NCBI GenBank assembly: GCA_947460235.1
Contig: CANHGK010000004.1
Location: 90,144 to 154,143 of the forward strand
Length of the DNA: 64,000 nucleotides
Direction of reading: 5' to 3'
DNA from: Paenibacillaceae bacterium
GTDB taxonomy: Bacteria > Bacillota > Bacilli > Paenibacillales > CANHGK01
The notes beneath the pieces were generated by a model. That model searched no databases. It was not told the origin of the DNA and saw only the letters and a program-made list of their open reading frames with translations. Position 1 is the stretch's first letter. Every line of letters begins with the position of its first letter. A program made the position numbers and the translations under genes. Below, one piece after another: positions 1-64,000 of the stretch.

Positions 1-1
1 A

Positions 2-754
2 ATTCAATATGATCAAAGCGAGCTCGGTTCTTTAATGATTAAGTGGATCGAACAAATGGGCTGTAAAGTCATCAGTTATCATGACCCACAAGAATCAACA
101 AATGAACTCATACAATTAGTTAAGAATAACCAAGCCAACCTGGGCGTCTATTTGAATGCCAATGGACAAGGTATGATGCTCGTAACCGAAAGCGGAACAC
201 TTGTTCAGGAAGATTTGCTAACCGCGTTAAAAGCATTGGTCATTTTCAAAAGTAAACCTGATTACATTCTTGGCATTCCCGTCAGTGCACCACATACAAT
301 CGAAACAGTAGCTGCGAATTGGAATGGAACGATTGTACGCACGAAAGAAACAGCACGAGCGATGATGGAAGTAAGCGGAGATGAAATGTTTAATCCGTTA
401 TTTGACGACATTTTTGCAACAACCAAAATGATTGAAGCGATGCTTCGCGAACAAATTTCGATCAGTAATTTACTTGCACAAATTCCACAGTTTTTTATCG
501 TCAGAGACGTAGTTCCATGCCCTTGGAGCGAAAAAGGAAGAATCATGCGGATGCTAATGTCGCAAGCAAACAAAAGTATTGTCGAGCTTGTCGATGGGAT
601 TAAAATTTTCGTTGAAGACGGTTGGGTACTTATTTTGCCGGACTTAGACGAACCCACCTTCCGAATTATTGCCCAATCACAAACGTATCATAGCGCGAAA
701 AAAATGATCACATATTATAGCAATACTATTCATGATTCTTACCAAACCGTTTAG
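2..754 (+). CDS. Phosphomannomutase/phosphoglucomutase C-terminal part (gene cut by window edge)
   Basis: This is the 3' part of a longer gene; the frame is already open at base 2, so the true start lies to the left. The roughly 250 visible residues read as the end of an alpha-D-phosphohexomutase, which moves phosphate between C6 and C1 of hexose phosphates. Supporting segments are VPCPWSEKGRIMR and the closing DGWVLILPDLDEPTFRI, which resembles the phosphate-binding last domain of the fold. The catalytic phosphoserine is not in view. In many Gram-positive bacteria this region is fused behind a sugar-phosphate nucleotidyltransferase domain, so the whole gene may be such a fusion; that is inference. 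It stops 17 bases before the next gene and is probably co-transcribed with it. Confidence 0.7.
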   Translation: MQYDQSELGSLMIKWIEQMGCKVISYHDPQESTNELIQLVKNNQANLGVYLNANGQGMMLVTESGTLVQEDLLTALKALVIFKSKPDYILGIPVSAPHTIETVAANWNGTIVRTKETARAMMEVSGDEMFNPLFDDIFATTKMIEAMLREQISISNLLAQIPQFFIVRDVVPCPWSEKGRIMRMLMSQANKSIVELVDGIKIFVEDGWVLILPDLDEPTFRIIAQSQTYHSAKKMITYYSNTIHDSYQTV

Positions 755-771
755 AGGATGGACGTGGTCTT

Positions 772-2766
772 ATGCCTAGGCATCTCGTGATTGGCAATGG
801 CAAGCTTTTAATCAACTTAGACCAACATTCTCTCATTCGTGACATTTACTATCCGTTTGTCGGACAGTTAAACCATGTCGGCGGATACCGTTGTCCAATT
901 GGCGTGTGGGTAAATAACCAATTTGCTTGGCTCAGCGACCCAGGTTGGTCCTTCCATCACTCTTATGTTGAAGATTCTTTAGTGACACAAGTCGTTGCAA
1001 CACATCACGGCCTTGGCATCACGCTCACGATGAATGATGCGGTGCATCAGCGTGATTATATTTATATCAAACGAATTCATGTAAAAAACCATTCGACCGA
1101 AACACGTGAAATCCGTCTGTTTTTCAACCAAGATCTAAACATTAACGAAACTGAGGTCGGTGATACGGCAGTTTATTACCCCGCCAATCACACGGTTTTT
1201 CATTATAAAAAAGATAAGTACTTCATGTTCAATGGAACAAATGGTTCTGAGGGTATTTATCAATATACGACCGGTGTAAAGCGATTTCACAACGCAGAAG
1301 GAACATGGAAAGATGCGGAAGATGGTCAATTATCCGGTAATTCGATATCCCAAGGCTCAGTGGACAGTACGCTTTCCCTACGTGTTTATGTACCAGGCGA
1401 AAGTGAAAAAATCTTATATTACTGGATGACAATTGGTAAAAATCTCGAAGAAGTTAAAATGCTTGATAACTACGTAAAAGAAAGTCATCCTGGTGCGTTA
1501 CTAAACCGAGTAAAAATTTACTGGCAACGTTGGGCAAATAAAGATTCGATTGAATATGGTGACTTGTCTGAAGACGTCGTTAAGTTGTACAAGTTAAGTC
1601 TATTGATCGTACGTACACAGACGGATGTAAACGGTGCCATAATCGCTGCGAACGATACAGATATCCTTCAATACAACCGAGATCATTATAGCTATATGTG
1701 GCCCCGTGACGGCGCTCTAGTCGCTTATGCGATGTCCATGGCAGGTTACCAAGGAATGATTGCACCTTTTTTCCAATTTTGTTCGGATGCATTAACGTCA
1801 GAAGGTTACTTAAATCACAAGTACAATCCAGACGGTACCGTCGGTTCAAGTTGGCATCCCTATTTTTATAACAATAAAGAACAGTTGCCGATTCAAGAAG
1901 ACGAAACCGCGTTAGTCTTATTCACCTTATGGCAAGACTTCCAAAAACATGGAAATATCGAAATTCCACAAATGCACTATAGCAATCTCGTACGCAAAGC
2001 AGCAAAATTCCTCTCCAATTATATCGATGCAGATTTACAGTTACCAAAACCTAGTTATGATTTATGGGAAGAACGTTACGGGATTTTCACATTTACAACT
2101 TCGGCAGTATACGGTGGACTTATTGCCGCTGCAAACTTTGCAAACTTATTCGGTGATGACGATCGTGCCCGCAGATATAAAACAATCGCTGAACGAATAA
2201 AAAAATCAATGATCAAATATTTATGGAACGAGAAACTCGGACGATTCGCAAGAGGTATTTACTTAAAAGATGGAAAATGGATCCAAGACACGACCCTTGA
2301 ATCAAGCGTTTATGGAATTTTCGAATTCGGTGTTTTACCCGCAGATGACGATCGTGTCGTTCGTACAATGACAGCAATCAAAGAAGGCCTCTCCATCAAA
2401 ACAAGTGTCGGTGGCATTGCTCGTTACTATCACGATTATTACTTCCAACGTTCTTCTAATGTGGATATGGTACCAGGTAATCCTTGGATCATTTGTACAT
2501 TGTGGGTCGCAGAATGGGAAATTGAACGTGCTACTTCCCTAATTGAACTTGAGTCCCCGCGCAAAACATTGGAATGGTGTGCAAAGCACGCCATGCAGAG
2601 CGGGATTTTGTCAGAACAGCTTGATCCGTTTACTGGTGCTCCCGTCTCCGTTGCGCCGCTCACGTGGTCGCACGCGACACTTGTGCTTACGGTTACAAAG
2701 TACAAGAAAAAATATTATGCACTGAACAACCAAGAACTTAGTGACGTTGAAACTGTAGAAGAATAA
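772..2766 (+). CDS. GH15 family glucoamylase-like enzyme, cytoplasmic
   Basis: A 664-residue glycoside hydrolase family 15 protein, expected to remove glucose from the non-reducing ends of malto- or isomalto-oligosaccharides. It starts MPRHLVIGNGKLLIN with no signal peptide, so it should act inside the cell. Visible family marks are MWPRDGALVAYAM in the catalytic barrel, LWEERYGIF holding the likely general acid Glu, and SEQLDPFTG...PLTWSHA near the end holding the likely general base Glu. The length is normal for bacterial GH15. The gene follows the hexomutase gene by 17 bases, suggesting an intracellular glucan or sugar-phosphate operon. It is far smaller than the two secreted GH15 proteins at the right end of the window and is a distant relative of them. 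Dextran- or trehalose-type specificity cannot be excluded. Confidence 0.88.
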   Translation: MPRHLVIGNGKLLINLDQHSLIRDIYYPFVGQLNHVGGYRCPIGVWVNNQFAWLSDPGWSFHHSYVEDSLVTQVVATHHGLGITLTMNDAVHQRDYIYIKRIHVKNHSTETREIRLFFNQDLNINETEVGDTAVYYPANHTVFHYKKDKYFMFNGTNGSEGIYQYTTGVKRFHNAEGTWKDAEDGQLSGNSISQGSVDSTLSLRVYVPGESEKILYYWMTIGKNLEEVKMLDNYVKESHPGALLNRVKIYWQRWANKDSIEYGDLSEDVVKLYKLSLLIVRTQTDVNGAIIAANDTDILQYNRDHYSYMWPRDGALVAYAMSMAGYQGMIAPFFQFCSDALTSEGYLNHKYNPDGTVGSSWHPYFYNNKEQLPIQEDETALVLFTLWQDFQKHGNIEIPQMHYSNLVRKAAKFLSNYIDADLQLPKPSYDLWEERYGIFTFTTSAVYGGLIAAANFANLFGDDDRARRYKTIAERIKKSMIKYLWNEKLGRFARGIYLKDGKWIQDTTLESSVYGIFEFGVLPADDDRVVRTMTAIKEGLSIKTSVGGIARYYHDYYFQRSSNVDMVPGNPWIICTLWVAEWEIERATSLIELESPRKTLEWCAKHAMQSGILSEQLDPFTGAPVSVAPLTWSHATLVLTVTKYKKKYYALNNQELSDVETVEE

Positions 2767-2785
2767 TGTATACATTTAAAAAGTA

Positions 2786-2838
2786 AAAGCAATCTTTCAA
2801 TCATCAGAATTTACAGATGATCGGAAGATTGCTTTTTT
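2786..2838. terminator. Bidirectional terminator
   Basis: An A-rich arm (AAAAGCAATCTTTC, then ATCATC) pairs with GATGAT and GGAAGATTGC, followed by a T run. It lies between convergent genes (the GH15 gene and the GDYXXLXY gene) and can serve both. Confidence 0.85.
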
Positions 2839-2858
2839 AACATAAAATCATACATTTA

Positions 2859-3815
2859 TTACTCTGGTATCGGACGTTCAAATGTAACACGATTCCCAAG
2901 CAATGAACCAAATAATGTAAGCTTTGTTTCTACCCAAGCTTCACCGCTTGCATTTGGTTTCTTTGTGGCCATTTCTTGTGAAATATAAAATTGTTCGATC
3001 CCGTATTCCAATTGAATCTCTTTATAGGTAGTTCCCAATCGAACATATTGATTTGCTTTCAAAACCGCAGGACATTCTGAACGTACGTCAGAAACATTCG
3101 AAGCATTAGAATTAAAATCCATGATTAGACATGCTTTTTGGTTGTGATTTTTATTGTCTAAGTGAACAAGTTCATCAGGAATGTAGGTTTGTTGAAATTC
3201 TAAATCTAGCGGTGCATGTTCTTCCACTGCATAATTTGTCACTCTTGCTTGCTCAAAAAATTGGTTCTGTTTTAGCGTAGTCGGTTTGCAACTTTCAGAG
3301 ACAGCGATAACGTCTACTTTTTGATCATTGAACTCTTCAAGCACACAAACCGTTTGATTGTATTTGATCAACGTATACTGATCGACTTTTGGAATGTCGA
3401 CAATGACTCTGTCCGACTTCCATTTAAGCCCCTCATATTTCAATGCATTGGTTACCTGCGCTTTTGTAACAATCTCATCATTGGATAAGTGATCAGGTTT
3501 TTCAGTTGAAACAGAAACAACCGCATGGTCCGTTCCGCCTTCAACTGCCTTAAGCATAACATATACTTGTTGTCCTTGATCAGGCTCACCTGTTCCCGTC
3601 CATCGATCAAAGCTTGTCATGTTGATTGGATACCTTAAATTATAATGATTTCCGAAGAAAGGATCCCCCGGATCATACGGAATCGTCTTCAGCCATACGG
3701 TTTTCCCGGTTGTCAGTGCAAGGGAATAGGCCCCCGCAACGGCAACGATAACGAAAACCTGTAAAGAAATCATTATCCAATACCAACGCTTTGAAGAAAA
3801 TGAATATCGACTCAT
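2859..3815 (-). CDS. GDYXXLXY domain membrane-anchored protein
   Basis: A 318-residue protein of unknown function with one N-terminal membrane segment (about residues 12-33) and an extracytoplasmic remainder. The family motif is seen as GNHYNLRY shortly after the membrane segment, following a DPGDPFFG stretch. Genes of this family are commonly paired with a DUF2157 membrane protein. That is so here: its start overlaps the stop of the DUF2157 gene by four bases, so the two are translationally coupled and likely form one membrane complex. Two cysteine pairs in the middle could form disulfides outside the membrane. No reaction can be assigned. Confidence 0.75.
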   Translation of the reverse strand: MSRYSFSSKRWYWIMISLQVFVIVAVAGAYSLALTTGKTVWLKTIPYDPGDPFFGNHYNLRYPINMTSFDRWTGTGEPDQGQQVYVMLKAVEGGTDHAVVSVSTEKPDHLSNDEIVTKAQVTNALKYEGLKWKSDRVIVDIPKVDQYTLIKYNQTVCVLEEFNDQKVDVIAVSESCKPTTLKQNQFFEQARVTNYAVEEHAPLDLEFQQTYIPDELVHLDNKNHNQKACLIMDFNSNASNVSDVRSECPAVLKANQYVRLGTTYKEIQLEYGIEQFYISQEMATKKPNASGEAWVETKLTLFGSLLGNRVTFERPIPE

Positions 3816-5068
3816 GATTTCACCTCGTTAACCTTTTCATCTGCAGCACGACGGCGTATCCATGCGTGCGATACAAACATGATTAAACCGCTAATGACAA
3901 ATATTAAAAATTTAACATTCAAATTCCAATCTACAATTGCAAAAACCGATAGTGTGACTACTAAAAACTGAATCGTACCAAGCACAGGTAACGCCTGCCT
4001 CTTCTCCACCGAACCACGCCACAATGAAAGTAACGCATGAATCGCATATGGAATGAGTGGCAATAACGACAAATACCTGACATCGGACCACTTCTGATAT
4101 GTTGCATCATTCGATTGCGGCGTGATCGTCGGGTTCAAAATAAACCATGGAATTAATACAAGTCCATCTGTAAGTGCAATTTTTTCTCCTCGGCGAATGA
4201 GCTGCCAAGCACTGAGTGCCAATAACAATGTTCCAATCACCAAGTACGTATACTGCGCAGTTCCGAATTCTCCCCAAAATGATGTACTTTCCGCCGAAAT
4301 CGCAAAAAACAATCCATTGATAAACATCCCATATAATCCAATTGTACGATGCGAAACACGATATTCTTCTGTTTTTTCCCACGTGTTTAAACCATAAAGC
4401 ACAAGCCACCATATCGTGAGCCAATATGAATCTGCATGATATATCGAAATGAATTTAAGTGCATACGCGATTGATCCAACGCTCCAAAACCACATTAACC
4501 ATGGTTTTCCATTCAACCGTGGATATGCAAAATAACCGAAGATATAAATAAAAATTACCACGTACTCCCATAACAAATTCCCCGAACCAAGTGTTAACCC
4601 ACTAAATGAAATCGCCCAACCAAGGATGTAAAGCACAGTACTTCGATTCCACCATGCCATCCCGAGTGCGGCCAACGACCAAAGCACAAACGGTAGTTCA
4701 GATTGGGAACCAAGTTGAAACATTTGCGCGGTTAAAATTAATCCTGCGCCAAAACTAATCACACCAAGGCCAATCATCCCAATCGCTGTCGGCTCATTTC
4801 CGCGCCGTTTAAAGAAATCACCTAAACCATAGAACGCGATCACAAAAAACAATACAATTCCTAGACGCACCCAGCGGTCAATATCATCCCAATTCGATGC
4901 AATCCAACTGATCAATCCTAACCCAACTAATAAACTCGCAAAAAAAGGCATTAAATTTGCAAATCCAGAGCGTTGAGGATATCTTGAAATAATTAAGTCA
5001 AATTGCTCATTCGTAATAATTCCTGCTTCAACCCATTTACGAGCCTCTCGAAATAACCAACTTCCCAT
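3812..5068 (-). CDS. DUF2157 polytopic membrane protein
   Basis: A 418-residue integral membrane protein. A cytoplasmic N-terminal helical part (REARKWVEAGIITNEQFDLI) is followed by about ten to twelve hydrophobic segments. This N-terminal layout and the partner gene match the DUF2157 family, whose function is unknown. I place the start at the ATG (MGSWLF) seven bases after an AAGGAGGG site rather than at an upstream in-frame ATG that has no such site. It is the first gene of a two-gene operon with the GDYXXLXY gene. Confidence 0.75.
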   Translation of the reverse strand: MGSWLFREARKWVEAGIITNEQFDLIISRYPQRSGFANLMPFFASLLVGLGLISWIASNWDDIDRWVRLGIVLFFVIAFYGLGDFFKRRGNEPTAIGMIGLGVISFGAGLILTAQMFQLGSQSELPFVLWSLAALGMAWWNRSTVLYILGWAISFSGLTLGSGNLLWEYVVIFIYIFGYFAYPRLNGKPWLMWFWSVGSIAYALKFISIYHADSYWLTIWWLVLYGLNTWEKTEEYRVSHRTIGLYGMFINGLFFAISAESTSFWGEFGTAQYTYLVIGTLLLALSAWQLIRRGEKIALTDGLVLIPWFILNPTITPQSNDATYQKWSDVRYLSLLPLIPYAIHALLSLWRGSVEKRQALPVLGTIQFLVVTLSVFAIVDWNLNVKFLIFVISGLIMFVSHAWIRRRAADEKVNEVKS

Positions 5069-5129
5069 AATAAACCCTCCTTCATACAATGGCTAAATTT
5101 TAACATATGTTCTAATTTGTTTCCAATTA

Positions 5130-5176
5130 CAGAAAAAAGCATGCCTCGAACGAAGTCGAGACATGCTTTTTACCAT
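5130..5176. terminator. Terminator after gcvH
   Basis: The strong hairpin AAAAAGCATG.CTCGA / TCGAG.CATGCTTTTT has A and T tracts on both sides. It lies just beyond the gcvH stop and upstream of the DUF2157 gene. Confidence 0.85.
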
Positions 5177-5185
5177 TTTTATATA

Positions 5186-5569
5186 CTACGCACCATAGGT
5201 TGCAACGTATTTCTCTGCACTCCACAATTGATCAAGCTCGGATGGACTGCTCATTTCAATTTCAACCATCCAACCAGAACCATAAGGAGCTTCATTTACT
5301 TTCTCAGGTGATTCAGTCAACTGATTGTTAATTGCTACAATCTTACCTGTAACAGGGGAATATAATTCTGAAACCGTTTTGACGGATTCAACACTACCGA
5401 AAGGATCTCCGAACTTCACAATTGTCCCAACTTTCGGTAATTCTACGAAAACGATATCTCCTAATTCGCCTTGTGCAAAGTCAGTAATTCCAACTCGAAT
5501 GACGTTGTTTTCTTTCACTTCGGCCCATTCATGCTCTTCACTATACTTCAATTGCTCCGGTGTGTTCAT
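5186..5569 (-). CDS. gcvH: Glycine cleavage system H protein
   Basis: A 127-residue lipoyl carrier protein. The lipoylated lysine is Lys64 in [13 protein letters not shown], and the [19 protein letters not shown] core is typical of GcvH. In the glycine cleavage system it shuttles the aminomethyl group between the P, T and L proteins. In B. subtilis-type bacteria GcvH is also the obligatory relay that passes lipoyl or octanoyl groups to other enzymes. No gcvT, gcvP or lip gene lies nearby. Its start (AGGAGGGG, then ATG) overlaps the stop of the thioredoxin-like gene by four bases, so the two are coupled. This pairing hints at redox care of the lipoyl dithiol, which is inference. Confidence 0.93.
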
Positions 5570-6051
5570 ACTTGCCCCTCCTGGACTGGCGCTACTTCTT
5601 CGGTTACGCCCAAAATTTTGTGTAGTCGTTGCTCGACCATTTTCAAGCCTTTCTCACCAGCTTGGAAATGACGTAATTGATGATTCTCATCGAACAAATA
5701 AAATGCAGGTACATATTCGTTCTGGAATGCTTCAGCGACAGCGTGATCATTATCGATGATCACAGGATGCGTCAATTCATATTCGTTCACGATCGCCTTT
5801 GCTGAGGCAATATCCAAATCTTTCTCCGAACGCGGCATGTGTACGCCAACAATTTGCAAGTTATATTGTTCACCGAACGTATCACGCCAAATATTAATCA
5901 TTGGCAAGCTTTCCTTACACAAATAACAACTTACCGCCCAAAAATGGACCAAGACCGGTTTGCCTTGGAGCGCTTCGCGCTGAGCTTCACCATTAATCCA
6001 TTCCGTCACACCAGCGAAAGCAGGTAACTCCGTACGTAAACGCATTGGCAT
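5566..6051 (-). CDS. TlpA/thioredoxin-like protein
   Basis: A 161-residue thioredoxin-fold protein of the TlpA/ResA/AhpC-TSA group. The redox motif is C42-Y-L-C45 in [14 protein letters not shown], and the cis-proline region is [11 protein letters not shown]. There is no signal peptide or membrane segment with the start chosen here (MPMRLR, after AAGGGGGAATCAATA), so it is probably cytoplasmic, unlike many TlpA proteins. It probably reduces or exchanges disulfides. The last codons overlap gcvH. A terminator-like hairpin separates it from the peroxiredoxin gene upstream, so co-expression with that gene is uncertain. Confidence 0.8.
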
Positions 6052-6076
6052 TATTGATTCCCCCTTAAAATAACCG

Positions 6077-6112
6077 AAAAACCCTCCCACCTGCAAGATG
6101 CAGACAGGAGGG
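6077..6112 (-). terminator. Terminator after peroxiredoxin gene
   Basis: On the minus strand CCCTCC...CTGCA pairs with TGCAG..GGAGGG and is followed by TTTTT. It lies between the peroxiredoxin stop and the TlpA-like start. Confidence 0.75.
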
Positions 6113-6132
6113 AAATTAAATTTAGTTTTGGA

Positions 6133-6681
6133 TTAACCAGCTACAAGTGTTTTTTGACCTGGTTTCCAGTTCATAGGGCACAATCCGCCGGATTGTAGTG
6201 CTTGCAGAACACGCAATGTTTCTTCTACGGAACGTCCAACGTTCAAGTGGTTAACGACTTGGTAAACCAACTCGCCTTCTGGATTGATAATGAACAAACC
6301 GCGTAATGCGATCCCTTCATCTTCGATCAATACGCCGTAATCGCGAGCAACTGTTTTATTGATATCGGAAGCCAAATCATAATTCAACTTGCCAAGTCCA
6401 TTATCTTCACGAGCTGTGTTGATCCATGCGCGGTGTGAATGTTTACTGTCTGTAGATACACCAAGAATTGTTGCATCCAAGTTTTCGAACTCTTCAACTG
6501 CATCACTTAACGCAATGATTTCAGTTGGACAAACAAAAGTGAAATCCAATGGATAGAAAAACAATACTAACCATTTTCCATTATAATCTGATAATGTTAC
6601 TTTACCGAATTCTTTACCGTTACCTGCTGCAGTTTCCATTGTAAAATCCGGTGCTGCTTTACCTACTAAACGCTCTGCCAT
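6133..6681 (-). CDS. Typical 2-Cys peroxiredoxin (AhpC/Prx1 type)
   Basis: A 182-residue peroxiredoxin that reduces hydrogen peroxide and organic peroxides in the cytoplasm. The peroxidatic cysteine is Cys51 in YPLDFTFVCPTE, and the resolving cysteine is Cys168 in GGLCPMNWKPG. The start MAERLVGK follows AGGAGGAATTATAGT. The GGLCP/WKPG C-terminus resembles the eukaryote-like Prx1 group, also found in some Bacillales and cyanobacteria. Thioredoxin is the likely reductant because no ahpF is near. It is followed by a thioredoxin-like gene and gcvH, a small thiol-redox cluster. Confidence 0.9.
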   Translation of the reverse strand: MAERLVGKAAPDFTMETAAGNGKEFGKVTLSDYNGKWLVLFFYPLDFTFVCPTEIIALSDAVEEFENLDATILGVSTDSKHSHRAWINTAREDNGLGKLNYDLASDINKTVARDYGVLIEDEGIALRGLFIINPEGELVYQVVNHLNVGRSVEETLRVLQALQSGGLCPMNWKPGQKTLVAG

Positions 6682-6794
6682 ACTATAATTCCTCCTGAAG
6701 ATACGTGTTTTTTGCACGACTTCATGTTATCATAAAACGATTGCACAGAGCAAATGAACGATTTGTGTACAATATTTTATACGAGGTTTTCGGG

Positions 6795-7598
6795 ATGGAA
6801 TTGTTCGATTTTTTCAAAAACAAAAAAGGAATTGTGCTTATTATCGTGCTGTTCATTGGGGTATCTACCGTTGTATCTCGGCTTTACGACTCCAAGTTGA
6901 CAGCACATACGGAACTAACCATTTCCGCTGCATCCAGTTTAAAAAATTCACTTTCCGAAATCGCGGTTCAATTTGAGGCATCTCATCCAGACATACATCT
7001 AACCTTTAATTTTGGATCCTCTGGCTCGCTCGCATCTCAAATTCAAGCAGGTGCACCAGTTGATCTTTTTATTTCTGCTTCAAAAAAACAAATTGAATCA
7101 CTAACCGAAGCACATCTGATCGATTCAAAGGATGTAATCGAACTTCTTTCTAATCAACTCGTATTTATCATTCCAAATAACAACACATTTCAACCACGTT
7201 CACTAAACCAATTATCAAGTGATTCCATCCGTTCAATCGCTATTGGTCAACCTGACTCCGTTCCTGCAGGTCAATATGCAATTGAGGCATTGCAAAATGC
7301 AAAGCTCTACGCTGCGCTCCAACAAAAATTGCTGTATGCTAAAGACGTTAAACAAGTGTTAAGTTATGTTGAACGCGGCGATGCAGATGCAGGAATTGTC
7401 TATTTATCTGATGCATCCGCTTCCAAATCTGTACAGATCGCATTTCCAATTGATTCATCATTGCATGCACCGATTATTTATCCACTTGCAATAATTTCAT
7501 CAACTAAACACCCAATCGAAGCAAAACTCGTAAGTAATTATTTTAACAGTACGATTGCAGATAACGTGTTTACAAAATACAGATTTACTTTGAGGTGA
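6795..7598 (+). CDS. modA: Molybdate ABC transporter substrate-binding protein
   Basis: A 267-residue protein with an N-terminal hydrophobic segment (KGIVLIIVLFIGVSTVV) serving as signal or anchor, then the ModA fold. ELTISAASSLKNSLSEIA gives the first oxyanion-binding loop. TFNFGSSGSLASQIQAGAPVDLFISAS is the second ligand loop. It would capture molybdate or tungstate outside the membrane. The signal carries no lipobox Cys, so anchoring may be by the uncleaved helix. The start ATG follows ACGAGG by eight bases. modB follows after four bases; no modC ATPase is in the window. Confidence 0.88.
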   Translation: MELFDFFKNKKGIVLIIVLFIGVSTVVSRLYDSKLTAHTELTISAASSLKNSLSEIAVQFEASHPDIHLTFNFGSSGSLASQIQAGAPVDLFISASKKQIESLTEAHLIDSKDVIELLSNQLVFIIPNNNTFQPRSLNQLSSDSIRSIAIGQPDSVPAGQYAIEALQNAKLYAALQQKLLYAKDVKQVLSYVERGDADAGIVYLSDASASKSVQIAFPIDSSLHAPIIYPLAIISSTKHPIEAKLVSNYFNSTIADNVFTKYRFTLR

Positions 7599-7602
7599 TG
7601 TC

Positions 7603-8265
7603 ATGATCACTGAAGATTTTTTGAATCCAATCAAACTTTCATTAGCCATCTCATTATGCGCAAGTATTCTTGTGTTTTTAGTAGGATTGTTTGTTGCATA
7701 CCAAATGGTAAAATCAACGTTTCGAGGGAAACAACTTCTTGAAGCATTCTTTTATATCCCATTAATATTGCCACCGACTGTGACAGGCTTTATCTTGCTT
7801 GTACTTCTCGGGCGAAAAAGTTTTATTGGATATTTGTTCGAGTCACTAAGCGGACAAACGATCGTGTTTACTTCATTTGCTGCCGTCTTATCTTCGGTCG
7901 TAGTTTCTTTTCCGCTCGTTTATCAAACATTATCCGTTGGATTTGAATCAGTTCCAGTTCAATTAAGAGATGCCGCACGGTCCGAAGGAGCAACTGAGTT
8001 TCAAGTATTTCGATACATTATAATTCCATTCGCTTGGCGATCCATTGGCGCTGCCTACTTATTAGGATTCGCAAGATCACTGGGTGAATTTGGTGCAACA
8101 ATTATCGTTGCCGGGATGATACCAGGTAAAACACTTACGATGACATCGGCAATTTATTTAGCTGTCGAAAATAATCAGACTATGCTCGCTTGGTTATGGA
8201 GTATCGGATTGATTCTTATTTCGTTCATGATGATGCTATTGATTAGAAAATCAGTAAGAAATTAA
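7603..8265 (+). CDS. modB: Molybdate ABC transporter permease
   Basis: A 220-residue permease with about five to six membrane helices and the EAA-type loop (RDAARSEGATEFQVFRYIII) that contacts the ATPase. LILPPTVTGFILLVLLG and GFARSLGEFGATIIVAGMIPG are typical of ModB. It sits directly behind modA with its own GAGGTGATGTC site. The operon ends here in a terminator, so the ATPase ModC must be encoded elsewhere or be shared with another transporter. Confidence 0.9.
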   Translation: MITEDFLNPIKLSLAISLCASILVFLVGLFVAYQMVKSTFRGKQLLEAFFYIPLILPPTVTGFILLVLLGRKSFIGYLFESLSGQTIVFTSFAAVLSSVVVSFPLVYQTLSVGFESVPVQLRDAARSEGATEFQVFRYIIIPFAWRSIGAAYLLGFARSLGEFGATIIVAGMIPGKTLTMTSAIYLAVENNQTMLAWLWSIGLILISFMMMLLIRKSVRN

Positions 8266-8277
8266 ATACACCAAATC

Positions 8278-8313
8278 AAAAGGGAGCACATTCAAATGTG
8301 CCCCCTCTTTTAT
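8278..8313. terminator. Bidirectional terminator between modB and leuB
   Basis: AAAAGGG.GCACAT / ATGTGC.CCCTCTTTT forms a hairpin with a TCAA loop between two convergent operons. Confidence 0.85.
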
Positions 8314-8323
8314 TTCAATATGA

Positions 8324-9403
8324 TTATTTCACCATGGCAGCAACGATCAAATCGCCCATTGCTGTCGTGCCGATCGCTTTACTCTTATCCACTGCGATAT
8401 CGCCAGTGCGATGACCTGCATCAAGAACGTTTTTCACTGCGCGCTCAATTAGATCAGCCGCATCATGATATCCAAATGTCAATCGGAACATTAACGCAAC
8501 GGACAAAATGGTCGCGATTGGGTTGGAAATCCCTTTGCCTGCGATATCTGGTGCAGAACCATGTACTGGTTCGTACAATCCGAAAGCTCCTTCGCCAAGG
8601 GAAGCCGAAGACAACATGCCAATTGAACCTGTCAACATCGCCGCTTCATCACTCAAAATATCACCAAACATATTTTCAGTTACAATGACGTCAAAACTTG
8701 CTGGACGGCGAAGCAATTGCATCGCACAATTATCAACCAATACGTGTTCAAGCTCTACATCCGGATAATCCGCAGAAATACGAATGACCGTTTCACGCCA
8801 CAAACGGGATGTTTCAAGAACGTTTGCTTTGTCAACAGATGCAAGGCGTTTACTGCGTGTACGCGCAATTTCGAATGCTTGTTTTGCTATGCGCTCTACT
8901 TCAGCAACGCTATAAACGCAAGTATCAACCGCTTCTTGACCATTTTCACCTTCACGGCGGAATTTTTCACCGAAATAGATGCCACCAGTCAATTCACGAA
9001 CAACGATCAAATCTGTACCTTCAAGTACTTCTGGTTTAATCGTTGACGCATCTTTTAGACAATCAAACACGACGGCAGGACGAATGTTGGAGAACAAACC
9101 AAGTGCTTTACGAATTCCAAGCAAACCTGTTTCTGGACGCAATTCTTTCGGATTGTTATCCCATTTCGGTCCACCTACAGCACCAAGCAATACTGCATCG
9201 GCCCGTTTACACATTTCTAATGTGTCTTGAGGCAACGGAGTGCCTTTCTCGTCAATTGCGATCCCACCGAATAAACCTTCTTCAAATTCAAAACGGTATT
9301 CAAATAATTCTTCAACTTTATGCATTACTTTAATTGCTTCTGCGACCACTTCTGGGCCAATCCCGTCACCAGCAACGACGGCGATTTTTTTTGTTTCAGC
9401 CAT
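8324..9403 (-). CDS. leuB: 3-isopropylmalate dehydrogenase
   Basis: A 359-residue NAD-dependent enzyme that oxidises and decarboxylates 3-isopropylmalate in leucine synthesis, in the cytoplasm. Visible marks are [16 protein letters not shown] at the N-terminus, [12 protein letters not shown] with the substrate-contacting Tyr, [16 protein letters not shown] with metal-binding Asp residues, and [14 protein letters not shown] in the NAD-binding part. The length is normal. It is the last gene of the ilv-leu operon, separated from ilvC by about 260 bases in which leuA is missing. Confidence 0.95.
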
Positions 9404-9662
9404 GATTCAATACATCCTTTCACTAACCATTTAATATACAAAGAATCGCCTGTCCGGTGTGGGACAGGCGCTATAAATGTATTTAGTAAATAAATCAATG
9501 TCATATTATGACGATCTATGCCTTTTGGATCTTATCTTATCTGGATGAAATGATGAATTGCATCCGTATATACAGGTACCCTGGCTTTCAAGAATGCAAG
9601 AGCTGACACCGCATCATCAACACTAACATTTTCCACTTTTTCAACGAATTGCTCTGGGTGTA
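9404..9662 (-). other. ilvC-leuB gap without a recognisable gene (leuA absent)
   Basis: In many Bacillales leuA lies between ilvC and leuB. Here the gap holds only a hairpin (stem CGCCTGTCC/GGACAGGCG) and an open stretch of about 43 codons on the minus strand directly after the ilvC stop, in another frame. The open stretch has no clear start codon or ribosome site, and I do not recognise its reading. It may be a gene remnant or chance. Confidence 0.5.
9447..9470 (-). terminator. Hairpin upstream of leuB
   Basis: A nine-base perfect stem (CGCCTGTCC / GGACAGGCG) with a six-base loop. It is followed on the minus strand only by ATTCTTTG, so termination would be weak. It may cut leuB expression relative to ilvC or act as an mRNA processing or stability element. 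Confidence 0.55.
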
Positions 9663-10655
9663 TTATTTCTTGATCCAGTGCATCATTTCGCGAAGTTGTT
9701 TACCAACCACTTCAAGTGGGTGTTCTGCTTCCAAACGACGAGTCGCAGTAAAGAATGCGCGGCCGTGTTGATTTTCCATTAGGTAGTTTTTCGCGAACGT
9801 ACCGTTTTGGATTTCTTTTAATACTTTTTTCATTTCTGCTTTTGTATCGTCATTTACAATTCGAGGTCCAGTGACATAATCACCGTATTCAGCAGTGTCA
9901 GATATGGAATAACGCATACGAGCCATTCCGCCTTCATACATCAAATCAACGATCAATTTCAACTCGTGCAAGCACTCGAAGTATGCAATCTCTGGCGCAT
10001 AGCCAGCTTCTGTCAATGTTTCGAAACCAGCCTTCACCAAATGAGTTACGCCTCCGCAAAGTACTGCTTGCTCACCGAACAAGTCTGTTTCTGTCTCTTC
10101 ACGGAATGAAGTTTCAAAAACGCCTGCGCGTGTACAACCAATACCTTTTGCATATGCTAATCCGATTGCTTGTGCATTACCTGTTGCATTTTGGTAAACC
10201 GCGATTAATCCAGGAACGCCGAAACCTTCTTGGTATGTGCGACGAACCATGTGACCAGGTGATTTAGGAGCAATCAACAAAACGTCAAGGTCAGCACGTG
10301 GAACAACTTGACCGAAGTGAATATTGAAACCGTGTGAGAACATCAAGGCAGCGCCTTGTTTTAAGTTCGGTTCAATTTGCTCTTTATAGATTTTACCTTG
10401 TGTTTCATCAGGCATCAAAATTTGAACGAGATCCGCTTGTTTCGCAGCTTCGTCTACTGGCAAAACAGTGAAACCATCTTTCTCAGCAACATCCCATGAT
10501 TTACCTTTACGCAATCCGATGATTACATTAACTCCGCTATCACGAAGGTTTTGTGCTTGTGCGTGCCCTTGGGAACCGTAACCGATCACCGCAACGGTTT
10601 TACCTTTCAAAAGGTTTAAATCCGCGTCTTTTTCATAATACAAATTTACTGCCAT
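9663..10655 (-). CDS. ilvC: Ketol-acid reductoisomerase
   Basis: A 330-residue class I (short) enzyme. It isomerises and reduces 2-acetolactate or 2-aceto-2-hydroxybutyrate with NADPH and Mg2+, the second common step of valine and isoleucine synthesis. The dinucleotide motif is [17 protein letters not shown]. Metal-site residues fall in [11 protein letters not shown] and in the knotted C-terminal domain ([17 protein letters not shown]). The start follows a TAGGAGGCG site. The gene lies 48 bases after ilvH in the T-box-controlled operon. Confidence 0.96.
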
Positions 10656-10703
10656 GTTAAAATACGCCTCCTAGGATGAAAATCAATATTTTTTATTAAT
10701 TCT

Positions 10704-11201
10704 TTATTTCCCAACGCTCATGCCACGAACCATTGCCGTCACACCAGTACGCGTCAATTCACGAATTCCGTATGGACGAAATAGTTCAACCATTGCGTCG
10801 ATTTTATCGCTATCCCCAACGACTTGAACAATGAGCGTAGTTGGAGAAATATCAACGATTGCAGCACGGAATGTTTCAACGATCCCGATAATTTCAGGTC
10901 GAGTTGTCGGTTCAGCGTTTACTTTAATAAGCGCCAATTCACGACCAACCATTGCTTGCGAGCCAAGATCAATTACTTTAATGACATCAATGAGTTTATA
11001 CAATTGTTTTTGAATCTGTTCGAGCGTGTTGTGATCTCCTGTCGTTTCAATAACCATTCGAGACAACCCATGCTCCTCAGATTCTCCAACAGTAATGCTT
11101 TCGATATTATATCCGCGTCGTCCAAACAAACCTGCCACACGTTGCAAAACGCCTGGTTGATTGTTTACCAAAACGGAAATCGTCTGCTTCGGATTCGTCA
11201 T
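10704..11201 (-). CDS. ilvH: Acetolactate synthase small (regulatory) subunit
   Basis: A 165-residue ACT-domain protein. TISVLVNNQPGVLQRVAGLF and RRGYNIESITVG mark the N-terminal ACT domain that binds valine for feedback control. The C-terminal half is the usual ALS small-subunit C-domain. It activates and regulates IlvB. Its start overlaps the end of ilvB by four bases, consistent with equal production of the two subunits. It is called ilvN in some genomes. Confidence 0.95.
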   Translation of the reverse strand: MTNPKQTISVLVNNQPGVLQRVAGLFGRRGYNIESITVGESEEHGLSRMVIETTGDHNTLEQIQKQLYKLIDVIKVIDLGSQAMVGRELALIKVNAEPTTRPEIIGIVETFRAAIVDISPTTLIVQVVGDSDKIDAMVELFRPYGIRELTRTGVTAMVRGMSVGK

Positions 11202-12940
11202 TCGTCATCCCCCAATATCATTTCATGGATCGCTGAACCAGCGGTGACCATCGGGAATACGTTCTCGTCTTTACGAACTTGGAAATCAATTAGCACAGGA
11301 CCATTGAATTCAAGTGCTTCTTTCCATACTTTTTGGGCTTCTTCTTTATTCGTAGCACGTAACCCTTTTACTCCATATGCTTCTGCAAGTTTAACAAAGT
11401 CAGGACTACCTGCCAAATCGATGAAACTATAACGATTGTCGTAAATGATTTCTTGCCATTGACGAACCATTCCAAGCACTTGGTTATTAATGACAACAAT
11501 TTTGACTGGAATATTATGAATCGCACAAATCGCCAATTCTTGTGAACACATTTGCATCCCGCCATCACCATTTACGGAAATAACTAGACGATCCGGATGT
11601 GCAACCTGCACACCAATTGCTGACGGAAATCCAAAACCCATCGTACCAAGTCCACCCGAAGTGATCATCGAACGCGGTTTTGTGAATTTATAAAATTGAG
11701 CAACCCACATTTGGTGTTGACCAACATCTGTCGTAACGATCGCATCGCCCTTTGTCGTTTCACTGATCATATCGATAACGTATTGTGGTTTCAATTCATC
11801 ATCGCTATCTTTGAAACGAAGCGGAAATTCTTGTTTGTTGCGAGCGATTTCTTCGATCCAAGCTTTTGATTTAGCAGGTTGTGCAGTTTCATTTGCTTGT
11901 TTCAAAACCATCTTAACATCACCAACACAAGGAATTGCCGTTTTTACATTTTTTCCAATTTCAGCTGGATCAACGTCAATATGGACGATTTTTGCTTTCG
12001 GAGCAAACCCACTTAATTTCATTGTGACACGGTCATCGAACCGAGCACCGATTCCAATTAATAAGTCGCAATTTTGCAATGCCATATTTGCAGAATACGT
12101 ACCGTGCATGCCTGGCATCCCCATCCAAAGTGGATGTGAACTAGGAAAACCACTTAAACCAAGCAATGTCGTTGTAATTGGAATTTGTGTTTTCTCAACA
12201 AACTCCATCAGTTCATTCTGTGCATCCGCATATACAACCCCGCCTCCAGAAAGGATCACTGGGCGCTCAGCTTCTTTGATCGCCTGAATCATTTTCTGTA
12301 CTTGTAGATTGTTAGGTTTTACCGTAGGTTGATAACCTCTAACGTGAACTGAATCCGGGTAATGGAACGCAATTTTGTGAGCAGAAACATCCTTAGGAAT
12401 ATCGATCAATACCGGACCTTTACGCCCTGTTGAAGCGATCATAAATGCTTCTTTGATCACTCTCGGCAAATCTTCAACATTGCGCACTAGATAGTTATGT
12501 TTTGTAATCGGCATTGTAATCCCTGTAATGTCTGCTTCTTGAAACGCATCGGTACCAATAAACGATGTCGCTACGTTTCCTGTAATGACAACGAGTGGAA
12601 CCGAATCCATATAAGCTGTCGCAATCCCTGTAACGACATTCGTCGCTCCAGGCCCGGACGTTGCTAAACATACTCCAACTTTACCTGTTGAACGAGCGTA
12701 TCCGTCAGCAGCATGAATCGCACCTTGCTCGTGACGCGTCAAAATATGACGAATATTTGCAAAGCTATACATTGCATCATAAATATTCAGGACAGCTCCA
12801 CCAGGGTAACCGAAGATACACTCCGTTCCTTCGAGCAACAAACTGCGGAGTAGAATCTCCGAACCGGAAATCACATCTGGTTGCAACAACTTTGAACGAA
12901 TTTCCTCTTTTGACATAACTGCGCGTTCTTGAATACTCAT
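11198..12940 (-). CDS. ilvB: Acetolactate synthase large (catalytic) subunit
   Basis: A 580-residue thiamine-diphosphate enzyme that joins two pyruvates, or pyruvate and 2-oxobutyrate, in the first common step of branched-chain synthesis. The domains are a pyrimidine-binding part with the activating Glu in LTRHEQGAIHAADGYAR, a central FAD-binding part, and a C-terminal part with the ThDP/Mg motif GDGGMQMCSQEL...VVINN. The start ATG follows AAGGAGGAACATATCC. It heads the operon and lies directly behind the T-box attenuator. Confidence 0.96.
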   Translation of the reverse strand: MSIQERAVMSKEEIRSKLLQPDVISGSEILLRSLLLEGTECIFGYPGGAVLNIYDAMYSFANIRHILTRHEQGAIHAADGYARSTGKVGVCLATSGPGATNVVTGIATAYMDSVPLVVITGNVATSFIGTDAFQEADITGITMPITKHNYLVRNVEDLPRVIKEAFMIASTGRKGPVLIDIPKDVSAHKIAFHYPDSVHVRGYQPTVKPNNLQVQKMIQAIKEAERPVILSGGGVVYADAQNELMEFVEKTQIPITTTLLGLSGFPSSHPLWMGMPGMHGTYSANMALQNCDLLIGIGARFDDRVTMKLSGFAPKAKIVHIDVDPAEIGKNVKTAIPCVGDVKMVLKQANETAQPAKSKAWIEEIARNKQEFPLRFKDSDDELKPQYVIDMISETTKGDAIVTTDVGQHQMWVAQFYKFTKPRSMITSGGLGTMGFGFPSAIGVQVAHPDRLVISVNGDGGMQMCSQELAICAIHNIPVKIVVINNQVLGMVRQWQEIIYDNRYSFIDLAGSPDFVKLAEAYGVKGLRATNKEEAQKVWKEALEFNGPVLIDFQVRKDENVFPMVTAGSAIHEMILGDDE

Positions 12941-12979
12941 GGATATGTTCCTCCTTCCTCACATCAAAAGGTTCGTGAG

Positions 12980-13292
12980 GCATACAAAAAGCCTCTTTCA
13001 TCCCGTGCGGACCGCACTTGGGACGAAAGAGGCATTCTTCCGTGGTACCACCCAGTTTCGTTGTTTCCTCACAGAAAACAACCTTAACCAGTGCTTGTCT
13101 AACAAGCACGTGACGCGTTAACGGGCGCTCCCGTTCTTCCCTAATAAACCGTAAAGGCCTTTCAGGAAAACAGCTCCTAGGTGACCTCGATTAAAGGGGT
13201 TAAGGCAACGGTCTCAGCAAATCCGTCACTCTCTGAGCATAAGAGCCCTCTAACTTCGTCCTGATCATCGCTTTTCGTATGATGATTATGGA
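12980..13292 (-). promoter_or_regulatory. T-box leader of the ilv operon
   Basis: On the minus strand the leader carries the T-box core AAACTGGGTGGTACCACGG (complement of 13041-13059), which pairs with the acceptor end of uncharged tRNA. Before it comes a long Stem I region containing AGAGAG and CACCTAGGAGCTG. Stem I appears to close with UCAGGA/UCCUGA. After the T-box comes a terminator: GCCTCTTTCGTCCC pairs with GGGATGAAAGAGGC and runs into TTTTT. Uncharged tRNA should block the terminator and switch the operon on. The specifier codon is not certain; an AUC (Ile) just 3' of the upper helix is one candidate. Confidence 0.93.
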
Positions 13293-13295
13293 TTT

Positions 13296-13324
13296 ATTAT
13301 ATTAATTCTGTTCCTTCGAGTCAA
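13296..13324 (-). promoter_or_regulatory. Sigma-A promoter of the ilv operon
   Basis: Minus strand: -35 TTGACT, a 17-base spacer, -10 TATAAT, just upstream of the T-box leader. Confidence 0.88.
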
Positions 13325-13360
13325 CGCCGCAATGACGAATAAACGAAGGAATATCAAATC

Positions 13361-13720
13361 TTATGCATTCACTTTTTCTTTAGCAGCGGATGCGATTTGT
13401 GTAAATGCTTTTGCATCATTAATTGCAAGGTCAGCAAGCATTTTACGGTTGATTTCGATACCAGCAACTTTCAAACCAAACATCAATTTGCTGTATGACA
13501 AACCGTTCAAGCGAGCAGCTGCATTAATGCGTGTGATCCACAATTTGCGGAAATCACGTTTCCGTTGACGACGGTCACGGTATGCATAAAGCAAGGATTT
13601 CATTACTTGAGCATTCGCTGTTTTAAACAAGCGATGCTTTGAGCCAAAGTAACCTTTAGCTAATTTCAAAATTTTCTTATGACGACGACGGGTAACAATT
13701 CCGCCTTTAACACGTGACAT
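13361..13720 (-). CDS. rplT: Ribosomal protein L20
   Basis: A 119-residue basic protein of the large ribosomal subunit, needed for early 50S assembly through 23S rRNA binding. The N-terminus [20 protein letters not shown] and the later [13 protein letters not shown] are typical. In Bacilli L20 also binds the leader of its own operon and represses it, and the leader seen upstream of infC fits this. It is the last gene of infC-rpmI-rplT. Confidence 0.97.
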
Positions 13721-13753
13721 AATTCAATCTCCTCTCGACCATTCAAATAAAAA

Positions 13754-13951
13754 TTAAAGGTTATAAACTAAACTTGCGATACGTTTTGCATCTCCACTAT
13801 GAAGAACGCGTGAACCGGCTAGATTACGTTTTGTTTTGGAAGACTTTCCAGTTAACAAGTGACGTCTGAACGCTTTGAAACTAGTGATTTTGCCCGTGCC
13901 AGTTTTTTTGAAGCGTTTCGATGCGCCACGGTGCGATTTCATTTTTGGCAT
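13754..13951 (-). CDS. rpmI: Ribosomal protein L35
   Basis: A 65-residue basic protein of the large subunit. The start [20 protein letters not shown] and the end [15 protein letters not shown] are family-typical. It lies between infC and rplT, the conserved order. Confidence 0.97.
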
Positions 13952-13971
13952 TGCGATTTCCTCCTAAATTA

Positions 13972-14481
13972 TCATTGTTTCGGTGTTAAAATCATGATCA
14001 TGCTTCGACCTTCCAATTTCGGCCTACGCTCTACAGTTGAAATATCCTCGACTTGCACCGCAAGACGTTCCATCACACGCTGCCCGATTTCAGTATGAGC
14101 GATTTGACGTCCGCGGAAACGAATCGTCAATTTCACTTTGTCGCCGTCACTGAGGAACTTGATCACATTACGCAACTTCGTTTGAAAGTCATGGTCCTCG
14201 ATGGTTGCACTTAAGCGCACTTCTTTGATTTCAACGATCTTTTGATTTTTGCGCGCTTCTTTTTCCTTCTTCTGCGTCTCATAACGGAACTTACCATAGT
14301 CCATCAATCGGCAAACCGGAGGCTTAGCAGCCGGAGCAACGTTTACAAGATCGAGGCTCGCTTCAGTAGCAAGTTGAAGTGCTTCGCGAATGCCCATAAT
14401 TCCTAATTGCTCGCCATCTGCACCTACAACGCGTACTTCTTTCGCCCGAATTTCATCATTGATCAAATGTTCTTTGTTAAT
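13972..14481 (-). CDS. infC: Translation initiation factor IF-3 (AUU start)
   Basis: A 169-residue factor that keeps 30S subunits apart from 50S and checks start codons. The N-domain has [17 protein letters not shown], the linker is Lys-rich ([14 protein letters not shown]), and the C-domain has [18 protein letters not shown]. The best start is the codon ATT at 14481-14479, eight bases after a perfect GGAGGT and giving (M)[14 protein letters not shown]. No ATG fits. AUU starts are known for infC in E. coli and Bacillus and let IF-3 repress its own synthesis. A start at the in-frame TTG five codons later is possible but has no ribosome site. Confidence 0.95.
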
Positions 14482-14665
14482 GATTTTACACCTCCATGAC
14501 GGTAATTACCCGCTAATTCCATCCTTCTGTCCAAACAAAAAAGGGAGCTTGCGCTCCCTCTATCACTCCAAGTGTACATCGCATTCATCAGAAAACGATA
14601 ATCGTCTTGGACCTGCCAACAACGTCGGAAGGTGAGAAGCGGGAGCCTCTGCTTGCAGACTAAAT
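14482..14665 (-). promoter_or_regulatory. L20-type autoregulatory leader of infC-rpmI-rplT
   Basis: The transcript begins with a purine-rich region holding GCTTCTCACC and continues through GACGTTGTTGGCAGGTCC. It ends in a terminator hairpin GGGAGC-GCAA-GCTCCC plus six T. This matches the layout of the B. subtilis infC leader, where L20 binding favours premature termination. Assignment is by position and partial motifs only; no covariance search was run. Confidence 0.72.
14535..14560 (-). terminator. Attenuator terminator in the infC leader
   Basis: Stem GGGAGC/GCTCCC with a four-base loop, followed by TTTTTTG on the minus strand, about 55 bases before the infC start. Confidence 0.85.
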
Positions 14666-14678
14666 TTACAACTATTTA

Positions 14679-14707
14679 AGAATAACGAATCGCCTGACCG
14701 AAGTCAA
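14679..14707 (-). promoter_or_regulatory. Promoter of the infC operon
   Basis: Minus strand: -35 TTGACT, a 17-base spacer, -10 TATTCT. The -35 and spacer lie inside the hairpin that ends the upstream glycosyltransferase gene. Confidence 0.75.
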
Positions 14708-14713
14708 GCGATT
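14688..14713 (-). terminator. Hairpin terminating the glycosyltransferase gene
   Basis: AATCGC.TGAC / GTCA.GCGATT with a CGAA/TTCG tetraloop, just after the glycosyltransferase stop. It overlaps the infC promoter. Confidence 0.7.
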
Positions 14714-14719
14714 AAGTAA

Positions 14720-15943
14720 TCATTTATGCATTTCGTCTACACGAATTACACGAGTATGTTCCGTGTGGCTCCACTCTTTATTGTTTTGCGTGAAAAACGC
14801 GTGAACAGTCAATGGGAACCAAGACAATAAAAATATTGGCAATGAAATTAAATGACGGTACATCTTTGCAGGCACTTCTTCAAGCCACATGGCAAGTGGA
14901 AATTGAATTACCATAATGAATCCGATTAACACTGCAAAACTTTTCGGTAACATCGTGTATACCGAAGTAAACATGCTTTCATTAGATACTTGGTCAATCA
15001 ATAACACTGCACTAAACAAAAATCCGATTAGGTATGTGTATACATTAAAAGTATGTAACGCACAATCCAACTTTGCCCAATTCGCTTCTTTAATTGCTTG
15101 CACGAACATTGGAGCTGCATAACGACGAGCAACCTCAAAATGTCCTTGCATCCAACGTAACCTTTGTTTTACCGAAGCACGATAACCAAGTGGTTTCTCA
15201 TCGTAAACTTTCGCATCATAGTTATATGAAGGAAGAACTCCACGTTGTACACAACGTGCTGTAAATTCAAGGTCTTCTACAAGCGAAGTCGCACCCCAAC
15301 CCATTTCCTTCAATAACGCTGTATCAAAACACATCCCTGTTCCACCAAGGAAGTTGGCTAACTTCAAATGTTTACGCGGAATTTGGAAAAAGCGTGCTGA
15401 AAACCAATACGTAATTGCAAATGATGAAGTAATCCATGAATCTTCAGGATTTTTTGTGTCCAAGTATCCTTGAATAACGCGGGAACCTTCGCATAAGTCA
15501 TTATTCATTTCAAGTAAAAAATGATTATCCACAAGATTATCTGCATCAAACATCACAACTGCATCATATTGGCGATCCATCGTCCAAAGTTTGTTCAACA
15601 TCCACTCGATTGCATATCCCTTACCGCGCAATTCTGGAACGAAACGCTCACATGCAATCGCACCATTAGTACTCACGATTTCGGCTGTGTTGTCTGTACA
15701 GTTATCACAAATAACGAATACGTCATACATGTCTTTCGGATAATCCAGTTTAAGCAGGTTGTCCACCAACGGTGCAATTACCTTAGATTCATTATGCGCC
15801 GCAACCAAAACAGCAAACGTCTTCGTTGGTGCGTGTTCTGGTGTCTTACGTGTTACAAATACTCCAAACAGCAACAAAATGATCTGATACAAACCGATGG
15901 CAAGAAATATTACCTGAATACCGATTCCGATTTGATTTAACAT
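14720..15943 (-). CDS. Membrane glycosyltransferase family 2
   Basis: A 407-residue processive-type GT2 enzyme related to cellulose and hyaluronan synthases. One membrane helix at the N-terminus (about 5-27) precedes the cytoplasmic GT-A domain, and three or more helices follow at the C-terminus. Catalytic marks are VLVAAHNES, CDNCTDN, the metal-binding MFDADN, the acid region SLVEDLEFTARC and SVKQRLRWMQGH (QxxRW). It would polymerise or transfer a sugar to a lipid or polysaccharide; the product is unknown. The start follows GAGGAGGCGAATGC. It stands alone, with no c-di-GMP PilZ domain visible. Confidence 0.85.
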   Translation of the reverse strand: MLNQIGIGIQVIFLAIGLYQIILLLFGVFVTRKTPEHAPTKTFAVLVAAHNESKVIAPLVDNLLKLDYPKDMYDVFVICDNCTDNTAEIVSTNGAIACERFVPELRGKGYAIEWMLNKLWTMDRQYDAVVMFDADNLVDNHFLLEMNNDLCEGSRVIQGYLDTKNPEDSWITSSFAITYWFSARFFQIPRKHLKLANFLGGTGMCFDTALLKEMGWGATSLVEDLEFTARCVQRGVLPSYNYDAKVYDEKPLGYRASVKQRLRWMQGHFEVARRYAAPMFVQAIKEANWAKLDCALHTFNVYTYLIGFLFSAVLLIDQVSNESMFTSVYTMLPKSFAVLIGFIMVIQFPLAMWLEEVPAKMYRHLISLPIFLLSWFPLTVHAFFTQNNKEWSHTEHTRVIRVDEMHK

Positions 15944-16086
15944 GCATTCGCCTCCTCACCAACATATGTGCTAAATCGTTTTCATAAATAGCACCATAGA
16001 AAATATTACCCGAATCATTGGATTTGTCAAAGAAAATTTCGTGACAATTTTGCATTTACAGATTAGGTTATGCAAAGTTTATTTAT

Positions 16087-16779
16087 TTATTCACCATTAT
16101 ACGAAAAAACATCATCTAAATCCTTGATTGCTTCCAACCGGAAAATCGGTTGACCCTTAGAAACAAATTTGGATTCATACTCCGTCATGATATTCCATTC
16201 AGGATTTCCTTCTCGATGTAAATTTAGAGAAATATTTTTCATTGTGAATGAACTTGCCTCAAATTCGTTTAATGAAAACTCAAACAACGTTTCTGCATCG
16301 GTTTTAAAATGAATTTCCCCACCGAACTTTAGAACATTCCAATAATTCTCCAAAAATCGGTGATGTGTTAATCGTCTTCGCGCATGCCGTTTTTTGGGCC
16401 AAGGATCGCTAAAATTCAAATACACCCGCGATAATTCATCTTTCGCAAACAATTCACCAAGCATTTCACCATTAATCAAAACGAGACATAAATCTTTTGG
16501 TGTCGTATTGTTGTTTTCTAACCAAACCTCTTCGGTTTTTTGCCAAGTAAGCATTAAGAGTTCTTCACGCATATCTATGCCGATCCAATTCGCATCCCGG
16601 TGTTTCGAACTCATTTGAGCGAAAAAATTACCCTTACCGATGCCAAGTTCCAAATGAATCGGATGATCATTTCCGAAGCGCTCATGCCATCGTCCGCGCC
16701 AATTCATCGGATTGTCTTCAAAATGATTTGTGATTTGATGCAGCGCATCCATTGTGCCTGCTTTACGACGTAAACGCAT
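16087..16779 (-). CDS. trmB: tRNA (guanine-N7-)-methyltransferase
   Basis: A 230-residue SAM-dependent enzyme forming m7G46 in tRNA. The SAM-binding motif is LELGIGKGNFFAQM, and the family signature is NFSDPWPKKRHARRR followed by LTHHRFLENYW. The start follows GGAGGTTTAATTT. The length and all main motifs are normal. Confidence 0.95.
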   Translation of the reverse strand: MRLRRKAGTMDALHQITNHFEDNPMNWRGRWHERFGNDHPIHLELGIGKGNFFAQMSSKHRDANWIGIDMREELLMLTWQKTEEVWLENNNTTPKDLCLVLINGEMLGELFAKDELSRVYLNFSDPWPKKRHARRRLTHHRFLENYWNVLKFGGEIHFKTDAETLFEFSLNEFEASSFTMKNISLNLHREGNPEWNIMTEYESKFVSKGQPIFRLEAIKDLDDVFSYNGE

Positions 16780-16936
16780 AAATTAAACCTCCAAAACGGT
16801 ATGCAAAACAAATTATATGATAAACTTTTTTTTGCACTAAGGCAAAGTTTTTAGTTTTACATCTATTTTACATTTCCAATGAAGTCAGATAATAATGCAA
16901 TGGTATCGTTTTATTAATGACTGCGAGGTGCTACAT

Positions 16937-17032
16937 ATGAACAAAATCTTAGCGGAGACAAGCCCTTGGATCGTAGCGATTTGGATGCTTATTATGTTAA
17001 TTTTGATCTTCATGCCAATTATTGTTGAATAA
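16937..17032 (+). CDS. Small single-helix membrane protein (31 residues)
   Basis: A short gene behind a GAGGTG site eight bases before the ATG, and before a terminator. The product starts MNKILAETSPW and is otherwise one hydrophobic helix (about residues 11-29) ending in Glu. I do not recognise a family. A good ribosome site, a clean stop and a terminator 29 bases later argue that it is real. Such peptides often modulate a larger membrane protein, but nothing shows which. Confidence 0.6.
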   Translation: MNKILAETSPWIVAIWMLIMLILIFMPIIVE

Positions 17033-17060
17033 TTTATTGCATATACGAAGTTTTTCCGTT

Positions 17061-17092
17061 CCTTTTGGTTGCCCCAAGCCAAAAGGCTTTTT
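17061..17092 (+). terminator. Terminator after the small membrane protein
   Basis: Stem CCTTTTGG/CCAAAAGG followed by CTTTTTAT. Confidence 0.8.
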
Positions 17093-17153
17093 ATATTGTC
17101 CATTTTTTTGATAAGATAAATTTAATACAAAATCGGAACAGGTGGAACTATTC

Positions 17154-18101
17154 GTGCAAATGTGGGGCGACAAGCGTTTTTATACATGGAATTACGCACT
17201 TCGGGAACAATTTAATGAAAAGGTTTTTAAGGTAGCTTTAGATGCTGGGTTCACATGTCCGAATCGGGACGGCGAAGTGGCGATCGGCGGTTGTACATTT
17301 TGCAGTGCAAGAGGTTCGGGGGATTTTGCAGGAGACCGTAAAATTAGCCTTTTGCATCAATTCGAAATGGTTCGTTCCAAAATGCATTTGAAATGGCCAA
17401 AAGCAAAATATTTGGCTTATTTCCAAGCATTCAGCAACACTTATGCACCCGTTGATGTACTTCGTGATGCATACGAGAGTGTACTTCAATTACCAAATGT
17501 CGTCGGAATTATGATTGCAACGAGACCAGATTGTTTACCTGATGACGTTGTCGATTATTTAGCAGAATTAAACACACGAACTTATTTATGGGTCGAACTC
17601 GGATTACAGTCCATCCATGATTCTACGAATGAACTCATTAACCGTGCACATGACCAAGCGTGCTTTGAAGCTGGCGTTGCAAAACTTCGTGCGCGCGGTA
17701 TTCGCGTTTGTGCACATATTATTTATGGGCTTCCAGGCGAAACAGACGAAATGATGATGCAAACACTACAAGCCTGCGCAAATATGGACATTCAAGGAAT
17801 TAAAATTCATTTGCTTCACCTGATGAGAAATACGCCAATGGTGAAACAATGGGAAGCTGGTCTCGTTCAATTTTTAGAACAAGATCATTATATAAAACTC
17901 GTTGTCGAATCCCTTGAACAATTGCCACCCGAAATGATTATCCACCGAATAACCGGTGATGCACCTCGTGAAACCTTAATCGGACCAATGTGGAGTTTGA
18001 AAAAATGGGAGGTTTTAAATGCGATTGATCATGAATTATCAAATCGTCAAACCTATCAGGGACGACTCTGGACGAAGAAAACATTAACTGGGGTATATTA
18101 A
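17154..18101 (+). CDS. ytqA: TIGR01212-family radical SAM protein (YtqA)
   Basis: A 315-residue radical SAM enzyme of unidentified substrate. The iron-sulfur cluster cysteines lie in FTCPNRDGEVAIGGCTFC, close to the N-terminus. The motifs WVELGLQSIHDSTNELINR and CAHIIYGLPGETDEMM complete the barrel. I start at GTG eight bases after AGGTGG; an in-frame GTG 12 bases earlier is an alternative. It is followed after one base by mnmM, the same pairing as ytqA-ytqB in B. subtilis. A role in tRNA wobble uridine modification is therefore likely but inferred. Confidence 0.85.
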   Translation: MQMWGDKRFYTWNYALREQFNEKVFKVALDAGFTCPNRDGEVAIGGCTFCSARGSGDFAGDRKISLLHQFEMVRSKMHLKWPKAKYLAYFQAFSNTYAPVDVLRDAYESVLQLPNVVGIMIATRPDCLPDDVVDYLAELNTRTYLWVELGLQSIHDSTNELINRAHDQACFEAGVAKLRARGIRVCAHIIYGLPGETDEMMMQTLQACANMDIQGIKIHLLHLMRNTPMVKQWEAGLVQFLEQDHYIKLVVESLEQLPPEMIIHRITGDAPRETLIGPMWSLKKWEVLNAIDHELSNRQTYQGRLWTKKTLTGVY

Positions 18102-18102
18102 T

Positions 18103-18687
18103 ATGGGATTCACCTCCATCCTTGGATTTGCACAACAATTAATCCGCCAATCGGTTCAACCAAACGATATTGTCGTTGATGCCACACTCGGAACAGGTAA
18201 CGATGCATTATTTTTATTATCACAATTGAACAAAAAGGGACTTCTTTTCGGATTTGATGTACAAAAAGATGCGATTTTACGTACAAAATCTCGATTATCT
18301 TCAAATATAACGTCAACCATTCTTTCACCATTTGTTCTTTTTCATGAATCACATGCGAATTGGCAATATCGGATTCCGCAACACTATTGCGGAAAAATAG
18401 GTGCGGTCATGTTTAATCTTGGATATTTACCAAACGGTGAGAATGATAACATCATTACAGAAACCCATTCAACAATAACTGCACTACAGACTGCTTGCCA
18501 TTGGATACGACCGAATGGAATCATAACGATAGTTGTATATCCAGGTCACTACGGAGGTCGTCACGAATCGGAACATGTGTTCAACTGGTGTTCATCTCTT
18601 GATCAAAATGAATTTCACGTTTTACGTTACCAACTATGTAATAAACATGACCACTCGCCTTTTTTACTGGCAATTAAAAAAATTTGA
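18103..18687 (+). CDS. mnmM: tRNA 5-aminomethyl-2-thiouridine methyltransferase (MnmM, formerly YtqB)
   Basis: A 194-residue class I SAM methyltransferase. VVDATLGTGNDALFLLSQL is the SAM-binding motif, and VMFNLGYLPNGENDNIITE is the catalytic NLGYLPxG motif of the YtqB family. Family members convert nm5s2U34 of tRNA to mnm5s2U34 in Gram-positive bacteria. It starts one base after the ytqA stop, so the two are translationally linked. Confidence 0.88.
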   Translation: MGFTSILGFAQQLIRQSVQPNDIVVDATLGTGNDALFLLSQLNKKGLLFGFDVQKDAILRTKSRLSSNITSTILSPFVLFHESHANWQYRIPQHYCGKIGAVMFNLGYLPNGENDNIITETHSTITALQTACHWIRPNGIITIVVYPGHYGGRHESEHVFNWCSSLDQNEFHVLRYQLCNKHDHSPFLLAIKKI

Positions 18688-18690
18688 TCA

Positions 18691-18710
18691 AAAGTGATTT
18701 AAATCACTTT
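18691..18710. promoter_or_regulatory. Perfect 20-bp palindrome, CRP/FNR-like
   Basis: AAAGTGATTTAAATCACTTT reads the same on both strands. GTGA-N6-TCAC is the half-site spacing of CRP/FNR-family regulators. It lies 118 bases (from its centre) upstream of the degenerate HD-GYP gene and 3 bases after the mnmM stop. Confidence 0.5.
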
Positions 18711-18765
18711 CAACATCTCAAATCAAATATATACTCAATTTAGAAAACATACCCTCGTCGCTAAT

Positions 18766-18780
18766 CACGCAAACGTTTGG
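18766..18780. promoter_or_regulatory. GCAAACGTTTG operator-like site
   Basis: CACGCAAACGTTTGG is a near-palindrome centred on CG, of the type bound by LacI/CcpA-family regulators. It lies 38 bases before the degenerate HD-GYP start. A related site precedes the paralogous module gene near 26.4 kb. Confidence 0.4.
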
Positions 18781-18818
18781 ATGATGTGAGACAGGATCAA
18801 AATTGAGGGGGCAACAAA

Positions 18819-19940
18819 ATGATCGACATGAAAACAACTGCATTAATGCCTGGACTTATCGTTGGAAAAAACGTGATCGGAATGTCTGGTCAAATCCTCA
18901 TAGGAAAAGGAATTAAATTGAACACAAGAACCATTTTGCAATTGAAAGAACATGGTATTCCTGGAGTTGCAATCATGCAATCCATTGACTTATTAAATCC
19001 ATTGTCTGCAGAAAAGTTCAAAAGAAAACATTCAGTTTACGATAAATCAGCAGATGTCGAAGAAAGTTATCAAATGATGGTTCGTGCACTTGTGGAAGAT
19101 GACTTGTCACATTTTGCAATGGTTTATCTTAACGAAATGTTTCATCATCTAAACGAGTTTAATCATATCAAAACAAAAATGAAACAAATGATCAAAGAAA
19201 TTTGTGTCGATGCGCATGTCATTTCCATTTTATCAATGATGAAAGGCATGGAACCTGATAGCATCAAACGTTATTCACAAGTGCTCGTAATCGGTTTACT
19301 CATTGGATTCGATTTAGGATTAGAATCTGAAAAACTGAATTCATTATCGAAAGCATGTCTATTTTACAATATCGGACATTATTTGATGATGAACCGTTTT
19401 AACATTACCTCTTTGTCTAATTGGAAACAAGATCAAAAAGTATATGAAAGTCACACAATCCTAGGCCATAAATACTTGCTAGATTATTTTGAAGAAGATG
19501 TCGCAAAAGTTGCACTTGAACATCATGAGCGTTTTGCTGGAGGTGGATTCCCTCAGGATAAAAGCGGTAGTGAAATCAGTTTGATATCAAAAATTGTAAT
19601 GGTAGCAGGTAAATATATTAGTTTGCAATATTCGAATTCCCTACGTCCTGGATGCAAAAGCGATTTGGCTATGGATTACATTTTTAATGTAGAAGGATAT
19701 TTACTGGATACCAATGTCGTTAACTCGTTCCGTAAACATATTACACCATATCCACTTGGATCGATTCTCGAATTAAGTGATGGCAGCCGAGTCATGGTCG
19801 TCAAAAACGGTACTGGCCCTGATTATGACCCTCTCGTTAAAGTCATTTTGGCCCGTTCTGATATCTTTGAACAAGGTAAATTTATTCATACGCGTGATTT
19901 GACAGATTTGTATATTAAGGGCCAGTTATTGGTCAACTAA
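18819..19940 (+). CDS. Degenerate HD-GYP domain protein
   Basis: A 373-residue cytoplasmic protein. Residues 1-55 (MKTTALMPGLIVGKNVIG onward) form a small N-terminal module of the kind found in front of HD-GYP domains. About 130-300 look like an HD-GYP c-di-GMP phosphodiesterase with HHERFAGGGFPQDKSG in place of HHE..GxGYP. The metal-binding HD pair is lost: where the family has LHDIGK this protein has FYNIGHY. Hydrolysis is therefore doubtful, and it may act as a c-di-GMP-binding or protein-interaction factor. It has a GAGGGGGC ribosome site. Residues 300-373 are a further module ending in a YIKGQ motif typical of this group. Confidence 0.75.
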   Translation: MIDMKTTALMPGLIVGKNVIGMSGQILIGKGIKLNTRTILQLKEHGIPGVAIMQSIDLLNPLSAEKFKRKHSVYDKSADVEESYQMMVRALVEDDLSHFAMVYLNEMFHHLNEFNHIKTKMKQMIKEICVDAHVISILSMMKGMEPDSIKRYSQVLVIGLLIGFDLGLESEKLNSLSKACLFYNIGHYLMMNRFNITSLSNWKQDQKVYESHTILGHKYLLDYFEEDVAKVALEHHERFAGGGFPQDKSGSEISLISKIVMVAGKYISLQYSNSLRPGCKSDLAMDYIFNVEGYLLDTNVVNSFRKHITPYPLGSILELSDGSRVMVVKNGTGPDYDPLVKVILARSDIFEQGKFIHTRDLTDLYIKGQLLVN

Positions 19941-19979
19941 AAAAAGGCACTTGATCCGGTCAACGGACAAGTGCCTTTT
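19939..19979. terminator. Bidirectional terminator
   Basis: AAAAAGGCACTTG.TCCG / CGGA.AAGTGCCTTTT between convergent genes. It overlaps the last codons of the radical SAM gene. Confidence 0.85.
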
Positions 19980-21792
19980 GGGTATCGATCCCTATAATTT
20001 TGACATCCGAATTTATACCTGTGTCAAACCATGCGACCAATATTTGATCACCGTGCACAATTTCACCTGTTAACGCCTCTTGAATTTGAAAAGGTACCCG
20101 TTCGAACATCATTTGTTTCGCTCGGTTTCGCAAATCAGTTGCTGCAATCTTTTCAATAAATGATTGATCACTAGCAGTGTATTGTCCGATTTCTTGTAGC
20201 AATTTACCATGTTCAGACTCTGACCAAGAAGATGACCACCATACGCTTCTCGGACGATTACGGTGCAACTTAAAATAATCAATTTTCATCAAACCTTCAA
20301 CGATTGGCCAAGCATTACTCAAGGGTTGCTTTAATTGAATATCATCATCTAAATGTGCTTCCCCTGCAGTTATAAAATGTGACAACCTACGAAATAAGTC
20401 TTCTAATTGATGGCCAATGCGAGACCACCCATTTTGATCCCAAAAATCGCCGAACGCCTGAAAGAAATCGAATGCCGATTCAAAAACATGCTCCACAAGG
20501 TAACGCATCGTGCCATCCAAACGGTGAGCGTTCCAATATTTCTCAAGAATATCTTCTACACGTTTAATTCGAACGATATCTGCAAACGACATTAATGAAT
20601 TACCAAGCATTTCGTAAGGAGCGCGCTGTTGATAAATATACCCCCATCGATCTGCTTGTTTACGAAGTCCTGTACCTCGAAGCATTTTTAAAAATCCAAG
20701 TTGTAATTCTTCAGGGTTGAGCGCAAATACATCATTAAATGTTTTCTTAAACCTCTTGTAGTCTTCTTCCGGCAACCCAGCAATTAAATCTAAGTGTTGA
20801 TCGATTTTGCCGCTCGCTTTAACCAATTCAACAGTTCGTGTTAATTTCGACCAATTTTGTTTGCGGTCGATCAGTAAATTTGTTACATCATTCGTTGATT
20901 GAACGCCGATTTCAAAGCGAAAAACTCCTACTGGTGCATGCTCGGACAAGTATTCAATTAATTCAGGGCGCATAATATCTGCCGTAATTTCAAACTGAAA
21001 TACACATCCATTATGATGTTCAATTAAAAACTTAAACACCTCAAGTGCATATTCTCGATTGATGTTAAATGTACGGTCTACAAATTTTACTGTGCGGGCA
21101 CCATTATCGATTAAATATTTCAAATCGGACTTAACGCGTTCGATTTCAAAATAACGCACTCCCGTTTCGATGCTTGATAAGCAAAATGCACAGCGAAATG
21201 GACATCCTCGGCTCGTTTCAAAATAGACAACTCGATTCGCTAATGATGGCACATCCTCTGGAAAACGGTGAGGGGACGGAATTGAATTAAGATCAAGTTT
21301 TTCGCGACTCGCTTGCTGCCTTACGACCAAATTCCCATCGCTATTGCGATATCGATCCCATATTCCATTAACACCTTCTAATGAACTAGACGATTTCCAA
21401 CGTTGTAATAACTCCAACACCGTAGCTTCACCTTCACCGTAAACAATGACGTCTGTATCCGGTATCCGATTCATCCATTGTTCAGTGTCGTAACTGACTT
21501 CTGGTCCGCCAAGAAAAATCTTTATCGAAGGTTTCACCTGTTTCAACTGTTCAACGATCGAAATCGTTTCTTCGATATTCCATATATAACACGAAAATCC
21601 GATCACATCAGCGTCTAATGAAAAAAGATCACCTACTACATGCAAAATCGGATCTTTAATAGTATATTCTTTGATCACTACATTTTCTGTGCCAAAATGT
21701 GGCGCTACATAGGCTTTTAAATATCGCAGTGCTAAACTCATATGAATAAACTTTGCATTTAACGTAGCCAAAACAACTTTCATCTCGCTCAA
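19960..21792 (-). CDS. B12-binding-domain radical SAM protein (DUF4080 type)
   Basis: A protein of about 610 residues. Residues 5-140 are a cobalamin-binding Rossmann domain (LATLNAKFIHMSLALRYLKA; ADVIGFSCYIWN; FLGGPEVSYD). They are followed by a radical SAM barrel with the cluster cysteines in ETSRGCPFRCAFCLSS, and then a C-terminal DUF4080-like part. The substrate is unknown; such enzymes often methylate unactivated carbons. The start is ambiguous: the TTG used here lies nine bases after GGAAAGGG, the ATG three codons later gives MKVVLATLN, and an upstream ATG touches the ribosome site. It is a single-gene unit. Confidence 0.82.
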   Translation of the reverse strand: MSEMKVVLATLNAKFIHMSLALRYLKAYVAPHFGTENVVIKEYTIKDPILHVVGDLFSLDADVIGFSCYIWNIEETISIVEQLKQVKPSIKIFLGGPEVSYDTEQWMNRIPDTDVIVYGEGEATVLELLQRWKSSSSLEGVNGIWDRYRNSDGNLVVRQQASREKLDLNSIPSPHRFPEDVPSLANRVVYFETSRGCPFRCAFCLSSIETGVRYFEIERVKSDLKYLIDNGARTVKFVDRTFNINREYALEVFKFLIEHHNGCVFQFEITADIMRPELIEYLSEHAPVGVFRFEIGVQSTNDVTNLLIDRKQNWSKLTRTVELVKASGKIDQHLDLIAGLPEEDYKRFKKTFNDVFALNPEELQLGFLKMLRGTGLRKQADRWGYIYQQRAPYEMLGNSLMSFADIVRIKRVEDILEKYWNAHRLDGTMRYLVEHVFESAFDFFQAFGDFWDQNGWSRIGHQLEDLFRRLSHFITAGEAHLDDDIQLKQPLSNAWPIVEGLMKIDYFKLHRNRPRSVWWSSSWSESEHGKLLQEIGQYTASDQSFIEKIAATDLRNRAKQMMFERVPFQIQEALTGEIVHGDQILVAWFDTGINSDVKIIGIDTQKALVR

Positions 21793-21932
21793 AAAAAACA
21801 TCCCTTTCCGCTCAAAAACCTGCATTTATTATAGCACGTCTGTACTAGAATAAAAATTTCTACATCCCTATTGAAATAAGAACACACGTTCTGTATACTG
21901 AACATATCGGACAACATAAGGAGGAGTAATCA

Positions 21933-22214
21933 ATGAAACATTCTACATTTACTCGAACAACTGCTGAGACTACACAACCATTTGTAAACTGGGTGTATTT
22001 TTTACAAAAATCCCGACTTCTAAAGTCATGTCCATGTTGCTCCGGTCCGTTACAAACCAACGAAGTCATTCATCATAATGCAAGTTCGCCAATACTTGTT
22101 TGCGATCAATGTTCGGATACTCATTTTGAAACAACAAACTGGTTTGTTTACGAAGATTACCAACAATCTTGTTCTATTTACGGAAATCAATGGATCTATT
22201 CCAATCATAAATAA
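21933..22214 (+). CDS. Small zinc-ribbon-like protein
   Basis: A 93-residue protein behind a strong AAGGAGGAGTAATCA site. Two cysteine pairs, CPCC and CDQC, 35 residues apart, suggest one zinc ribbon. The rest is rich in Trp, Tyr and Phe (NWVYFLQKS, NWFVYEDYQQ). I do not recognise the family. The codon pattern and ribosome site support it as a real gene. It stands alone. Confidence 0.6.
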   Translation: MKHSTFTRTTAETTQPFVNWVYFLQKSRLLKSCPCCSGPLQTNEVIHHNASSPILVCDQCSDTHFETTNWFVYEDYQQSCSIYGNQWIYSNHK

Positions 22215-22224
22215 TCAAATAAAA

Positions 22225-22303
22225 GGGCTCTCCACCAGCAATGTTTGATATGACCAGTTTCACCAAGTCACAACATCCAAATCGCTATGTGGAAAGCCCC
22301 TAA
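22225..22303 (-). ncRNA. Structured spacer, long stem terminator or small RNA
   Basis: GGGCTTTCCACATAGC on the minus strand pairs with GCTGGTGGAGAGCCC about 50 bases later, with a run TTTTATTT after it. The loop of nearly 50 bases is unusually long for a terminator and holds GACTTGGTGAAACTGGTC, a partial inverted repeat. It could be the terminator of the MFS gene or a small structured RNA. Confidence 0.4.
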
Positions 22304-22323
22304 TTTATCTTAGAATCATTAAT

Positions 22324-23877
22324 TTATAATCCAACGGCAGATTCCTCTGATTTTGATGGCCCACGTCTACCTGGTTGCATTTTACCAGGACCCGCATAGA
22401 ACGCCATCGACAACCCTAATAACGCGAAACAAATTGCCAAAATATACCCATGATTAATCGCACTTCCCAACGAGTCTCTTAAGAATCCCAGAATTTCACT
22501 TGGAACATGATCACTTGCGCGAACCAACAATTCCGGATTTGCTAATTGATCAATTTTATCTGCCGGAATATGCAAAGTAGGTGCACCTTCCTCAATGCTT
22601 GTTTTCAACTGATTATTTACAATCGTCGCCATGATCGACGCACCCAACACGCCACCAATTTGACGCCAAAACCCAACAAATGATGAACTTATCCCTAAAT
22701 ATTTTTTATCAACGTTATTCGCAACAGCGTTTTGAGCAACTGCCATCAATGGACCAACAGCACCGAATCCAAGCATGATCATAACAACAACGATCAACCA
22801 ATACGGAGCGTTTTGAGGCATTGTATACAACAAATATCCTGATACGATCCCCATAATGCTTGAATATGCAATTATCGTTCTAAAAGATAACTTAACGTTA
22901 GAGAATGAAACAGCCCCAACCATTAATGAGAACATCATTGGTGTTAAAATACTCGATGAATTCGCTTTTCCCAGTACACCTACCGCAAAAATAGGCAAGT
23001 ATGATATGGCAGAATACATAATCGCACCTTGACACAAACATACGACACTCATAGCTACTACCATTCGATTTTTGAACAATTCCAACGGTAAAATTGGTTC
23101 TTCCACTTTACGTTCGATCAATACGAAAATTGTGCCGAACACAACGGTGGAAGCAAACAAAGAAATTATTTCCCAAGAATTCCAAGCATAATCCTTACCA
23201 CCCCATGTTAACCCAAGCAAGACTGATACAATACTTATTATTAATGTAATGGTACCGAAATAGTCAATTTTTGGTTTTAGCGCCGAACGCGTTTCTTTTA
23301 AAGAAAATAAAATGATCAAAAATGATAATATCCCTAATGGAATGTTTACATAGAAACACCATCTCCAAGACAAATAATCTGAGATAAATGTACCGATTTG
23401 TGGTCCAGCAACCGATGAAATCCCAAAAATACCAGCAAAAATACCAGACAATTTTGCCGCTTGTCTTGGATCTGCAAACACTGTAAACAAAATTGTAAAA
23501 CTAATTGGAAACAACGCACCAGATCCCATCCCTTGAATCGCACGAAAAGCAATCAATTGATCAATATTTTGCGCCGCACCACATAACGCAGAACCGATAA
23601 TAAACAATCCGATCCCCAGAAGATAGAACATTTTTCGCCCGAACAAATCGGACATTTTCCCAAAAATTAACATAGTACTTGTTGCCGCTAGAATATATGC
23701 AGTAAAGACCCAACTCATTTTATCGAATCCATCAAAATCCTTTAAAATATTACTAATTGCTGCAGAAGTAATTGTATTATCCAACGCTGACATTAATAAA
23801 CCGAGCGCCATCGCTACCACGACAAGTGTTAATACTTTCTTGTTTTGCATGATTGCTTGATCAACCAATACATTCAC
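22324..23877 (-). CDS. DHA2-family MFS multidrug transporter (EmrB/QacA type)
   Basis: A 517-residue, 14-helix proton-coupled drug exporter. SALDNTITSAAISNILKDF carries motif D1 of the DHA2 family, GKMSDLFGRKMFY is motif A, and FRAIQGMGSGALFPISF is motif B. SVAGPQIGTFISDYLSWRWCF resembles motif C. It lies 16 bases after the ABC permease gene and is probably the last gene of that operon. The start is unsure; MQNKKVL, nine codons into the reading, is an alternative. Confidence 0.88.
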   Translation of the reverse strand: MNVLVDQAIMQNKKVLTLVVVAMALGLLMSALDNTITSAAISNILKDFDGFDKMSWVFTAYILAATSTMLIFGKMSDLFGRKMFYLLGIGLFIIGSALCGAAQNIDQLIAFRAIQGMGSGALFPISFTILFTVFADPRQAAKLSGIFAGIFGISSVAGPQIGTFISDYLSWRWCFYVNIPLGILSFLIILFSLKETRSALKPKIDYFGTITLIISIVSVLLGLTWGGKDYAWNSWEIISLFASTVVFGTIFVLIERKVEEPILPLELFKNRMVVAMSVVCLCQGAIMYSAISYLPIFAVGVLGKANSSSILTPMMFSLMVGAVSFSNVKLSFRTIIAYSSIMGIVSGYLLYTMPQNAPYWLIVVVMIMLGFGAVGPLMAVAQNAVANNVDKKYLGISSSFVGFWRQIGGVLGASIMATIVNNQLKTSIEEGAPTLHIPADKIDQLANPELLVRASDHVPSEILGFLRDSLGSAINHGYILAICFALLGLSMAFYAGPGKMQPGRRGPSKSEESAVGL

Positions 23878-23893
23878 CCTATTCTATACATCA

Positions 23894-25021
23894 TTATTCC
23901 CACTTAAATGTGTAACTTGCAATAATGAATGCTCCAACTAACCATCCACCTAACAATGCTGCTTCAGTCCATAACGTACCTAAATCAGCACCGACATTCA
24001 TGACTTGCCTAATCGCTGTACTCAAATGAGCGATTGGTAATGCCTTCACAACAGGTTGTAACCATTCCGGCATATTTTGAATTGGGAAAAATACACCACC
24101 AAGAAACAACAACGGAAAACTTACAAATCCTGCAATTGGACCTGCACTTTCAGGTGTTTTTGCCAGTCCTGCAATGATAAATCCAATGGACATAAATGCC
24201 AAAGTACCCATAATCACAAATGCAATCAACAATAACCATGAACCTTTTACAGCTGTTCCGAAAACTAAAAAGCCAACAACCAGAACAATTAAGGCTTGGA
24301 AAGAATTAAGCATCAATCTTGCAGTGATTTGCCCAGCAATAAATGTACCTGACGTTAACGGTGTACTTTGCAAACGACGCAAAATACCGCGTTCACGCCA
24401 CGATGCAATTTGACCTGCAACACCATTCATATTATTAGACATAATCATCATCGCCACAATTCCTGGAACAAGGAAATCGATATATCTTAAATCAGGCGCT
24501 TGTAATGCAATTCCCGCAACAGTTATTGCAGGTTTCCATTTTAATGCTTGAGCGTTCAACTCGCCTACAATTGTATTCATTGCTGACATCCCCGGTACCG
24601 CAATCGCCATATTCGTTTTGTCCAAATACAACTTTAACTCGGTCACTTTATTTGCCGAAATTTCACCTTTTGATGAAGCTTCTACCGCCTTACCAAGCGT
24701 TTCCCCATAGCTTGGAGGGATGACCAACACCATTCTTGATTCTCCATTTTGAATTCGTTTTTTATCATCGTCTATTGAAGAAACTTCAGTTACCATAATC
24801 CCTTGTTGTTGAGATAATTGTTGAACTAACATTTTAGATGCTATTGAATGGTCCTGATCTTGAATGCTTAAATTCAAACCCATTTTCTTATCTCCACCAA
24901 TAAATGAACCTAACATGATCATTAAGAAAATTGGAAACACTAACGACCAAAACAGCACTTGACGGTTCCGCGAAAACAAAATCAACTGCGCTCTTGTGAC
25001 TTGCCAATACGCCTTCATCAT
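23894..25021 (-). CDS. ABC-2 type export permease
   Basis: A 375-residue permease with one N-terminal helix (LVFPIFLMIMLGSFIG), a large extracytoplasmic loop (about 45-190) and five further helices at the C-terminus, as in YhaP/LinY/DrrB-type exporters. The start MMKAYWQVTRAQ follows GAGGGAAGC and overlaps the ATPase stop by four bases, so the two subunits are coupled. The cargo is unknown; the setting suggests drugs or lipophilic compounds. Confidence 0.85.
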   Translation of the reverse strand: MMKAYWQVTRAQLILFSRNRQVLFWSLVFPIFLMIMLGSFIGGDKKMGLNLSIQDQDHSIASKMLVQQLSQQQGIMVTEVSSIDDDKKRIQNGESRMVLVIPPSYGETLGKAVEASSKGEISANKVTELKLYLDKTNMAIAVPGMSAMNTIVGELNAQALKWKPAITVAGIALQAPDLRYIDFLVPGIVAMMIMSNNMNGVAGQIASWRERGILRRLQSTPLTSGTFIAGQITARLMLNSFQALIVLVVGFLVFGTAVKGSWLLLIAFVIMGTLAFMSIGFIIAGLAKTPESAGPIAGFVSFPLLFLGGVFFPIQNMPEWLQPVVKALPIAHLSTAIRQVMNVGADLGTLWTEAALLGGWLVGAFIIASYTFKWE

Positions 25022-25971
25022 GCTTCCCTCAAACTCCTTCCGGTCATGTGAATGAACACATCTTCTAATGTTGCAGTACGCGTTTGAAGATCTGTGAAAA
25101 ACACATGATTTGTTGCTGCCGAAGCAATCCAAGATGTTAAGGCTTTTTGCAAATCATCCGTATATAAAAGATATGTATCATTACGTACTTCAACTTGCTT
25201 TACTTCATCAACAGATCTAAGCAATGTAAGCAAACGTTCAAGTTCCTCATGGTCTTTACCAGCTGAAGAAAAGGCAGAACCTTCCCCTAATCTAAATTCA
25301 ATGGCGTTATCGAATTGAAGTTGACGTATTAGTGCATCTGGAGTATCTAAAGCAACAACTTGGCCTCGGTCCATTAAACAAATCCGATCACATAGCACAT
25401 GCGCTTCTTCCATATAATGCGTTGAAAGCACAATCGTTTTCCCTTCATTTTTAAGACTAAGTACAATATCCCAAAGTGTTCTGCGAGCTTGTGGATCCAA
25501 ACCAGTCGTAGGTTCATCCAAAAAAATAACTTTAGGATCATGAACCAAAGCCAATGCAATTGCCAAACGTTGTTTTTGACCACCTGATAAATTCTTGATT
25601 CGATCTTGACTTTTTTCCGTCAGAATCATACGTTCCAAAAGTGGATCAATCTCAAGGGTATTCGCATAAAATCCAGCATACATTTGAATTATTTCTTTTA
25701 CTCGTAACAAATCAAACAATGAGGTAGATTGTAACTGAACTCCAATCACTTCTTTTACGCGACGTAGATCTGTCTGCGTGTCATAACCACAGACAATTGC
25801 CGTTCCACCATCAGGTCGGCGTAACCCTTCAATCATTTCCATTGTTGTCGTCTTCCCAGCACCATTGGGACCAAGTAAACCAAATACCTCACCTTGATTC
25901 ACTTCAAAACTTACACCGTTTACCGCTGTAAACGTGCCATATTTCTTAACTAATTGTTTTGCTTCAATCAT
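25018..25971 (-). CDS. ABC transporter ATP-binding protein (drug-export type)
   Basis: A 317-residue ATPase. Walker A is LLGPNGAGKTTTMEMIEG, the signature is NLSGGQKQRLAIALALV, Walker B is KVIFLDEPTTGLDPQ, and the switch His is in VLSTHYMEEAHVLCDRI. The roughly 100-residue C-terminal extension after residue 215 is common in DrrA/CcmA-type exporters. It is the first gene of an ATPase-permease-MFS operon. Confidence 0.92.
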   Translation of the reverse strand: MIEAKQLVKKYGTFTAVNGVSFEVNQGEVFGLLGPNGAGKTTTMEMIEGLRRPDGGTAIVCGYDTQTDLRRVKEVIGVQLQSTSLFDLLRVKEIIQMYAGFYANTLEIDPLLERMILTEKSQDRIKNLSGGQKQRLAIALALVHDPKVIFLDEPTTGLDPQARRTLWDIVLSLKNEGKTIVLSTHYMEEAHVLCDRICLMDRGQVVALDTPDALIRQLQFDNAIEFRLGEGSAFSSAGKDHEELERLLTLLRSVDEVKQVEVRNDTYLLYTDDLQKALTSWIASAATNHVFFTDLQTRTATLEDVFIHMTGRSLREA

Positions 25972-26010
25972 TAGTGGAGTTTCCCTCCTTAGATTTGTTT
26001 AACCACCTGA

Positions 26011-26038
26011 ATTATAACACAGCGTAATTAAACGACAA
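26011..26038 (-). promoter_or_regulatory. Promoter of the ABC-MFS export operon
   Basis: Minus strand: -35 TTGTCG, a 16-base spacer, -10 TATAAT. The -35 touches the T side of the preceding terminator. Confidence 0.65.
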
Positions 26039-26070
26039 AGCGCCCACACCATGATTGGTATGAGCGCTTT
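26037..26070 (-). terminator. Terminator of the small module gene
   Basis: AAAGCGC.CA / TG.GCGCTTT hairpin with a short inner stem (ACC/GGT), between the stand-alone module gene and the ABC operon. Confidence 0.7.
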
Positions 26071-26097
26071 GTGCAAACGTTTTGACAATTGTGAAAA

Positions 26098-26382
26098 TTA
26101 ATGGACTCGGTGTCCTTGAAGTTCTAACTCACGATTAAATGCCATATCAACACGAATTTTTTCAACTGGTTTTGTTGTAACCCAAGCAGAATCACCTATA
26201 GGAAATACTGAAAGATCCGGATGGAATACTTTCACTTCTTTAATCCCGTAATCTTTAAGTAATTGAATATTTTTAGAGTTAATGCGATTTCCTCTGCAAA
26301 TTAACAATTGTCCAACCGTACTAACGACATTTTGTCCAATAATTAAGCCAGGAAATAAAGCAGCAGTTTTCATATTCATCAT
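26098..26382 (-). CDS. Stand-alone copy of the HD-GYP N-terminal module
   Basis: A 94-residue protein whose first 50 residues match the start of the degenerate HD-GYP protein at 18.8 kb: MKTAALFPGLIIGQNVVS here against MKTTALMPGLIVGKNVIG there, then QLLICRG against QILIGKG and LLKDYGIKEVKV against LKEHGIPGVAIM. It has no HD domain at all. The start ATG-ATG follows GGGAGTG by six or seven bases. A GCGCAAACGTT site lies upstream, as for the full protein. It may compete with or titrate a partner of the module; that is inference. Confidence 0.65.
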   Translation of the reverse strand: MMNMKTAALFPGLIIGQNVVSTVGQLLICRGNRINSKNIQLLKDYGIKEVKVFHPDLSVFPIGDSAWVTTKPVEKIRVDMAFNRELELQGHRVH

Positions 26383-26421
26383 GGTAAAACACTCCCTAGG
26401 TATTCTTCCTAAATCGTGGTA

Positions 26422-26436
26422 CAACGTTTGCGCATG
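26422..26436. promoter_or_regulatory. GCGCAAACGTT operator-like site
   Basis: On the minus strand CATGCGCAAACGTTG, centred on CG, 40-54 bases before the module gene start. It is similar to the site before the HD-GYP-like gene. Confidence 0.4.
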
Positions 26437-26518
26437 TGGTCAAGGAGAATTCTTTATTTTTATATAACCGTATTATATACAGAATCGCTACTTAATGCAA
26501 ACGAATTCACAAGAACAT

Positions 26519-26860
26519 TTATAACTTGCGTACTATTTTTTTGAATAAATCTCCTTGAAATATAAACTCTGCACGGTCACCTACGTTGAATTTTGAGTGC
26601 GTATCTCCTGAAACTGAAAATTCTTTTTGTAGCCCATTTTCAAATTCAACACGAATCAAATGTAAAATAATATGACCTTTTGAATCTTTAAGCCTAATTT
26701 TCTTGCTACTTTTTCGAGTGATTTGTGCGTGAACATCAAACTTAGGTAACACTTTTTGTTGAACAGAACGGAATATCGCTTTAAGAAGTAAATATAGTGA
26801 AATAATCGTCAATCCAACAAAAATGATCCAAACCAAATATTCTGTAATTGATTGATTCAT
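26519..26860 (-). CDS. DUF2500-like membrane protein
   Basis: A 113-residue protein with one N-terminal helix (YLVWIIFVGLTIISLYLLL) and a small beta-rich domain: AQITRKSSKK, then HLIRVEFENGLQKEFSVSG, then VGDRAEFIFQGDLFKKIVR. This matches the general pattern of the DUF2500 family, whose function is unknown. The start follows TTGGGAGTG. It lies 21 bases after the TetR gene and may be in its operon. Confidence 0.6.
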   Translation of the reverse strand: MNQSITEYLVWIIFVGLTIISLYLLLKAIFRSVQQKVLPKFDVHAQITRKSSKKIRLKDSKGHIILHLIRVEFENGLQKEFSVSGDTHSKFNVGDRAEFIFQGDLFKKIVRKL

Positions 26861-26881
26861 TATATTTCACTCCCAACCTAA

Positions 26882-27463
26882 TTATGGTTTGAATCCGAAA
26901 AGTAACACTTGAAAAGCTTCACGCACTTTATCTCGAAGTGGAATTTCACCATTGCTCATTGTCCACATATAGAGTGTTCCAAAATAAGTCTGTACAACTT
27001 GCTCGGCGAGTAACAATGAATTTAGTTGTTTTGTCACTTCTCCACGTTCTTGTCCAAGTGTAATCCATTTTTCAATTAATCCGGTACAATCCGTGAGCAT
27101 TTGTTGATGTCGTGTACGTACCGCTCCGTCTATCATACAACTTTGCATGACCGATCGCATTAATCCATGAGAATAATGTGTTCTAAGCGCAAGTACTTCA
27201 CTTAACATTTGAATTGTTGGAATAACAGGTAATTCTGGTGTAGAAATTGCCTTACCTAGTTCTTCCGCTACCCATAACTGTTGTAATTCAAACATAACCA
27301 TTTCTTTACTTTCAAAATGATAAAAAAACGTACCTTTTGCTACTCCGGCCATATCTGTTATTTCCTGAATGGTTGTTGCATCAACACCTTTTGATTCAAA
27401 AAGGTGTAACGCAGCTAGTCGTATCGATTCTCTTGTCTTTTCTTTTTGTGCTGCACGCTTCAT
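26882..27463 (-). CDS. TetR-family repressor of the export locus
   Basis: A 193-residue regulator. The N-terminal helix-turn-helix is seen in ALHLFESKGVDATTIQEI followed by AGVAKGTFFYHFESKEMV. The C-terminal helical domain should bind an effector. The start MKRAAQKEKTRES follows AGGAGTGATCAA. It is divergent from the MMPL exporter gene with 149 bases between, the usual layout for a repressor of the neighbouring pump. Confidence 0.9.
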   Translation of the reverse strand: MKRAAQKEKTRESIRLAALHLFESKGVDATTIQEITDMAGVAKGTFFYHFESKEMVMFELQQLWVAEELGKAISTPELPVIPTIQMLSEVLALRTHYSHGLMRSVMQSCMIDGAVRTRHQQMLTDCTGLIEKWITLGQERGEVTKQLNSLLLAEQVVQTYFGTLYMWTMSNGEIPLRDKVREAFQVLLFGFKP

Positions 27464-27551
27464 TTGATCACTCCTGAAAACAAATAAATCAATTATTCTT
27501 ATCATAACAGAAAATGGAACTTTACACCTACTGAGTACCAGTTGTGTTTCA

Positions 27552-27581
27552 TTGACTTTGGGTCAGTATATTTTGTAGAAT
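27552..27581 (+). promoter_or_regulatory. Promoter of the MMPL exporter gene
   Basis: TTGACT, an 18-base spacer, TAGAAT. ACTGAG occurs on both sides (around 27530 and 27595), and CAGTA lies inside the spacer. These could be TetR half-sites. Confidence 0.6.
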
Positions 27582-27612
27582 CATTGTATACCATACTGAG
27601 GGAGCGAGCATT

Positions 27613-30543
27613 GTGGAAAAAAACTCAAAATTTGGTTCTGGTTTCATTTCGAAATTAGTTACCTTGCGCTGGTGGATGATCATATTATGGATTGCACTAT
27701 CTGCAATTTCGATTACTATATTTCCTGATTTGACAGCAGTAGTTAAGCAAACTGAGCAATTATTTATCCCCAAAGATTATGCATCTCAACGAGCAAAAAT
27801 AGTACTTGCAAATATTTCACCTGATCAAAATAGCAAATCAAATGTGATTCTTGTTCTTTCTAGAAAAAACGTTGCGTTAACCGATGCCGACCGATCATGG
27901 TTAAAATCAAAACATGACGAATTATCTTCCCACAAAACAGAATGGGCACTTCAACAAGTTATTTCAGCCTTTGATGCGCCTGAATTAAAATCAAAATTCC
28001 AAAGTAAAGACGGTTCAGTAGAACTGATTTCAATCGGTTTTAAATATGCCGATTATGATTCACACACGCAGGATGGTTTAAAAAATGTCACCGAATTATT
28101 CGCAAATCCACCGAGTGGAACTGAAGCTCAATTAACCGGAAGTGCTGCCATTTCCAGTGATATCAATAAAACATCAGAAGAAGGTTTAAAGAAGTCTGAG
28201 ATTCTTACAATTGTACTCGTACTTGCTATATTATTGATTGTCTTTCGCTCACCCATCGCACCGTTCATACCACTAATCACCATAGCTGTATCATTTATGA
28301 TCACAAGAGGACTTGTCGCTTGGGCTGCACAAAAAGGTTTACCGGTTTCAACGTTTACTGAGTCATTTTTAATCGCCGTGTTATTTGGTGCTGGAACTGA
28401 TTATTGCATTTTGATCATGCAACGCTTTCGCGAAGAATTACTTAAAACCGATTCAACAAAAGTAGCTTTAATACAAACAATGAAAGCTGTATACCAAACC
28501 GTTATATTCTCCGGAAGCACTGTGTTAATTGCATTTTTAATCGTTGGATTCGCCCAATTCGGTATGTATCGTTCAGCCGTTGGAGTTGCGATAGGCATGG
28601 CCATTACCATTATCGCCTGTGTTACGCTGGCGCCTGCATTGTTAGCTGTTTTTGGGAAATCTGTATTCTGGCCAGTCCGTATTGATCAAATTAAAGGTCA
28701 CGGAGATTCTGGAATTTGGAATAAGTTAGGTTCTTTATCGCGAAAACGCGCAGGGTTGATCACAATTATTAGCTTATTAATTATCGCTCCAATTGTAGGT
28801 ATTTTTCAAAATGTACGATCTTTTGATGATCTAGCTGAAATCGATTCAAATCTAGGTTCTGTAAAAGGTTTCGAAACGGTTAAGCAAACGCTTGGTGAAG
28901 GTAATGTTTTTCCACTTACTATTGCAATTACCTCTGATTCAAATATGCGGTTACGTGAAGTTTTATCCGGAATTGAACAACTTAGCGAAGCTGCTGCCGC
29001 AATAGAACATGTTCAAGAAGTCCGAAGCGCAACAAGGCCACTCGGTGAACTTGTCAAAGAGTTACAAGTTCCGAATCTGATCAAAAAATCCAATGAAGGT
29101 TTATCTGATCTACGTGAAGGCGTTTCTAAAATTTCAAATGGTTTGGGAAATGCGAAAACAACACTCGATCATAACACCTCTAAAATCAACGAGCTTTCAA
29201 AAGGGTTGATATCATTGGCTGATGGCTCAAAACAATTATCAACAGGAATGAATCAATTCAATGCTGCATTTGATCAAACGGAATCAGGACTACATCGAAG
29301 TGCAGAAGCTAATGCACAAATATCTAGCGGCATCTCAAAGTTGAAACAAACGATTGATTCAATGGACACTGATTTACAAGCGATAGCAAAATCAAATCCC
29401 GAACTCTTAAGTGATATTCATTTTCTTACAATCATGGGTAAACAAAAAGGAATTAGTAATGGACTGCAAAAAACATCAGTTGGCACTGACAAATTAACTT
29501 CAGGCTTAAATCAACTTGATACCGCAATGAATCAAATGTCACCTGGATTAAAACAAGCGATCCAAGGCTTAAGTAATTTGGAAAAAGGTCAACGCGACGC
29601 TTCCTCCGGAGTAGATCAACTTAATGAAGGCATCGTTCAATTAAGCAGAGGGCTCGGAGATACGGTTACAGGATTGAACAAAATTGATGACGGAATGGGT
29701 CAAGTTCAACAATTTCAGAATAAACTATCTGCTGAAGGCAGCAAACAAATTCCTGGATTTTATATTCCTCAAGAAGCATACGATTCAAATGATTTCCAAA
29801 AAGCATTAGATGTATATGTATCAAAAGATGGTCACTCGGCAAAAATCGAAGTGATTTTAAGTCAAAACCCATATTCACTAGAAGCAATGGCAACTGCAGA
29901 AAAGGTTCGAAACGCTCTTGAGAGTACTGCAAATCAAAGCGGATTCTCTAATGTTGAATTATTACCTACCGGAACAACAGCACAATTCAATGAACTACGC
30001 GATATTTCACTTTCTGATTTTATTCGGACTGGTTCGCTCGTGTTAATTGGAATTTATATTGTATTACTGTTAATGATGCGATCATTGATTGCTCCATTCT
30101 ATATTATGATTTCATTAGCTCTTAATTATGGAATTACGATGTCAATTCTCGAACTTGTTTTTGTAAAATTACTCGGTCAAGATGGGCTTAAATGGTCCGT
30201 TGCATTTTTCGTGTTTTTAATAATCGTTGCACTTGGCGTAGATTATTCCATTTTCTTAATGGCTAGGTTTAAAGAAGAATATAAACCTGGGATGACTGGA
30301 ATTGCGATGCAAAAAGCGATGAAGTCAACGGGTAGCGTCATTATATCTGCAGCACTCATCATGGGCGGAACATTCTCGGCATTAATGCTCGCAGGTATGC
30401 ATACTTTGGCAGAAATCGGAGCTGGGATATTAATTGGTTTATTAATTTATGCAATTTTCTTTATGGGCTTCTTTGTCCCGGCTTTAGCTAATTTGATTGG
30501 TGAAGGAAATTTTTGGCCTTTCCATCGGAAAATAGACAAATAA
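27613..30543 (+). CDS. MMPL/RND-family exporter with coiled-coil insert (YdfJ-like)
   Basis: A 976-residue membrane protein with two sets of six helices. The GTG start follows GAGGGAG. VLFGAGTDYCILIMQRFREEL in the first half and VALGVDYSIFLMARFKEEY in the second carry the GxDY-type residues of proton-driven MMPL pumps. Between the halves (about 490-690) lies a long helical insert with repeated LSxGLxxLxxG patterns, like those in YhgE/Pip proteins. It probably spans the envelope outside the membrane. The likely cargo is a lipophilic drug or lipid. It is controlled by the divergent TetR gene. Confidence 0.88.
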   Translation: MEKNSKFGSGFISKLVTLRWWMIILWIALSAISITIFPDLTAVVKQTEQLFIPKDYASQRAKIVLANISPDQNSKSNVILVLSRKNVALTDADRSWLKSKHDELSSHKTEWALQQVISAFDAPELKSKFQSKDGSVELISIGFKYADYDSHTQDGLKNVTELFANPPSGTEAQLTGSAAISSDINKTSEEGLKKSEILTIVLVLAILLIVFRSPIAPFIPLITIAVSFMITRGLVAWAAQKGLPVSTFTESFLIAVLFGAGTDYCILIMQRFREELLKTDSTKVALIQTMKAVYQTVIFSGSTVLIAFLIVGFAQFGMYRSAVGVAIGMAITIIACVTLAPALLAVFGKSVFWPVRIDQIKGHGDSGIWNKLGSLSRKRAGLITIISLLIIAPIVGIFQNVRSFDDLAEIDSNLGSVKGFETVKQTLGEGNVFPLTIAITSDSNMRLREVLSGIEQLSEAAAAIEHVQEVRSATRPLGELVKELQVPNLIKKSNEGLSDLREGVSKISNGLGNAKTTLDHNTSKINELSKGLISLADGSKQLSTGMNQFNAAFDQTESGLHRSAEANAQISSGISKLKQTIDSMDTDLQAIAKSNPELLSDIHFLTIMGKQKGISNGLQKTSVGTDKLTSGLNQLDTAMNQMSPGLKQAIQGLSNLEKGQRDASSGVDQLNEGIVQLSRGLGDTVTGLNKIDDGMGQVQQFQNKLSAEGSKQIPGFYIPQEAYDSNDFQKALDVYVSKDGHSAKIEVILSQNPYSLEAMATAEKVRNALESTANQSGFSNVELLPTGTTAQFNELRDISLSDFIRTGSLVLIGIYIVLLLMMRSLIAPFYIMISLALNYGITMSILELVFVKLLGQDGLKWSVAFFVFLIIVALGVDYSIFLMARFKEEYKPGMTGIAMQKAMKSTGSVIISAALIMGGTFSALMLAGMHTLAEIGAGILIGLLIYAIFFMGFFVPALANLIGEGNFWPFHRKIDK

Positions 30544-30545
30544 AA

Positions 30546-30611
30546 AAACTCTGCCTCAACGTAATTCATCAAATGGAGATGAACACTTCGCGTTGGTGCA
30601 GAGTTTTTTTT
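30546..30611. terminator. Terminator after the MMPL gene
   Basis: AAACTCTGC.TCAACG pairs with CGTTGGTGCAGAGTTT and continues into eight T. It also serves the convergent CBM20 gene. Confidence 0.8.
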
Positions 30612-30613
30612 AT

Positions 30614-31849
30614 TTAAAACGAGATATTTATTCCTGACTCAGATGATGTTTCATATGATCGATTAGTTCCAGCTTGCCATTTTATGAACGTTCCGGAAAC
30701 ATCTTTAATAACAATTTTGTATTTCAACGTTTTATTAGCTTTTAATTGAATCGTCCCAGTCCAATTTGGATATTTTGTGTTACCCGAATTAGTTGATAAC
30801 ATAAAGTTCACCGGAACTGGATTAGCCCAACTATCGGTATTATAATCTCCAATAATCCAACAATTTTGACCAGGTGATGTCGTACAATTTGATACATTAA
30901 CGGTTACCGTCACTGTTGATTCCGCAGGTGTTGGTGTTGGTATTAAAGTTGGTGTTGGTATTAAAGTTGGTGTTGGTGTTGGAGTCAATCCCGGAATCGG
31001 TGTAGGCGTTTCAGGCAACGCTGTTGTTCCAGGTAACGGCGTTGGAGTCGTTTTAGTAACAACTAATGGTGATCCTGATGGCAACACTGATGCTGATGGA
31101 TTAGGCGTCGGCGGTATATTACCCTTTGCGACTGTTCCATCTTCATATAATGAGTAACTACCTGCCCCATCAACTTGATAAACCTTTCGAACACAATACT
31201 TCCAGAATTTCGAATCGAGTTTGCACATGAAATTCATTCCACCATATACATTTATCAGTGAACTTTTATTCCAAGATCCAACGATAATTGGATTCATCAT
31301 TGGTGTCATTCCAGTATGTGTTGACGGTCCATCCTTCTCTTCACCCAATTGTACGACATCAATTCCCTTTAACCACAACGGATTCTTTATATAATCATCC
31401 GTATATAGATGTAATGCAAAAGATAAAATTGGTGTTGGATCGGGTGTAGGTGCTGGAGTAACACTAGGTATTTCGGTCGGAACTTCCGATGGTGCTGGAG
31501 TCTCGTTCGGTATTGTAGGTGCTGGTGTAATATATACAATTTGAGGTTCTGGTGTCGTGTTAAGTTGAACCTGTAAATCATAAATTTTTGACTGTAATTC
31601 ATCCACTTGTTTTGCATATAAATTATTCGCTTGAATTAATTGTTTGTAATCTGGTGGATAGGTTACTTTGTAAACGATCTTAGGGGTTGGGGTTGGAGAT
31701 GGTTTGACTTTACTGGCTGAAGTTGTTGTCGTTTTTTTGGCAGGTGAATTCTTGGATGCTTTAGTTGCTCCGAACCCGTTCGGAGTAATTGTCGTCATTA
31801 ATAGGATGCACACTGTTAGTAATGATAATAACGGTTTAATCTTGGACAT
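30614..31849 (-). CDS. Secreted CBM20 starch-binding protein without catalytic domain
   Basis: A 411-residue secreted protein. The signal peptide is about residues 1-29 (LLSLLTVCILLMTTITP), followed by a Lys/Thr-rich stretch, a short coiled coil (QANNLYAKQVDELQSKIYDLQ) and Pro-Thr-Glu linkers. A middle domain of about 110 residues (SFALHLYTDDYIKNPLW to EDGTVAKG) has two cysteines and no family I know. A second Thr-Pro linker leads to a C-terminal CBM20 (VTVTVNVSNC..PGQNCWIIGDY...NRSYETSSESG). The start ATG follows GAGGTG by six bases. It probably binds starch at the cell surface and may be non-catalytic. Confidence 0.7.
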   Translation of the reverse strand: MSKIKPLLSLLTVCILLMTTITPNGFGATKASKNSPAKKTTTTSASKVKPSPTPTPKIVYKVTYPPDYKQLIQANNLYAKQVDELQSKIYDLQVQLNTTPEPQIVYITPAPTIPNETPAPSEVPTEIPSVTPAPTPDPTPILSFALHLYTDDYIKNPLWLKGIDVVQLGEEKDGPSTHTGMTPMMNPIIVGSWNKSSLINVYGGMNFMCKLDSKFWKYCVRKVYQVDGAGSYSLYEDGTVAKGNIPPTPNPSASVLPSGSPLVVTKTTPTPLPGTTALPETPTPIPGLTPTPTPTLIPTPTLIPTPTPAESTVTVTVNVSNCTTSPGQNCWIIGDYNTDSWANPVPVNFMLSTNSGNTKYPNWTGTIQLKANKTLKYKIVIKDVSGTFIKWQAGTNRSYETSSESGINISF

Positions 31850-32031
31850 GTAATTCACCTCAATAATTATTTTTCTTTAAAAATACTATTCTTCAATTCA
31901 ATTAAAAAACCTGCATTTAATTTGATTTTTCTGATTTTTCAATCGCTTTATGCAAACCCTCTTTTCGTGCATAACTAACAAAAATCGGGTACACTATACT
32001 CATCCCTTGTAGAACGAAAGTAGGAATTAAC

Positions 32032-33579
32032 ATGAGTGAACAAAACAAAAGTAATAAACCAACAAGATCAGGTAACACCATTCGCAGAGGCGGACCAGCA
32101 AAACCTTTTCGCGGAGCAAAACCTGGCGGAATTCAACGCCCAAGAAATCCTAAACAAATTGGCGTAAAAGGCATGCATGCACATGATGCCGATGCGTTAA
32201 TGCCAGGCGCACCACTTGTCATAACAATTAAACGAATCGGAATCAACGGTGAAGGCGTCGGTTATTACCGCCGCAAAGCAGTTTTTATAACAAACGCGTT
32301 ACCTGGTGAAATCGTTCATGCATCCGTGACGAACGTCCACTCGACCTATATCGAAGCGAAATTAACAAAGGTCGAAAAAAAATCATCAGATCGAATCGAT
32401 CCAAAATGTCCTGTGTATGACGAATGCGGCGGTTGCCAATTGCAACATGCTAAGTATGAATCACACGGTTCCTATAAAGCTGAATTGATTCAAGAAGCAT
32501 TTACACGGTATGCCGGAGTAGAAGATCTACCAATTCGTAGTATGGCATCCGCAAGCGAACCTTGGGGATACCGAAATAAAGCTCAATTCCAAGTTCAATT
32601 GAGTTTTAATGCCGAAGGTAAACCAACCGTTGAATTAGGTCTGTATAAAGCAGATAGCCATGATCTTGTTGATGCAGTAAAAGCGGGTTGTGCAGTACAA
32701 CACCCAATGACGCTTCGTGTAATGGAAAAAGTGAAAACATTTGTTAATTCCGTGAAGGCGCCGATCCATCATCCGCGTCACAATCCTAGCGGTTTACGTA
32801 CCGTTGTAACTCGCGTTTCAATGGCTACAAAGGAAGTTCAATTAACATTTGTAACCGGAAGTGCCAACTTCCCTCCACTTTCTAAAATTGTGGAGCGTGT
32901 TCAACGCGAACTACCAGAAGTGACAACCATTGCACATAATATTCAACCGAATGATACATCACTCGTTTTTGGTGAAGAAACTCGAATCATTTGGGGTAAA
33001 CCGGAAATGACAGAACGTTTTCTAGACTTAGATGTTCACGTATCCCCAAGGGCTTTTTTACAATTAAATCCTGTTCAAACTGAAAAGTTATATCGTTATG
33101 TGATGGAAGCAGCTAATTTACAAGGTACCGAACAAGTTGCTGACATGCACTGTGGTACTGGAGCAATTGCTCTTTCCCTCGCTCCACTTTGCGGACAAGT
33201 ACGTGGTGTTGATACGACAGAAGAAGCGATCGAAGATGCAAAGAAAAATGCGGAAAAACGCCAAGCAAAAAACTCTCGCTTTTTTATTGGGAAAGCAGAA
33301 TCATGGTTACCACGTTGGTTGCATAGCGGTTGGATACCAAATGTCGTTGTACTTGATCCGCCTCGGAGCGGTTGTGAAGAAGATTTATTACGCGGTTTAA
33401 TTCGCCGTGAGTTTGTTGCTGGAACAAGGATCGTTTACGTTTCCTGTAATCCTGCCACATTAGCTAAAGATGCAAACTGGTTGCTTAAAGCAGGATATCA
33501 ATTAAAATGGATTCAACCCGTTGATATGTTCCCACAAACTGCTCATGTTGAGGCAGTTGCATTATTTATTAGAAAATAA
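32032..33579 (+). CDS. 23S rRNA (uracil-C5)-methyltransferase, RlmD/RlmCD type
   Basis: A 515-residue TrmA-superfamily enzyme. A basic, low-complexity N-terminal tail of about 50 residues precedes a TRAM domain (VITIKRIGINGEGVGYY). The 4Fe-4S cysteines are in CPVYDECGGCQLQH and KAGCAVQ. The methyltransferase domain has ADMHCGTGAIALSLAP, LDPPRSGCEED and the catalytic Cys in VYVSCNPATLAKD. It makes m5U in 23S rRNA; Gram-positive homologues may modify two sites. The N-terminal tail is unusual and may add RNA affinity. Confidence 0.9.
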   Translation: MSEQNKSNKPTRSGNTIRRGGPAKPFRGAKPGGIQRPRNPKQIGVKGMHAHDADALMPGAPLVITIKRIGINGEGVGYYRRKAVFITNALPGEIVHASVTNVHSTYIEAKLTKVEKKSSDRIDPKCPVYDECGGCQLQHAKYESHGSYKAELIQEAFTRYAGVEDLPIRSMASASEPWGYRNKAQFQVQLSFNAEGKPTVELGLYKADSHDLVDAVKAGCAVQHPMTLRVMEKVKTFVNSVKAPIHHPRHNPSGLRTVVTRVSMATKEVQLTFVTGSANFPPLSKIVERVQRELPEVTTIAHNIQPNDTSLVFGEETRIIWGKPEMTERFLDLDVHVSPRAFLQLNPVQTEKLYRYVMEAANLQGTEQVADMHCGTGAIALSLAPLCGQVRGVDTTEEAIEDAKKNAEKRQAKNSRFFIGKAESWLPRWLHSGWIPNVVVLDPPRSGCEEDLLRGLIRREFVAGTRIVYVSCNPATLAKDANWLLKAGYQLKWIQPVDMFPQTAHVEAVALFIRK

Positions 33580-33586
33580 TTTTGTA

Positions 33587-33632
33587 AAAAGCTGTTTAAG
33601 CACACATTAACTGTGCTTAAACAGCTTTTTTA
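33587..33632. terminator. Strong terminator after the rRNA methyltransferase gene
   Basis: A long, almost perfect hairpin AAAGCTGTTTAAGCACA / TGTGCTTAAACAGCTTT with further T. Confidence 0.9.
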
Positions 33633-33634
33633 AT

Positions 33635-33664
33635 TTGCGAAATTATATATAAGTATATTATTAT
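33635..33664 (+). promoter_or_regulatory. Promoter/operator of the ars operon
   Basis: TTGCGA, an 18-base spacer, TATTAT. The spacer and -10 lie in an AT-rich imperfect inverted repeat (ATATATAAG...TTATTATAT), the kind of place where an ArsR dimer binds. Confidence 0.55.
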
Positions 33665-33704
33665 ATATTTATTGAATTTATTAATCACAAATGGAGATGA
33701 TGTC

Positions 33705-34028
33705 TTGCCCGATTTTCAGACCCTTGCACAGCAATTCAAACTACTTGGAGATCCTACTCGTTTAAGAATCCTTGCGATGATTCAACACCAAGAGCATTGC
33801 GTTTGTGATGTCGTCGACGCATTGGAAATGACGCAACCGAATATAAGTCAACATATCCGGAAATTGAAAGATGCGGGTTGGGTACGCGAACAAAAACGAG
33901 GACAATGGGTGTATTATTCATTAGTTGATCCATTACCGGATGCAGTTCAGTCGGCACTCCAATTTCTTCCTTCGCCTAAATCATCACAATCAAATTGTGA
34001 GGAGGCTTGTGAATGCAACGACGTTTAG
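33705..34028 (+). CDS. arsR: ArsR-family arsenite-responsive repressor
   Basis: A 107-residue winged-helix repressor. With the TTG start eight bases after GGAG, the metal-binding motif falls at Cys32-Val-Cys34-Asp in the first recognition region (EHCVCDVVDALEMTQPN), the same numbering as classical arsenite sensors. The DNA-binding helix is TQPNISQHIRKLKDAG. Arsenite binding should release DNA. Three C-terminal cysteines (CEEACEC) may add a further arsenic site. Its end overlaps aqpS by 16 bases. Confidence 0.93.
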   Translation: MPDFQTLAQQFKLLGDPTRLRILAMIQHQEHCVCDVVDALEMTQPNISQHIRKLKDAGWVREQKRGQWVYYSLVDPLPDAVQSALQFLPSPKSSQSNCEEACECNDV

Positions 34029-34666
34029 TCGCCGAGGCACTGGGAACATTTACGATGATTTTTGCAGGTACCGGTGCGATCATCGTAAATTCTATGACAA
34101 ATGCACTCGGACACGTTGGCGTTGCGATGACTTGGGGTTTGGTTGTCATGGCAATGATTTATTCGTTTGGACATGTATCAGGCGCGCACATGAATCCTGC
34201 AGTTTCTATCGCGTTTTGGATTCGAGGTAATTTGGAACGACGAGCAGTACTTCCTTATATCATAGCCCAGGCATTCGGCGCATTTTTAGCGAGTGGACTT
34301 CTTAGATATTTATTCGGTAATATTGCTCATCTAGGTGCAAGTTTGCCTCGAGGAACGTGGCAACAATCATTTGTATTAGAACTACTACTCACGATGATTT
34401 TGATGCTTGTCATTTTAGGGGCCGCGGTTCATGAGAAAGCGATAAAATCATTTGCAGGTGTTGCCATTGGGGCAACTATTGGCCTGGAAGCGATGTTCGC
34501 AGGACCGATTTGTGGTGCCTCAATGAACCCAATACGTACGTTAGCACCTGCTATTGTTAGTGGAGAAATCAATGACGTATGGATTTATATCATTTCCACG
34601 ATTTTAGGCGCAATCATTGCGGTTGGAATCGATCGATTACTAAAAACAAAGGAGATTTTAACATGA
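34013..34666 (+). CDS. aqpS: Aquaglyceroporin of the ars operon (AqpS-like)
   Basis: A 217-residue, six-helix MIP channel. The first pore box is [10 protein letters not shown]. The second is [13 protein letters not shown], where the usual Asn-Pro-Ala is Asn-Pro-Ile with the selectivity-filter Arg kept. By its place between arsR and arsC it should let uncharged As(OH)3 leave the cell down its gradient, as proposed for AqpS of Sinorhizobium meliloti. No arsB or acr3 pump is in the operon. Its start overlaps arsR, and its end overlaps arsC by four bases. Confidence 0.85.
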
Positions 34667-35085
34667 GCAAACCAATTATTTATTTTTTATGTACAGGGAA
34701 TTCTTGCCGTAGTCAAATCGCAGATGGTTTTATGAAACAGTTAGGTGGAGACCGTTTTGAGGTGTTCAGCGCAGGGTTAGAAGCGCACGGTCTAAACCCT
34801 CGTGCAATATCGATCATGGCAGAAGCAGGGATTGATATTACAACGCACACATCTGATGTAATTGATCCTGAATTACTAAACCGTTCCAAATACGTTATTA
34901 CGTTGTGTGGTCATGCAGATGAGCATTGCCCAGTAGTTTTTAATCCAGCGGTTATCAAATGGCATTGGGGATTCGATGATCCGGCAAAAGCAAAAGGAAC
35001 CGAAGAAGAAATTTTAGCGCAATTCCGCACAGTACGTGATGCAATCCGCTCACGCATTATTAAATTCCTTGAATCTGGAGAATAG
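34663..35085 (+). CDS. arsC: Thioredoxin-coupled arsenate reductase
   Basis: A 140-residue low-molecular-weight phosphatase-fold reductase that turns arsenate into arsenite. The active-site loop is C10-TGNSC15-RS. The redox pair is Cys82 and Cys89 in [11 protein letters not shown], the same numbering as pI258 and B. subtilis ArsC. Thioredoxin should recycle it. The start follows AAGGAGATTTTAAC and overlaps aqpS, so reductase and channel are coupled. Confidence 0.95.
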
Positions 35086-35089
35086 TCAG

Positions 35090-35563
35090 ATGAGAATGCA
35101 TGTTGCTGTTAATTGTTCGTCACTCGATCATTCATTGACGTTTTATCGCAAGTTATTTGGTGCAGAACCAATGAAGGTAAAACCAGAATATGCAAAATTC
35201 GAGATTGACAATCCACCGTTGTTATTTTCATTAAACGTTCGTTCATTTGATGATAAGGGAATTCTCAACCACCTTGGATTTCAAGTAGAATCATCCGAAC
35301 AAGTGATCGAGTGGCGTGATCGGTTAACGAATGCAGGATTAATCACAACCGACGAAATGAATACCACTTGTTGCTATGCTGTTCAAGATAAAATTTGGGT
35401 TCATGATCCTGACGGAAATGCATGGGAAATCTTTTATACGAAAGCCGATTCTGAATTCGAATCTGCACCTGAATCGAACCGTGATGAATCATTATGTTGT
35501 ACACCACCAAGCGCATCTTTGCAAGCAATACCTATCGCGTTTCAATCATTTCGCAATAAATAA
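35090..35563 (+). CDS. arsI: ArsI-type C-As lyase (VOC family)
   Basis: A 157-residue protein of the vicinal-oxygen-chelate fold. The metal ligands expected are His4, His61 and Glu113 (MHVAVN, NHLGFQV, AWEIF). The arsenic-binding cysteine pair is Cys94-Cys95 in NTTCCYAVQDKIWVHDPDG. ArsI enzymes are Fe(II)-dependent dioxygenases that cut the C-As bond of methylarsenite and aromatic arsenicals, giving arsenite. A tail with another Cys pair follows. The start ATG lies eight bases after GGAGA at the end of arsC. Confidence 0.88.
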   Translation: MRMHVAVNCSSLDHSLTFYRKLFGAEPMKVKPEYAKFEIDNPPLLFSLNVRSFDDKGILNHLGFQVESSEQVIEWRDRLTNAGLITTDEMNTTCCYAVQDKIWVHDPDGNAWEIFYTKADSEFESAPESNRDESLCCTPPSASLQAIPIAFQSFRNK

Positions 35564-35572
35564 GCAAACAAA

Positions 35573-35610
35573 AGCTCCGCTTCCCTAACGGGAAACGGAG
35601 CAATTTTTTT
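35573..35610. terminator. Terminator between arsI and glnA
   Basis: GCTCCG..TCCC / GGGA..CGGAGC followed by AATTTTTTT, between convergent genes. Confidence 0.88.
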
Positions 35611-35622
35611 GCAACATAGATA

Positions 35623-37047
35623 TTAGCAACCGAAGTATAAGTTGTACTCGTATGGATGAATACGGATCGAAACGGATTTAGCTTCTTGACGTTTGAAGTC
35701 GATGTAGTTCTCGATAAATTCTTTCGTGAACACTCCGCCTTCTAACAAGAATCCATGGTCAGCTTCCAAGTTGTCCAATGCTTCTTCCAATGAACCAGGA
35801 GCTGATTTAATGCCTTTTTTCTCTTCTTCAGTCATTTCATAGATGTTGCGGTCAACTGGACCATAACCCAAAGCAGCTGGATCCAATTTGTTTTTGATTC
35901 CATCCAAACCAGCCATCAACATTGCAGCGAATGCCAAGTATGGGTTCGCAGTTGCGTCAGGTGTACGGAACTCGATACGCGCGCCTTTAGGCGATACGGA
36001 TGCGATTGGAATACGAACGGAAGCAGAACGGTTACCTTTGGAGAATGCAAGGTTAACTGGAGCTTCATAACCAGGAACAAGACGTTTGTACGAGTTCGTG
36101 GAAGGGTTTGTCAATGCGATCAACGCTGGTGCATGTTGCAAGATACCACCGATGAAGCTCATTGCCATTTCGGATAAGTTAGCATAGCCGCCTTTTTCGT
36201 AGAACAAAGGAGCGCCATCTTTGAAGATGGAAGTATGAACGTGCATACCGCTACCGTTGTCACCAAACATTGGTTTTGGCATAAATGTAGCCACTTTACC
36301 ATATTGGCGAGCTGTGTTTTGAACGATGTATTTATACTTTTGCAAGTTATCTGCAGTTTTAACCAATGTGTCGAAACGGAAGTTGATTTCGCCTTGACCA
36401 GCTGTTGCAACTTCGTGGTGGTGACGGTCAATACGAAGACCAGCATCCATCAACAAACGACAAATTTCGGAACGTAGATCTTGTTGTGAATCCACAGGTT
36501 GAACTGGAACATATCCACCTTTAGGACCTACTTTATAACCAAGGTTTCCGCCTTCTTCTTTACGTCCAGTGTTCCAAGCAGCTTCCTCGGAATCAACGTG
36601 GAAGAATGATTCGTTCGTTGTAGTACTATAACGAACTTCGTCAAAAATAAAGAACTCAGCTTCTGGTCCAAAGTAAGCATCTGTACCGATACCAGTTGAT
36701 TTTAAGTATTCTTCAGCTTTTTCAGCGATCGAACGCGGGTCGCGCTCATAACGCTCGCCAGATGGCAAGTGGATGTTACAAAGAACGATCAACGTTGGAT
36801 GTGCAGTAAAAGGATCGATAAATACGGAATCAGTATCCGGGCTCATAACCATGTCTGATTCTTCGATTCCGCGGAATCCCGGAATTGACGAACCGTCAAA
36901 CGCCACGCCAAGTGTGAAAGTTTCTTCTTCAACTTCGTTAGCTGGTAACGAAATGTGGTGTGAACGACCAGATAAATCCGTAAAACGGAAATCCACCCAC
37001 TCAATGTTTTTTTCTTTGATCAGTTCAAGCACTTTAGTTGCTGACAT
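35623..37047 (-). CDS. glnA: Glutamine synthetase type I (GSI-beta-like)
   Basis: A 474-residue enzyme making glutamine from glutamate, ammonia and ATP. The signatures are GSSIPGFRGIEESDM, AEFFIFDEVRY, the ATP-binding KPMFGDNGSGMHVH and SVRIPIASVSPKGARIEFR. The C-terminus (KSVSIRIHPYEYNLYFGC) and NIYEMTEEE resemble the longer GSI-beta group of proteobacteria and cyanobacteria, where the matching Tyr is adenylylated. They do not resemble the usual Bacillus GlnA. The start MSATKVLEL follows GGGAGG by about ten bases. No glnR lies beside it. Confidence 0.9.
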   Translation of the reverse strand: MSATKVLELIKEKNIEWVDFRFTDLSGRSHHISLPANEVEEETFTLGVAFDGSSIPGFRGIEESDMVMSPDTDSVFIDPFTAHPTLIVLCNIHLPSGERYERDPRSIAEKAEEYLKSTGIGTDAYFGPEAEFFIFDEVRYSTTTNESFFHVDSEEAAWNTGRKEEGGNLGYKVGPKGGYVPVQPVDSQQDLRSEICRLLMDAGLRIDRHHHEVATAGQGEINFRFDTLVKTADNLQKYKYIVQNTARQYGKVATFMPKPMFGDNGSGMHVHTSIFKDGAPLFYEKGGYANLSEMAMSFIGGILQHAPALIALTNPSTNSYKRLVPGYEAPVNLAFSKGNRSASVRIPIASVSPKGARIEFRTPDATANPYLAFAAMLMAGLDGIKNKLDPAALGYGPVDRNIYEMTEEEKKGIKSAPGSLEEALDNLEADHGFLLEGGVFTKEFIENYIDFKRQEAKSVSIRIHPYEYNLYFGC

Positions 37048-37126
37048 AAGAAATATTCCTCCCATTTCCGAACAATGAATTATTGACGGGACAAGTATAT
37101 TCACCTTGTACACCAATCCTTTCGGT

Positions 37127-37156
37127 ATTATACCGTTTGCGCTTTAACTGAGTCAA
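37127..37156 (-). promoter_or_regulatory. Promoter of glnA
   Basis: Minus strand: TTGACT, an 18-base spacer, TATAAT, about 80 bases before the start. A perfect inverted repeat TTTTGAC-ACAA-GTCAAAA lies about 60 bases further upstream (37215-37232). It is a possible regulator site; no GlnR/TnrA box was recognised. Confidence 0.78.
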
Positions 37157-37234
37157 TAGTACGTAAACATCAGGGTATGCTTCAACGTTAGCATAGCTCA
37201 CAAACTGTTCAATGTTTTGACACAAGTCAAAAAA

Positions 37235-37284
37235 AGAAAAAATCCCGAGCAATTTGCAAATGTCGCAAACGTTTCGGGATTTTG
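37235..37284 (-). terminator. Terminator of the DAHP synthase gene
   Basis: AATCCCGA / TCGGGATT with a 25-base loop, followed by TTTTTTC on the minus strand. Confidence 0.7.
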
Positions 37285-37287
37285 TAT

Positions 37288-38340
37288 TTATACAGTTAAT
37301 AACTGTTTAGAGATTTTGTTTGTATCAAGCGTTTTTCCGAGTAATGGAGCCAATTTCTCTAGATCTTTCAAAAGATCCGCAAATTGATCTGGGAACAAGG
37401 ATTGTACGCCGTCACCTGTCATTGAATTGTCAGGATCGTTATGCATTTCGATAATCAATCCGTCGCAACCAGCACCAACGGAAGCTTTCGTCATTGGCAC
37501 TACCAATTCACGACGACCTGTACCATGTGATGGATCGCTGATGACCGGCAAGTGTGTCAAATGTTTCAATACCGGAATTGCTGACAAGTCTAGTGTATTA
37601 CGAGTGTATGATTCAAATGTACGGATCCCGCGCTCACAAAGCATAACGTTAGGATTTCCACCTGCTAAAATATACTCAGCAGCATTTAACCACTCATCAT
37701 ACGTTGCGGAGAAACCACGTTTCAACAATACTGGCGTTTGCGTTTTACCGACTTTACGCAACAACTCAAAGTTTTGCATGTTGCGGGTTCCAATTTGAAG
37801 GATGTCTGCATATTCGCAAACCAAATCAACGGTTTCAGGAGTCATTACTTCTGTGATGGTAAGCAAGTTGTATTTCTCGCCTGCATCTTTCATCCATTTC
37901 AAACCTTCTTCGCCAATCCCTTGGAACGCGTATGGACCAGTACGAGGTTTATATGCGCCGCCGCGAAGTACTTGAGCGCCGGCTTTTTTCACGATACTTG
38001 CGATCAAATCGATTTGTTCAGGAGTTTCAACAGCACATGGTCCGCCCATGATTACAAGCTCGTCGCCACCGATTTCAACGCCTTTAATGTTGATAATTGT
38101 GTTTGCAGGGTGAAAGTCACGGCTTGCCAATTTGTATGATTTAGAAATGCGAACAACATTTTCAACATCTTTCATTGAACGAAGTTGTTCCGCAAGTGAT
38201 GATTCGAATTTACCAATGATTCCAATCACTGTTGTGTCTGTTCCTTTGGAAACATGAGCTTGCAAGCCTTTTTTCTCGATGTGATGAACGATTTCATTTA
38301 AACGATCATCGGATACGTGTGGTTTCAAAATTGCGATCAT
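37288..38340 (-). CDS. aroF: 3-deoxy-7-phosphoheptulonate synthase (type I-beta)
   Basis: A 350-residue DAHP synthase that joins phosphoenolpyruvate and erythrose 4-phosphate, the first step of aromatic amino acid synthesis. Residues 1-70 are a ferredoxin-like regulatory domain as in the Thermotoga enzyme. The barrel shows VIMGGPCAVETPEQ, RGGAYKPRTGPYAFQG, LLKRGFSAT and ISDPSHGTGRRE. There is no chorismate mutase domain, unlike B. subtilis AroA. The start follows AAAGGAGACTATAATC. It is transcribed from its own promoter. Confidence 0.94.
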   Translation of the reverse strand: MIAILKPHVSDDRLNEIVHHIEKKGLQAHVSKGTDTTVIGIIGKFESSLAEQLRSMKDVENVVRISKSYKLASRDFHPANTIINIKGVEIGGDELVIMGGPCAVETPEQIDLIASIVKKAGAQVLRGGAYKPRTGPYAFQGIGEEGLKWMKDAGEKYNLLTITEVMTPETVDLVCEYADILQIGTRNMQNFELLRKVGKTQTPVLLKRGFSATYDEWLNAAEYILAGGNPNVMLCERGIRTFESYTRNTLDLSAIPVLKHLTHLPVISDPSHGTGRRELVVPMTKASVGAGCDGLIIEMHNDPDNSMTGDGVQSLFPDQFADLLKDLEKLAPLLGKTLDTNKISKQLLTV

Positions 38341-38370
38341 GATTATAGTCTCCTTTATTTTCGCCGTGCA

Positions 38371-38410
38371 CTTTTACGCTTTCATGCTTTCATGCTTTTA
38401 GGCTTTTATC
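38371..38410. repeat. Five tandem 8-bp units in the aroF leader
   Basis: Units CTTTTACG, CTTTCATG, CTTTCATG, CTTTTAGG, CTTTTATC in direct line, between promoter and ribosome site. The two central units are identical. Confidence 0.75.
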
Positions 38411-38420
38411 TGTTAAAGTG

Positions 38421-38449
38421 ATTATACAAAGGGAAAAGAGGCAAGTCAA
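38421..38449 (-). promoter_or_regulatory. Promoter of the DAHP synthase gene
   Basis: Minus strand: TTGACT, a 17-base spacer, TATAAT. The -35 box overlaps the stop codon of ispH. Confidence 0.88.
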
Positions 38450-39396
38450 GCCTCCATTCTCTCTTTTACGGAAGGTAACAGTTTATTCATATTTACAGTC
38501 CTACAAAGCGGCCATGTATCAGGGTTGTTAGCATCAAAGCGTTCTAAATACTGAATGACTTCTTTAGTAATCGGTGTTGGTGTGGACGCGCCTGAAGTAA
38601 CTGCTACCTTTGTAATTCCCATTAACCATTCGCGGTTAATTTCTGTGATATCGCTAATTCTGTGAGAGGGAATTCCAGCAATTTCTTCGGAAACTTGAGC
38701 CAATCGATTTGAATTGTTACTTTTTGGATCACCAACAACGATAAGCAATTCAGCCTTCTTTACTTGTGTAGCAACAGCCTCTTGTCGTAATTGCGTCGCT
38801 AAGCAAATCTCATTGTGAATTTCAGCAGTTGGAAACTTAAATTTCAGGCTTTCAATCAAGCGTTGCGTATCCCATTGAGACATCGTCGTTTGATTTGTGA
38901 TAATTAATCGATCCGTTTCAAAAGATAATTCTTCAACATCTGATTCACGCTCCACCAAGTGAACATGCCCAGGTGCGATCCCGATTGCGCCTTCGGGTTC
39001 AGGGTGACCTTTTTTCCCAATATAAATGATTTCATATCCTTGTTCCACTTTTACGCGGATCAAATCGTGCGTTTTTGTAACATCTGGACATGTCGCATCA
39101 ACTAGTGTAAGTCCTTTATCTGCAGCACGGCGACGAACTTCTGGTGAAACACCATGTGCGGTAAAAATAACTGTACCGCTTTCGATTTTTTCTAAAATCT
39201 CCAATCGATTTTCACCGTCTAGCGTAATCACACCTTCACGTTCAAACGCCTCTGTCACATGTGAATTGTGTACAATCATACCCAAAATATAGATAGGTCT
39301 CGGGTATTTCAAATTGCGAGCCGTTTGCAACGCTAACACCATTGCATCAACGACACCGTAACAGTATCCCCTAGGAGATAATTTAATGACTTCCAT
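38446..39396 (-). CDS. ispH: 4-hydroxy-3-methylbut-2-enyl diphosphate reductase
   Basis: A 316-residue iron-sulfur enzyme making IPP and DMAPP in the last step of the MEP isoprenoid pathway. The three cluster cysteines lie in [24 protein letters not shown] and [12 protein letters not shown]. Substrate-binding parts are [20 protein letters not shown] and TSGASTPTP. The length is normal. Its start overlaps the end of the histidine kinase gene by 14 bases, so it is the third gene of a two-component operon, an unusual setting. Confidence 0.95.
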
Positions 39397-40867
39397 TTTC
39401 GTTCCGCTCCTGCGCTCCCATAGGTGATTCTACGATTGGAAGCCATATAATAAAAGTAGTACCGATTCCGCACTCGGTATATAACTCAATTGTACCTTGA
39501 TGCTCATCACAAATCCACTTGGCGATCGAAAGGCCAAGACCGGTTCCAGTTGTTTCTCCTCTAGACGCGTCTATGCGATAAAAACGTTTGAAAATATGTG
39601 GAATATGCTTGGCTTCCATCCCGATGCCGGTATCCGTAATTTGTATCCCGACTCGTTGCTTGTTGTATTCGTGCTTGACCGTAAGATCAACACTACCTTT
39701 TGGTGTGTATTTAAATGAATTCTCGATGAAGATAGTTAGCATTTGAAGCAAATAATCAGCACTCCCAAGAACATAGACATCGTTAAGTGCACTTAAATCG
39801 CCCAATTGCCAATGCGAATTTCTCACCATCCAACGCACCCGATGATTCATTTCTTCAAGTACTCTAGACACAAGTATTGGCTTTTTCTCAAAAACAATAC
39901 CGGCATCCGCCCTTGCCAAATGTAGCAAATCGTTAACCAATCGGGACATACGTTCCGCTTCCGACGAAATATCAATGACTGCTTCACTTGCCGTAAGGAT
40001 TTCATCTCGCGATTCCTCTTGCCCTATATTTATTAGCACTTTCTTCAAATAATCAACATTTCCCCGAATTGTCGTCAACGGTGTGCGCAGTTCATGTGAA
40101 GCATCCGACACAAATCGGCGCTGACTCATCACTGATTCCTGCAAATCCTCATACACCTGTTGCAATCGTTCAAACATGCCATTAATTGTTTCTGTTAACC
40201 GCCCAATTTCATCGTTGGGACCTAAATATTGCAACCGCATATTCAAATCATCACCGCGTTCAATTTTCTCCGCTTCTTTACGGATGAATTCGATTGGTTG
40301 CAACGCTTGACGCGCCAAAAACCAACCGAGTGATGCAGCGAGAATCAGTGCGACAAGTCCCGCTGAAATTAAAATTAACCGTAAGTTTTCTGATGACTGC
40401 AACATTGCATCGATATTCGACGCAACTTGCAAAACGCCAATCATATGTCCATTAATTTGCATCGGCCATTGATAGACAAGCAGTTGAACTCCGCCAATAC
40501 CTACTTCTTTAAAAAATGCTTCTCCTGCTTCCGTACGTTTCAAATCATGTTCCGAAAACGGAATTTTCGCATGTAAATTACTCGATTGCGTTAACCTCCC
40601 ATTCGCAGTATTTATGGCCTGCAGGTAAATACCTGGGAATTGGAAGGTGTCTAAATCCGGCAATTGAATAACCACGGTGTCCTGATATTTAGAAATCCCC
40701 ACAACACGAATTTGGCTATTTACATCTTTGGCCAATTTATCGAGATTATCTTGTAAATCACCACGGACCGTAAATGACATAAAGAAATACAAAGAAAGAC
40801 CGAACGCTACGAGTACAATCGCTAAAATTAACGTATACCATATCGTCAGTCGTAAGCGGATGCTCAC
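39383..40867 (-). CDS. Sensor histidine kinase
   Basis: A 494-residue membrane kinase. Helix 1 is at about 7-29, then an extracytoplasmic sensor of about 130 residues, then helix 2 ([20 protein letters not shown]). The HAMP region comes next, then the phospho-acceptor His in [17 protein letters not shown]. The ATPase domain has [13 protein letters not shown] (N box), ITDTGIGME (G1) and [12 protein letters not shown] (G2). It lies six bases after the response regulator gene. The signal is unknown. Confidence 0.92.
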
Positions 40868-40873
40868 GTTCGA

Positions 40874-41578
40874 TCACCCCTCCTTTCGCATGACATAACC
40901 TACGCCTCGCACCGTATGAATCAAACGTACACCACCGTATTCTTCCATCTTTTGACGCAATGATCCAACGTACACTTCTAGCACATTGGATTCTCCGCTA
41001 TAATCGAAACCCCACACGCGCTCCATAATTGTATCTCTAGCCAATACATGCCTTGGATTTTGCAAAAATAACTTAAGCAATTCAAATTCTTTTGTGGTCA
41101 ATTCAATAGAATTACCGTCTCTTACAATTTCTCTAGAACGAATGTCCATTTTGACACCCTCATATTGCAACACAACCGCTTTATCTTGTTTCCCGATCCG
41201 TTCAATAGACTCCTGACCGCGTCGTAATAAAGCGCGAACACGCGCAAGCAATTCTTCGAGGGCAAATGGTTTCATCAGATAATCATCAGCTCCGGCATCT
41301 AGCCCAGTTACCCGATCCGCTATCTCATCACGTGCAGTAAGCATAATAATTGGGACCAAACTGCCACCCGCCCGAATACGTCGGCACACTTCAATGCCAT
41401 CAAGTTCCGGCATCATCCGGTCCAAAATAACCAAATCCGGATCTTTTTCAATCATCTCATTTAACCCTGATTTACCGTTGATCGCAGTCCTAACTTGATA
41501 CCCTTCAAATGACAAACTCCGCTTAAGCATGGATAATATTTTTTCATCATCATCAATAACAAGGATTTCCTCACGCAT
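40874..41578 (-). CDS. OmpR-family response regulator
   Basis: A 234-residue regulator. The receiver domain has ILVIDDDEKI, the phosphorylated Asp53 in LVILDRMMPELDG and the conserved Lys in YLMKPFALEELLARV. The C-terminal winged helix has RHVLARDTIMERVWG and SNVLEVYVGSLRQKME. It forms the pair with the downstream kinase and is likely the first gene of the operon regulator-kinase-ispH. Confidence 0.94.
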   Translation of the reverse strand: MREEILVIDDDEKILSMLKRSLSFEGYQVRTAINGKSGLNEMIEKDPDLVILDRMMPELDGIEVCRRIRAGGSLVPIIMLTARDEIADRVTGLDAGADDYLMKPFALEELLARVRALLRRGQESIERIGKQDKAVVLQYEGVKMDIRSREIVRDGNSIELTTKEFELLKLFLQNPRHVLARDTIMERVWGFDYSGESNVLEVYVGSLRQKMEEYGGVRLIHTVRGVGYVMRKEG

Positions 41579-41610
41579 GGGTGGAATTCTCCTCTATGGC
41601 TTTTTTTAAA

Positions 41611-42186
41611 TCACTGGTTAGACAAAATTGTATTTATAAATAAAATCGCTTTTTCGAGGCGTTGTTCTTTGGATCCTGAGAGCGGTAAAAACGGTTCATT
41701 CAAATGTGCTGTCATTTGTAGCAAATAACGCAATTGTGACGTTTCGATAAACCGAGGATCACGTCTTGGACGAACCGAATCTTGTTGCCAAGAAATCCCG
41801 TCTGGTGTTGTAAATAAGATCAAATCATAACGCTTATGGAGTGCACGATGCACAATCCATGAATCGGTTTGATCAAAATACAATTCACTATACATCCACG
41901 ACATTCTGGCGTCGGTATCAATGATGATTAAAGGAGTTTTGTTAAACGTTGCCGTTCGAAGCGCCTCCTGCTCAGCTTTTGCTTGACCTCTTGCAATCAG
42001 AATTGCATCCTGTATTTCCAATTGCCTAGGTAGCGCCTGTTCAGCATATTCTCGAGCATACTCTGCGACAAACGCACATTGATAATGCTCAACCAATTGT
42101 GACCCAAGCGTCGTTTTTCCTGTGCATTCTGATCCCATCAGAAGAACTCGCAATGGCTTAAATCGTTTCGTTGACTGTTCACTCAT
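41611..42186 (-). CDS. NadR-like AAA kinase (ribosylnicotinamide kinase domain)
   Basis: A 191-residue P-loop protein. Walker A is LLMGSECTGKTTLGSQLV, followed by AEYAREYAEQ and by PLIIIDTDARMSWMYSELYF. These match the kinase domain of NadR, which phosphorylates nicotinamide riboside in NAD salvage. The NMN adenylyltransferase and HTH domains of full NadR are absent. The start follows AGAGG by seven bases; the ATG three bases earlier is possible. Confidence 0.78.
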   Translation of the reverse strand: MSEQSTKRFKPLRVLLMGSECTGKTTLGSQLVEHYQCAFVAEYAREYAEQALPRQLEIQDAILIARGQAKAEQEALRTATFNKTPLIIIDTDARMSWMYSELYFDQTDSWIVHRALHKRYDLILFTTPDGISWQQDSVRPRRDPRFIETSQLRYLLQMTAHLNEPFLPLSGSKEQRLEKAILFINTILSNQ

Positions 42187-42293
42187 CATAAAACCTCTTT
42201 TCAATGACAAAATCCTTAATTTTAACTTTAAAAGAAATAAAGAAATAAATCTATGACCTACATGTTCATAAATCTACCCTAGGAGTGACTATT

Positions 42294-43175
42294 TTGAAAA
42301 CACCTATAAAAATCATGTTATCCTCAACATTGTTCTTTGCTTTACTCGGAAACCCTTCTTTAGCGGCAGATGGGAGTTCAGATGTACCCGTTGCTCCGAA
42401 TACATCCGTAACACAAGTGTCGGCTATGCCTGAACCGTCTCAAACACCAACGATCGCGCCTGAAGCACCGGTTCCAAGCACGACTCCTACGCCGCCAGTG
42501 ATCCCGAATCTCACACCTCCGCCACGTATGTACTTAAAATCAGATGGTCAAGGTACAACGTATAATGGCGAAATGAAAAACAGCCAAATCGACGGATACG
42601 CGATTGTAACTTACAGTGACGGAAAAATGTTCACGGGTGAACTGCACGGCTATCAACCGAATGGACCAGGCGTCATGAGTTTTCCTGACGGAACAAAATT
42701 TGAAGGAACGTTTCTAGAAGGTGGACCATTAAATGGGAAGTTAACATTAAACGATTCTTTTTCGAGCTTTGAAGGGACTTTTGATAATACCTTACCCGTG
42801 ATACAAGCAGCTGTTCATGCGCTAGGAAAAACAAAACGACAAGCTACTGTAAACGGGAAAGTAGTTGACACCGTTTGGGCAGGTATTTTTTTCGGAGAAA
42901 ATCTAAAACGTGGCACAATTAATTTTACAAGTAACTCTGTATTTAAAGGATACACTGCAACAAATCCTGCGCATATCGAATCCGTTTATTTCGGATATTT
43001 TCATCCGATTGGAATGGGCTCAATCACCAATGAATCCGGCGATATTTTTTATGGGAAATGGAGATATGATGAAGCTAACGGAGACATTCATGCGATCGGT
43101 TCGATCAAATTAAAAAATGGCAAAGTCAAAGCAGCAAAATGGTTTAATGGAAATTGGAAAATCTCAACAAAATAA
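42294..43175 (+). CDS. Secreted MORN-repeat protein
   Basis: A 293-residue protein. The signal peptide is about 1-25 (IMLSSTLFFALLGNPSLAA), followed by a Pro/Thr linker to about residue 75. At least three MORN motifs follow (GTTYNGEMKNSQIDGYA; YSDGKMFTGELHGYQPNG; FPDGTKFEGTFLEG). A C-terminal part then has weaker repeats (GDIFYGKWRYDEANGD). The TTG start follows AGGAG by eight bases. MORN sheets bind lipids or proteins. The linker style matches the secreted starch proteins nearby. Function unknown. Confidence 0.72.
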   Translation: MKTPIKIMLSSTLFFALLGNPSLAADGSSDVPVAPNTSVTQVSAMPEPSQTPTIAPEAPVPSTTPTPPVIPNLTPPPRMYLKSDGQGTTYNGEMKNSQIDGYAIVTYSDGKMFTGELHGYQPNGPGVMSFPDGTKFEGTFLEGGPLNGKLTLNDSFSSFEGTFDNTLPVIQAAVHALGKTKRQATVNGKVVDTVWAGIFFGENLKRGTINFTSNSVFKGYTATNPAHIESVYFGYFHPIGMGSITNESGDIFYGKWRYDEANGDIHAIGSIKLKNGKVKAAKWFNGNWKISTK

Positions 43176-43182
43176 TAAACTT

Positions 43183-43249
43183 AAAAGCGGAAGCTCGAAA
43201 TGGCATCAGTAGTTATAACTACTGATTCAGAACGAGTTTTCCGCTTTTT
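43183..43249. terminator. Bidirectional terminator
   Basis: AAAAGCGGAA.CTCG pairs with CGAG..TTCCGCTTTTT, with an inner palindrome AGTAGTTATAACTACT. It overlaps the end of the convergent oxidase-fold gene. Confidence 0.8.
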
Positions 43250-43853
43250 CTTTGTTTGATTGTTTGGTGGCGAAATAATTTCCGCCTTTAAGTATTTGAT
43301 CATCAGTTCCCCAATGAATCGTTTTATCCTTTTTTTCTAATAACGGAATGTGTTTAGAACAGTGAATATACGCTTCGTGGACATCAACGACGACCCATCG
43401 CTCTGGTCGTTTCATTTCTGCAACGAGTATTTCTTCCCACATTTGGTCTGATAAACTTAAAAACGATGGCAGTTGTTCATTCTCAATAATTTGCGCATAG
43501 CCATTGATATGTAACCCGATACAATCAACATAAAAATCAATTAACATCAAACCAATGTGCGGATTCTCTTTAATATTCCCCAAACTCGCATATACCCCAT
43601 TACCACGATATTCCGGATACATGACTCTGCCTGAATCTATTACACGCAAAAAACCTGGGTTTCCCGCGCGAAATGAACTATCGCAATTCCCGTCTGCATC
43701 CGACGTCGAAATAAACATCAATTCCTGTTTTTCGATGAATCGTTGCATCATCTCATTTAGATGATCAAGCATTTGATTATTATAAAATGCCTGCGCACGT
43801 TTATCTGAACCATACTCAACTTGTAATTGTCGTTCGCCATTTGAACCGAGCAT
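43227..43853 (-). CDS. Pyridoxamine 5'-phosphate oxidase-fold protein
   Basis: A 208-residue split-barrel flavin-binding protein. LMFISTSDADGNCDSSFRAG and ENPHIGLMLIDFYVDCIGLHINGYAQI carry the pattern of the family. Members bind FMN, F420 or heme, and the reaction here is unknown. I start at the ATG (MLGSNGERQL) eight bases after AAGGA; upstream ATGs lack a site. A perfect palindrome lies upstream of its promoter region. Confidence 0.75.
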   Translation of the reverse strand: MLGSNGERQLQVEYGSDKRAQAFYNNQMLDHLNEMMQRFIEKQELMFISTSDADGNCDSSFRAGNPGFLRVIDSGRVMYPEYRGNGVYASLGNIKENPHIGLMLIDFYVDCIGLHINGYAQIIENEQLPSFLSLSDQMWEEILVAEMKRPERWVVVDVHEAYIHCSKHIPLLEKKDKTIHWGTDDQILKGGNYFATKQSNKEKAENSF

Positions 43854-43943
43854 TATATTCATCCTTATCATTTTTAAAAATTGTCAATACTATTCAGATT
43901 ATTATACATCACGTAAAGTCTATTTCCATAATCACTTACCCAG

Positions 43944-43963
43944 GTACTGTATAAATACAGTAC
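43944..43963. promoter_or_regulatory. Perfect inverted repeat upstream of the oxidase-fold gene
   Basis: GTACTGTAT-AA-ATACAGTAC, nine-base arms. A TATAAT with no good -35 lies between it and the gene, so an activator or a LexA/BlaI-like repressor are options. Confidence 0.5.
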
Positions 43964-44045
43964 TCCCCAAAATTAAAAATTACGCTTATATTCATCTTGT
44001 GGAATCACTCCCCACCCCACCACCCCCGCTTCAAATACTCCGAAT

Positions 44046-44103
44046 AAAAAAAGCGCGCCGACATCAATTAAGTGAATTAACACTCGAAAAAATGTCGACG
44101 CGC
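44046..44103 (-). terminator. Strong terminator on the minus strand
   Basis: GCGCGTCGACAT pairs with ATGTCGGCGCGC and is followed by TTTTTTT. It implies a transcribed gene just upstream at 44.1-44.4 kb. Confidence 0.85.
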
Positions 44104-44396
44104 ACTCCTCTATTAATTTGCACTGTGATACATTCGCCAGAACTATTTTCATGTCTAAAATTAAGTGGTTGTTTGAAGCAGGCGTATTTTGAATTTTTGA
44201 TCGTTTCGTTGCAATATCTAATTCGATTTTAAACCTATTTATCATTACAATTTCGTTTAATTCAGAAATATAAATAATGATCCAATGCTCATTTCGATAC
44301 TGCGCATGTGTATGTACTTTTTTTATAATCAGGTGCATCAGTCAAATCACAAAGTAACTCAAATCGAAACATATCCCAATTCTTGAATTGTTTCAT
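44104..44396 (-). pseudogene. Small gene apparently frameshifted at a run of seven A
   Basis: AAAGGTGATCAAGT precedes an ATG that opens a clean reading MKQFKNWDMFRFELLCDLTD, which stops after 35 codons. One frame over, a long open reading continues from the A-run (44318-44324): KKVHTHAQYRNEHWIIIYI and so on. Joining the two would need one base fewer in the run. The open reading runs on through a strong terminator, so its true end is unclear. I do not recognise the family. A sequencing error, a real frameshift or recoding are all possible. Confidence 0.4.
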
Positions 44397-44470
44397 ACTT
44401 GATCACCTTTCTCAATCAATATTGGGGTATATTGGTCATTTTAGAATAATTAATACAAGACAAGACAACT

Positions 44471-44529
44471 AAAAGGGGCTGATCCCTTGGGTCAATTTTC
44501 ATGACCTTTTGGCACAGCCCCATTTTTTT
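44471..44529 (-). terminator. Terminator of the GH119 gene
   Basis: GGGGCTGTGCC pairs with GGGATCAGCCCC and is followed by TTTT, just beyond the GH119 stop. Confidence 0.82.
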
Positions 44530-44560
44530 GCAATTATTATTCTAATCAAAAACTCATTAA

Positions 44561-47500
44561 TCAATAAAACTTGAATGTCGCTAATGGAAAAGATGCCTGT
44601 GTTACTGCTCCCCATTGCACTACAATATCATATCGATTACTACTAGAATTTGTTGAAGCAATTCGAGTGGAAGTATCTAAACCTGTTCCGGTTTTCTCGA
44701 CGACCGAGCCGTCTCCTAACGTATATTTATATTCTAGTACTGAGGATTTCGGCACACTAATTGTCACCCGGTATTGATTTGTTGATACTAATTTTAATTT
44801 ATACGCCACAGGATTCCAACCACTTACAGAAGTTGTCAAATTCACATTCTTGTTTTGCGTGTTTTGCGTGATTAAATTAAACGTTACATTAACCATGATC
44901 GGCGTAGGTGTAGCGGTAGGTCTTGGTGTTGCCGTCGGTGCCACTGTCGGAGTAGCGGTAGGTCTTGGTGTTGCCGTCGGTGCAGCTGTCGGTGTAGCGG
45001 TAGGTCTTGGTGTTGCCGTCGGTGCAGCTGTCGGAGTAGCGGTAGGTCTTGGTGTTGCACTTGGCGTTGCACTTGGCGTTGCACTTGGTGTTGCACTTGG
45101 CGTTGCACTTGGCGTTGCACTTGGTGTTGCACTTGGCGTTGCACTTGGCGTTGCACTTGGCGCTGCCGTTGGCGCTGCTGTTGGCGTTGCTGTTGGCGAT
45201 GCTGTTGGCGCTGCCGTTGGCGTTGCTACTGCTGTCGGTGTTGGATTCTGCGAAGCTTTTGGTGTTCCTAAGTAAATCACACCATTTTCAACCGTTACAG
45301 ATCCACCGGTTGCTAACATATAATTTGCTCCATTTTTTGAATCCCAAGTTGTACCGTTCGTGTTAAAGCATGCTTCCGCATTGATCGCTTGGCCAACATT
45401 TAACAATTTTGTCCAATACCCTGAAAAAACCGTGGAGGATTGCATTGCAACTCCTGGAACAGTCGTCCATGTACCACCTTGAGGGCGGTAATGAATATTA
45501 ACAGAAGTCCATGATGACTTAAAGTAAACTTGTACTTTATTACCATTTGGATCAACGGTCGGAGTCGCTGTCGGAATCGGAGTTGCTGTTGGAACTGGTG
45601 TCGCAGTCGGCGCAACTGGTGCTTTGTCTGTAATAAATGGATCAGTTCCAACAATCGCTCCTGCTGCATCTTCAACAATTTTACCTGTTGATGCATCTTT
45701 AGAATAACGACCAGTACCAACGTATACGGTTTGAATTTCTGATTTAGTTACATTCCCTAGCGAATCGGTTGATTCAATATAGTAATCAATTAAACTGTCA
45801 CGATAATTACTTACATAACTATAATAGAGATCTCCAATTTCTTGTGCAGGTAACGTTTTGTATAATTGATTCGGAGCTGACGTCTGCCAAGCAACACCAT
45901 TCATATCTACTTTACGGCTACGTTTAGTCATAGGTGTTGAATCCCATGCAGTAACTTTTGATGCATCAATGTTTGCTACGCCTGAAGTTTGTAATGCAGA
46001 TGGATCATATACACGAAACGTATTGTCTTTTACATCTGCAACATTTGACGTGTGTTTACGTGTTTTAAGTACCATCGTTTGAATCCCACTTACATCGTAA
46101 CCATACGTGTAAATTCCGAAACGATTGTTGAAATACTCCAAACTCCAACCTTCTGCTTTGCCTTTATTTGCGCTACCTGGGTTATACGGATAACGTTGAA
46201 CCCACCACATCGAAGGACCTGTTTTATCTTTGGAAATATTTAATGAAACGTAAGGCTTTGCAAAATAAAGTGATTGGTTAAATGCCAATGTTGGTTTTAT
46301 ATTGTCATCCGTATTTTCGTCATAATAACCGAAACCAGAATCCATAGCAGGTAATAAGAAGTACCATGACAATTCTGCTGGATTTGCACCACCGATGTAA
46401 TCTTTTGTTGGGTCACCTTTTACAGGGTACGAGATCATCCAAGGATTTAATTGATTTCCAGTGTATGTTACTTGTCTGTCCAATGAACTCGTAGGTTGCC
46501 AGTATGTCGGGTGATCCGATAACCAAATTTGTTCCGCTGTTTTCGCATAGTTCAATGCAGCTTGCAACAAGGCAAAATTGCGTTCCAAGTAGTTCCAACC
46601 ATATTCAAAAGAAACTTGATGTCCTGCAGGATTTCCATTGATATCATTAATCGGGGAATAACTGCTATTGATTGCACGGTTGAAATCTGCAAATTGTCCT
46701 TTCCATATTCCAGGCGGCATTTGCCAGTGATACCACGTCGGATCTGAAGATGAATCACGCGTATCGATCCATGAACCGTCTTGAATGTGCTGTACATCAT
46801 CTTGAGGAATTGGATTGGCTTTCAAATAATCATTGATACCCATTCCCTTAAATCCAGTCTCGGAATAAGTGATGTTCGCACCATTTAACCAAGTGCCTTC
46901 GTCCCCAGCACGACCAGAGGAATTATCTCCATCATGTGCCACAACAAAATATTGCTTGCGCGGTTGTAATGCTTCATATGCTTTCAAAAATCCACCGCTA
47001 ACGGAACCTTGGTAGCCTTCTTCCCAAGAAGATGCTTGCTCCACTGGAATTCCAGCAATTCGATCTTCGACACCTGTTGAAGGATCAACATATTTTACCC
47101 AGTGCGGCGTCGATGCGAATGGAAACTTATTTTGTGTTACTTGTTGCTCATTGAACATCGGTTTAGAAACCCAAGAACCAATATTGCTTGTATTTTGAAA
47201 ATCAGCACGATTCGGCGGTGAAACCATCGTATCTTTTCCGATATCGTCACGGTATGGATAGTCTTTCAACGCACGAGAAAAATGATTATTTCCCATGACA
47301 GACCACTCAATACCAAGCTTCTTAAGTGCAGGGATGATCCGCTCTGAAAATCCAAGTTCTGTCGGGAAAAATCCTTTGGATGATACAAAATCGGAACCTA
47401 AAAAGTAGGATTGTGCTAATGTCGCATTTTGATAAATCATATCTTTAATCAAATATTCATTACCAACTAATGGGCCCATGCTATGATGACCGGAAAAATG

Positions 47501-48037
47501 AACCATATCCAGCTGTTTCTCACCAGTTGATGTGTAATTGTTTTTATATGGTGTGCGCCAGTTGCTACCCCAATTCAAATTTGAATATCCAGATACATTA
47601 TTTAATTGGTTAAGAGATTGAACATTATTAATGACTGCACCAGACATTGTAACTTGAATCGAAGCAGACGTGAACTTCTTCAAATTGTTCATAATGTTTG
47701 GAATCCAATCCATATAAGCACCCGTTTTGGCGTGATGTGAATAGTATGAAACCAAATCATCATGCGGCATTGGATTACCGTTCGGTAAAAAGAAATAATT
47801 AGCCGGAGGTGTTTTTTTGTTTTCAATCACTTGCCCATCATACGTATAACGGATTGGAGATCCCACGGAAGTACTACCATATTTCGATGTATCGTAAAAC
47901 GCAAAAAAATTCGGCATATGATTGTGATATACGTGCGTTGCTGCAATCTCAGCATTGGAAACCGGCAAACCAAACGATGTTACCGATAATACACCCAACA
48001 AAACAGAACTAACCCATTTTTTAATTTTCAATTTCAT
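44561..48037 (-). CDS. Secreted GH119 alpha-amylase with CBM25 and CBM20
   Basis: An 1158-residue secreted enzyme. The signal peptide is about 1-29. The catalytic domain (about 30-800) carries SKGFFPTELGFSERI with Glu227 and YFVVAHDGDN with Asp369. From memory, the family type IgtZ of Bacillus circulans uses Glu231 and Asp373, so both residues fit with the same offset of four. A CBM25 follows (about 834-925: VQVYFKSSW..IHYRPQGGTW..GVAMQ), then a Ser/Ala-Thr-Pro linker of about 120 residues, then a CBM20-like end (VNVTFNLITQNTQNKNVNL). GH57 is the related alternative. The start ATG follows AGAGGCGAG. Confidence 0.82.
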   Translation of the reverse strand: MKLKIKKWVSSVLLGVLSVTSFGLPVSNAEIAATHVYHNHMPNFFAFYDTSKYGSTSVGSPIRYTYDGQVIENKKTPPANYFFLPNGNPMPHDDLVSYYSHHAKTGAYMDWIPNIMNNLKKFTSASIQVTMSGAVINNVQSLNQLNNVSGYSNLNWGSNWRTPYKNNYTSTGEKQLDMVHFSGHHSMGPLVGNEYLIKDMIYQNATLAQSYFLGSDFVSSKGFFPTELGFSERIIPALKKLGIEWSVMGNNHFSRALKDYPYRDDIGKDTMVSPPNRADFQNTSNIGSWVSKPMFNEQQVTQNKFPFASTPHWVKYVDPSTGVEDRIAGIPVEQASSWEEGYQGSVSGGFLKAYEALQPRKQYFVVAHDGDNSSGRAGDEGTWLNGANITYSETGFKGMGINDYLKANPIPQDDVQHIQDGSWIDTRDSSSDPTWYHWQMPPGIWKGQFADFNRAINSSYSPINDINGNPAGHQVSFEYGWNYLERNFALLQAALNYAKTAEQIWLSDHPTYWQPTSSLDRQVTYTGNQLNPWMISYPVKGDPTKDYIGGANPAELSWYFLLPAMDSGFGYYDENTDDNIKPTLAFNQSLYFAKPYVSLNISKDKTGPSMWWVQRYPYNPGSANKGKAEGWSLEYFNNRFGIYTYGYDVSGIQTMVLKTRKHTSNVADVKDNTFRVYDPSALQTSGVANIDASKVTAWDSTPMTKRSRKVDMNGVAWQTSAPNQLYKTLPAQEIGDLYYSYVSNYRDSLIDYYIESTDSLGNVTKSEIQTVYVGTGRYSKDASTGKIVEDAAGAIVGTDPFITDKAPVAPTATPVPTATPIPTATPTVDPNGNKVQVYFKSSWTSVNIHYRPQGGTWTTVPGVAMQSSTVFSGYWTKLLNVGQAINAEACFNTNGTTWDSKNGANYMLATGGSVTVENGVIYLGTPKASQNPTPTAVATPTAAPTASPTATPTAAPTAAPSATPSATPSATPSATPSATPSATPSATPSATPSATPRPTATPTAAPTATPRPTATPTAAPTATPRPTATPTVAPTATPRPTATPTPIMVNVTFNLITQNTQNKNVNLTTSVSGWNPVAYKLKLVSTNQYRVTISVPKSSVLEYKYTLGDGSVVEKTGTGLDTSTRIASTNSSSNRYDIVVQWGAVTQASFPLATFKFY
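44905..45235. repeat. Tandem repeats coding the GH119 linker
   Basis: From about 45048 to 45167 there are some ten 12-bp units, CTTGGCGTTGCA or with one T change, coding Ser-Ala-Thr-Pro on the minus strand. Beside them lie about three near-identical units of 42 bp coding Pro-Arg-Pro-Thr-Ala-Thr-Pro blocks. Such arrays easily change length by slippage. Confidence 0.85.
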
Positions 48038-48203
48038 CTCGCCTCTCATAGGTGTTGTTAAAAAACAAGGAATGTTTAGGGTGGACGACCGCAACTAGAT
48101 GGTGTCCGTTTGGTAAGAAATACCGGGTAGTACAAAGGGGGGGGAACGCAGAATCAGGAGATTTCACTTGAATAATCAGAAAACAATGCCGATTACAGTT
48201 TTT
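48038..48203 (-). promoter_or_regulatory. Long 5' leader of the GH119 gene
   Basis: About 165 bases from the promoter to the start. It holds CCCCCCCC (complement of the G run at 48137-48144) and no gene. No known riboswitch was recognised. Confidence 0.4.
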
Positions 48204-48232
48204 ATTCTATACGAACGCGCAATCGTATGCAA
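48204..48232 (-). promoter_or_regulatory. GH119 promoter with overlapping operator
   Basis: Minus strand: TTGCAT, a 17-base spacer, TAGAAT. The spacer and -35 contain TGCATACGATTGCGC, an operator-like site centred on CG. Bound protein would block the polymerase. Confidence 0.7.
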
Positions 48233-48239
48233 TAGTTTT

Positions 48240-48279
48240 AAAAAATAAATTCGCCAGAAGAAAATTCGACTGGCGAATG
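48240..48279 (-). terminator. Terminator of the htrA gene
   Basis: ATTCGCCAG / CTGGCGAAT followed by TTATTTTTT on the minus strand. It lies just upstream of the GH119 promoter. Confidence 0.82.
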
Positions 48280-48304
48280 CTTATCAACTAGTAAGCCTAT
48301 TATA

Positions 48305-49687
48305 TTATTTCGTTTTGTTTCGGTCGTCAACGATGACTGCAGTTGTCAAAGACTGGCCGTCACGAATGACAGTGAGTACAGCTTTAGTACCTACCTTCAA
48401 AGTTTTTACTGTACTTGTAAGTTCATCCGGCGTTTTTACTGATTTCCCATTTACAGCAGTAATTACATCGTACGGTTGAATGCCCGCACGATCTGCAGGG
48501 CCATTCGTTACAACAGACGTTACAAATGCACCATTTGTATTACTTAAACCGAGTTCTTTCAACCACGTTTTATCGATCGAACGCATGTAAATTCCGATAT
48601 ACGGTTTTGCAACGGTAACATTGTTCTTCAAATTATCAAGTACGGAACTAATCGTACTGGTTGGAATCGCAAATCCAATCCCTTGTGCTTCAGCACTAAC
48701 TGCTGTGTTAATCCCGATTACTTCTCCGTTCAAGTTTAAGAGCGGCCCACCAGAATTACCCGGATTGATCGAAGCATCTGTTTGAAGTAAGTGTTTGTAG
48801 TGACGAGTGGACGATTGCTCCGGAATATCAATTGGGCGCTCTTTAGCACTGAGTACACCAACTGTAACTGTATGTTCAAAATCATATGGGTTTCCAATTG
48901 CAATGACCCAATCACCAACTCGAATATCGTCAGAACTTCCAAGTGGCAACACTGGGAATTCTTTAGAATTCTCAATTTTAAGTACAGCGAGATCTAGATC
49001 TTTATCAGATCCTAATAATTTAGCAACAAATGGTTTGTCATAACCTTCAACGATGACGGTAATTCCACTTGCACCGTCGATGACGTGCTCATTTGTTAAG
49101 ATATAACCGCTTTTCTCGAAAAAGAATCCTGTTCCCATACCACCAGGTTGTTCTTGTTGCTGCTGTTGCTGGTCTTGAGAAGAACCTTGATCACCAAAGA
49201 AATATTGGAAAAACTGATCATTTAAAAAAGAATTATTATTTACTTTTGCAGGTACCGTCGTTTGGATTTTCACAACCGCAGGACTTGAGATTTGAACAAT
49301 ATCAGCAATTTGATTTGGTCGAACTACATCCCCTGCACTAGATAACGCTGCTGTTCTAGGAGATGACGTAGTCGATCCTGTTGATTCAACCGATCCAGAA
49401 ACGGTTCGGTTGCCACTGTTGAAATTTTTCAATGAAACATCTTCAATTGTGCTTTGGACGACGGAATCTACTTTACCGAACCAATTGTAATGATCTGATG
49501 CGAACATCAAACCGCCCATAAGCATTGCTCCACTCATTAACGCTGCAAAATATGATTTCCACGTTGACCTTTTACGTTCACGAGTATATTGCCAGTTGCC
49601 ACCTGGTGTTACGGTAGGGTGTTGTGGTGTGTTCGCTTGTTCTTGTGAACGTTGATTTTTGTCTGGTTCATAAATAAAATGATTCAT
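48305..49687 (-). CDS. HtrA-like membrane serine protease with PDZ domain
   Basis: A 460-residue protease. A cytoplasmic tail of about 45 residues and one helix (SYFAALMSGAMLMGGLMFA) are followed by a low-complexity stretch and a trypsin-like domain. The catalytic triad is His in LTNEHVIDGA, Asp in DKDLDLAVLKI and Ser in NPGNSGGPLLN. One C-terminal PDZ domain follows (GPADRAGIQPYDVITAVNGK). The Gln-rich insert DQQQQQQEQ is unusual. It acts outside the membrane in quality control of secreted proteins, useful beside several very large exported enzymes. The start follows AGGAGG by eight bases. Confidence 0.93.
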   Translation of the reverse strand: MNHFIYEPDKNQRSQEQANTPQHPTVTPGGNWQYTRERKRSTWKSYFAALMSGAMLMGGLMFASDHYNWFGKVDSVVQSTIEDVSLKNFNSGNRTVSGSVESTGSTTSSPRTAALSSAGDVVRPNQIADIVQISSPAVVKIQTTVPAKVNNNSFLNDQFFQYFFGDQGSSQDQQQQQQEQPGGMGTGFFFEKSGYILTNEHVIDGASGITVIVEGYDKPFVAKLLGSDKDLDLAVLKIENSKEFPVLPLGSSDDIRVGDWVIAIGNPYDFEHTVTVGVLSAKERPIDIPEQSSTRHYKHLLQTDASINPGNSGGPLLNLNGEVIGINTAVSAEAQGIGFAIPTSTISSVLDNLKNNVTVAKPYIGIYMRSIDKTWLKELGLSNTNGAFVTSVVTNGPADRAGIQPYDVITAVNGKSVKTPDELTSTVKTLKVGTKAVLTVIRDGQSLTTAVIVDDRNKTK

Positions 49688-49866
49688 CACATAAACCTCC
49701 TAAGTCTAGATCGATTGAGTTTATTTTCAAGGATGAATCTTAAGATTTCCTTAAAAAATCGTAAGATCGCACTAAAATGTTTCAAAGAAGGTTTTCATAC
49801 CGTTCTCGTTGAAAAGATAAATATTGTCTCATGCTTTCCTCGTAGAATGGATTGGAGCGGATCATC

Positions 49867-50310
49867 ATGAATCATAATCAACGAGGAGTTTCGTTAATTG
49901 AAATGATCCTTGCAATTTTTCTATTCGGATTAATTCTTTCATCAATTCTCGTTGTCTTTTCCTATACAAAACAATTATCAATCCAAGAACAACAATTAGA
50001 TCAATCGAAAGAAATTGCTCAACAAATGCTACGCGCACTTCAAGAACAAACCAAAGAAAATCAAATTACCGTATTTGGTGAATCGATCCCGCTTACAAAG
50101 CATACGTTAACTTCCAAATATTCATTCATCACAAGTGATTTTAATGTAAGCATTGACGCGTTACCAATCCAATCTAGTGAAACCATTACGCTGGGTACAA
50201 AACATTATTTGATGAGTACATACTTCCGCAAATTTAGGGTATGCGTCTGGAAAATCGGATCGGATCAACGACGAGGTATTCAACTAGAACAATTCGTTGT
50301 TGCCCAATAG
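49867..50310 (+). CDS. Type IV prepilin-like protein (PilV/GspI position)
   Basis: A 147-residue protein with a class III signal: NQRG cut before VSLIEMILAIFLFGLILSS, with Glu at +5 and a long hydrophobic helix. The globular part is short and has no clear family. The start ATG follows GGAG by nine bases. It is the first gene of a three-gene operon of prepilins. No assembly ATPase, platform protein or prepilin peptidase is in the window, so these must be encoded elsewhere if the operon works. Confidence 0.82.
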   Translation: MNHNQRGVSLIEMILAIFLFGLILSSILVVFSYTKQLSIQEQQLDQSKEIAQQMLRALQEQTKENQITVFGESIPLTKHTLTSKYSFITSDFNVSIDALPIQSSETITLGTKHYLMSTYFRKFRVCVWKIGSDQRRGIQLEQFVVAQ

Positions 50311-50346
50311 TCATGAAGATTCATGATGAAAAAGGAGAATCCAACG

Positions 50347-52725
50347 ATGTACATGAAAAACGAAAAAGGCTCAGCAATCGTTGCGGTTTTAATCGTCCTA
50401 ATGATCAGTTCATTTTTAATCGTTACAGAACTGATGGTCTTGAACATGAATTATACCGATCAAAACCGAACTATTTCGATTTTAAAAGCACACACGATCG
50501 TTGATTCGACCGGAAATGTCATCAAAAGAATACAAGAAGCTGCTCTGAAAGATGGAACTGACTTATCCTATTCAACTCTTACTTCCTTGAGCAGTCAGAC
50601 CTCTTCACTTGTAAAATTATACGATTCAAATTCTGCAAGTATTTTCGTCCAAAACGATATAAGTAGCGGAAATTATTCGATGTATATCCAAAGCATTTTA
50701 AATAATCAAAAACAATCTCTAAAATTAATTTCCACGAATCGATTGATCACACAACCAGAATTTATGTTGATCAATCAAAAGACAGGGCGATGTGTTGATA
50801 TTGTTAGCGGCGGAACTTCGGATGGTACGGCCATTTGGAATTGGACCTGTAATGGAACAGGTGCACAAGTTTTTAGGACCATTCAAACTAACAACGGCTA
50901 TTTTAAAATTCAAAATTCGACAAGTAATAAAGTGATTTCAATTCAAAACAACGCAACAAATGATGGTGCATCCATTGTCACAAACACGGATACGAACGCA
51001 TATTCACAGCAATTCAGTTTCGAATCGGTCACTGGGAATACTTACCGCCTTGTGAATCGTAATAGCAGTAAATGCATCGGGATCGGAAATAATTACCCCA
51101 CAACATTTGATCGAGAATTATTTTTACAGCGCACTTGTTCATCGACCGATACGAGTTTGCAATTTTTACTTGTGCGTACCGATATGTCGATCAATATGAG
51201 TGAAACTGGATTTTATATTGACAATGCATTTCAACTTCGGAACGTTAAAAGTAACAAATGTGTTGATCTATACATGGCAAATCCGAGCGACGGAACAAAC
51301 ATTTGGCAATATGATTGCAATAATACTAATGCACAAAAATTCAATTTCACTTCGACGGATGCAAATCAATTCGAAATCCGCAACATTGATTCGCTAAAAA
51401 ATATGGAAGTGGAAGCCGGCAGTTTATTGGATGGTGCGGACATCCGACAATGGTCCACTAGAAATACATTGTATCAACAGTGGGAAGTCACAGCACTTAA
51501 TGACAGTAGCAATCCTTCAGGTAATTTTTCGATTGGAAAGTGTACTGGTACAGACCGCAATACAAATTGGTATTGTAATGGTTCCGTCAAATTCAATTTA
51601 TCAAACAAATTATCAAACAAGTGTATGGGTGTCACAAATGGTTCATTGTCTTCCGGAGCAGATCTTCGACAATATGAATGTAATGGATTATCAGATCAAC
51701 AATTTTACTTGAATTTAGTTGATTCAGCCATTTCCCTCGCTCCGTACGATTTTTTGAGAAACGGACGCTATCAAATCGTCTATCATTATGCAAACAAATG
51801 CATGGACGTTCCAAATGCATCAACATCAAGTGGCGCTATCATACAAACTTGGACTTGCAACAATACAAATGCTCAAAAATTTGATTTCACTTATAGCGGT
51901 GATGGATATTACACAATTTCCAATGTTAATTCCTTAAAATCACTGGATTTCGATCCATCATCCCAATCGCTCATTCAGAACACAACAAGTACAAGTAATT
52001 CTCAACGCTTTCGTTTTCATTTGCTAAATGGTAACCAATTTTCAATTACGAATCGCGCCCAATTAAATTGTATTGATACCACAGGACAAACTTCTACATT
52101 TGTGTACGAAATAAAAGACGGACTGATCTTTAAACAAAATGGTTGTTATGCAGCGCCGCCGCAAATTTTTCGAATCGAACCGGCAGGTGTTACTGGTGAA
52201 ACTCTTCCTATTGGCCGATATCGCATTCAAAACATGAACAGTGGAAAATGCATGAGTATTGCAAACGCTGATCTAACCAATGGCGCCAAAGTTGTACAAT
52301 TGACTTGTGAGGATCAACCAGAACAAATGATGGATCTGAATTTGTCCAGCAATCAACATTTCGGTTTGTTCAATATGTTAAGTGGGAAAAGTATAGAAGT
52401 AGCAAATGCATCTCAAGCAAACGGTGCGACCGTCCAACAATGGACAAGTGTAGGCCAAGCAAATCAAGAAGTATATTTTGTAAAAACAAATACGGCTGAT
52501 GTCTTTGAAATACATCCGCTTCACAGCAATAAATGTTTGGACACACAAAATCAGAGTACAACGGAAAACACTAACTTAGTACAAATGCAATGTAACAATC
52601 AGTCATCTCAACAATGGAAAATCACACCTTGGCGTCTACCTGTAAATTATTCAAAGTTTCCCGATATGCGCACAAATTCAAGTCATAATTTCACGTTACT
52701 TCAAGCCATCGTAAATGGTTTTTGA
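50347..52725 (+). CDS. PilX/GspK-like prepilin with four ricin-B-type lectin domains
   Basis: A 792-residue protein. The N-terminus KNEKGSAIVAVLIVLMISSF is a class III signal and helix without the Glu+5, as in PilX and GspK proteins that cap a pilus tip. From about residue 135 to the end there are twelve repeats of the ricin-B type: GRCVDIVSGGTSDGTAIW, NKCVDLYMANPSDGTNIW, LLDGADIRQWS, NKCMGVTNGSLSSG, NKCMDVPNASTSSG, GKCMSIANADLTNG, QANGATVQQW, NKCLDTQNQS, QSSQQWKI and others. Three repeats make one beta-trefoil, so four are expected. Many Cys pairs suggest disulfides outside the cell. It should bind a sugar. The start follows AAGGAGA by eight bases. Confidence 0.82.
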   Translation: MYMKNEKGSAIVAVLIVLMISSFLIVTELMVLNMNYTDQNRTISILKAHTIVDSTGNVIKRIQEAALKDGTDLSYSTLTSLSSQTSSLVKLYDSNSASIFVQNDISSGNYSMYIQSILNNQKQSLKLISTNRLITQPEFMLINQKTGRCVDIVSGGTSDGTAIWNWTCNGTGAQVFRTIQTNNGYFKIQNSTSNKVISIQNNATNDGASIVTNTDTNAYSQQFSFESVTGNTYRLVNRNSSKCIGIGNNYPTTFDRELFLQRTCSSTDTSLQFLLVRTDMSINMSETGFYIDNAFQLRNVKSNKCVDLYMANPSDGTNIWQYDCNNTNAQKFNFTSTDANQFEIRNIDSLKNMEVEAGSLLDGADIRQWSTRNTLYQQWEVTALNDSSNPSGNFSIGKCTGTDRNTNWYCNGSVKFNLSNKLSNKCMGVTNGSLSSGADLRQYECNGLSDQQFYLNLVDSAISLAPYDFLRNGRYQIVYHYANKCMDVPNASTSSGAIIQTWTCNNTNAQKFDFTYSGDGYYTISNVNSLKSLDFDPSSQSLIQNTTSTSNSQRFRFHLLNGNQFSITNRAQLNCIDTTGQTSTFVYEIKDGLIFKQNGCYAAPPQIFRIEPAGVTGETLPIGRYRIQNMNSGKCMSIANADLTNGAKVVQLTCEDQPEQMMDLNLSSNQHFGLFNMLSGKSIEVANASQANGATVQQWTSVGQANQEVYFVKTNTADVFEIHPLHSNKCLDTQNQSTTENTNLVQMQCNNQSSQQWKITPWRLPVNYSKFPDMRTNSSHNFTLLQAIVNGF

Positions 52726-52751
52726 TGAATGAATGCAAAGGAGGTGTCCAT

Positions 52752-53246
52752 ATGAAAACTATCATACGGCACCTCCATGCGAATCAACGCGGGGTATCTT
52801 TAGTCGAATTACTTGTAACAATTGTTTTAATTGGACTTGTTTTTGCAATCTCGTTTCAAATCGTTGGCTATATGAACAATAGCAATGCCGAAATCGCACG
52901 AAAAGAAAGCTTATTACGTGAAATGCGGTTTGCAATGGATGAAATTCGCTCAGAATGGATCAAAGAATCATTTCACAATTTAACTTGTAACAATTGCATC
53001 CTTCAATGGGAAGCTGGCAATCATAAAATTTTATTTGCAATCGATACACGTGGACTATATCAGCAAGACCAGACAAACCAAATCAATATGCTTGCGCCAC
53101 ACGCAACGACAGGAACTAGTATGTCAATTATAAAAAATCAGCTTACCGTCAATATCGTTTTAAAAAACCAAACGACGATGTGTTCACAAAAAACAGTCTT
53201 TGCTAGAACCGATTGGATGAATTCGACGTTAACTAGTTCGGATTAA
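52752..53246 (+). CDS. Type IV prepilin-like protein (PilW/GspJ position)
   Basis: A 164-residue protein with a class III signal: NQRG before VSLVELLVTIVLIGLVFAIS, Glu at +5. The soluble part contains TCNNCI and one more Cys. The start follows a near-perfect AAAGGAGGTG. It is the third gene of the prepilin operon. Its last 18 bases overlap the convergent PHP gene. Confidence 0.82.
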   Translation: MKTIIRHLHANQRGVSLVELLVTIVLIGLVFAISFQIVGYMNNSNAEIARKESLLREMRFAMDEIRSEWIKESFHNLTCNNCILQWEAGNHKILFAIDTRGLYQQDQTNQINMLAPHATTGTSMSIIKNQLTVNIVLKNQTTMCSQKTVFARTDWMNSTLTSSD

Positions 53247-54092
53247 TTTTGATCGACGAAGAGTTTCTTCGAGGGATGCTATGTTTGCCAATTTGCATCC
53301 AAGCGGATAATCAGGACGTCCATATTTCCCGTGATAATCTGCCCCGCCTGTTTGAACCAATTGAAAACGCTCTGCAAGTTCTATTGCACGCTCTTCATCT
53401 TCTTCGCGATGGTCAGGATGCCAAACTTCGATTCCTTCTAACCCAATGTTAACCCAATCTTCAATCGCGTCCCAATTATTAAGTTGTCCTGGGTGTGCGA
53501 TTACCGGTACTCCGCCAGCTTCACGCACCGCTCGAATCGCCGCTTCCACTTCGACATATGTCACAGGCTTAAATGCAATTCCAACGGTTGACCCCTCATA
53601 TGATTTTCCACTAAACAACTTTTTATATAAATCACCATGAATCGAATCAGCAATACCCAAATCCATCAATGCGTGCATAATATGTTGTTTGTAAATACAG
53701 GTACTTTGCTTTGCATAGTTCATCACAAGGTCTTTCGATATCGGATATCCTGCTGAAATTATCTGTTGAATTGCGTATTCAGACGATTGTTGGCGTGATG
53801 TGATTGTAGAAACACATAACTTCTCTAGTGCCGAATGACCTGGGATGATATTCAACCCTAGAATATGAGCTTTACCATATCGCTTACGATCTTCTGCAGA
53901 GATTTCAATGCCAGGAATTACAGTAATTCCATAGCTTTTACCTAGTTCAATTGCTTCATTAAGACCTACCGTTGTATCGTGATTTGTAATTGCCAAATAA
54001 GTTATGCCGACATTTCGAGCCTTGGTCAAAACCACTTCAATGGATTCTGAATTATCTGAAATATTAGTGTGGCAATGCAAATCAACATTCAA
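53229..54092 (-). CDS. PHP-domain phosphoesterase (RNase AM / nucleoside bisphosphatase type)
   Basis: A 287-residue metal-dependent phosphoesterase. The PHP motifs are VDLHCHTNISDNS, AITNHDTTVGLNEA, VIPGIEISAED, PVIAHPGQLNNWD and TGGADYHGKYGR. Members act as 5'-3' exonucleases on short RNA or as 3',5'-nucleoside bisphosphate phosphatases. The start is TTG (reading MNVDLHCH), behind AAGGGGG. It is a single gene. Confidence 0.85.
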   Translation of the reverse strand: MNVDLHCHTNISDNSESIEVVLTKARNVGITYLAITNHDTTVGLNEAIELGKSYGITVIPGIEISAEDRKRYGKAHILGLNIIPGHSALEKLCVSTITSRQQSSEYAIQQIISAGYPISKDLVMNYAKQSTCIYKQHIMHALMDLGIADSIHGDLYKKLFSGKSYEGSTVGIAFKPVTYVEVEAAIRAVREAGGVPVIAHPGQLNNWDAIEDWVNIGLEGIEVWHPDHREEDEERAIELAERFQLVQTGGADYHGKYGRPDYPLGCKLANIASLEETLRRSKLIRTS

Positions 54093-54149
54093 ACAAGCTC
54101 AGCCCCCTTAGGTTAATATATTTATTATACCCACTTGAAAGTAATAAAA

Positions 54150-54196
54150 ACAAACCCAGATTCGTTACATGTATCTTCATGTAACGGACCTGGGTG
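54150..54196 (-). terminator. Terminator of the first giant GH15 gene
   Basis: ACCCAGGTCCGTTACATG pairs with CATGTAACGAATCTGGGT and is followed by TTGTTTTTATT on the minus strand. Confidence 0.88.
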
Positions 54197-54216
54197 ATAT
54201 TGATTACATTATTAAA

Positions 54217-57200
54217 TTATTCGACATTACCATATATCGGAGTTTCTGAAGTTGTGTAACGATAATGCATCGCCAACGTATCATCCTGAATCCAAGCATT
54301 ATTTTCTGAATGTTCCAATGTGATATTCATATTAGACCAATCGTTTAAGCTATACGATCCGTTGCTTGATAATGACCACAGTGGGAACGAAGCAATATAT
54401 TCACCATTCACAGCATCGTATCGCAATGTTGAGCTATTTTGAACAATGCGCTCCAACGTCCAAGCATTTGAATTTACTACATATTTATTAGCAATATTAC
54501 CATCGTTCGCTACTTCAAGCAGATAAGCAGCTCCGTGATCTAATGTTGCACCTGACGTGGATGTTACCTTTTTCGAAGCCGTTGACGCTTTGAAATCTTC
54601 AGCGTAAATCTTCAACTTCACATTTCCAGATAATGTGTTAGCTGTTTGTGTTTTTACACGTACATATAAATTCTGTGCATCGTTCGAAACGTAAACGCGA
54701 GCAATGTCCAAATTCGAGTTCGTAGAATCATTCAATTCGTCTAAATTATAAGGTACATTATTCCATTGTGAAAGCGCGCCATTTACAGTAATCGATTTAT
54801 TCATACCTGCATTGTATTGGTAAGGAATTACTTTCATATCTTCTTGATTCGTATATGCTAATGCCGTAATGATATACCAAGCCGCTGTTACTGGTTGTAA
54901 TGCAGTACTTACCAATGGGCGCATGTCAATTCTAGAAACTGCCTCACCAGCCGCCATATAACCGAGTGCTGTTCGTGAAACATACCATTGTAAATATTTC
55001 AACGCTTCATCTTTTTCACCGCGATAAATATGATGCAATGCTACATACATAGACATTTGCGGCCATGATGGCTCATCACTCTTCGCTTCATCTCCCGCCG
55101 GACTCCATGGTGATGTGTAGTAGAATATATCTCCATCATAACGAGCTATGCCATATCCATCATGCAATAAATTCGATTTAATTTTGCTAATATGGCTTAC
55201 TGCACGACTTGAATTTGAATCAATGATACCAAGAACCATTAATAAATCAGAAGATGAATCCAATTTCGTATTTATTGTACCATTCGGATAAACAGCTCGG
55301 TTATAGTAGCCTCCGCCACTGTTCCACATCCCTTTGTTATCCCAATCATTACGTTGCAAACTTGTGCGGATCGCACCAGAAACTCCATTCCACCAATCAG
55401 CCATATCTGTTAACCCTTTTGCTCGAGCAGCAGACTGGGCTGCCGTCATCCCTGCAATGTACGTTGCCTGAGTGAAGGTATTGTATTCAATGTTCTCTTC
55501 CCAAATCGAGCTATCAGCCGAGGAATATCCCCACGAATTCATCGTATTAGAGATAAAGTCAGCGGACTTTTTCATTTTGCCCCACATATCATTCAAGAAC
55601 GTAGCGTCATATCCGCTTAATTTGTAATGATTATATGCCCCATAAATCCATAATCCGATAGCATCATGTTCAGGTTCAACAAATTGCACCCAATTTCCAG
55701 TCCATAAATTGAAACACGTTCCAATCGTTCCGTCATCGCGAACACGATCACGCAGGAAGTACCAGTATTTATGAGCCTCTTCACGGAATCCCGCTTTGTC
55801 CAAAATAATTGCCGTAACGGCTGAATCACGTGCCCATACTTTATAACTGTAGTTATACGGATTCGTCGTTGCTGGCATTGCACCGTTTAATGGATTGATT
55901 GCATTTTTAATGGCCACCAAATTACGTTTGTATGTTAAGTTCATACCTTCATCACTAAAACTTACTTGTTTCTTTCCTGGTGCAGTTAACCAATTCGTAT
56001 ACGTCGAACGCGTCGTATTCAACCATTCTTCCGCTGTTTTCGTACGCAGTGTATCGACCGCACTCGTCGTTAACGAAGTTGAAGAATTCATTGAAATTGC
56101 AAATGACCGTTGGATCGAACCATTCGCCGGAATGACAAAACGCGTTTGAAATGCAACACTCATATCAAGTGCCCATTTGTCTACATTATTTTTTAATGTT
56201 GCATTGCGATCAAAAGCGATCCAAGGAGAAACACCGAGGTCATTACTATTTGTGTTCAAATCGTCTGCAACGGTAAAACTACTCGGATCTTCAAACGCAG
56301 TCATCGCAACGACCGCTTGACCAGCACCAGTCATATCCACAAAAATCGTTCTGCGGGATGAATCATACCAACCATGATGCCATTTGTTCGAATTCCCTTG
56401 AGTTTTGTTGTTCAGGTGAATCATTTCTAATAAGTTGTATTCAATTGGCGAACCCGTAGGATTTGTAAATGTATACGTTGCAATGGTGAAATTTTGATTT
56501 GGAACCATGGAGTAATCTTTTTTTACCGTTATCGGCATCGATGATGCACCATAATTCAAATATTTGGTATTCAAAATACCATTTTCATCGTAATAAGCTT
56601 CTGCATTAAAGTTTGTTACATTATTGTATTTCACACCGCTCGTTTCATTTCGGAAAAAGCCTGTATATTCTTTAATCACACTTGTTGACATGTCGTCTTT
56701 ATAATGTAATTCGGCCAAACGAGGGCCATTACCACCTGAAAAACCACCTTGATCAAGTTGACTGATTCGGCTATTCATCCAAATGCCCATCGTATCTTTC
56801 CAATTCGAAAGATAAAGTGATGTAATTGAACGATCCGTAGCTTGTGTAGCTGGCACAGCTGTTACATTTACATTAACCGTCGTTGTAAAACTATAATATC
56901 GAACCAATACTGGGGTCGTACCAATTACAAGCCCTTTAAGTGTCGAAGCAGGCAGCACATCAACATATTGCCAAATATCTGGAGTCAACGTTGTCAAACC
57001 AGAAATATCTACTTTTGTTCCATCAACATAATTAGCATATACTTTGATGGATTTTGATTGTCCCAAGCTAACTTGCAAGGTCGAAGAATCCGTTGAGATA
57101 TTACTAATTTGAGGTGTTCCCACATATTGCACACCTGCCGTCACCGTTGTAATTCCTTGATCAAACGAATAATCAATACCGTTATTATTATCCCAAACGC

Positions 57201-59139
57201 CATTTCCGTTATTAAATGCAGCAAGTGATATTTTAGTTGCGTTTAAGCTCAGAATAATTTTGAAATATCCGGGATAATCCGATGTTGACAGAGGAGTACC
57301 AGGAACATTCGTCCAATTGCCTCCCTCAGGTTTGTAATGCAAAAATGCTTGTGCCTGGTTGGATTGATAATAAATTGTAAAAGTGTTCTGAATAGGTGTA
57401 GCTGTTGGTGCCGGTGTAGCTGTCGGTTCTGGTGTAGCTGTCGGTGCCGGTGTAGCTGTTGATACCGGCGTAGTTGTTGGTGCCGGTGTAGCTGTTGGTG
57501 CCGGTGTAGCTGTTGGTGCCGGTGTAGCTGTTGGTGCCGGTGTAGCTGTTGGTGCCGGTGTAGCTGTTGGTGCCGGTGTAGTTGTTGGTGCCGGTGTAGC
57601 TGTTGGTGCAGCTGTAGCTGTTGGTGCCGGTGTAGCTGTTGGTGCCGGAGTTGGCGTGACAATAACTGATTCCAAACTCATTGACACTTCGTCTATTTGT
57701 AAAGATGTTGAGCCTGGTGAATCCAAATAAAATCCAATATCTAAGTTACCACTAGTCACTTCTGCTAATCCTGAAATAAGAGTCCATTGACCGTTTGGAG
57801 TTACATTTACTGGTATCATCGTTTTACCAGTTGCAGTTAATTCCATACGTGCAGCTGTTGGTAAACTTCCATATGCGTTTAATTTCACCCATGAACTGAC
57901 ACGATAAACTCCATCAGACAGTCCGGATTTTATTTGGTGAATACTTTGTTTATATGCCGACGAATTCCAAAAATAAGCTTTATTTAATCCTACTTTTGCA
58001 TCGAAAGCATCAACGCCTACTGATGATTTTTGACCACTTGGTTGCCACACTGTCCAACCTGATAATGTACCGCTCTCAAACCCACCGTTCACAATGCTAA
58101 TAACTGGTTTAGTAGTCGGTATTGCCGATGGAACGGGTGTTGCGCTAGGGTTTGGTGTAACTGTTGGTGTAGGATCTAACGATGTTGTTGGTGTCGGTGT
58201 GCTAGAAGCAGTAGCCACTGGTGTAATTGTAGGTGATGCTGAAGGTAACGCTGATGGTGCAGGTGAATTGGTAGGAACAACTGTAGACGATGGTGTGATG
58301 GTAGATACGGGTGTCGGTGTTGCGACTGGATTTGCAATCAATTCTACTTGGTCTACTTGAAAAGAAGTCGAACCAGGTGAATCAATATAAAATCCAATAT
58401 CAACCACTTGACTCGTTACATTAACGACTTGGCTAATTTGTGTATAAACCGAAGTTACGGGAATTGGAACATAGGTTGGACCAGCGCCGTAACCTGAAAT
58501 TTCCATTCGAGCCACTGTAGGTTGTGCACCAAATACTCGTAGTTTAACATATGCTTTTACCGTGTATGATCCATTTGCCAAAAAGGGTTTTACTTGATGA
58601 ATACTTTGCTTATAGGCTGCTGCATTCCAAAAATACATTTTTTTAGAACCACTAAACGTATCTACGCTGTCAATTCCAAAATTAGCAGTTTTTCCGGTAG
58701 GATGCCATTCTGACCACCCAGTTAACGTACCTGTTTCAAAACCGCCATTATCTAAAAGCGAATAATTTGCATCGTTGTAAATAACATTTTGATTAACGAA
58801 ATACGTACCCGTGCCTGAAAAAATATAATCCTTACCGCCGTTGTTATCCCAATTGGTATTATTTACGTTAAATGCGGCTGTTACAACTGAGTTTCCGCTA
58901 GGTACTAAAATTGTCTTCTTGTAGTAATTCGGAATTTCACTTGTTTGCATAATTTCGCCAGGCAAAGAAGTCCAAGCTCCAGCGTTAACGTTGTAATGAA
59001 TATTTGGGATACCACTCAAACTTTTGTAATAAATAACAACTTCATTCGCTGCAAAAACACTCCAATTAACCATAGACAGTAAAATACTTGCAGTCAAACA
59101 TAACGATGTCCAATATTTAATCCACTTAACTGATTTCAT
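54217..59139 (-). CDS. Giant secreted GH15 enzyme with CBM25 and CBM4/9-like modules
   Basis: A 1640-residue secreted protein. Approximate order: signal 1-31; CBM25 33-122; CBM4/9-like module 128-268; Thr-Pro linker; second CBM4/9-like module 347-490; long Ala-Pro-Thr linker; second CBM25 592-680; Ig-like domain 682-765; GH15 catalytic region 765-1430; DOMON/CBM9-like domain 1435-1640. Catalytic marks are VWARDSAVTAIILDKAGF, SSIWEENIEY with the likely acid, and AAGEAVSRIDMRP with the likely base. It should release glucose from starch-type chains. The two CBM4/9-like modules are near copies (YKQSIHQ, SPGSTS). It is a paralogue of the next gene and has its own promoter. Confidence 0.86.
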   Translation of the reverse strand: MKSVKWIKYWTSLCLTASILLSMVNWSVFAANEVVIYYKSLSGIPNIHYNVNAGAWTSLPGEIMQTSEIPNYYKKTILVPSGNSVVTAAFNVNNTNWDNNGGKDYIFSGTGTYFVNQNVIYNDANYSLLDNGGFETGTLTGWSEWHPTGKTANFGIDSVDTFSGSKKMYFWNAAAYKQSIHQVKPFLANGSYTVKAYVKLRVFGAQPTVARMEISGYGAGPTYVPIPVTSVYTQISQVVNVTSQVVDIGFYIDSPGSTSFQVDQVELIANPVATPTPVSTITPSSTVVPTNSPAPSALPSASPTITPVATASSTPTPTTSLDPTPTVTPNPSATPVPSAIPTTKPVISIVNGGFESGTLSGWTVWQPSGQKSSVGVDAFDAKVGLNKAYFWNSSAYKQSIHQIKSGLSDGVYRVSSWVKLNAYGSLPTAARMELTATGKTMIPVNVTPNGQWTLISGLAEVTSGNLDIGFYLDSPGSTSLQIDEVSMSLESVIVTPTPAPTATPAPTATAAPTATPAPTTTPAPTATPAPTATPAPTATPAPTATPAPTATPAPTTTPVSTATPAPTATPEPTATPAPTATPIQNTFTIYYQSNQAQAFLHYKPEGGNWTNVPGTPLSTSDYPGYFKIILSLNATKISLAAFNNGNGVWDNNNGIDYSFDQGITTVTAGVQYVGTPQISNISTDSSTLQVSLGQSKSIKVYANYVDGTKVDISGLTTLTPDIWQYVDVLPASTLKGLVIGTTPVLVRYYSFTTTVNVNVTAVPATQATDRSITSLYLSNWKDTMGIWMNSRISQLDQGGFSGGNGPRLAELHYKDDMSTSVIKEYTGFFRNETSGVKYNNVTNFNAEAYYDENGILNTKYLNYGASSMPITVKKDYSMVPNQNFTIATYTFTNPTGSPIEYNLLEMIHLNNKTQGNSNKWHHGWYDSSRRTIFVDMTGAGQAVVAMTAFEDPSSFTVADDLNTNSNDLGVSPWIAFDRNATLKNNVDKWALDMSVAFQTRFVIPANGSIQRSFAISMNSSTSLTTSAVDTLRTKTAEEWLNTTRSTYTNWLTAPGKKQVSFSDEGMNLTYKRNLVAIKNAINPLNGAMPATTNPYNYSYKVWARDSAVTAIILDKAGFREEAHKYWYFLRDRVRDDGTIGTCFNLWTGNWVQFVEPEHDAIGLWIYGAYNHYKLSGYDATFLNDMWGKMKKSADFISNTMNSWGYSSADSSIWEENIEYNTFTQATYIAGMTAAQSAARAKGLTDMADWWNGVSGAIRTSLQRNDWDNKGMWNSGGGYYNRAVYPNGTINTKLDSSSDLLMVLGIIDSNSSRAVSHISKIKSNLLHDGYGIARYDGDIFYYTSPWSPAGDEAKSDEPSWPQMSMYVALHHIYRGEKDEALKYLQWYVSRTALGYMAAGEAVSRIDMRPLVSTALQPVTAAWYIITALAYTNQEDMKVIPYQYNAGMNKSITVNGALSQWNNVPYNLDELNDSTNSNLDIARVYVSNDAQNLYVRVKTQTANTLSGNVKLKIYAEDFKASTASKKVTSTSGATLDHGAAYLLEVANDGNIANKYVVNSNAWTLERIVQNSSTLRYDAVNGEYIASFPLWSLSSNGSYSLNDWSNMNITLEHSENNAWIQDDTLAMHYRYTTSETPIYGNVE
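57405..57655. repeat. 18-bp tandem repeats coding a Thr-Ala-Thr-Pro-Ala-Pro linker
   Basis: About thirteen units of GGTGCCGGTGTAGCTGTT with small changes, in the linker before the second CBM25. Confidence 0.88.
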
Positions 59140-59173
59140 CTTATTCCACTCCTAGTTTCTTTCGTCCGCACGA

Positions 59174-59188
59174 TGCGCAAACGATTTC
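59174..59188. promoter_or_regulatory. Operator-like site before the first giant GH15 gene
   Basis: TGCGCAAACGATTTC, directly downstream of a possible -10 (TATAGA on the minus strand). It shares GCGCAA-CG with the GH119 operator. Confidence 0.55.
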
Positions 59189-59231
59189 TATATAGTCTAA
59201 AAAAAATATTAATGAAATGCAAGATATCCCC

Positions 59232-59259
59232 GTCAGCATGTTATCGCTAACATACTGAC
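59232..59259 (-). terminator. Hairpin after the second giant GH15 gene
   Basis: GTCAGTATGTTA / TAACATGCTGAC with a GCGA loop; no T run follows, so it may act as an RNA 3' end stabiliser. Confidence 0.65.
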
Positions 59260-59288
59260 AGAGATTTACCTTGCTATTCAATGATCAA

Positions 59289-62200
59289 TTATTCGATATT
59301 ACTATAGATCGGTGCTTCTGTTGTTGTATTACGATAATGCACGCCTAATGTGTCGTCTTGAACCCATGACGTACCCACTTGATGCTCAAGCGTAATATTC
59401 ATATTTGACCAATCGTTTGTTGCCAATGCACCCGTACTAGAAAATGACCAAAGCGGGAATGAAGCAATATATTCCCCTGTCGTCGCATCATATCTAAGCG
59501 TTGAACTGTTTTGAACATTTCGTTCAAACGTCCAATTTCCACCTGTTACAACAAATTTGTTTGCGAGATTACCATCGTTTTTCACTTCAAGTAAATATTG
59601 TGCACTGTGATCGAGTGCAATTCCCGAAACGCTGGTTGCTGATTTTGCAGCAGCTGATTGCTTAAAGTCTTCTGCATAAATTTGCAATCCGACATTTGCA
59701 CCAGATGTGTTTGGCGATTTCGTTTTGACACGCACGTATAGATTTTGTGCGTCATTTGATACATAAACTTTTGCGATATCCATATCTGCATTTGGTGTAT
59801 CACCTAAATCATCAAGAACATATGGAATATTGCTAAATTGAGTTAATGCACCAGTTACTGTTACCCCTTTATTAAATCCTACATTATACTGATAAGGAAT
59901 TACTTTCAAGTCTGCTTGATCCGTGTAGGCGAGTGCAGTTAATACATACCATGCTGCTGTAACCGGTTCTACCGCTGTACTAATTAATGGACGCATGTCG
60001 ACACGAGAAACTGCTTCACCTGCAGCCATATAACCAACTGCTGTACGGGCAACAACCCACTTCAAATATTTAAGTGCTTCATCTTTTTCGCCGCGATTAA
60101 TATGGTGTAATGCAACATACATCGACATTTGCGGCCACGAAGGTTCATCACTCAATGCTTCGTTTCCAGCTGGACTCCATGGTGATGTGTAATAGAAAAT
60201 ATCTCCATCATATCGAGCAATACCATAACCATCATGTAATAAGTTTGCTTTCACTTTATTAACGTGACTCACTGCACGACTTGAATTCGAATCAATTACA
60301 CCGAGAACCATTAACAGATCTGAAGATGAATCAATTTTGGAATTCAAAGATCCATCTGTAAAAATCGCACGATTATAATATCCACCGTTTGCATTCCACA
60401 TGCCCTTGTTATCTGAATCGTTCCGTTGTATTGACGTACGAATTCCGCTAGCTACACCATTCCACCAATCAGCCGTACCTGCCAATCCAAGATCACGGGC
60501 AATATACTCGGCAGCATTCATCCCTGCAATATAAGTAGCTTGCGTAAAGACATTGTACTCGATATTTTCTTCCCAAATCGAACTGTCCGCCGCACCATAG
60601 CCCCATGCATTGGTTGAACCTGAAATAAAGTCTGCTGATTTCTTCAATTTAGGCCACATATCATTTAAGAACGTCTTATCGTAACCACTTAATTTGTAAT
60701 GATTATAAACGCCCGCAATCCAAAGTCCAATTGCATCATGTTCTGGTTCAACGAATTGAACCCAATTACTTGTAAACAAATTGAAACATGTTCCGATCGT
60801 TCCGTCTGCACGAACGCGGTCGCGTAACCAATACCAATACTTACGCGCTTCTTCACGGAATCCGGCTTTATCAAGAATAATTGCAGTTACTGCCGAGTCA
60901 CGACCCCATACTTTATAACTATAATTATATGGGTTTGTTGTTGCTGGCATTGCACCTGTAATTGGGTTGATAGAGTTTTTAATCGCAATTAAGTTACGTT
61001 TATACGCCAAGTTCATTCCTTCATCGTCAAAATTGACCTGTTTTTTGCCTGGTCCTGTTAACCATGAGTTATAAATTGCTGAAGTATACGAAAACCAGTC
61101 AGTCGGTGTTTTTGCTAACATTTCATCTACCGCTGCAGTTGCATACACTTTTGTTGCATTAACCGTTAAACCAAATGAACGAGTAACTGTTCCATTCGCT
61201 GGAATGACAAAACGAGATTGGAAACCAACATCCATATCCATCGCCCATTTGGATGCATTGTTTTTGAGAACACCGTTATTATTAAATGACCACCAAGGTG
61301 ATGCATTTACATCTGCGGTATTAGTAATCGAATCATCGCCCACCGTATAACTGTTCGGATCTTCAAATGCCGTTAACGCGAGCACGAACTGACCAGCACC
61401 AGTCATATCAACAAACAACGTTTTGCGAGTGGAATCATACCAACCATAATGCATTTTGTTCGAATTACCTGAAGTTTTGTTATTCAAATGCAGTGCTTCA
61501 AGTAAATTATATTCAAGAGGTGCATTCGTGTTGTTCTTAAACGTATACGTTGCAACAGTTACGTTCTTATTAGGTACAGTCGCAAAGTCTTTTGTAATTG
61601 AAATTGGTAATGCTGTCGTGCCGTACTTTTTATATTGCGTTTTCAAAATACCATTTTCATCGAAATAAGCATCCGCATTAAAAGTAGATACATTATTATA
61701 TTTCACGTTATTTGTTTCATCACGGAAATACCCTGTATATTCTTTAATTTGGTTTGTTGCCATATCATCACGGAAATGCACTTCTGATATGCGCGGACCA
61801 TATCCGCCAGAGAAACCACCTTGATCCAATTGTGATATTTTACTGTTCATCCAAATGTTCAACGTGTCATTCCAGTTAGACATATAGAGTGAAGTAACTG
61901 ATCGATCTGTCGCCTGCGTTGCAACTTTTGCTAAGACTGAAACCGTTACGCTGAAAATTTGATCTTGTAATTGGACAATTACATTCGTATTCCCTAACGC
62001 TACAGGAGTCAATGCTCCAGTCGTGCTAACAGCTACAACTCCCGGATTTACCGTTGTATACGTAGCAAATGCTGTCGCATTGCTAATTGTTCCATCTGCA
62101 TAATTCGCAGTAACATTAAGATTTGAGTTGCCATTTAATGCAACTGTTACCGTTTGTTGATCAACTGAAATACTGCGCAATACTGGTTTTGTTTTATAAA

Positions 62201-63896
62201 CTTGATTATTTGCAACTGTCGTAATTCCAGAGGTGAATAAATAGTTTTTGGAATTATTGCTATCCCATGTACCTTTGTTGTTATTAAATGCAGCTTCTAT
62301 TCTTGCTGCTGCATTTGTGATTGTAATCTTTTGATAACCTGGCACATCTGAATTCACCAAGGCAACTCCGGGAACTACTGTCCAAATTCCGCCTTCAGGA
62401 CGATAGTGCAAATATGCATCTCCAAACGTGTTATGGTAATAAATCTCAAACGTGTTTGTAGAAGGTGTAGCTGTCGGCACTGGTGTAGCTGTCACAACAG
62501 GTGTAGCTGTCGGCACTGGTGTAGCCGTCACAACAGGTGTAGCTGTCGGCAATGCTGTAGCTGTTGGGACGATTGTTGCAGTCGGTACCGGTGTGATCGA
62601 AGGAATCGGTGTATCTGTCGGAATTGGTGTATTCGTTGGCGCTACTGTAGGTGATGGTACCGGCGTTCCCGTTGGAACGGTTGTCGTGATGACGCCATTA
62701 GTGACCGTACTTACACCTGGATTAAACGTATAATTCTTACCGCCATTATTGTCCCAACTACCTGCTCCATTCGTGAATGCAGCTTCTGCGATTTTGTTTG
62801 CATTTAAATTAAGAACTAATTTCATATAACCTGAAAGATCAGAAGTACTCATCAATGCGCCAGGTGCGACTGTCCAACTGCCACCTTCAGGACGATAGTG
62901 CATATAAGTTGTCGTCCAACTCGACTTAAAGTTAATTGTAAAGTTTTGTGATGGAATAAACGGTGTCGGTGTTGGAATTACGGGTGCACCTGAAGAAATC
63001 ACACCTGCATTAAAAGTAGATACCCCCACAGGGAAGAAGTAATTGAGTGAATTACGGCTATCCCACACGGAACCGCCATCATTAAAACAAGCTTCGAGCT
63101 GTGTTAACGCACCGATATCGATGGTAGCTTTGAAATAACCTGGAATTTCAGCTGCAGTCATTTTGAGACCAGGTGATCCAACCCATAATTTATTTGCCTG
63201 ACGATAGAATAGATATGGTTGAGTAAATCCTGATTTGTAATAAACTGTGACGCTATTACCAGGAACTTGCGTTGGTGCTGGCGTCGCTGTCGGTGCAATT
63301 GTTGGTGTTGCCGTTGGTGCTGGCGTGTCTGTCGGAACTGGCGTTGCCGTTGGAACTGGAGTATCTGTCGGAACTGGTGTGACCGTTGGAATTGGAGTAT
63401 TAGTTGGAACTGAAGTAATCGTTACCGTTGCTGTTGGAGTTGCTGTGACTACCGGTGTTGCAGTTGGTACCGGAGTTGGTGTGTATGCGCCTGGAGGTGC
63501 GCCTACTGTAATAACACCATTCACAAAAGTTGAGGTCCCTGTAGGGAAAAAGTAGTTTTTGCCGCTTTTACTGTCCCAAGTCGGGTTCGTACCCCCGCTG
63601 TTGAAACATGCTTCTAGCTGTGTTGCTGCGCCGATCGAAATCGTAATTTTTGCATAGCCTGCTACTTCAGCATCTGCCATTTTTACGCCTGGAACAGTCG
63701 TCCATGTACCATTCGCTGGGCGATAATGAATGAAAGGAGTTGTAAACCCTTTTTTGTAGTAAATTACTGATGTGTTGGAAACAGCCGCATTCGCGATTTG
63801 TGTGCCAACGCTTGCATTGAGTGGGGTTCCAAATGCGGGAAAAATCAACGATAAAATCATTGAAAAAACCAACATAACCCTGAACCACTGCTTCAT
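59289..63896 (-). CDS. Giant secreted GH15 enzyme with four CBM25 modules
   Basis: A 1535-residue secreted protein. Approximate order: signal 1-37; CBM25 modules at 40-130, 219-305, 320-405 and 480-565, separated by Val-Pro-Thr linkers; Ig-like (BIG2-type) domain 572-660; GH15 region 662-1325; DOMON/CBM9-like domain 1330-1535. Catalytic marks are VWGRDSAVTAIILDKAGF, SSIWEENIEY (Glu near 1108) and AAGEAVSRVDMRP (near 1294). CBM25 binding residues are seen in HYRPANGTW, HYRPEGGSW and HYRPEGGIW. The second module has YRQANKLW instead and may bind weakly. From the Ig-like domain on, it matches the other giant enzyme closely. Confidence 0.87.
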   Translation of the reverse strand: MKQWFRVMLVFSMILSLIFPAFGTPLNASVGTQIANAAVSNTSVIYYKKGFTTPFIHYRPANGTWTTVPGVKMADAEVAGYAKITISIGAATQLEACFNSGGTNPTWDSKSGKNYFFPTGTSTFVNGVITVGAPPGAYTPTPVPTATPVVTATPTATVTITSVPTNTPIPTVTPVPTDTPVPTATPVPTDTPAPTATPTIAPTATPAPTQVPGNSVTVYYKSGFTQPYLFYRQANKLWVGSPGLKMTAAEIPGYFKATIDIGALTQLEACFNDGGSVWDSRNSLNYFFPVGVSTFNAGVISSGAPVIPTPTPFIPSQNFTINFKSSWTTTYMHYRPEGGSWTVAPGALMSTSDLSGYMKLVLNLNANKIAEAAFTNGAGSWDNNGGKNYTFNPGVSTVTNGVITTTVPTGTPVPSPTVAPTNTPIPTDTPIPSITPVPTATIVPTATALPTATPVVTATPVPTATPVVTATPVPTATPSTNTFEIYYHNTFGDAYLHYRPEGGIWTVVPGVALVNSDVPGYQKITITNAAARIEAAFNNNKGTWDSNNSKNYLFTSGITTVANNQVYKTKPVLRSISVDQQTVTVALNGNSNLNVTANYADGTISNATAFATYTTVNPGVVAVSTTGALTPVALGNTNVIVQLQDQIFSVTVSVLAKVATQATDRSVTSLYMSNWNDTLNIWMNSKISQLDQGGFSGGYGPRISEVHFRDDMATNQIKEYTGYFRDETNNVKYNNVSTFNADAYFDENGILKTQYKKYGTTALPISITKDFATVPNKNVTVATYTFKNNTNAPLEYNLLEALHLNNKTSGNSNKMHYGWYDSTRKTLFVDMTGAGQFVLALTAFEDPNSYTVGDDSITNTADVNASPWWSFNNNGVLKNNASKWAMDMDVGFQSRFVIPANGTVTRSFGLTVNATKVYATAAVDEMLAKTPTDWFSYTSAIYNSWLTGPGKKQVNFDDEGMNLAYKRNLIAIKNSINPITGAMPATTNPYNYSYKVWGRDSAVTAIILDKAGFREEARKYWYWLRDRVRADGTIGTCFNLFTSNWVQFVEPEHDAIGLWIAGVYNHYKLSGYDKTFLNDMWPKLKKSADFISGSTNAWGYGAADSSIWEENIEYNVFTQATYIAGMNAAEYIARDLGLAGTADWWNGVASGIRTSIQRNDSDNKGMWNANGGYYNRAIFTDGSLNSKIDSSSDLLMVLGVIDSNSSRAVSHVNKVKANLLHDGYGIARYDGDIFYYTSPWSPAGNEALSDEPSWPQMSMYVALHHINRGEKDEALKYLKWVVARTAVGYMAAGEAVSRVDMRPLISTAVEPVTAAWYVLTALAYTDQADLKVIPYQYNVGFNKGVTVTGALTQFSNIPYVLDDLGDTPNADMDIAKVYVSNDAQNLYVRVKTKSPNTSGANVGLQIYAEDFKQSAAAKSATSVSGIALDHSAQYLLEVKNDGNLANKFVVTGGNWTFERNVQNSSTLRYDATTGEYIASFPLWSFSSTGALATNDWSNMNITLEHQVGTSWVQDDTLGVHYRNTTTEAPIYSNIE
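62460..62670. repeat. Repeat-coded linker between CBM25 modules 3 and 4
   Basis: Units near GGTGTAGCTGTCGGCACTGG alternate with GTCACAACAGGTGTAGC, coding Val-Pro-Thr-Ala-Thr-Pro blocks. A similar array lies at about 63270-63480. Confidence 0.75.
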
Positions 63897-63949
63897 ACGT
63901 TGCTCAGCTCCTTCGATTTGGATTGATATTCAGCGCATCTGCACTATGT

Positions 63950-63965
63950 ATGCAATCGTTTGTAT
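63950..63965. promoter_or_regulatory. Operator-like site before the second giant GH15 gene
   Basis: On the minus strand ATACAAACGATTGCAT, one mismatch from a catabolite-responsive (cre) consensus. It lies just after a possible promoter TTTACA-18-TAGTAT. Confidence 0.6.
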
Positions 63966-64000
63966 GCTAATACTAGCACGCAAACTTTAATGCTGTAAAG

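Follow-up and report, generated by a model that had tools for sequence, protein, structure and literature searches.

A secreted CBM20 protein with an orphan middle domain, a probable non-catalytic starch-adherence protein of a Paenibacillaceae bacterium

What does a secreted protein do with a starch-binding module if no recognisable enzyme accompanies it? The question is raised by a minus-strand gene in a 64,000-nucleotide stretch of DNA from a Paenibacillaceae bacterium (GenBank assembly GCA_947460235.1, contig CANHGK010000004.1), which is referred to here as the window. The open reading frame spans positions 30614-31858 of the window and encodes 414 amino acids counted from a GTG at 31858. 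An ATG at 31849, preceded six bases upstream by GAGGTG, appears the likelier start and gives a gene of 30614-31849 with 411 codons for amino acids; residue numbers throughout refer to the 414-residue frame. The codon usage is gene-like, with a mean log score of 0.165 compared with 0.059-0.196 in 17 genes of the window; four of the five other frames score negatively and one opposite-strand frame reaches 0.109. On one side the gene has a convergently oriented neighbour of the MMPL family (27613-30543) and on the other a divergent one of the TRAM/uracil-methyltransferase type (32032-33579); neither shows anything starch-related, and no glycosidase gene adjoins it. Between it and the MMPL gene lies an inverted repeat (30543-30609, without assigned strand), terminator-like in both directions, whose arms AAAAAACTCTGC (30543-30554) and GCAGAGTTTTTT (30598-30609) were located in the sequence; a hairpin scan with a loop limit of 8 bases did not list it.

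From the N-terminus, the protein consists of a signal peptide, a basic tail, a short coiled coil, a proline-rich linker, the middle domain, a second linker and a C-terminal CBM20, all encoded on the minus strand. A first-pass annotation of this DNA had proposed a signal peptide, coiled coil, linkers, a two-cysteine domain and CBM20, and this layout is borne out, with the signal peptide and the heptads recognised by eye. The predicted signal peptide (residues 4-30; 31769-31849) contains no lipobox that could be seen on inspection of the sequence, C17 being preceded by LTV. It is followed by a Thr/Ser/Pro tail (residues 31-59; 31682-31768) with six lysines or arginines and no acidic residues (D/E), and by the putative coiled coil (residues 70-99; 31562-31651), which was read by eye from its heptad spacing and overlaps a weak Pfam match to the coiled-coil family GIT_CC (residues 72-97, E 0.13) and a low-confidence AlphaFold2 helix (residues 83-101). 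The linkers, each 32% proline, occupy residues 100-143 (31430-31561) and 248-313 (30920-31117), the second being rich in Pro and Thr and encoded by DNA with short tandem repeats. Between them lies the middle domain (residues 144-247; 31118-31429), which indeed contains two cysteines, C212 and C222, and by the present boundaries measures about 104 residues rather than the 110 first assigned. Surface-anchor domains (sortase, SLH, LysM) and dockerins are absent from the Pfam matches, as is the cohesin/dockerin module of amylosome (Sas/Sca) proteins, and there is no LPXTG motif.

The CBM20 (residues 315-414; 30617-30916) is the sole Pfam match of the protein at E ≤ 1, covering residues 315-407 with 49.5 bits against PF00686 (cut-off 23.3, E 3.8e-13). 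The best PDB match is cyclodextrin glucanotransferase 1cyg, across its CBM20. In the alignment with cyclodextrin glucanotransferase (CGTase) chains, in which CGTase positions were counted from the printed alignment ranges, the site-1 residues W344, K381 and W394 correspond to W616, K651 and W662, which we take to be the CGTase equivalents of site 1, and the site-2 residues Y363 and W366 to Y633 and W636. According to PMC9920598, CBM20 site 1 is formed in glucoamylase by Trp543, Lys578 and Trp590, and site 2 in CGTase by Tyr633 and Trp636. As judged from these alignments, the CBM20 is intact with both starch sites retained, and since it also scores above the family cut-off, the protein is likely to bind starch. 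It belongs to the same family as the CBM20 of bacterial cyclodextrin glucanotransferases such as 1cyg, with both sets of site residues aligning, but differs from these enzymes, in which CBM20 is part of the catalytic protein, in having a cysteine pair (C-x7-C) near the N-terminus of the domain and no recognised enzyme attached.

Could the middle domain be that enzyme? At E ≤ 1, neither Pfam nor NCBIfam detects a glycoside hydrolase domain anywhere in the protein, and NCBIfam and PHROGs return no match of any kind, in keeping with the earlier statement that no known catalytic domain is present. The middle domain alone, searched against Pfam at E ≤ 10, gives a single 6-residue match to Urotensin, in a search whose HMMER filters drop most weak matches. 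The clear match to a known hydrolase family that would have contradicted the first-pass reading did not turn up in the searches: the PDB gave a single match at E ≤ 10, to a chain named "Glycoside hydrolase family protein" (8p8e), over 38 residues with E 0.43, which is within chance for a search of 177,635 sequences. That annotation had suggested a new enzyme, and a small glycosidase, esterase or monooxygenase targeted to starch by CBM20 would follow the usual logic of pairing such modules with enzymes; the name of the 8p8e entry and the absence of a match to any known fold could be read in the same direction. We nevertheless consider this unlikely, as the domain has only about 104 residues, with no family match, no relatives found and no catalytic motif recognised by eye, and non-catalytic partners of CBM20 are common in the genome (5 of 9 proteins with a CBM20 match have no recognised hydrolase). 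Nothing positive was found in favour of the enzyme.

None of the collections searched yielded a credible family assignment or relative for the middle domain. In its own genome it matches only itself at E ≤ 10. Among 198 relatives, 66 genomes including its own contain matches at E ≤ 1, the best non-self match having E 0.016. A sample of 398 genomes from the phylum gave matches at E ≤ 0.05 in 10, again including its own; the best of these apart from itself (E 4e-5) aligns over 48 residues, in a frame of 63 residues interrupted by a stop, and we attribute it to chance. When the query was cut back to 101 residues, only the domain itself came back at E ≤ 0.01 from 392 genomes in the order and 398 in the class; the four genome samples overlap. 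In pattern scans, which detect close relatives only, neither one species-level genome collection nor the viral contigs produced a confirmed relative; plasmids contained none, and phages gave two matches with E values of 5 and 6. Pfam, NCBIfam, PHROGs and the PDB likewise provided no credible relative. Since none of the 59 nearest other genomes comes from the family of this genome, a gene restricted to its lineage would look equally orphan. Structure prediction, proposed earlier as a check, was carried out with AlphaFold2 and gave no usable model: without related sequences as input, the pLDDT was 39.0 for the middle domain and 35.6 for residues 53-414. The first of these models consists of strands only, a pattern that may be a hint at best, and a Foldseek search with it gave no match at E ≤ 0.001, the model being too poor to be informative.

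Three families that the domain resembles were explored as possible sources: the phosphodiester glycosidase NAGPA (PF09992), the starch-binding module CBM25 (PF03423) and RCC1 repeats (PF13540, PF00415). Each was aligned by eye and then scored with profiles built from loci that had not been chosen by the query. Shuffled sequences served as controls for all three families and real decoys, counted for NAGPA only, consisted of half-overlapping 110-residue slices of open frames of at least 200 amino acids from the window and loci L001-L047, without frames bearing the motif DG[GA][GSA]S; the slices are not independent of each other. For CBM25 and RCC1 the decoy set holds true family members, and shuffles are the only valid control. 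All three resemblances looked reasonable on inspection, but none withstood comparison with shuffles or real decoys, a caution that motif look-alikes in orphan domains may convince the eye yet not survive simple controls.

NAGPA was considered because a number of weak matches in the 198 relatives end in a NAGPA motif; the middle domain would then be a shortened, inactive remnant of that enzyme. Its segment VYQVDGAGSYSLYEDGTV looks like the NAGPA end motif. The profile of one subfamily scores 6.0 bits, equalled by 5 of 20,000 shuffles and none of 756 real decoys, and the pairwise alignment with one member (L076) is better than that of any of the 756 decoys and is equalled by only 3 of 2,000 shuffles. 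Both family and subfamily were, however, chosen post hoc; a family-wide profile reaches 4.0 bits, which 11 of 20,000 shuffles and 6 of 756 decoys equal, and a second member (L060) is equalled by 8 of 2,000 shuffles and 14 of 756 decoys. The part upstream of the motif carries no signal, being equalled by 291 of 1,000 shuffles and 224 of 500 decoys. A profile derived from family searches alone gives 3.8 bits (equalled by 4 of 5,000 shuffles) and hhalign a score of 19.9 (equalled by 1 of 400 shuffles and 4 of 200 decoys). A 19-sequence profile with 15.7 bits, compared with at best 5.9 in 5,000 shuffles, was discarded as circular, 8 of its sequences having come from the query's own matches. The Pfam NAGPA model finds two other places in the genome, the middle domain not among them. 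The nominal signal is thus restricted to a single motif of about 25 residues, and the assignment was rejected, the similarity lying in the end motif and not across the domain; descent from NAGPA is, in our estimate, very unlikely. Somewhat less improbable, and about on a par with a new enzyme, is a diverged CBM25-type module, which would make the protein an enzyme-free CBM25-CBM20 tandem: CBM25 directly precedes CBM20 in 6 of the 8 proteins with an above-cut-off CBM20, and the low-confidence AlphaFold2 model contains strands only. Yet a profile of 15 CBM25 repeats from the same genome scores 0.1 bits, where at least 40 of 20,000 shuffles score 6.7 or more, and hhalign gives 9.3, compared with 15.9 or higher for at least 20 of 400 shuffles. 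The similarity to these repeats is within that of shuffles, and CBM25 was rejected. (The CBM20 profile itself gives an uncontrolled hhalign score of 14.0 against the middle domain.) The least probable of the readings, one to which we give scarcely any credence, is a fragment of a β-propeller with RCC1-like blades, completed by oligomerisation through the coiled coil. The best non-self match among the 198 relatives (E 0.016) falls in an RCC1-repeat protein by Pfam (L010), and RCC1 repeats occur in another CBM20 protein of the same genome, but RCC1 profiles give 2.1 and 1.3 bits, within the range of shuffles, the 15 best of 20,000 scoring at least 6.2; this family was rejected as well. Because the CBM25 and RCC1 scores lie within shuffles and the NAGPA signal is confined to one motif, the middle domain was filed in no family.

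The remainder of the genome (2.72 Mb in 42 contigs) provides a context for a CBM20 protein of this kind. Eight CBM20 places are found by the Pfam model, seven of them above the cut-off; a ninth, found by a three-sequence alignment, also scores above the cut-off in Pfam. The carriers include three GH13 α-amylases, two of which begin at contig ends, and a GH57 protein in the window whose CBM20 is below the cut-off; the other five of the nine have no glycoside hydrolase match, at E ≤ 1 for the window protein and E ≤ 0.01 (Pfam) for the remaining four. Of these four, L138 (4184-7897, contig C3) combines a CBM20 near the N-terminus with RCC1 repeats, L139 has weak β-propeller matches together with CBM25, CBM20 and CBM4_9, L140 has three CBM25 and one CBM20, and L141 (4087-5640, contig C8) has a prepilin N_methyl motif, fn3, CBM25 and CBM20. 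The window protein and L138 are the two exceptions to the placement of CBM25 directly before CBM20. The cysteine pair near the CBM20 N-terminus is present in four of the eight CBM20 domains compared (the sub-threshold GH57 domain excluded), those of the window protein, L138, L139 and L140, all without a recognised hydrolase; it is missing from the three amylases and the prepilin-type L141, and from all 29 CBM20s examined in related genomes, which were taken from the best-scoring among 130 genomes with a match. In a tree of 37 CBM20 rows, the four domains with the pair are not shown to be one clade: the label requires two changes on the tree, one sufficing in 56% of 200 bootstrap trees. The window itself is rich in starch-degradation genes. 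On its minus strand are the GH57 protein (44561-48094), with one CBM25 by Pfam, and two GH15 proteins (54217-59139 and 59289-63896), with two and four CBM25 stretches, and on the plus strand a further GH15 protein (772-2766) without a CBM match.

On the basis of these data we favour, with reasonable if incomplete confidence, the interpretation of the protein as a starch-adherence protein that is secreted and non-catalytic. Once exported, it would grip granular starch through its C-terminal CBM20, with the coiled coil forming oligomers that would add avidity and the two proline-rich linkers acting as stalks. The basic tail, the orphan domain or both might keep it attached to the cell wall or offer a second face for binding glycans or partners, and starch would thereby be kept near cells that secrete amylases and glucoamylases with CBM25 and CBM20. 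Oligomerisation, wall contact and capture of granules are steps that we infer. In support of starch adherence are the intact CBM20, the lack of any other Pfam, NCBIfam or PHROGs domain at E ≤ 1, the five proteins without a recognised hydrolase among nine with CBM20, the cysteine pair common to four of these five and missing from the amylases and the 29 CBM20s examined in related genomes, and the GH57 and GH15 proteins with CBM25 in the same window. Against it we count the missing anchor domain and LPXTG motif, the MMPL and TRAM/uracil-methyltransferase neighbours with no adjoining glycosidase, the one weak PDB match of the orphan domain to a protein named as a glycoside hydrolase (E 0.43), and a CBM20 tree that does not group this domain with the others containing the cysteine pair. 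The first-pass alternative to an enzyme, a cell-surface anchor for starch granules, fits a genome with four other CBM20 proteins lacking a recognised hydrolase; since no anchoring device is recognisable, surface attachment should be regarded as conjectural.

Some helper proteins for starch adhesion are already known, and what is new here is confined to the orphan domain and to the way the parts are combined. The closest precedent is Cgt of Actinoplanes sp. SE50/110, described as a secreted, CBM20-only protein with starch binding shown by assay and multimerisation assumed (PMC7275007). CBM20 is the sole recognised domain in both proteins, starch binding being assayed for Cgt and predicted for the window protein. 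In contrast to Cgt, which has 149 amino acids and no extra domain, the window protein has 411 amino acids, a coiled coil, two proline-rich linkers and the orphan domain; some 280 residues, including a globular-looking domain, extend beyond the signal peptide and CBM20, and the compactness of Cgt is lacking. Single-domain CBM20 proteins are listed there in 17 other species, including Paenibacillus sp. P22 (PMC7275007). An Actinoplanes strain lacking cgt showed no apparent growth phenotype (PMC7275007), so proteins of this kind may matter little. Sas20 of Ruminococcus bromii is described as a secreted, highly flexible protein that binds starch and has no enzyme domain; it contains a dockerin and two characterised starch-binding domains, of which the first has a CBM26-like fold (PMC9112005). 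The window protein resembles it in being secreted, in having no recognised enzyme domain and in containing a domain of narrow distribution, and differs in combining CBM20 with an uncharacterised domain and in having no dockerin match.

A broader and more speculative proposal, which we regard as possible but rather doubtful, is that a new family of binding domains is seen here for the first time in the middle domain, and that several carriers without enzymatic function present starch binding in this lineage (orphan-domain, RCC1-repeat, propeller-like, prepilin and multi-CBM proteins, four of them with a CBM20 cysteine pair not seen in the relatives examined), together constituting a starch-adhesion system without cohesin-dockerin scaffolds. 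If so, it would add a means by which a bacterium retains starch granules without a scaffold, as well as a new small domain.

Several further observations concern other proteins of the genome. The prepilin-type L141 may be a type IV pilin or pseudopilin that binds starch; a literature search for a starch-binding prepilin of this kind matched no paper in full, and pilin-related proteins are described as raised on resistant starch (PMC13271388). On the plus strand of the window, three consecutive open reading frames (49852-53246), in which an 800-amino-acid protein with many ricin-B lectin repeats stands between two short proteins bearing N_methyl prepilin motifs, suggest a pilus-linked lectin. 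The RCC1/CBM20 protein L138 is adjoined on the opposite strand by a serpin-family protein (L138:2674-3975), and additional RCC1-repeat matches are found on contigs C23 and C30 in open frames of 874, 837 and 579 amino acids. Finally, the plus strand of the window at 42285-43175 encodes a 296-amino-acid protein, secreted-looking by eye, in which a proline-rich segment is followed by a MORN repeat.

What the first reader, a model, noticed from the sequence alone, without database searches (positions are those of the whole stretch)
49867..53246. Prepilin operon whose tip-type subunit carries a four-trefoil ricin-B lectin
Seen: three adjacent genes each with a class III signal and helix (NQRG-VSLIE, KNEKG-SAIVAVL, NQRG-VSLVE). 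The middle one lacks Glu+5 and has twelve ricin-B-type repeats over about 650 residues. Known: PilX/GspK-like prepilins without Glu+5 sit at pilus tips, and ricin-B trefoils bind sugars. Inferred: a lectin-tipped pilus or pseudopilus that attaches cells or secreted enzymes to a polysaccharide, encoded between a GH119 amylase and two giant GH15 enzymes. I know of no described system with this make-up.
Basis: partly seen in the sequence, partly recalled or inferred. Interest (0 to 1): 0.82.

Follow-up and report, generated by a model that had tools for sequence, protein, structure and literature searches.

The report
Lectin-bearing tip pilin in starch-eating bacterium
A starch-degrading Gram-positive-type bacterium carries a small operon for the tip of its type IV pili in which one subunit has four sugar-binding (ricin-type) domains, and a sister operon elsewhere in the genome carries starch-binding domains instead, suggesting that it fits its pili with different sugar-gripping heads.

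Summary
Genes 49867-50310, 50323-52725 and 52752-53246 (+) are an operon-like prepilin trio. The middle protein (800 aa) has a class III signal without Glu5, then 12 ricin-B repeats forming four trefoils (residues 145-769). A model of trefoil 4 is confident (pLDDT 92.8) and matches the CBM13 of an exo-1,3-galactanase (TM 0.95).

The pilus reading holds. The genome has pilB, pilT, pilC, pilD, pilM/N/O and PilA, and the trio is a paralogue of the V-W-K minor-pilin (tip) set found in the pil locus across this order. A K-type profile built without this genome ranks the middle protein first among 251 window frames.

The genome holds three such trios. The plain one is on contig C3. Another, on C8, has a GspJ/PilW-type pilin fused to fn3-CBM25-CBM20, a starch-binding pilin. 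With 98 CBM25 modules the bacterium is a starch specialist, yet this is its only ricin lectin, so starch is probably not its target.

In kind this is a modular pilin (known: Streptococcus sanguinis) with several tip sets (known: Myxococcus). New are ricin trefoils on the Glu5-less K subunit and glycan-specific sister tips. Ligand and tip location are inferred.

The parts
49867..50310 (+). Gene 1: minor prepilin, 147 aa, class III signal MNHNQRG|VSLIE with Glu5; PilV/GspI-like by position, type uncertain by profile
   Evidence: Pfam N_methyl 2.9e-6; weak NCBIfam ComGE 8e-7 below cut-off; V profile 14.6 bits vs W profile 24.5 bits
50323..52725 (+). Gene 2: K-type (PilX/GspK-like) prepilin without Glu5, 800 aa, with four ricin-B trefoils
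50323..50370 (+). Prepilin leader MMKKENPTMYMKNEKG (residues 1-16; predicted cleavage before Ser17)
   Evidence: sequence; alignment of six K-type N-termini with an invariant Gly at the cleavage site
50371..50754 (+). Pilin module: hydrophobic helix and small head, residues 17-144
   Evidence: K-type profile without this genome, E 6.6e-5; helix 12-48 in a low-confidence model
50755..51180 (+). Ricin-B trefoil 1, residues 145-286 (repeats 1-3); alpha repeat keeps the pocket Asp and aromatic (CVD...WNWTC)
51211..51726 (+). Ricin-B trefoil 2, residues 297-468 (repeats 4-6), with a 29-residue Cys-containing insertion before repeat 6; alpha pocket kept (CVD...WQYDC)
51760..52182 (+). Ricin-B trefoil 3, residues 480-620 (repeats 7-9); alpha pocket kept (CMD...TWTC)
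52213..52629 (+). Ricin-B trefoil 4, residues 631-769 (repeats 10-12); pocket degenerate in the alpha repeat, partly kept in gamma (CLD)
   Evidence: AlphaFold2 pLDDT 92.8, pTM 0.87; Foldseek 3vsf TM 0.95, ThreeFoil TM 0.93
52752..53246 (+). Gene 3: PilW/GspJ-like minor prepilin, 164 aa, NQRG|VSLVE
   Evidence: N_methyl 1e-6; W profile 25.8 bits vs V profile 10.7 bits
49691..49866 (+). Intergenic stretch between the divergent htrA-like gene and the trio; the likely place of the trio promoter (no clear site; consensus matches at chance level)

Best explanation
The operon encodes an alternative minor-pilin tip complex of the cell's type IV pilus. Gene 3 (W/J-type), gene 1 (probably V/I-type) and gene 2 (K-type, lacking Glu5) are processed by PilD, form the complex that starts the filament, and are pushed outward on a PilA shaft by PilB. 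The K subunit, which can have no pilin above it, carries four ricin-B (CBM13-type) trefoils that grip a glycan multivalently; PilT can then retract the pilus and pull cell and target together. The genome has three such trios: a plain one in the pil locus, one with starch-binding CBM25 and CBM20 on its W/J subunit, and this lectin one. They are most likely alternative heads with different sugar specificity on shared pilus machinery. The lectin head probably recognises a galactose-, xylose- or arabinose-type glycan rather than starch. Shown here: gene content, prepilin signals, trefoil number and fold, paralogy to a conserved tip set, and presence of the machine. Inferred: tip location, use of the shared machine, sugar binding, ligand class and adhesive role.
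For: Class III signals and trefoils. Trefoil model pLDDT 92.8, with the Ct1,3Gal43A CBM13 at TM 0.95. Machine in the same genome: pilB, pilT (454 bits, cut-off 319), pilC, pilD, pilM/N/O and two PilA on C3, and a second pilB-pilC-pilM/N/O set on C5. A K-type prepilin lies beside V- and W-type pilins in most of the pilus-bearing genomes of the order, usually one set each; this genome has three. Independent K profile and W profile. Starch-binding sister trio on C8. Of 21 K proteins scanned only this one has a carbohydrate module. Precedents: a lectin on a tip minor pilin (PMC9934059); three minor-pilin clusters serving one machine in M. xanthus (PMC7541494); a Glu5-less subunit caps the tip (PMC10191384).
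Against: No expression, binding or imaging data. The pilin head of gene 2 could not be modelled (single sequence, pLDDT 41). Gene 1 is not clearly V-type. The trio lies on a different contig from either pilus machine, so shared use of the C3 machine is an assumption; the C5 machine could be its partner. The pocket Asp is lost in some repeats. No relative of the full operon was found elsewhere, so there is no comparative test of co-inheritance.
Confidence: 0.7

Rival explanations
1. Same lectin-bearing pilus tip, but its ligand is a glycan of the cell's own kind (exopolysaccharide, wall polymer, sister cells), so that it makes aggregates or biofilm rather than contact with food.
For: Type IV pilus tips can act in aggregation and biofilm formation (PMC13234629); the genome has no GH43 and is dominated by starch-binding modules, so an edible galactan or xylan is not evident.
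Against: The sister trio carries starch-binding modules, which suggests food-directed heads; the surface glycans of this organism are unknown.
Confidence: 0.3
2. The lectin head binds starch or another alpha-glucan, matching the amylase neighbourhood.
For: The trio lies between CBM25-bearing amylolytic genes; the genome is a starch specialist.
Against: Starch binding in this genome is done by CBM25 (98 matches) and CBM20; ricin modules are otherwise absent. The nearest solved relatives bind or act on galactan, xylan, arabinan and lactose. Neighbours are on the other strand and not in the operon.
Confidence: 0.12
3. A pseudopilus that presents or exports secreted enzymes (T2SS-like) rather than an extended pilus.
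For: GspI-J-K-like trio; genes 1 and 3 have weak GspH/GspJ/GspG profile hits; neighbours are giant secreted enzymes.
Against: The order is monoderm, with no outer membrane to cross (from general knowledge); a PilT retraction ATPase is encoded in the pil locus, the mark used to tell T4P from T2SS (PMC9765702); the neighbouring enzymes begin with ordinary signal-peptide-like sequences.
Confidence: 0.06
4. A relic or unexpressed domain-shuffling accident.
For: No close relatives found; some repeats have lost pocket residues.
Against: All three frames are open, with signals, cysteine pairs and three alpha pockets intact; a parallel sister trio exists.
Confidence: 0.07

Closest known systems
Streptococcus sanguinis PilA-PilB-PilC tip complex (modular pilins; PMC8179133, PMC9934059)
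   Same: Monoderm type IV pilus; minor pilins with functional modules grafted on a small pilin module; one module (PilC) is a proven glycan-binding lectin; a complex of three minor pilins placed at the tip
   Different: There the lectin is a ConA-like domain on a Glu5-bearing pilin and the Glu5-less subunit (PilA) is plain; here four tandem ricin-B trefoils sit on the Glu5-less K-type subunit. That survey required the N_methyl signature, which gene 2 lacks, so this class would be missed
Myxococcus xanthus minor pilin/PilY1 clusters 1-3 (PMC7541494)
   Same: Several complete minor-pilin sets proposed to work with one major pilin and one machine
   Different: In Myxococcus the sets carry the non-pilin adhesin PilY1; here the effector modules are fused to the pilins themselves and differ in carbohydrate-binding family
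PilV-PilW-PilX / GspI-GspJ-GspK tip complexes
   Same: Gene types (W/J, and K without Glu5) and presumed order of assembly
   Different: Ordinary PilX/GspK have other or no extra domains; gene 2 does not match Pfam PilX_N
Ricin-B/CBM13 lectins, e.g. the CBM13 of Clostridium thermocellum Ct1,3Gal43A (3vsf) and Streptomyces xylanase CBM13 (1knl)
   Same: Beta-trefoil fold with three repeats per domain, TM 0.95 to 3vsf, pocket Asp in several repeats
   Different: Those are parts of secreted enzymes; here four trefoils are displayed on a pilin

Membership tests
Type 4 prepilin (gene 2) | Class III signal: short hydrophilic leader ending in Gly, then about 20 hydrophobic residues | tested here: met
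   ...MYMKNEKG|SAIVAVLIVLMISSFLIV; invariant Gly with five other K-type prepilins; K profile from other genomes E 6.6e-5, best of 251 window frames
Type 4 prepilin (gene 2) | Pilin fold of the head (helix packed on a small beta-sheet) | tested here: inconclusive
   Single-sequence model pLDDT 41; only the helix 12-48 is credible
K-type (PilX/GspK) tip pilin | No Glu at +5, encoded beside V/I- and W/J-type pilins | tested here: met
   Ala at +5; gene 3 W-type (25.8 vs 10.7 bits); gene 1 is an N_methyl prepilin whose V type is uncertain
K-type (PilX/GspK) tip pilin | Match to Pfam PilX_N (PF14341) | tested here: not met
   No match; only 1 of the 21 K proteins scanned matched it, so the model covers this group poorly
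K-type (PilX/GspK) tip pilin | Physical location at the filament tip | not testable with these tools
   Needs pilus preparations or imaging
Modular pilin (sense of PMC8179133) | N-terminal pilin module plus a C-terminal domain not specific to pili | tested here: met
   Pilin module 17-144 and ricin-B domains 145-769
Modular pilin (sense of PMC8179133) | N_methyl signature (IPR012902), as the survey required | tested here: not met
   Gene 2 has no N_methyl match; the C8 sister pilin with CBM25/CBM20 does. This was the survey's search criterion, not a mechanistic requirement
Ricin-B/CBM13 lectin | Curated family score | tested here: met
   PF14200 298 bits (cut-off 25.6), PF00652 157 bits (cut-off 29)
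Ricin-B/CBM13 lectin | Beta-trefoil fold | tested here: met
   Trefoil 4 model pLDDT 92.8, 12 strands, TM 0.95 to 3vsf; trefoils 1-3 by sequence only
Ricin-B/CBM13 lectin | Sugar binding | not testable with these tools
   Pocket Asp plus aromatic kept in alpha repeats of trefoils 1-3
Type IV pilus system in the same genome | Prepilin peptidase, extension ATPase, platform protein, major pilin | tested here: met
   C3 locus L032 and C5 locus L033
Type II secretion system | Lacks a PilT retraction ATPase | tested here: not met
   PilT, 454 bits against a cut-off of 319, in the pil locus

The most novel reading that the evidence does not exclude
One monoderm cell carries interchangeable, carbohydrate-specific tip complexes for its type IV pili: a starch head (CBM25+CBM20 on the W/J subunit), a ricin-lectin head (on the K subunit) and a plain head. 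It would choose among them to hold different polysaccharide surfaces, a pilus counterpart of the exchangeable binding modules on glycoside hydrolases.
Probability: 0.4. Interest if true: 0.78.

Novelty: new variant of a known kind. Interest (0 to 1): 0.62.

Why it matters
Adhesion of polysaccharide degraders to their substrate by pili is long known but rarely tied to a defined binding module on a pilin. Here two recognised carbohydrate-binding families are fused to two different subunits of the conserved tip trio in one genome, so the questions of whether tips are exchangeable and whether they set substrate choice become directly testable. It also shows that surveys keyed to the N_methyl motif miss modular pilins of the Glu5-less type.

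Tried and rejected
AlphaFold2 on residues 1-286 alone gave no usable model. Searches of about 85,000 species' genomes for close relatives of the middle protein and of the C8 starch-binding pilin found no operon relatives; the latter hit only the fn3 stretch; these scans reach close relatives only. Pfam PilX_N was a poor probe in this order. Ricin proteins of relatives whose N-terminus could be read looked like ordinary secreted proteins or enzymes, and no class III signal was seen among them (several N-termini were cut off, and not all frames were identified with certainty). Promoter and terminator scans were at chance level. G+C of the trio (0.37-0.38) is within the local range, so there is no sign of recent import. 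The PilY1 search is uninformative because its controls did not ring. Literature searches for ricin-type prepilins, starch-binding pilins and tapirins found nothing relevant.

Full report
**What is there.** Three genes on the + strand, 12 and 26 bases apart, read like an operon: 49867-50310, 50323-52725 and 52752-53246. The first and third are N_methyl prepilins by Pfam (2.9e-6 and 1e-6); the middle one is not recognised by that model but is dominated by ricin-B lectin (RicinB_lectin_2, 2e-90). The upstream neighbour is a divergent HtrA-like protease; downstream a PHP-domain gene converges and overlaps by 18 bases; beyond these lie a GH57/GH119-like amylase with CBM25 and two giant CBM25-GH15 proteins.

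**The lectin part.** Residues 145-769 are twelve repeats in four trefoils. Every first and third repeat of a trefoil has a cysteine pair, every second repeat none; trefoil 2 has a 29-residue insertion with its own pair. Trefoils match each other with BLAST E-values of about 1e-11 to 1e-20, and the first repeats of trefoils 1-3 are among the most alike (32-44%), which points to duplication of whole trefoils. The pocket aspartate and aromatic residue known from CBM13 lectins are kept in the first repeats of trefoils 1, 2 and 3 (sequence; pocket positions from general knowledge of the family). A model of trefoil 4, using only the window's own four trefoils as alignment, has pLDDT 92.8 and pTM 0.87. 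Its best structural match is the CBM13 part of the exo-beta-1,3-galactanase Ct1,3Gal43A (TM 0.95, 1.0 A), then the designed lectin ThreeFoil (TM 0.93) and a range of galactose- and xylan-binding trefoils.

**The pilin part.** The middle protein begins ...KNEKG|SAIVAVLIVLMISSFLIV with Ala at +5. Profiles of K-type N-termini show that such a Glu5-less prepilin sits next to two Glu5-bearing prepilins (V- and W-type) at the pil locus in most of the pilus-bearing genomes of this order; the K proteins there are about 430-750 residues long. A profile built only from other genomes ranks the window's middle protein first of 251 window frames (6.6e-5) and gene 1 second. Gene 3 is W-type (25.8 vs 10.7 bits); gene 1 is ambiguous (W 24.5, V 14.6 bits) and is called V/I-like only by position. 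The pilin head itself could not be modelled.

**The machine.** The same genome (2.72 Mb, 42 contigs) holds a pil locus on contig C3 with pilB, pilT, pilC, two PilA-like pilins, a prepilin peptidase, pilM/N/O and a plain V-W-K trio, and a second pilB-pilC-pilM/N/O set on C5 without pilins beside it. PilT is well above its family cut-off, the prepilin peptidase matches both A24 models, and both PilB-type ATPases carry the MshE-type c-di-GMP motif. PilM, N and O are named from their order and sequence by inspection, not by a profile.

**Three tip trios.** A third trio lies on C8 (locus L034): a V-type prepilin of 223 aa, a W-type prepilin of 517 aa with fn3 (3e-8), CBM25 (2.6e-21) and CBM20 (8e-7), and a divergent K-type prepilin of 679 aa, next to a frame with an isoamylase C-terminal domain. 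V and W assignments for the C3 and C8 trios are clear. Among 121 genomes of the order, most pilin-positive genomes list three N_methyl proteins, this one seven, and the 518-residue C8 frame is the only listed one above 340 residues (the list is cut at the weak end). Of 21 K proteins scanned with Pfam, only the window's carries a carbohydrate module.

**Target of the lectin.** The genome has 98 CBM25 matches but only one ricin-B protein, the window's pilin, and no GH43. Starch is thus bound by CBM25 and CBM20 here, including on the C8 pilin, and the lectin trio more likely grips something else: a plant cell-wall glycan around starch, another organism, or the cell's own matrix. This is inference.

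**How it most likely works.** By analogy with tip complexes of type 4 filaments, which start assembly and are capped by a subunit lacking Glu5 (PMC10191384), the three gene products would prime a filament of PilA, be carried outward and display the four trefoils at the tip; PilT retraction would pull on bound glycan. Modular tip pilins with adhesive domains, one of them a lectin, are established in Streptococcus sanguinis (PMC8179133, PMC9934059). Several minor-pilin clusters serving one machine are established in Myxococcus xanthus (PMC7541494). A Gram-positive T4P operon in Paenibacillus thiaminolyticus (PMC9765702) is a further precedent for such pili in Gram-positive bacteria of this kind; that the window's order is that of Paenibacillus is a guess from its gene content.

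**Known or new.** The kind is known: a modular type IV pilin. New in the evidence seen here are ricin-B trefoils on a pilin, their placement on the Glu5-less subunit, and a sister trio with starch-binding modules in the same genome. No paper found in the searched library describes a ricin-type prepilin or a starch-binding pilin, but the library lacks most subscription journals, and the supplementary list of modular pilins of PMC8179133 could not be read.

Noticed in passing
L034:2584-4137 (-) (G000:C8): W/GspJ-type prepilin of 517 aa with fn3, CBM25 and CBM20: a starch-binding minor pilin, with V-type (4165-4836, -) and divergent K-type (4994-7033, +) partners.
   Followed up: yes
whole genome G000: 98 CBM25 matches in a 2.72-Mb genome, many in proteins of 1,000-1,750 aa: an extreme starch specialist, with no other held genome of its own family among the relatives returned.
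   Followed up: partly
L033:4854-10018 (+) (G000:C5): Second pilB-pilC-pilM-pilN-pilO set without any pilin gene beside it; its partner pilins are unknown and could be one of the extra trios.
   Followed up: partly
L126, L127, L129 (genomes G105, G107, G097): Genomes of one genus (g28) of the order also have a second V-W(-K) set; the second K proteins sampled in G105 and G107 show no carbohydrate module.
   Followed up: partly
   Followed up: no
L032:11639-13300 and L033:4854-6536: Both PilB-type ATPases carry the MshE-type c-di-GMP-binding motif, so pilus extension may be under c-di-GMP control.
   Followed up: no
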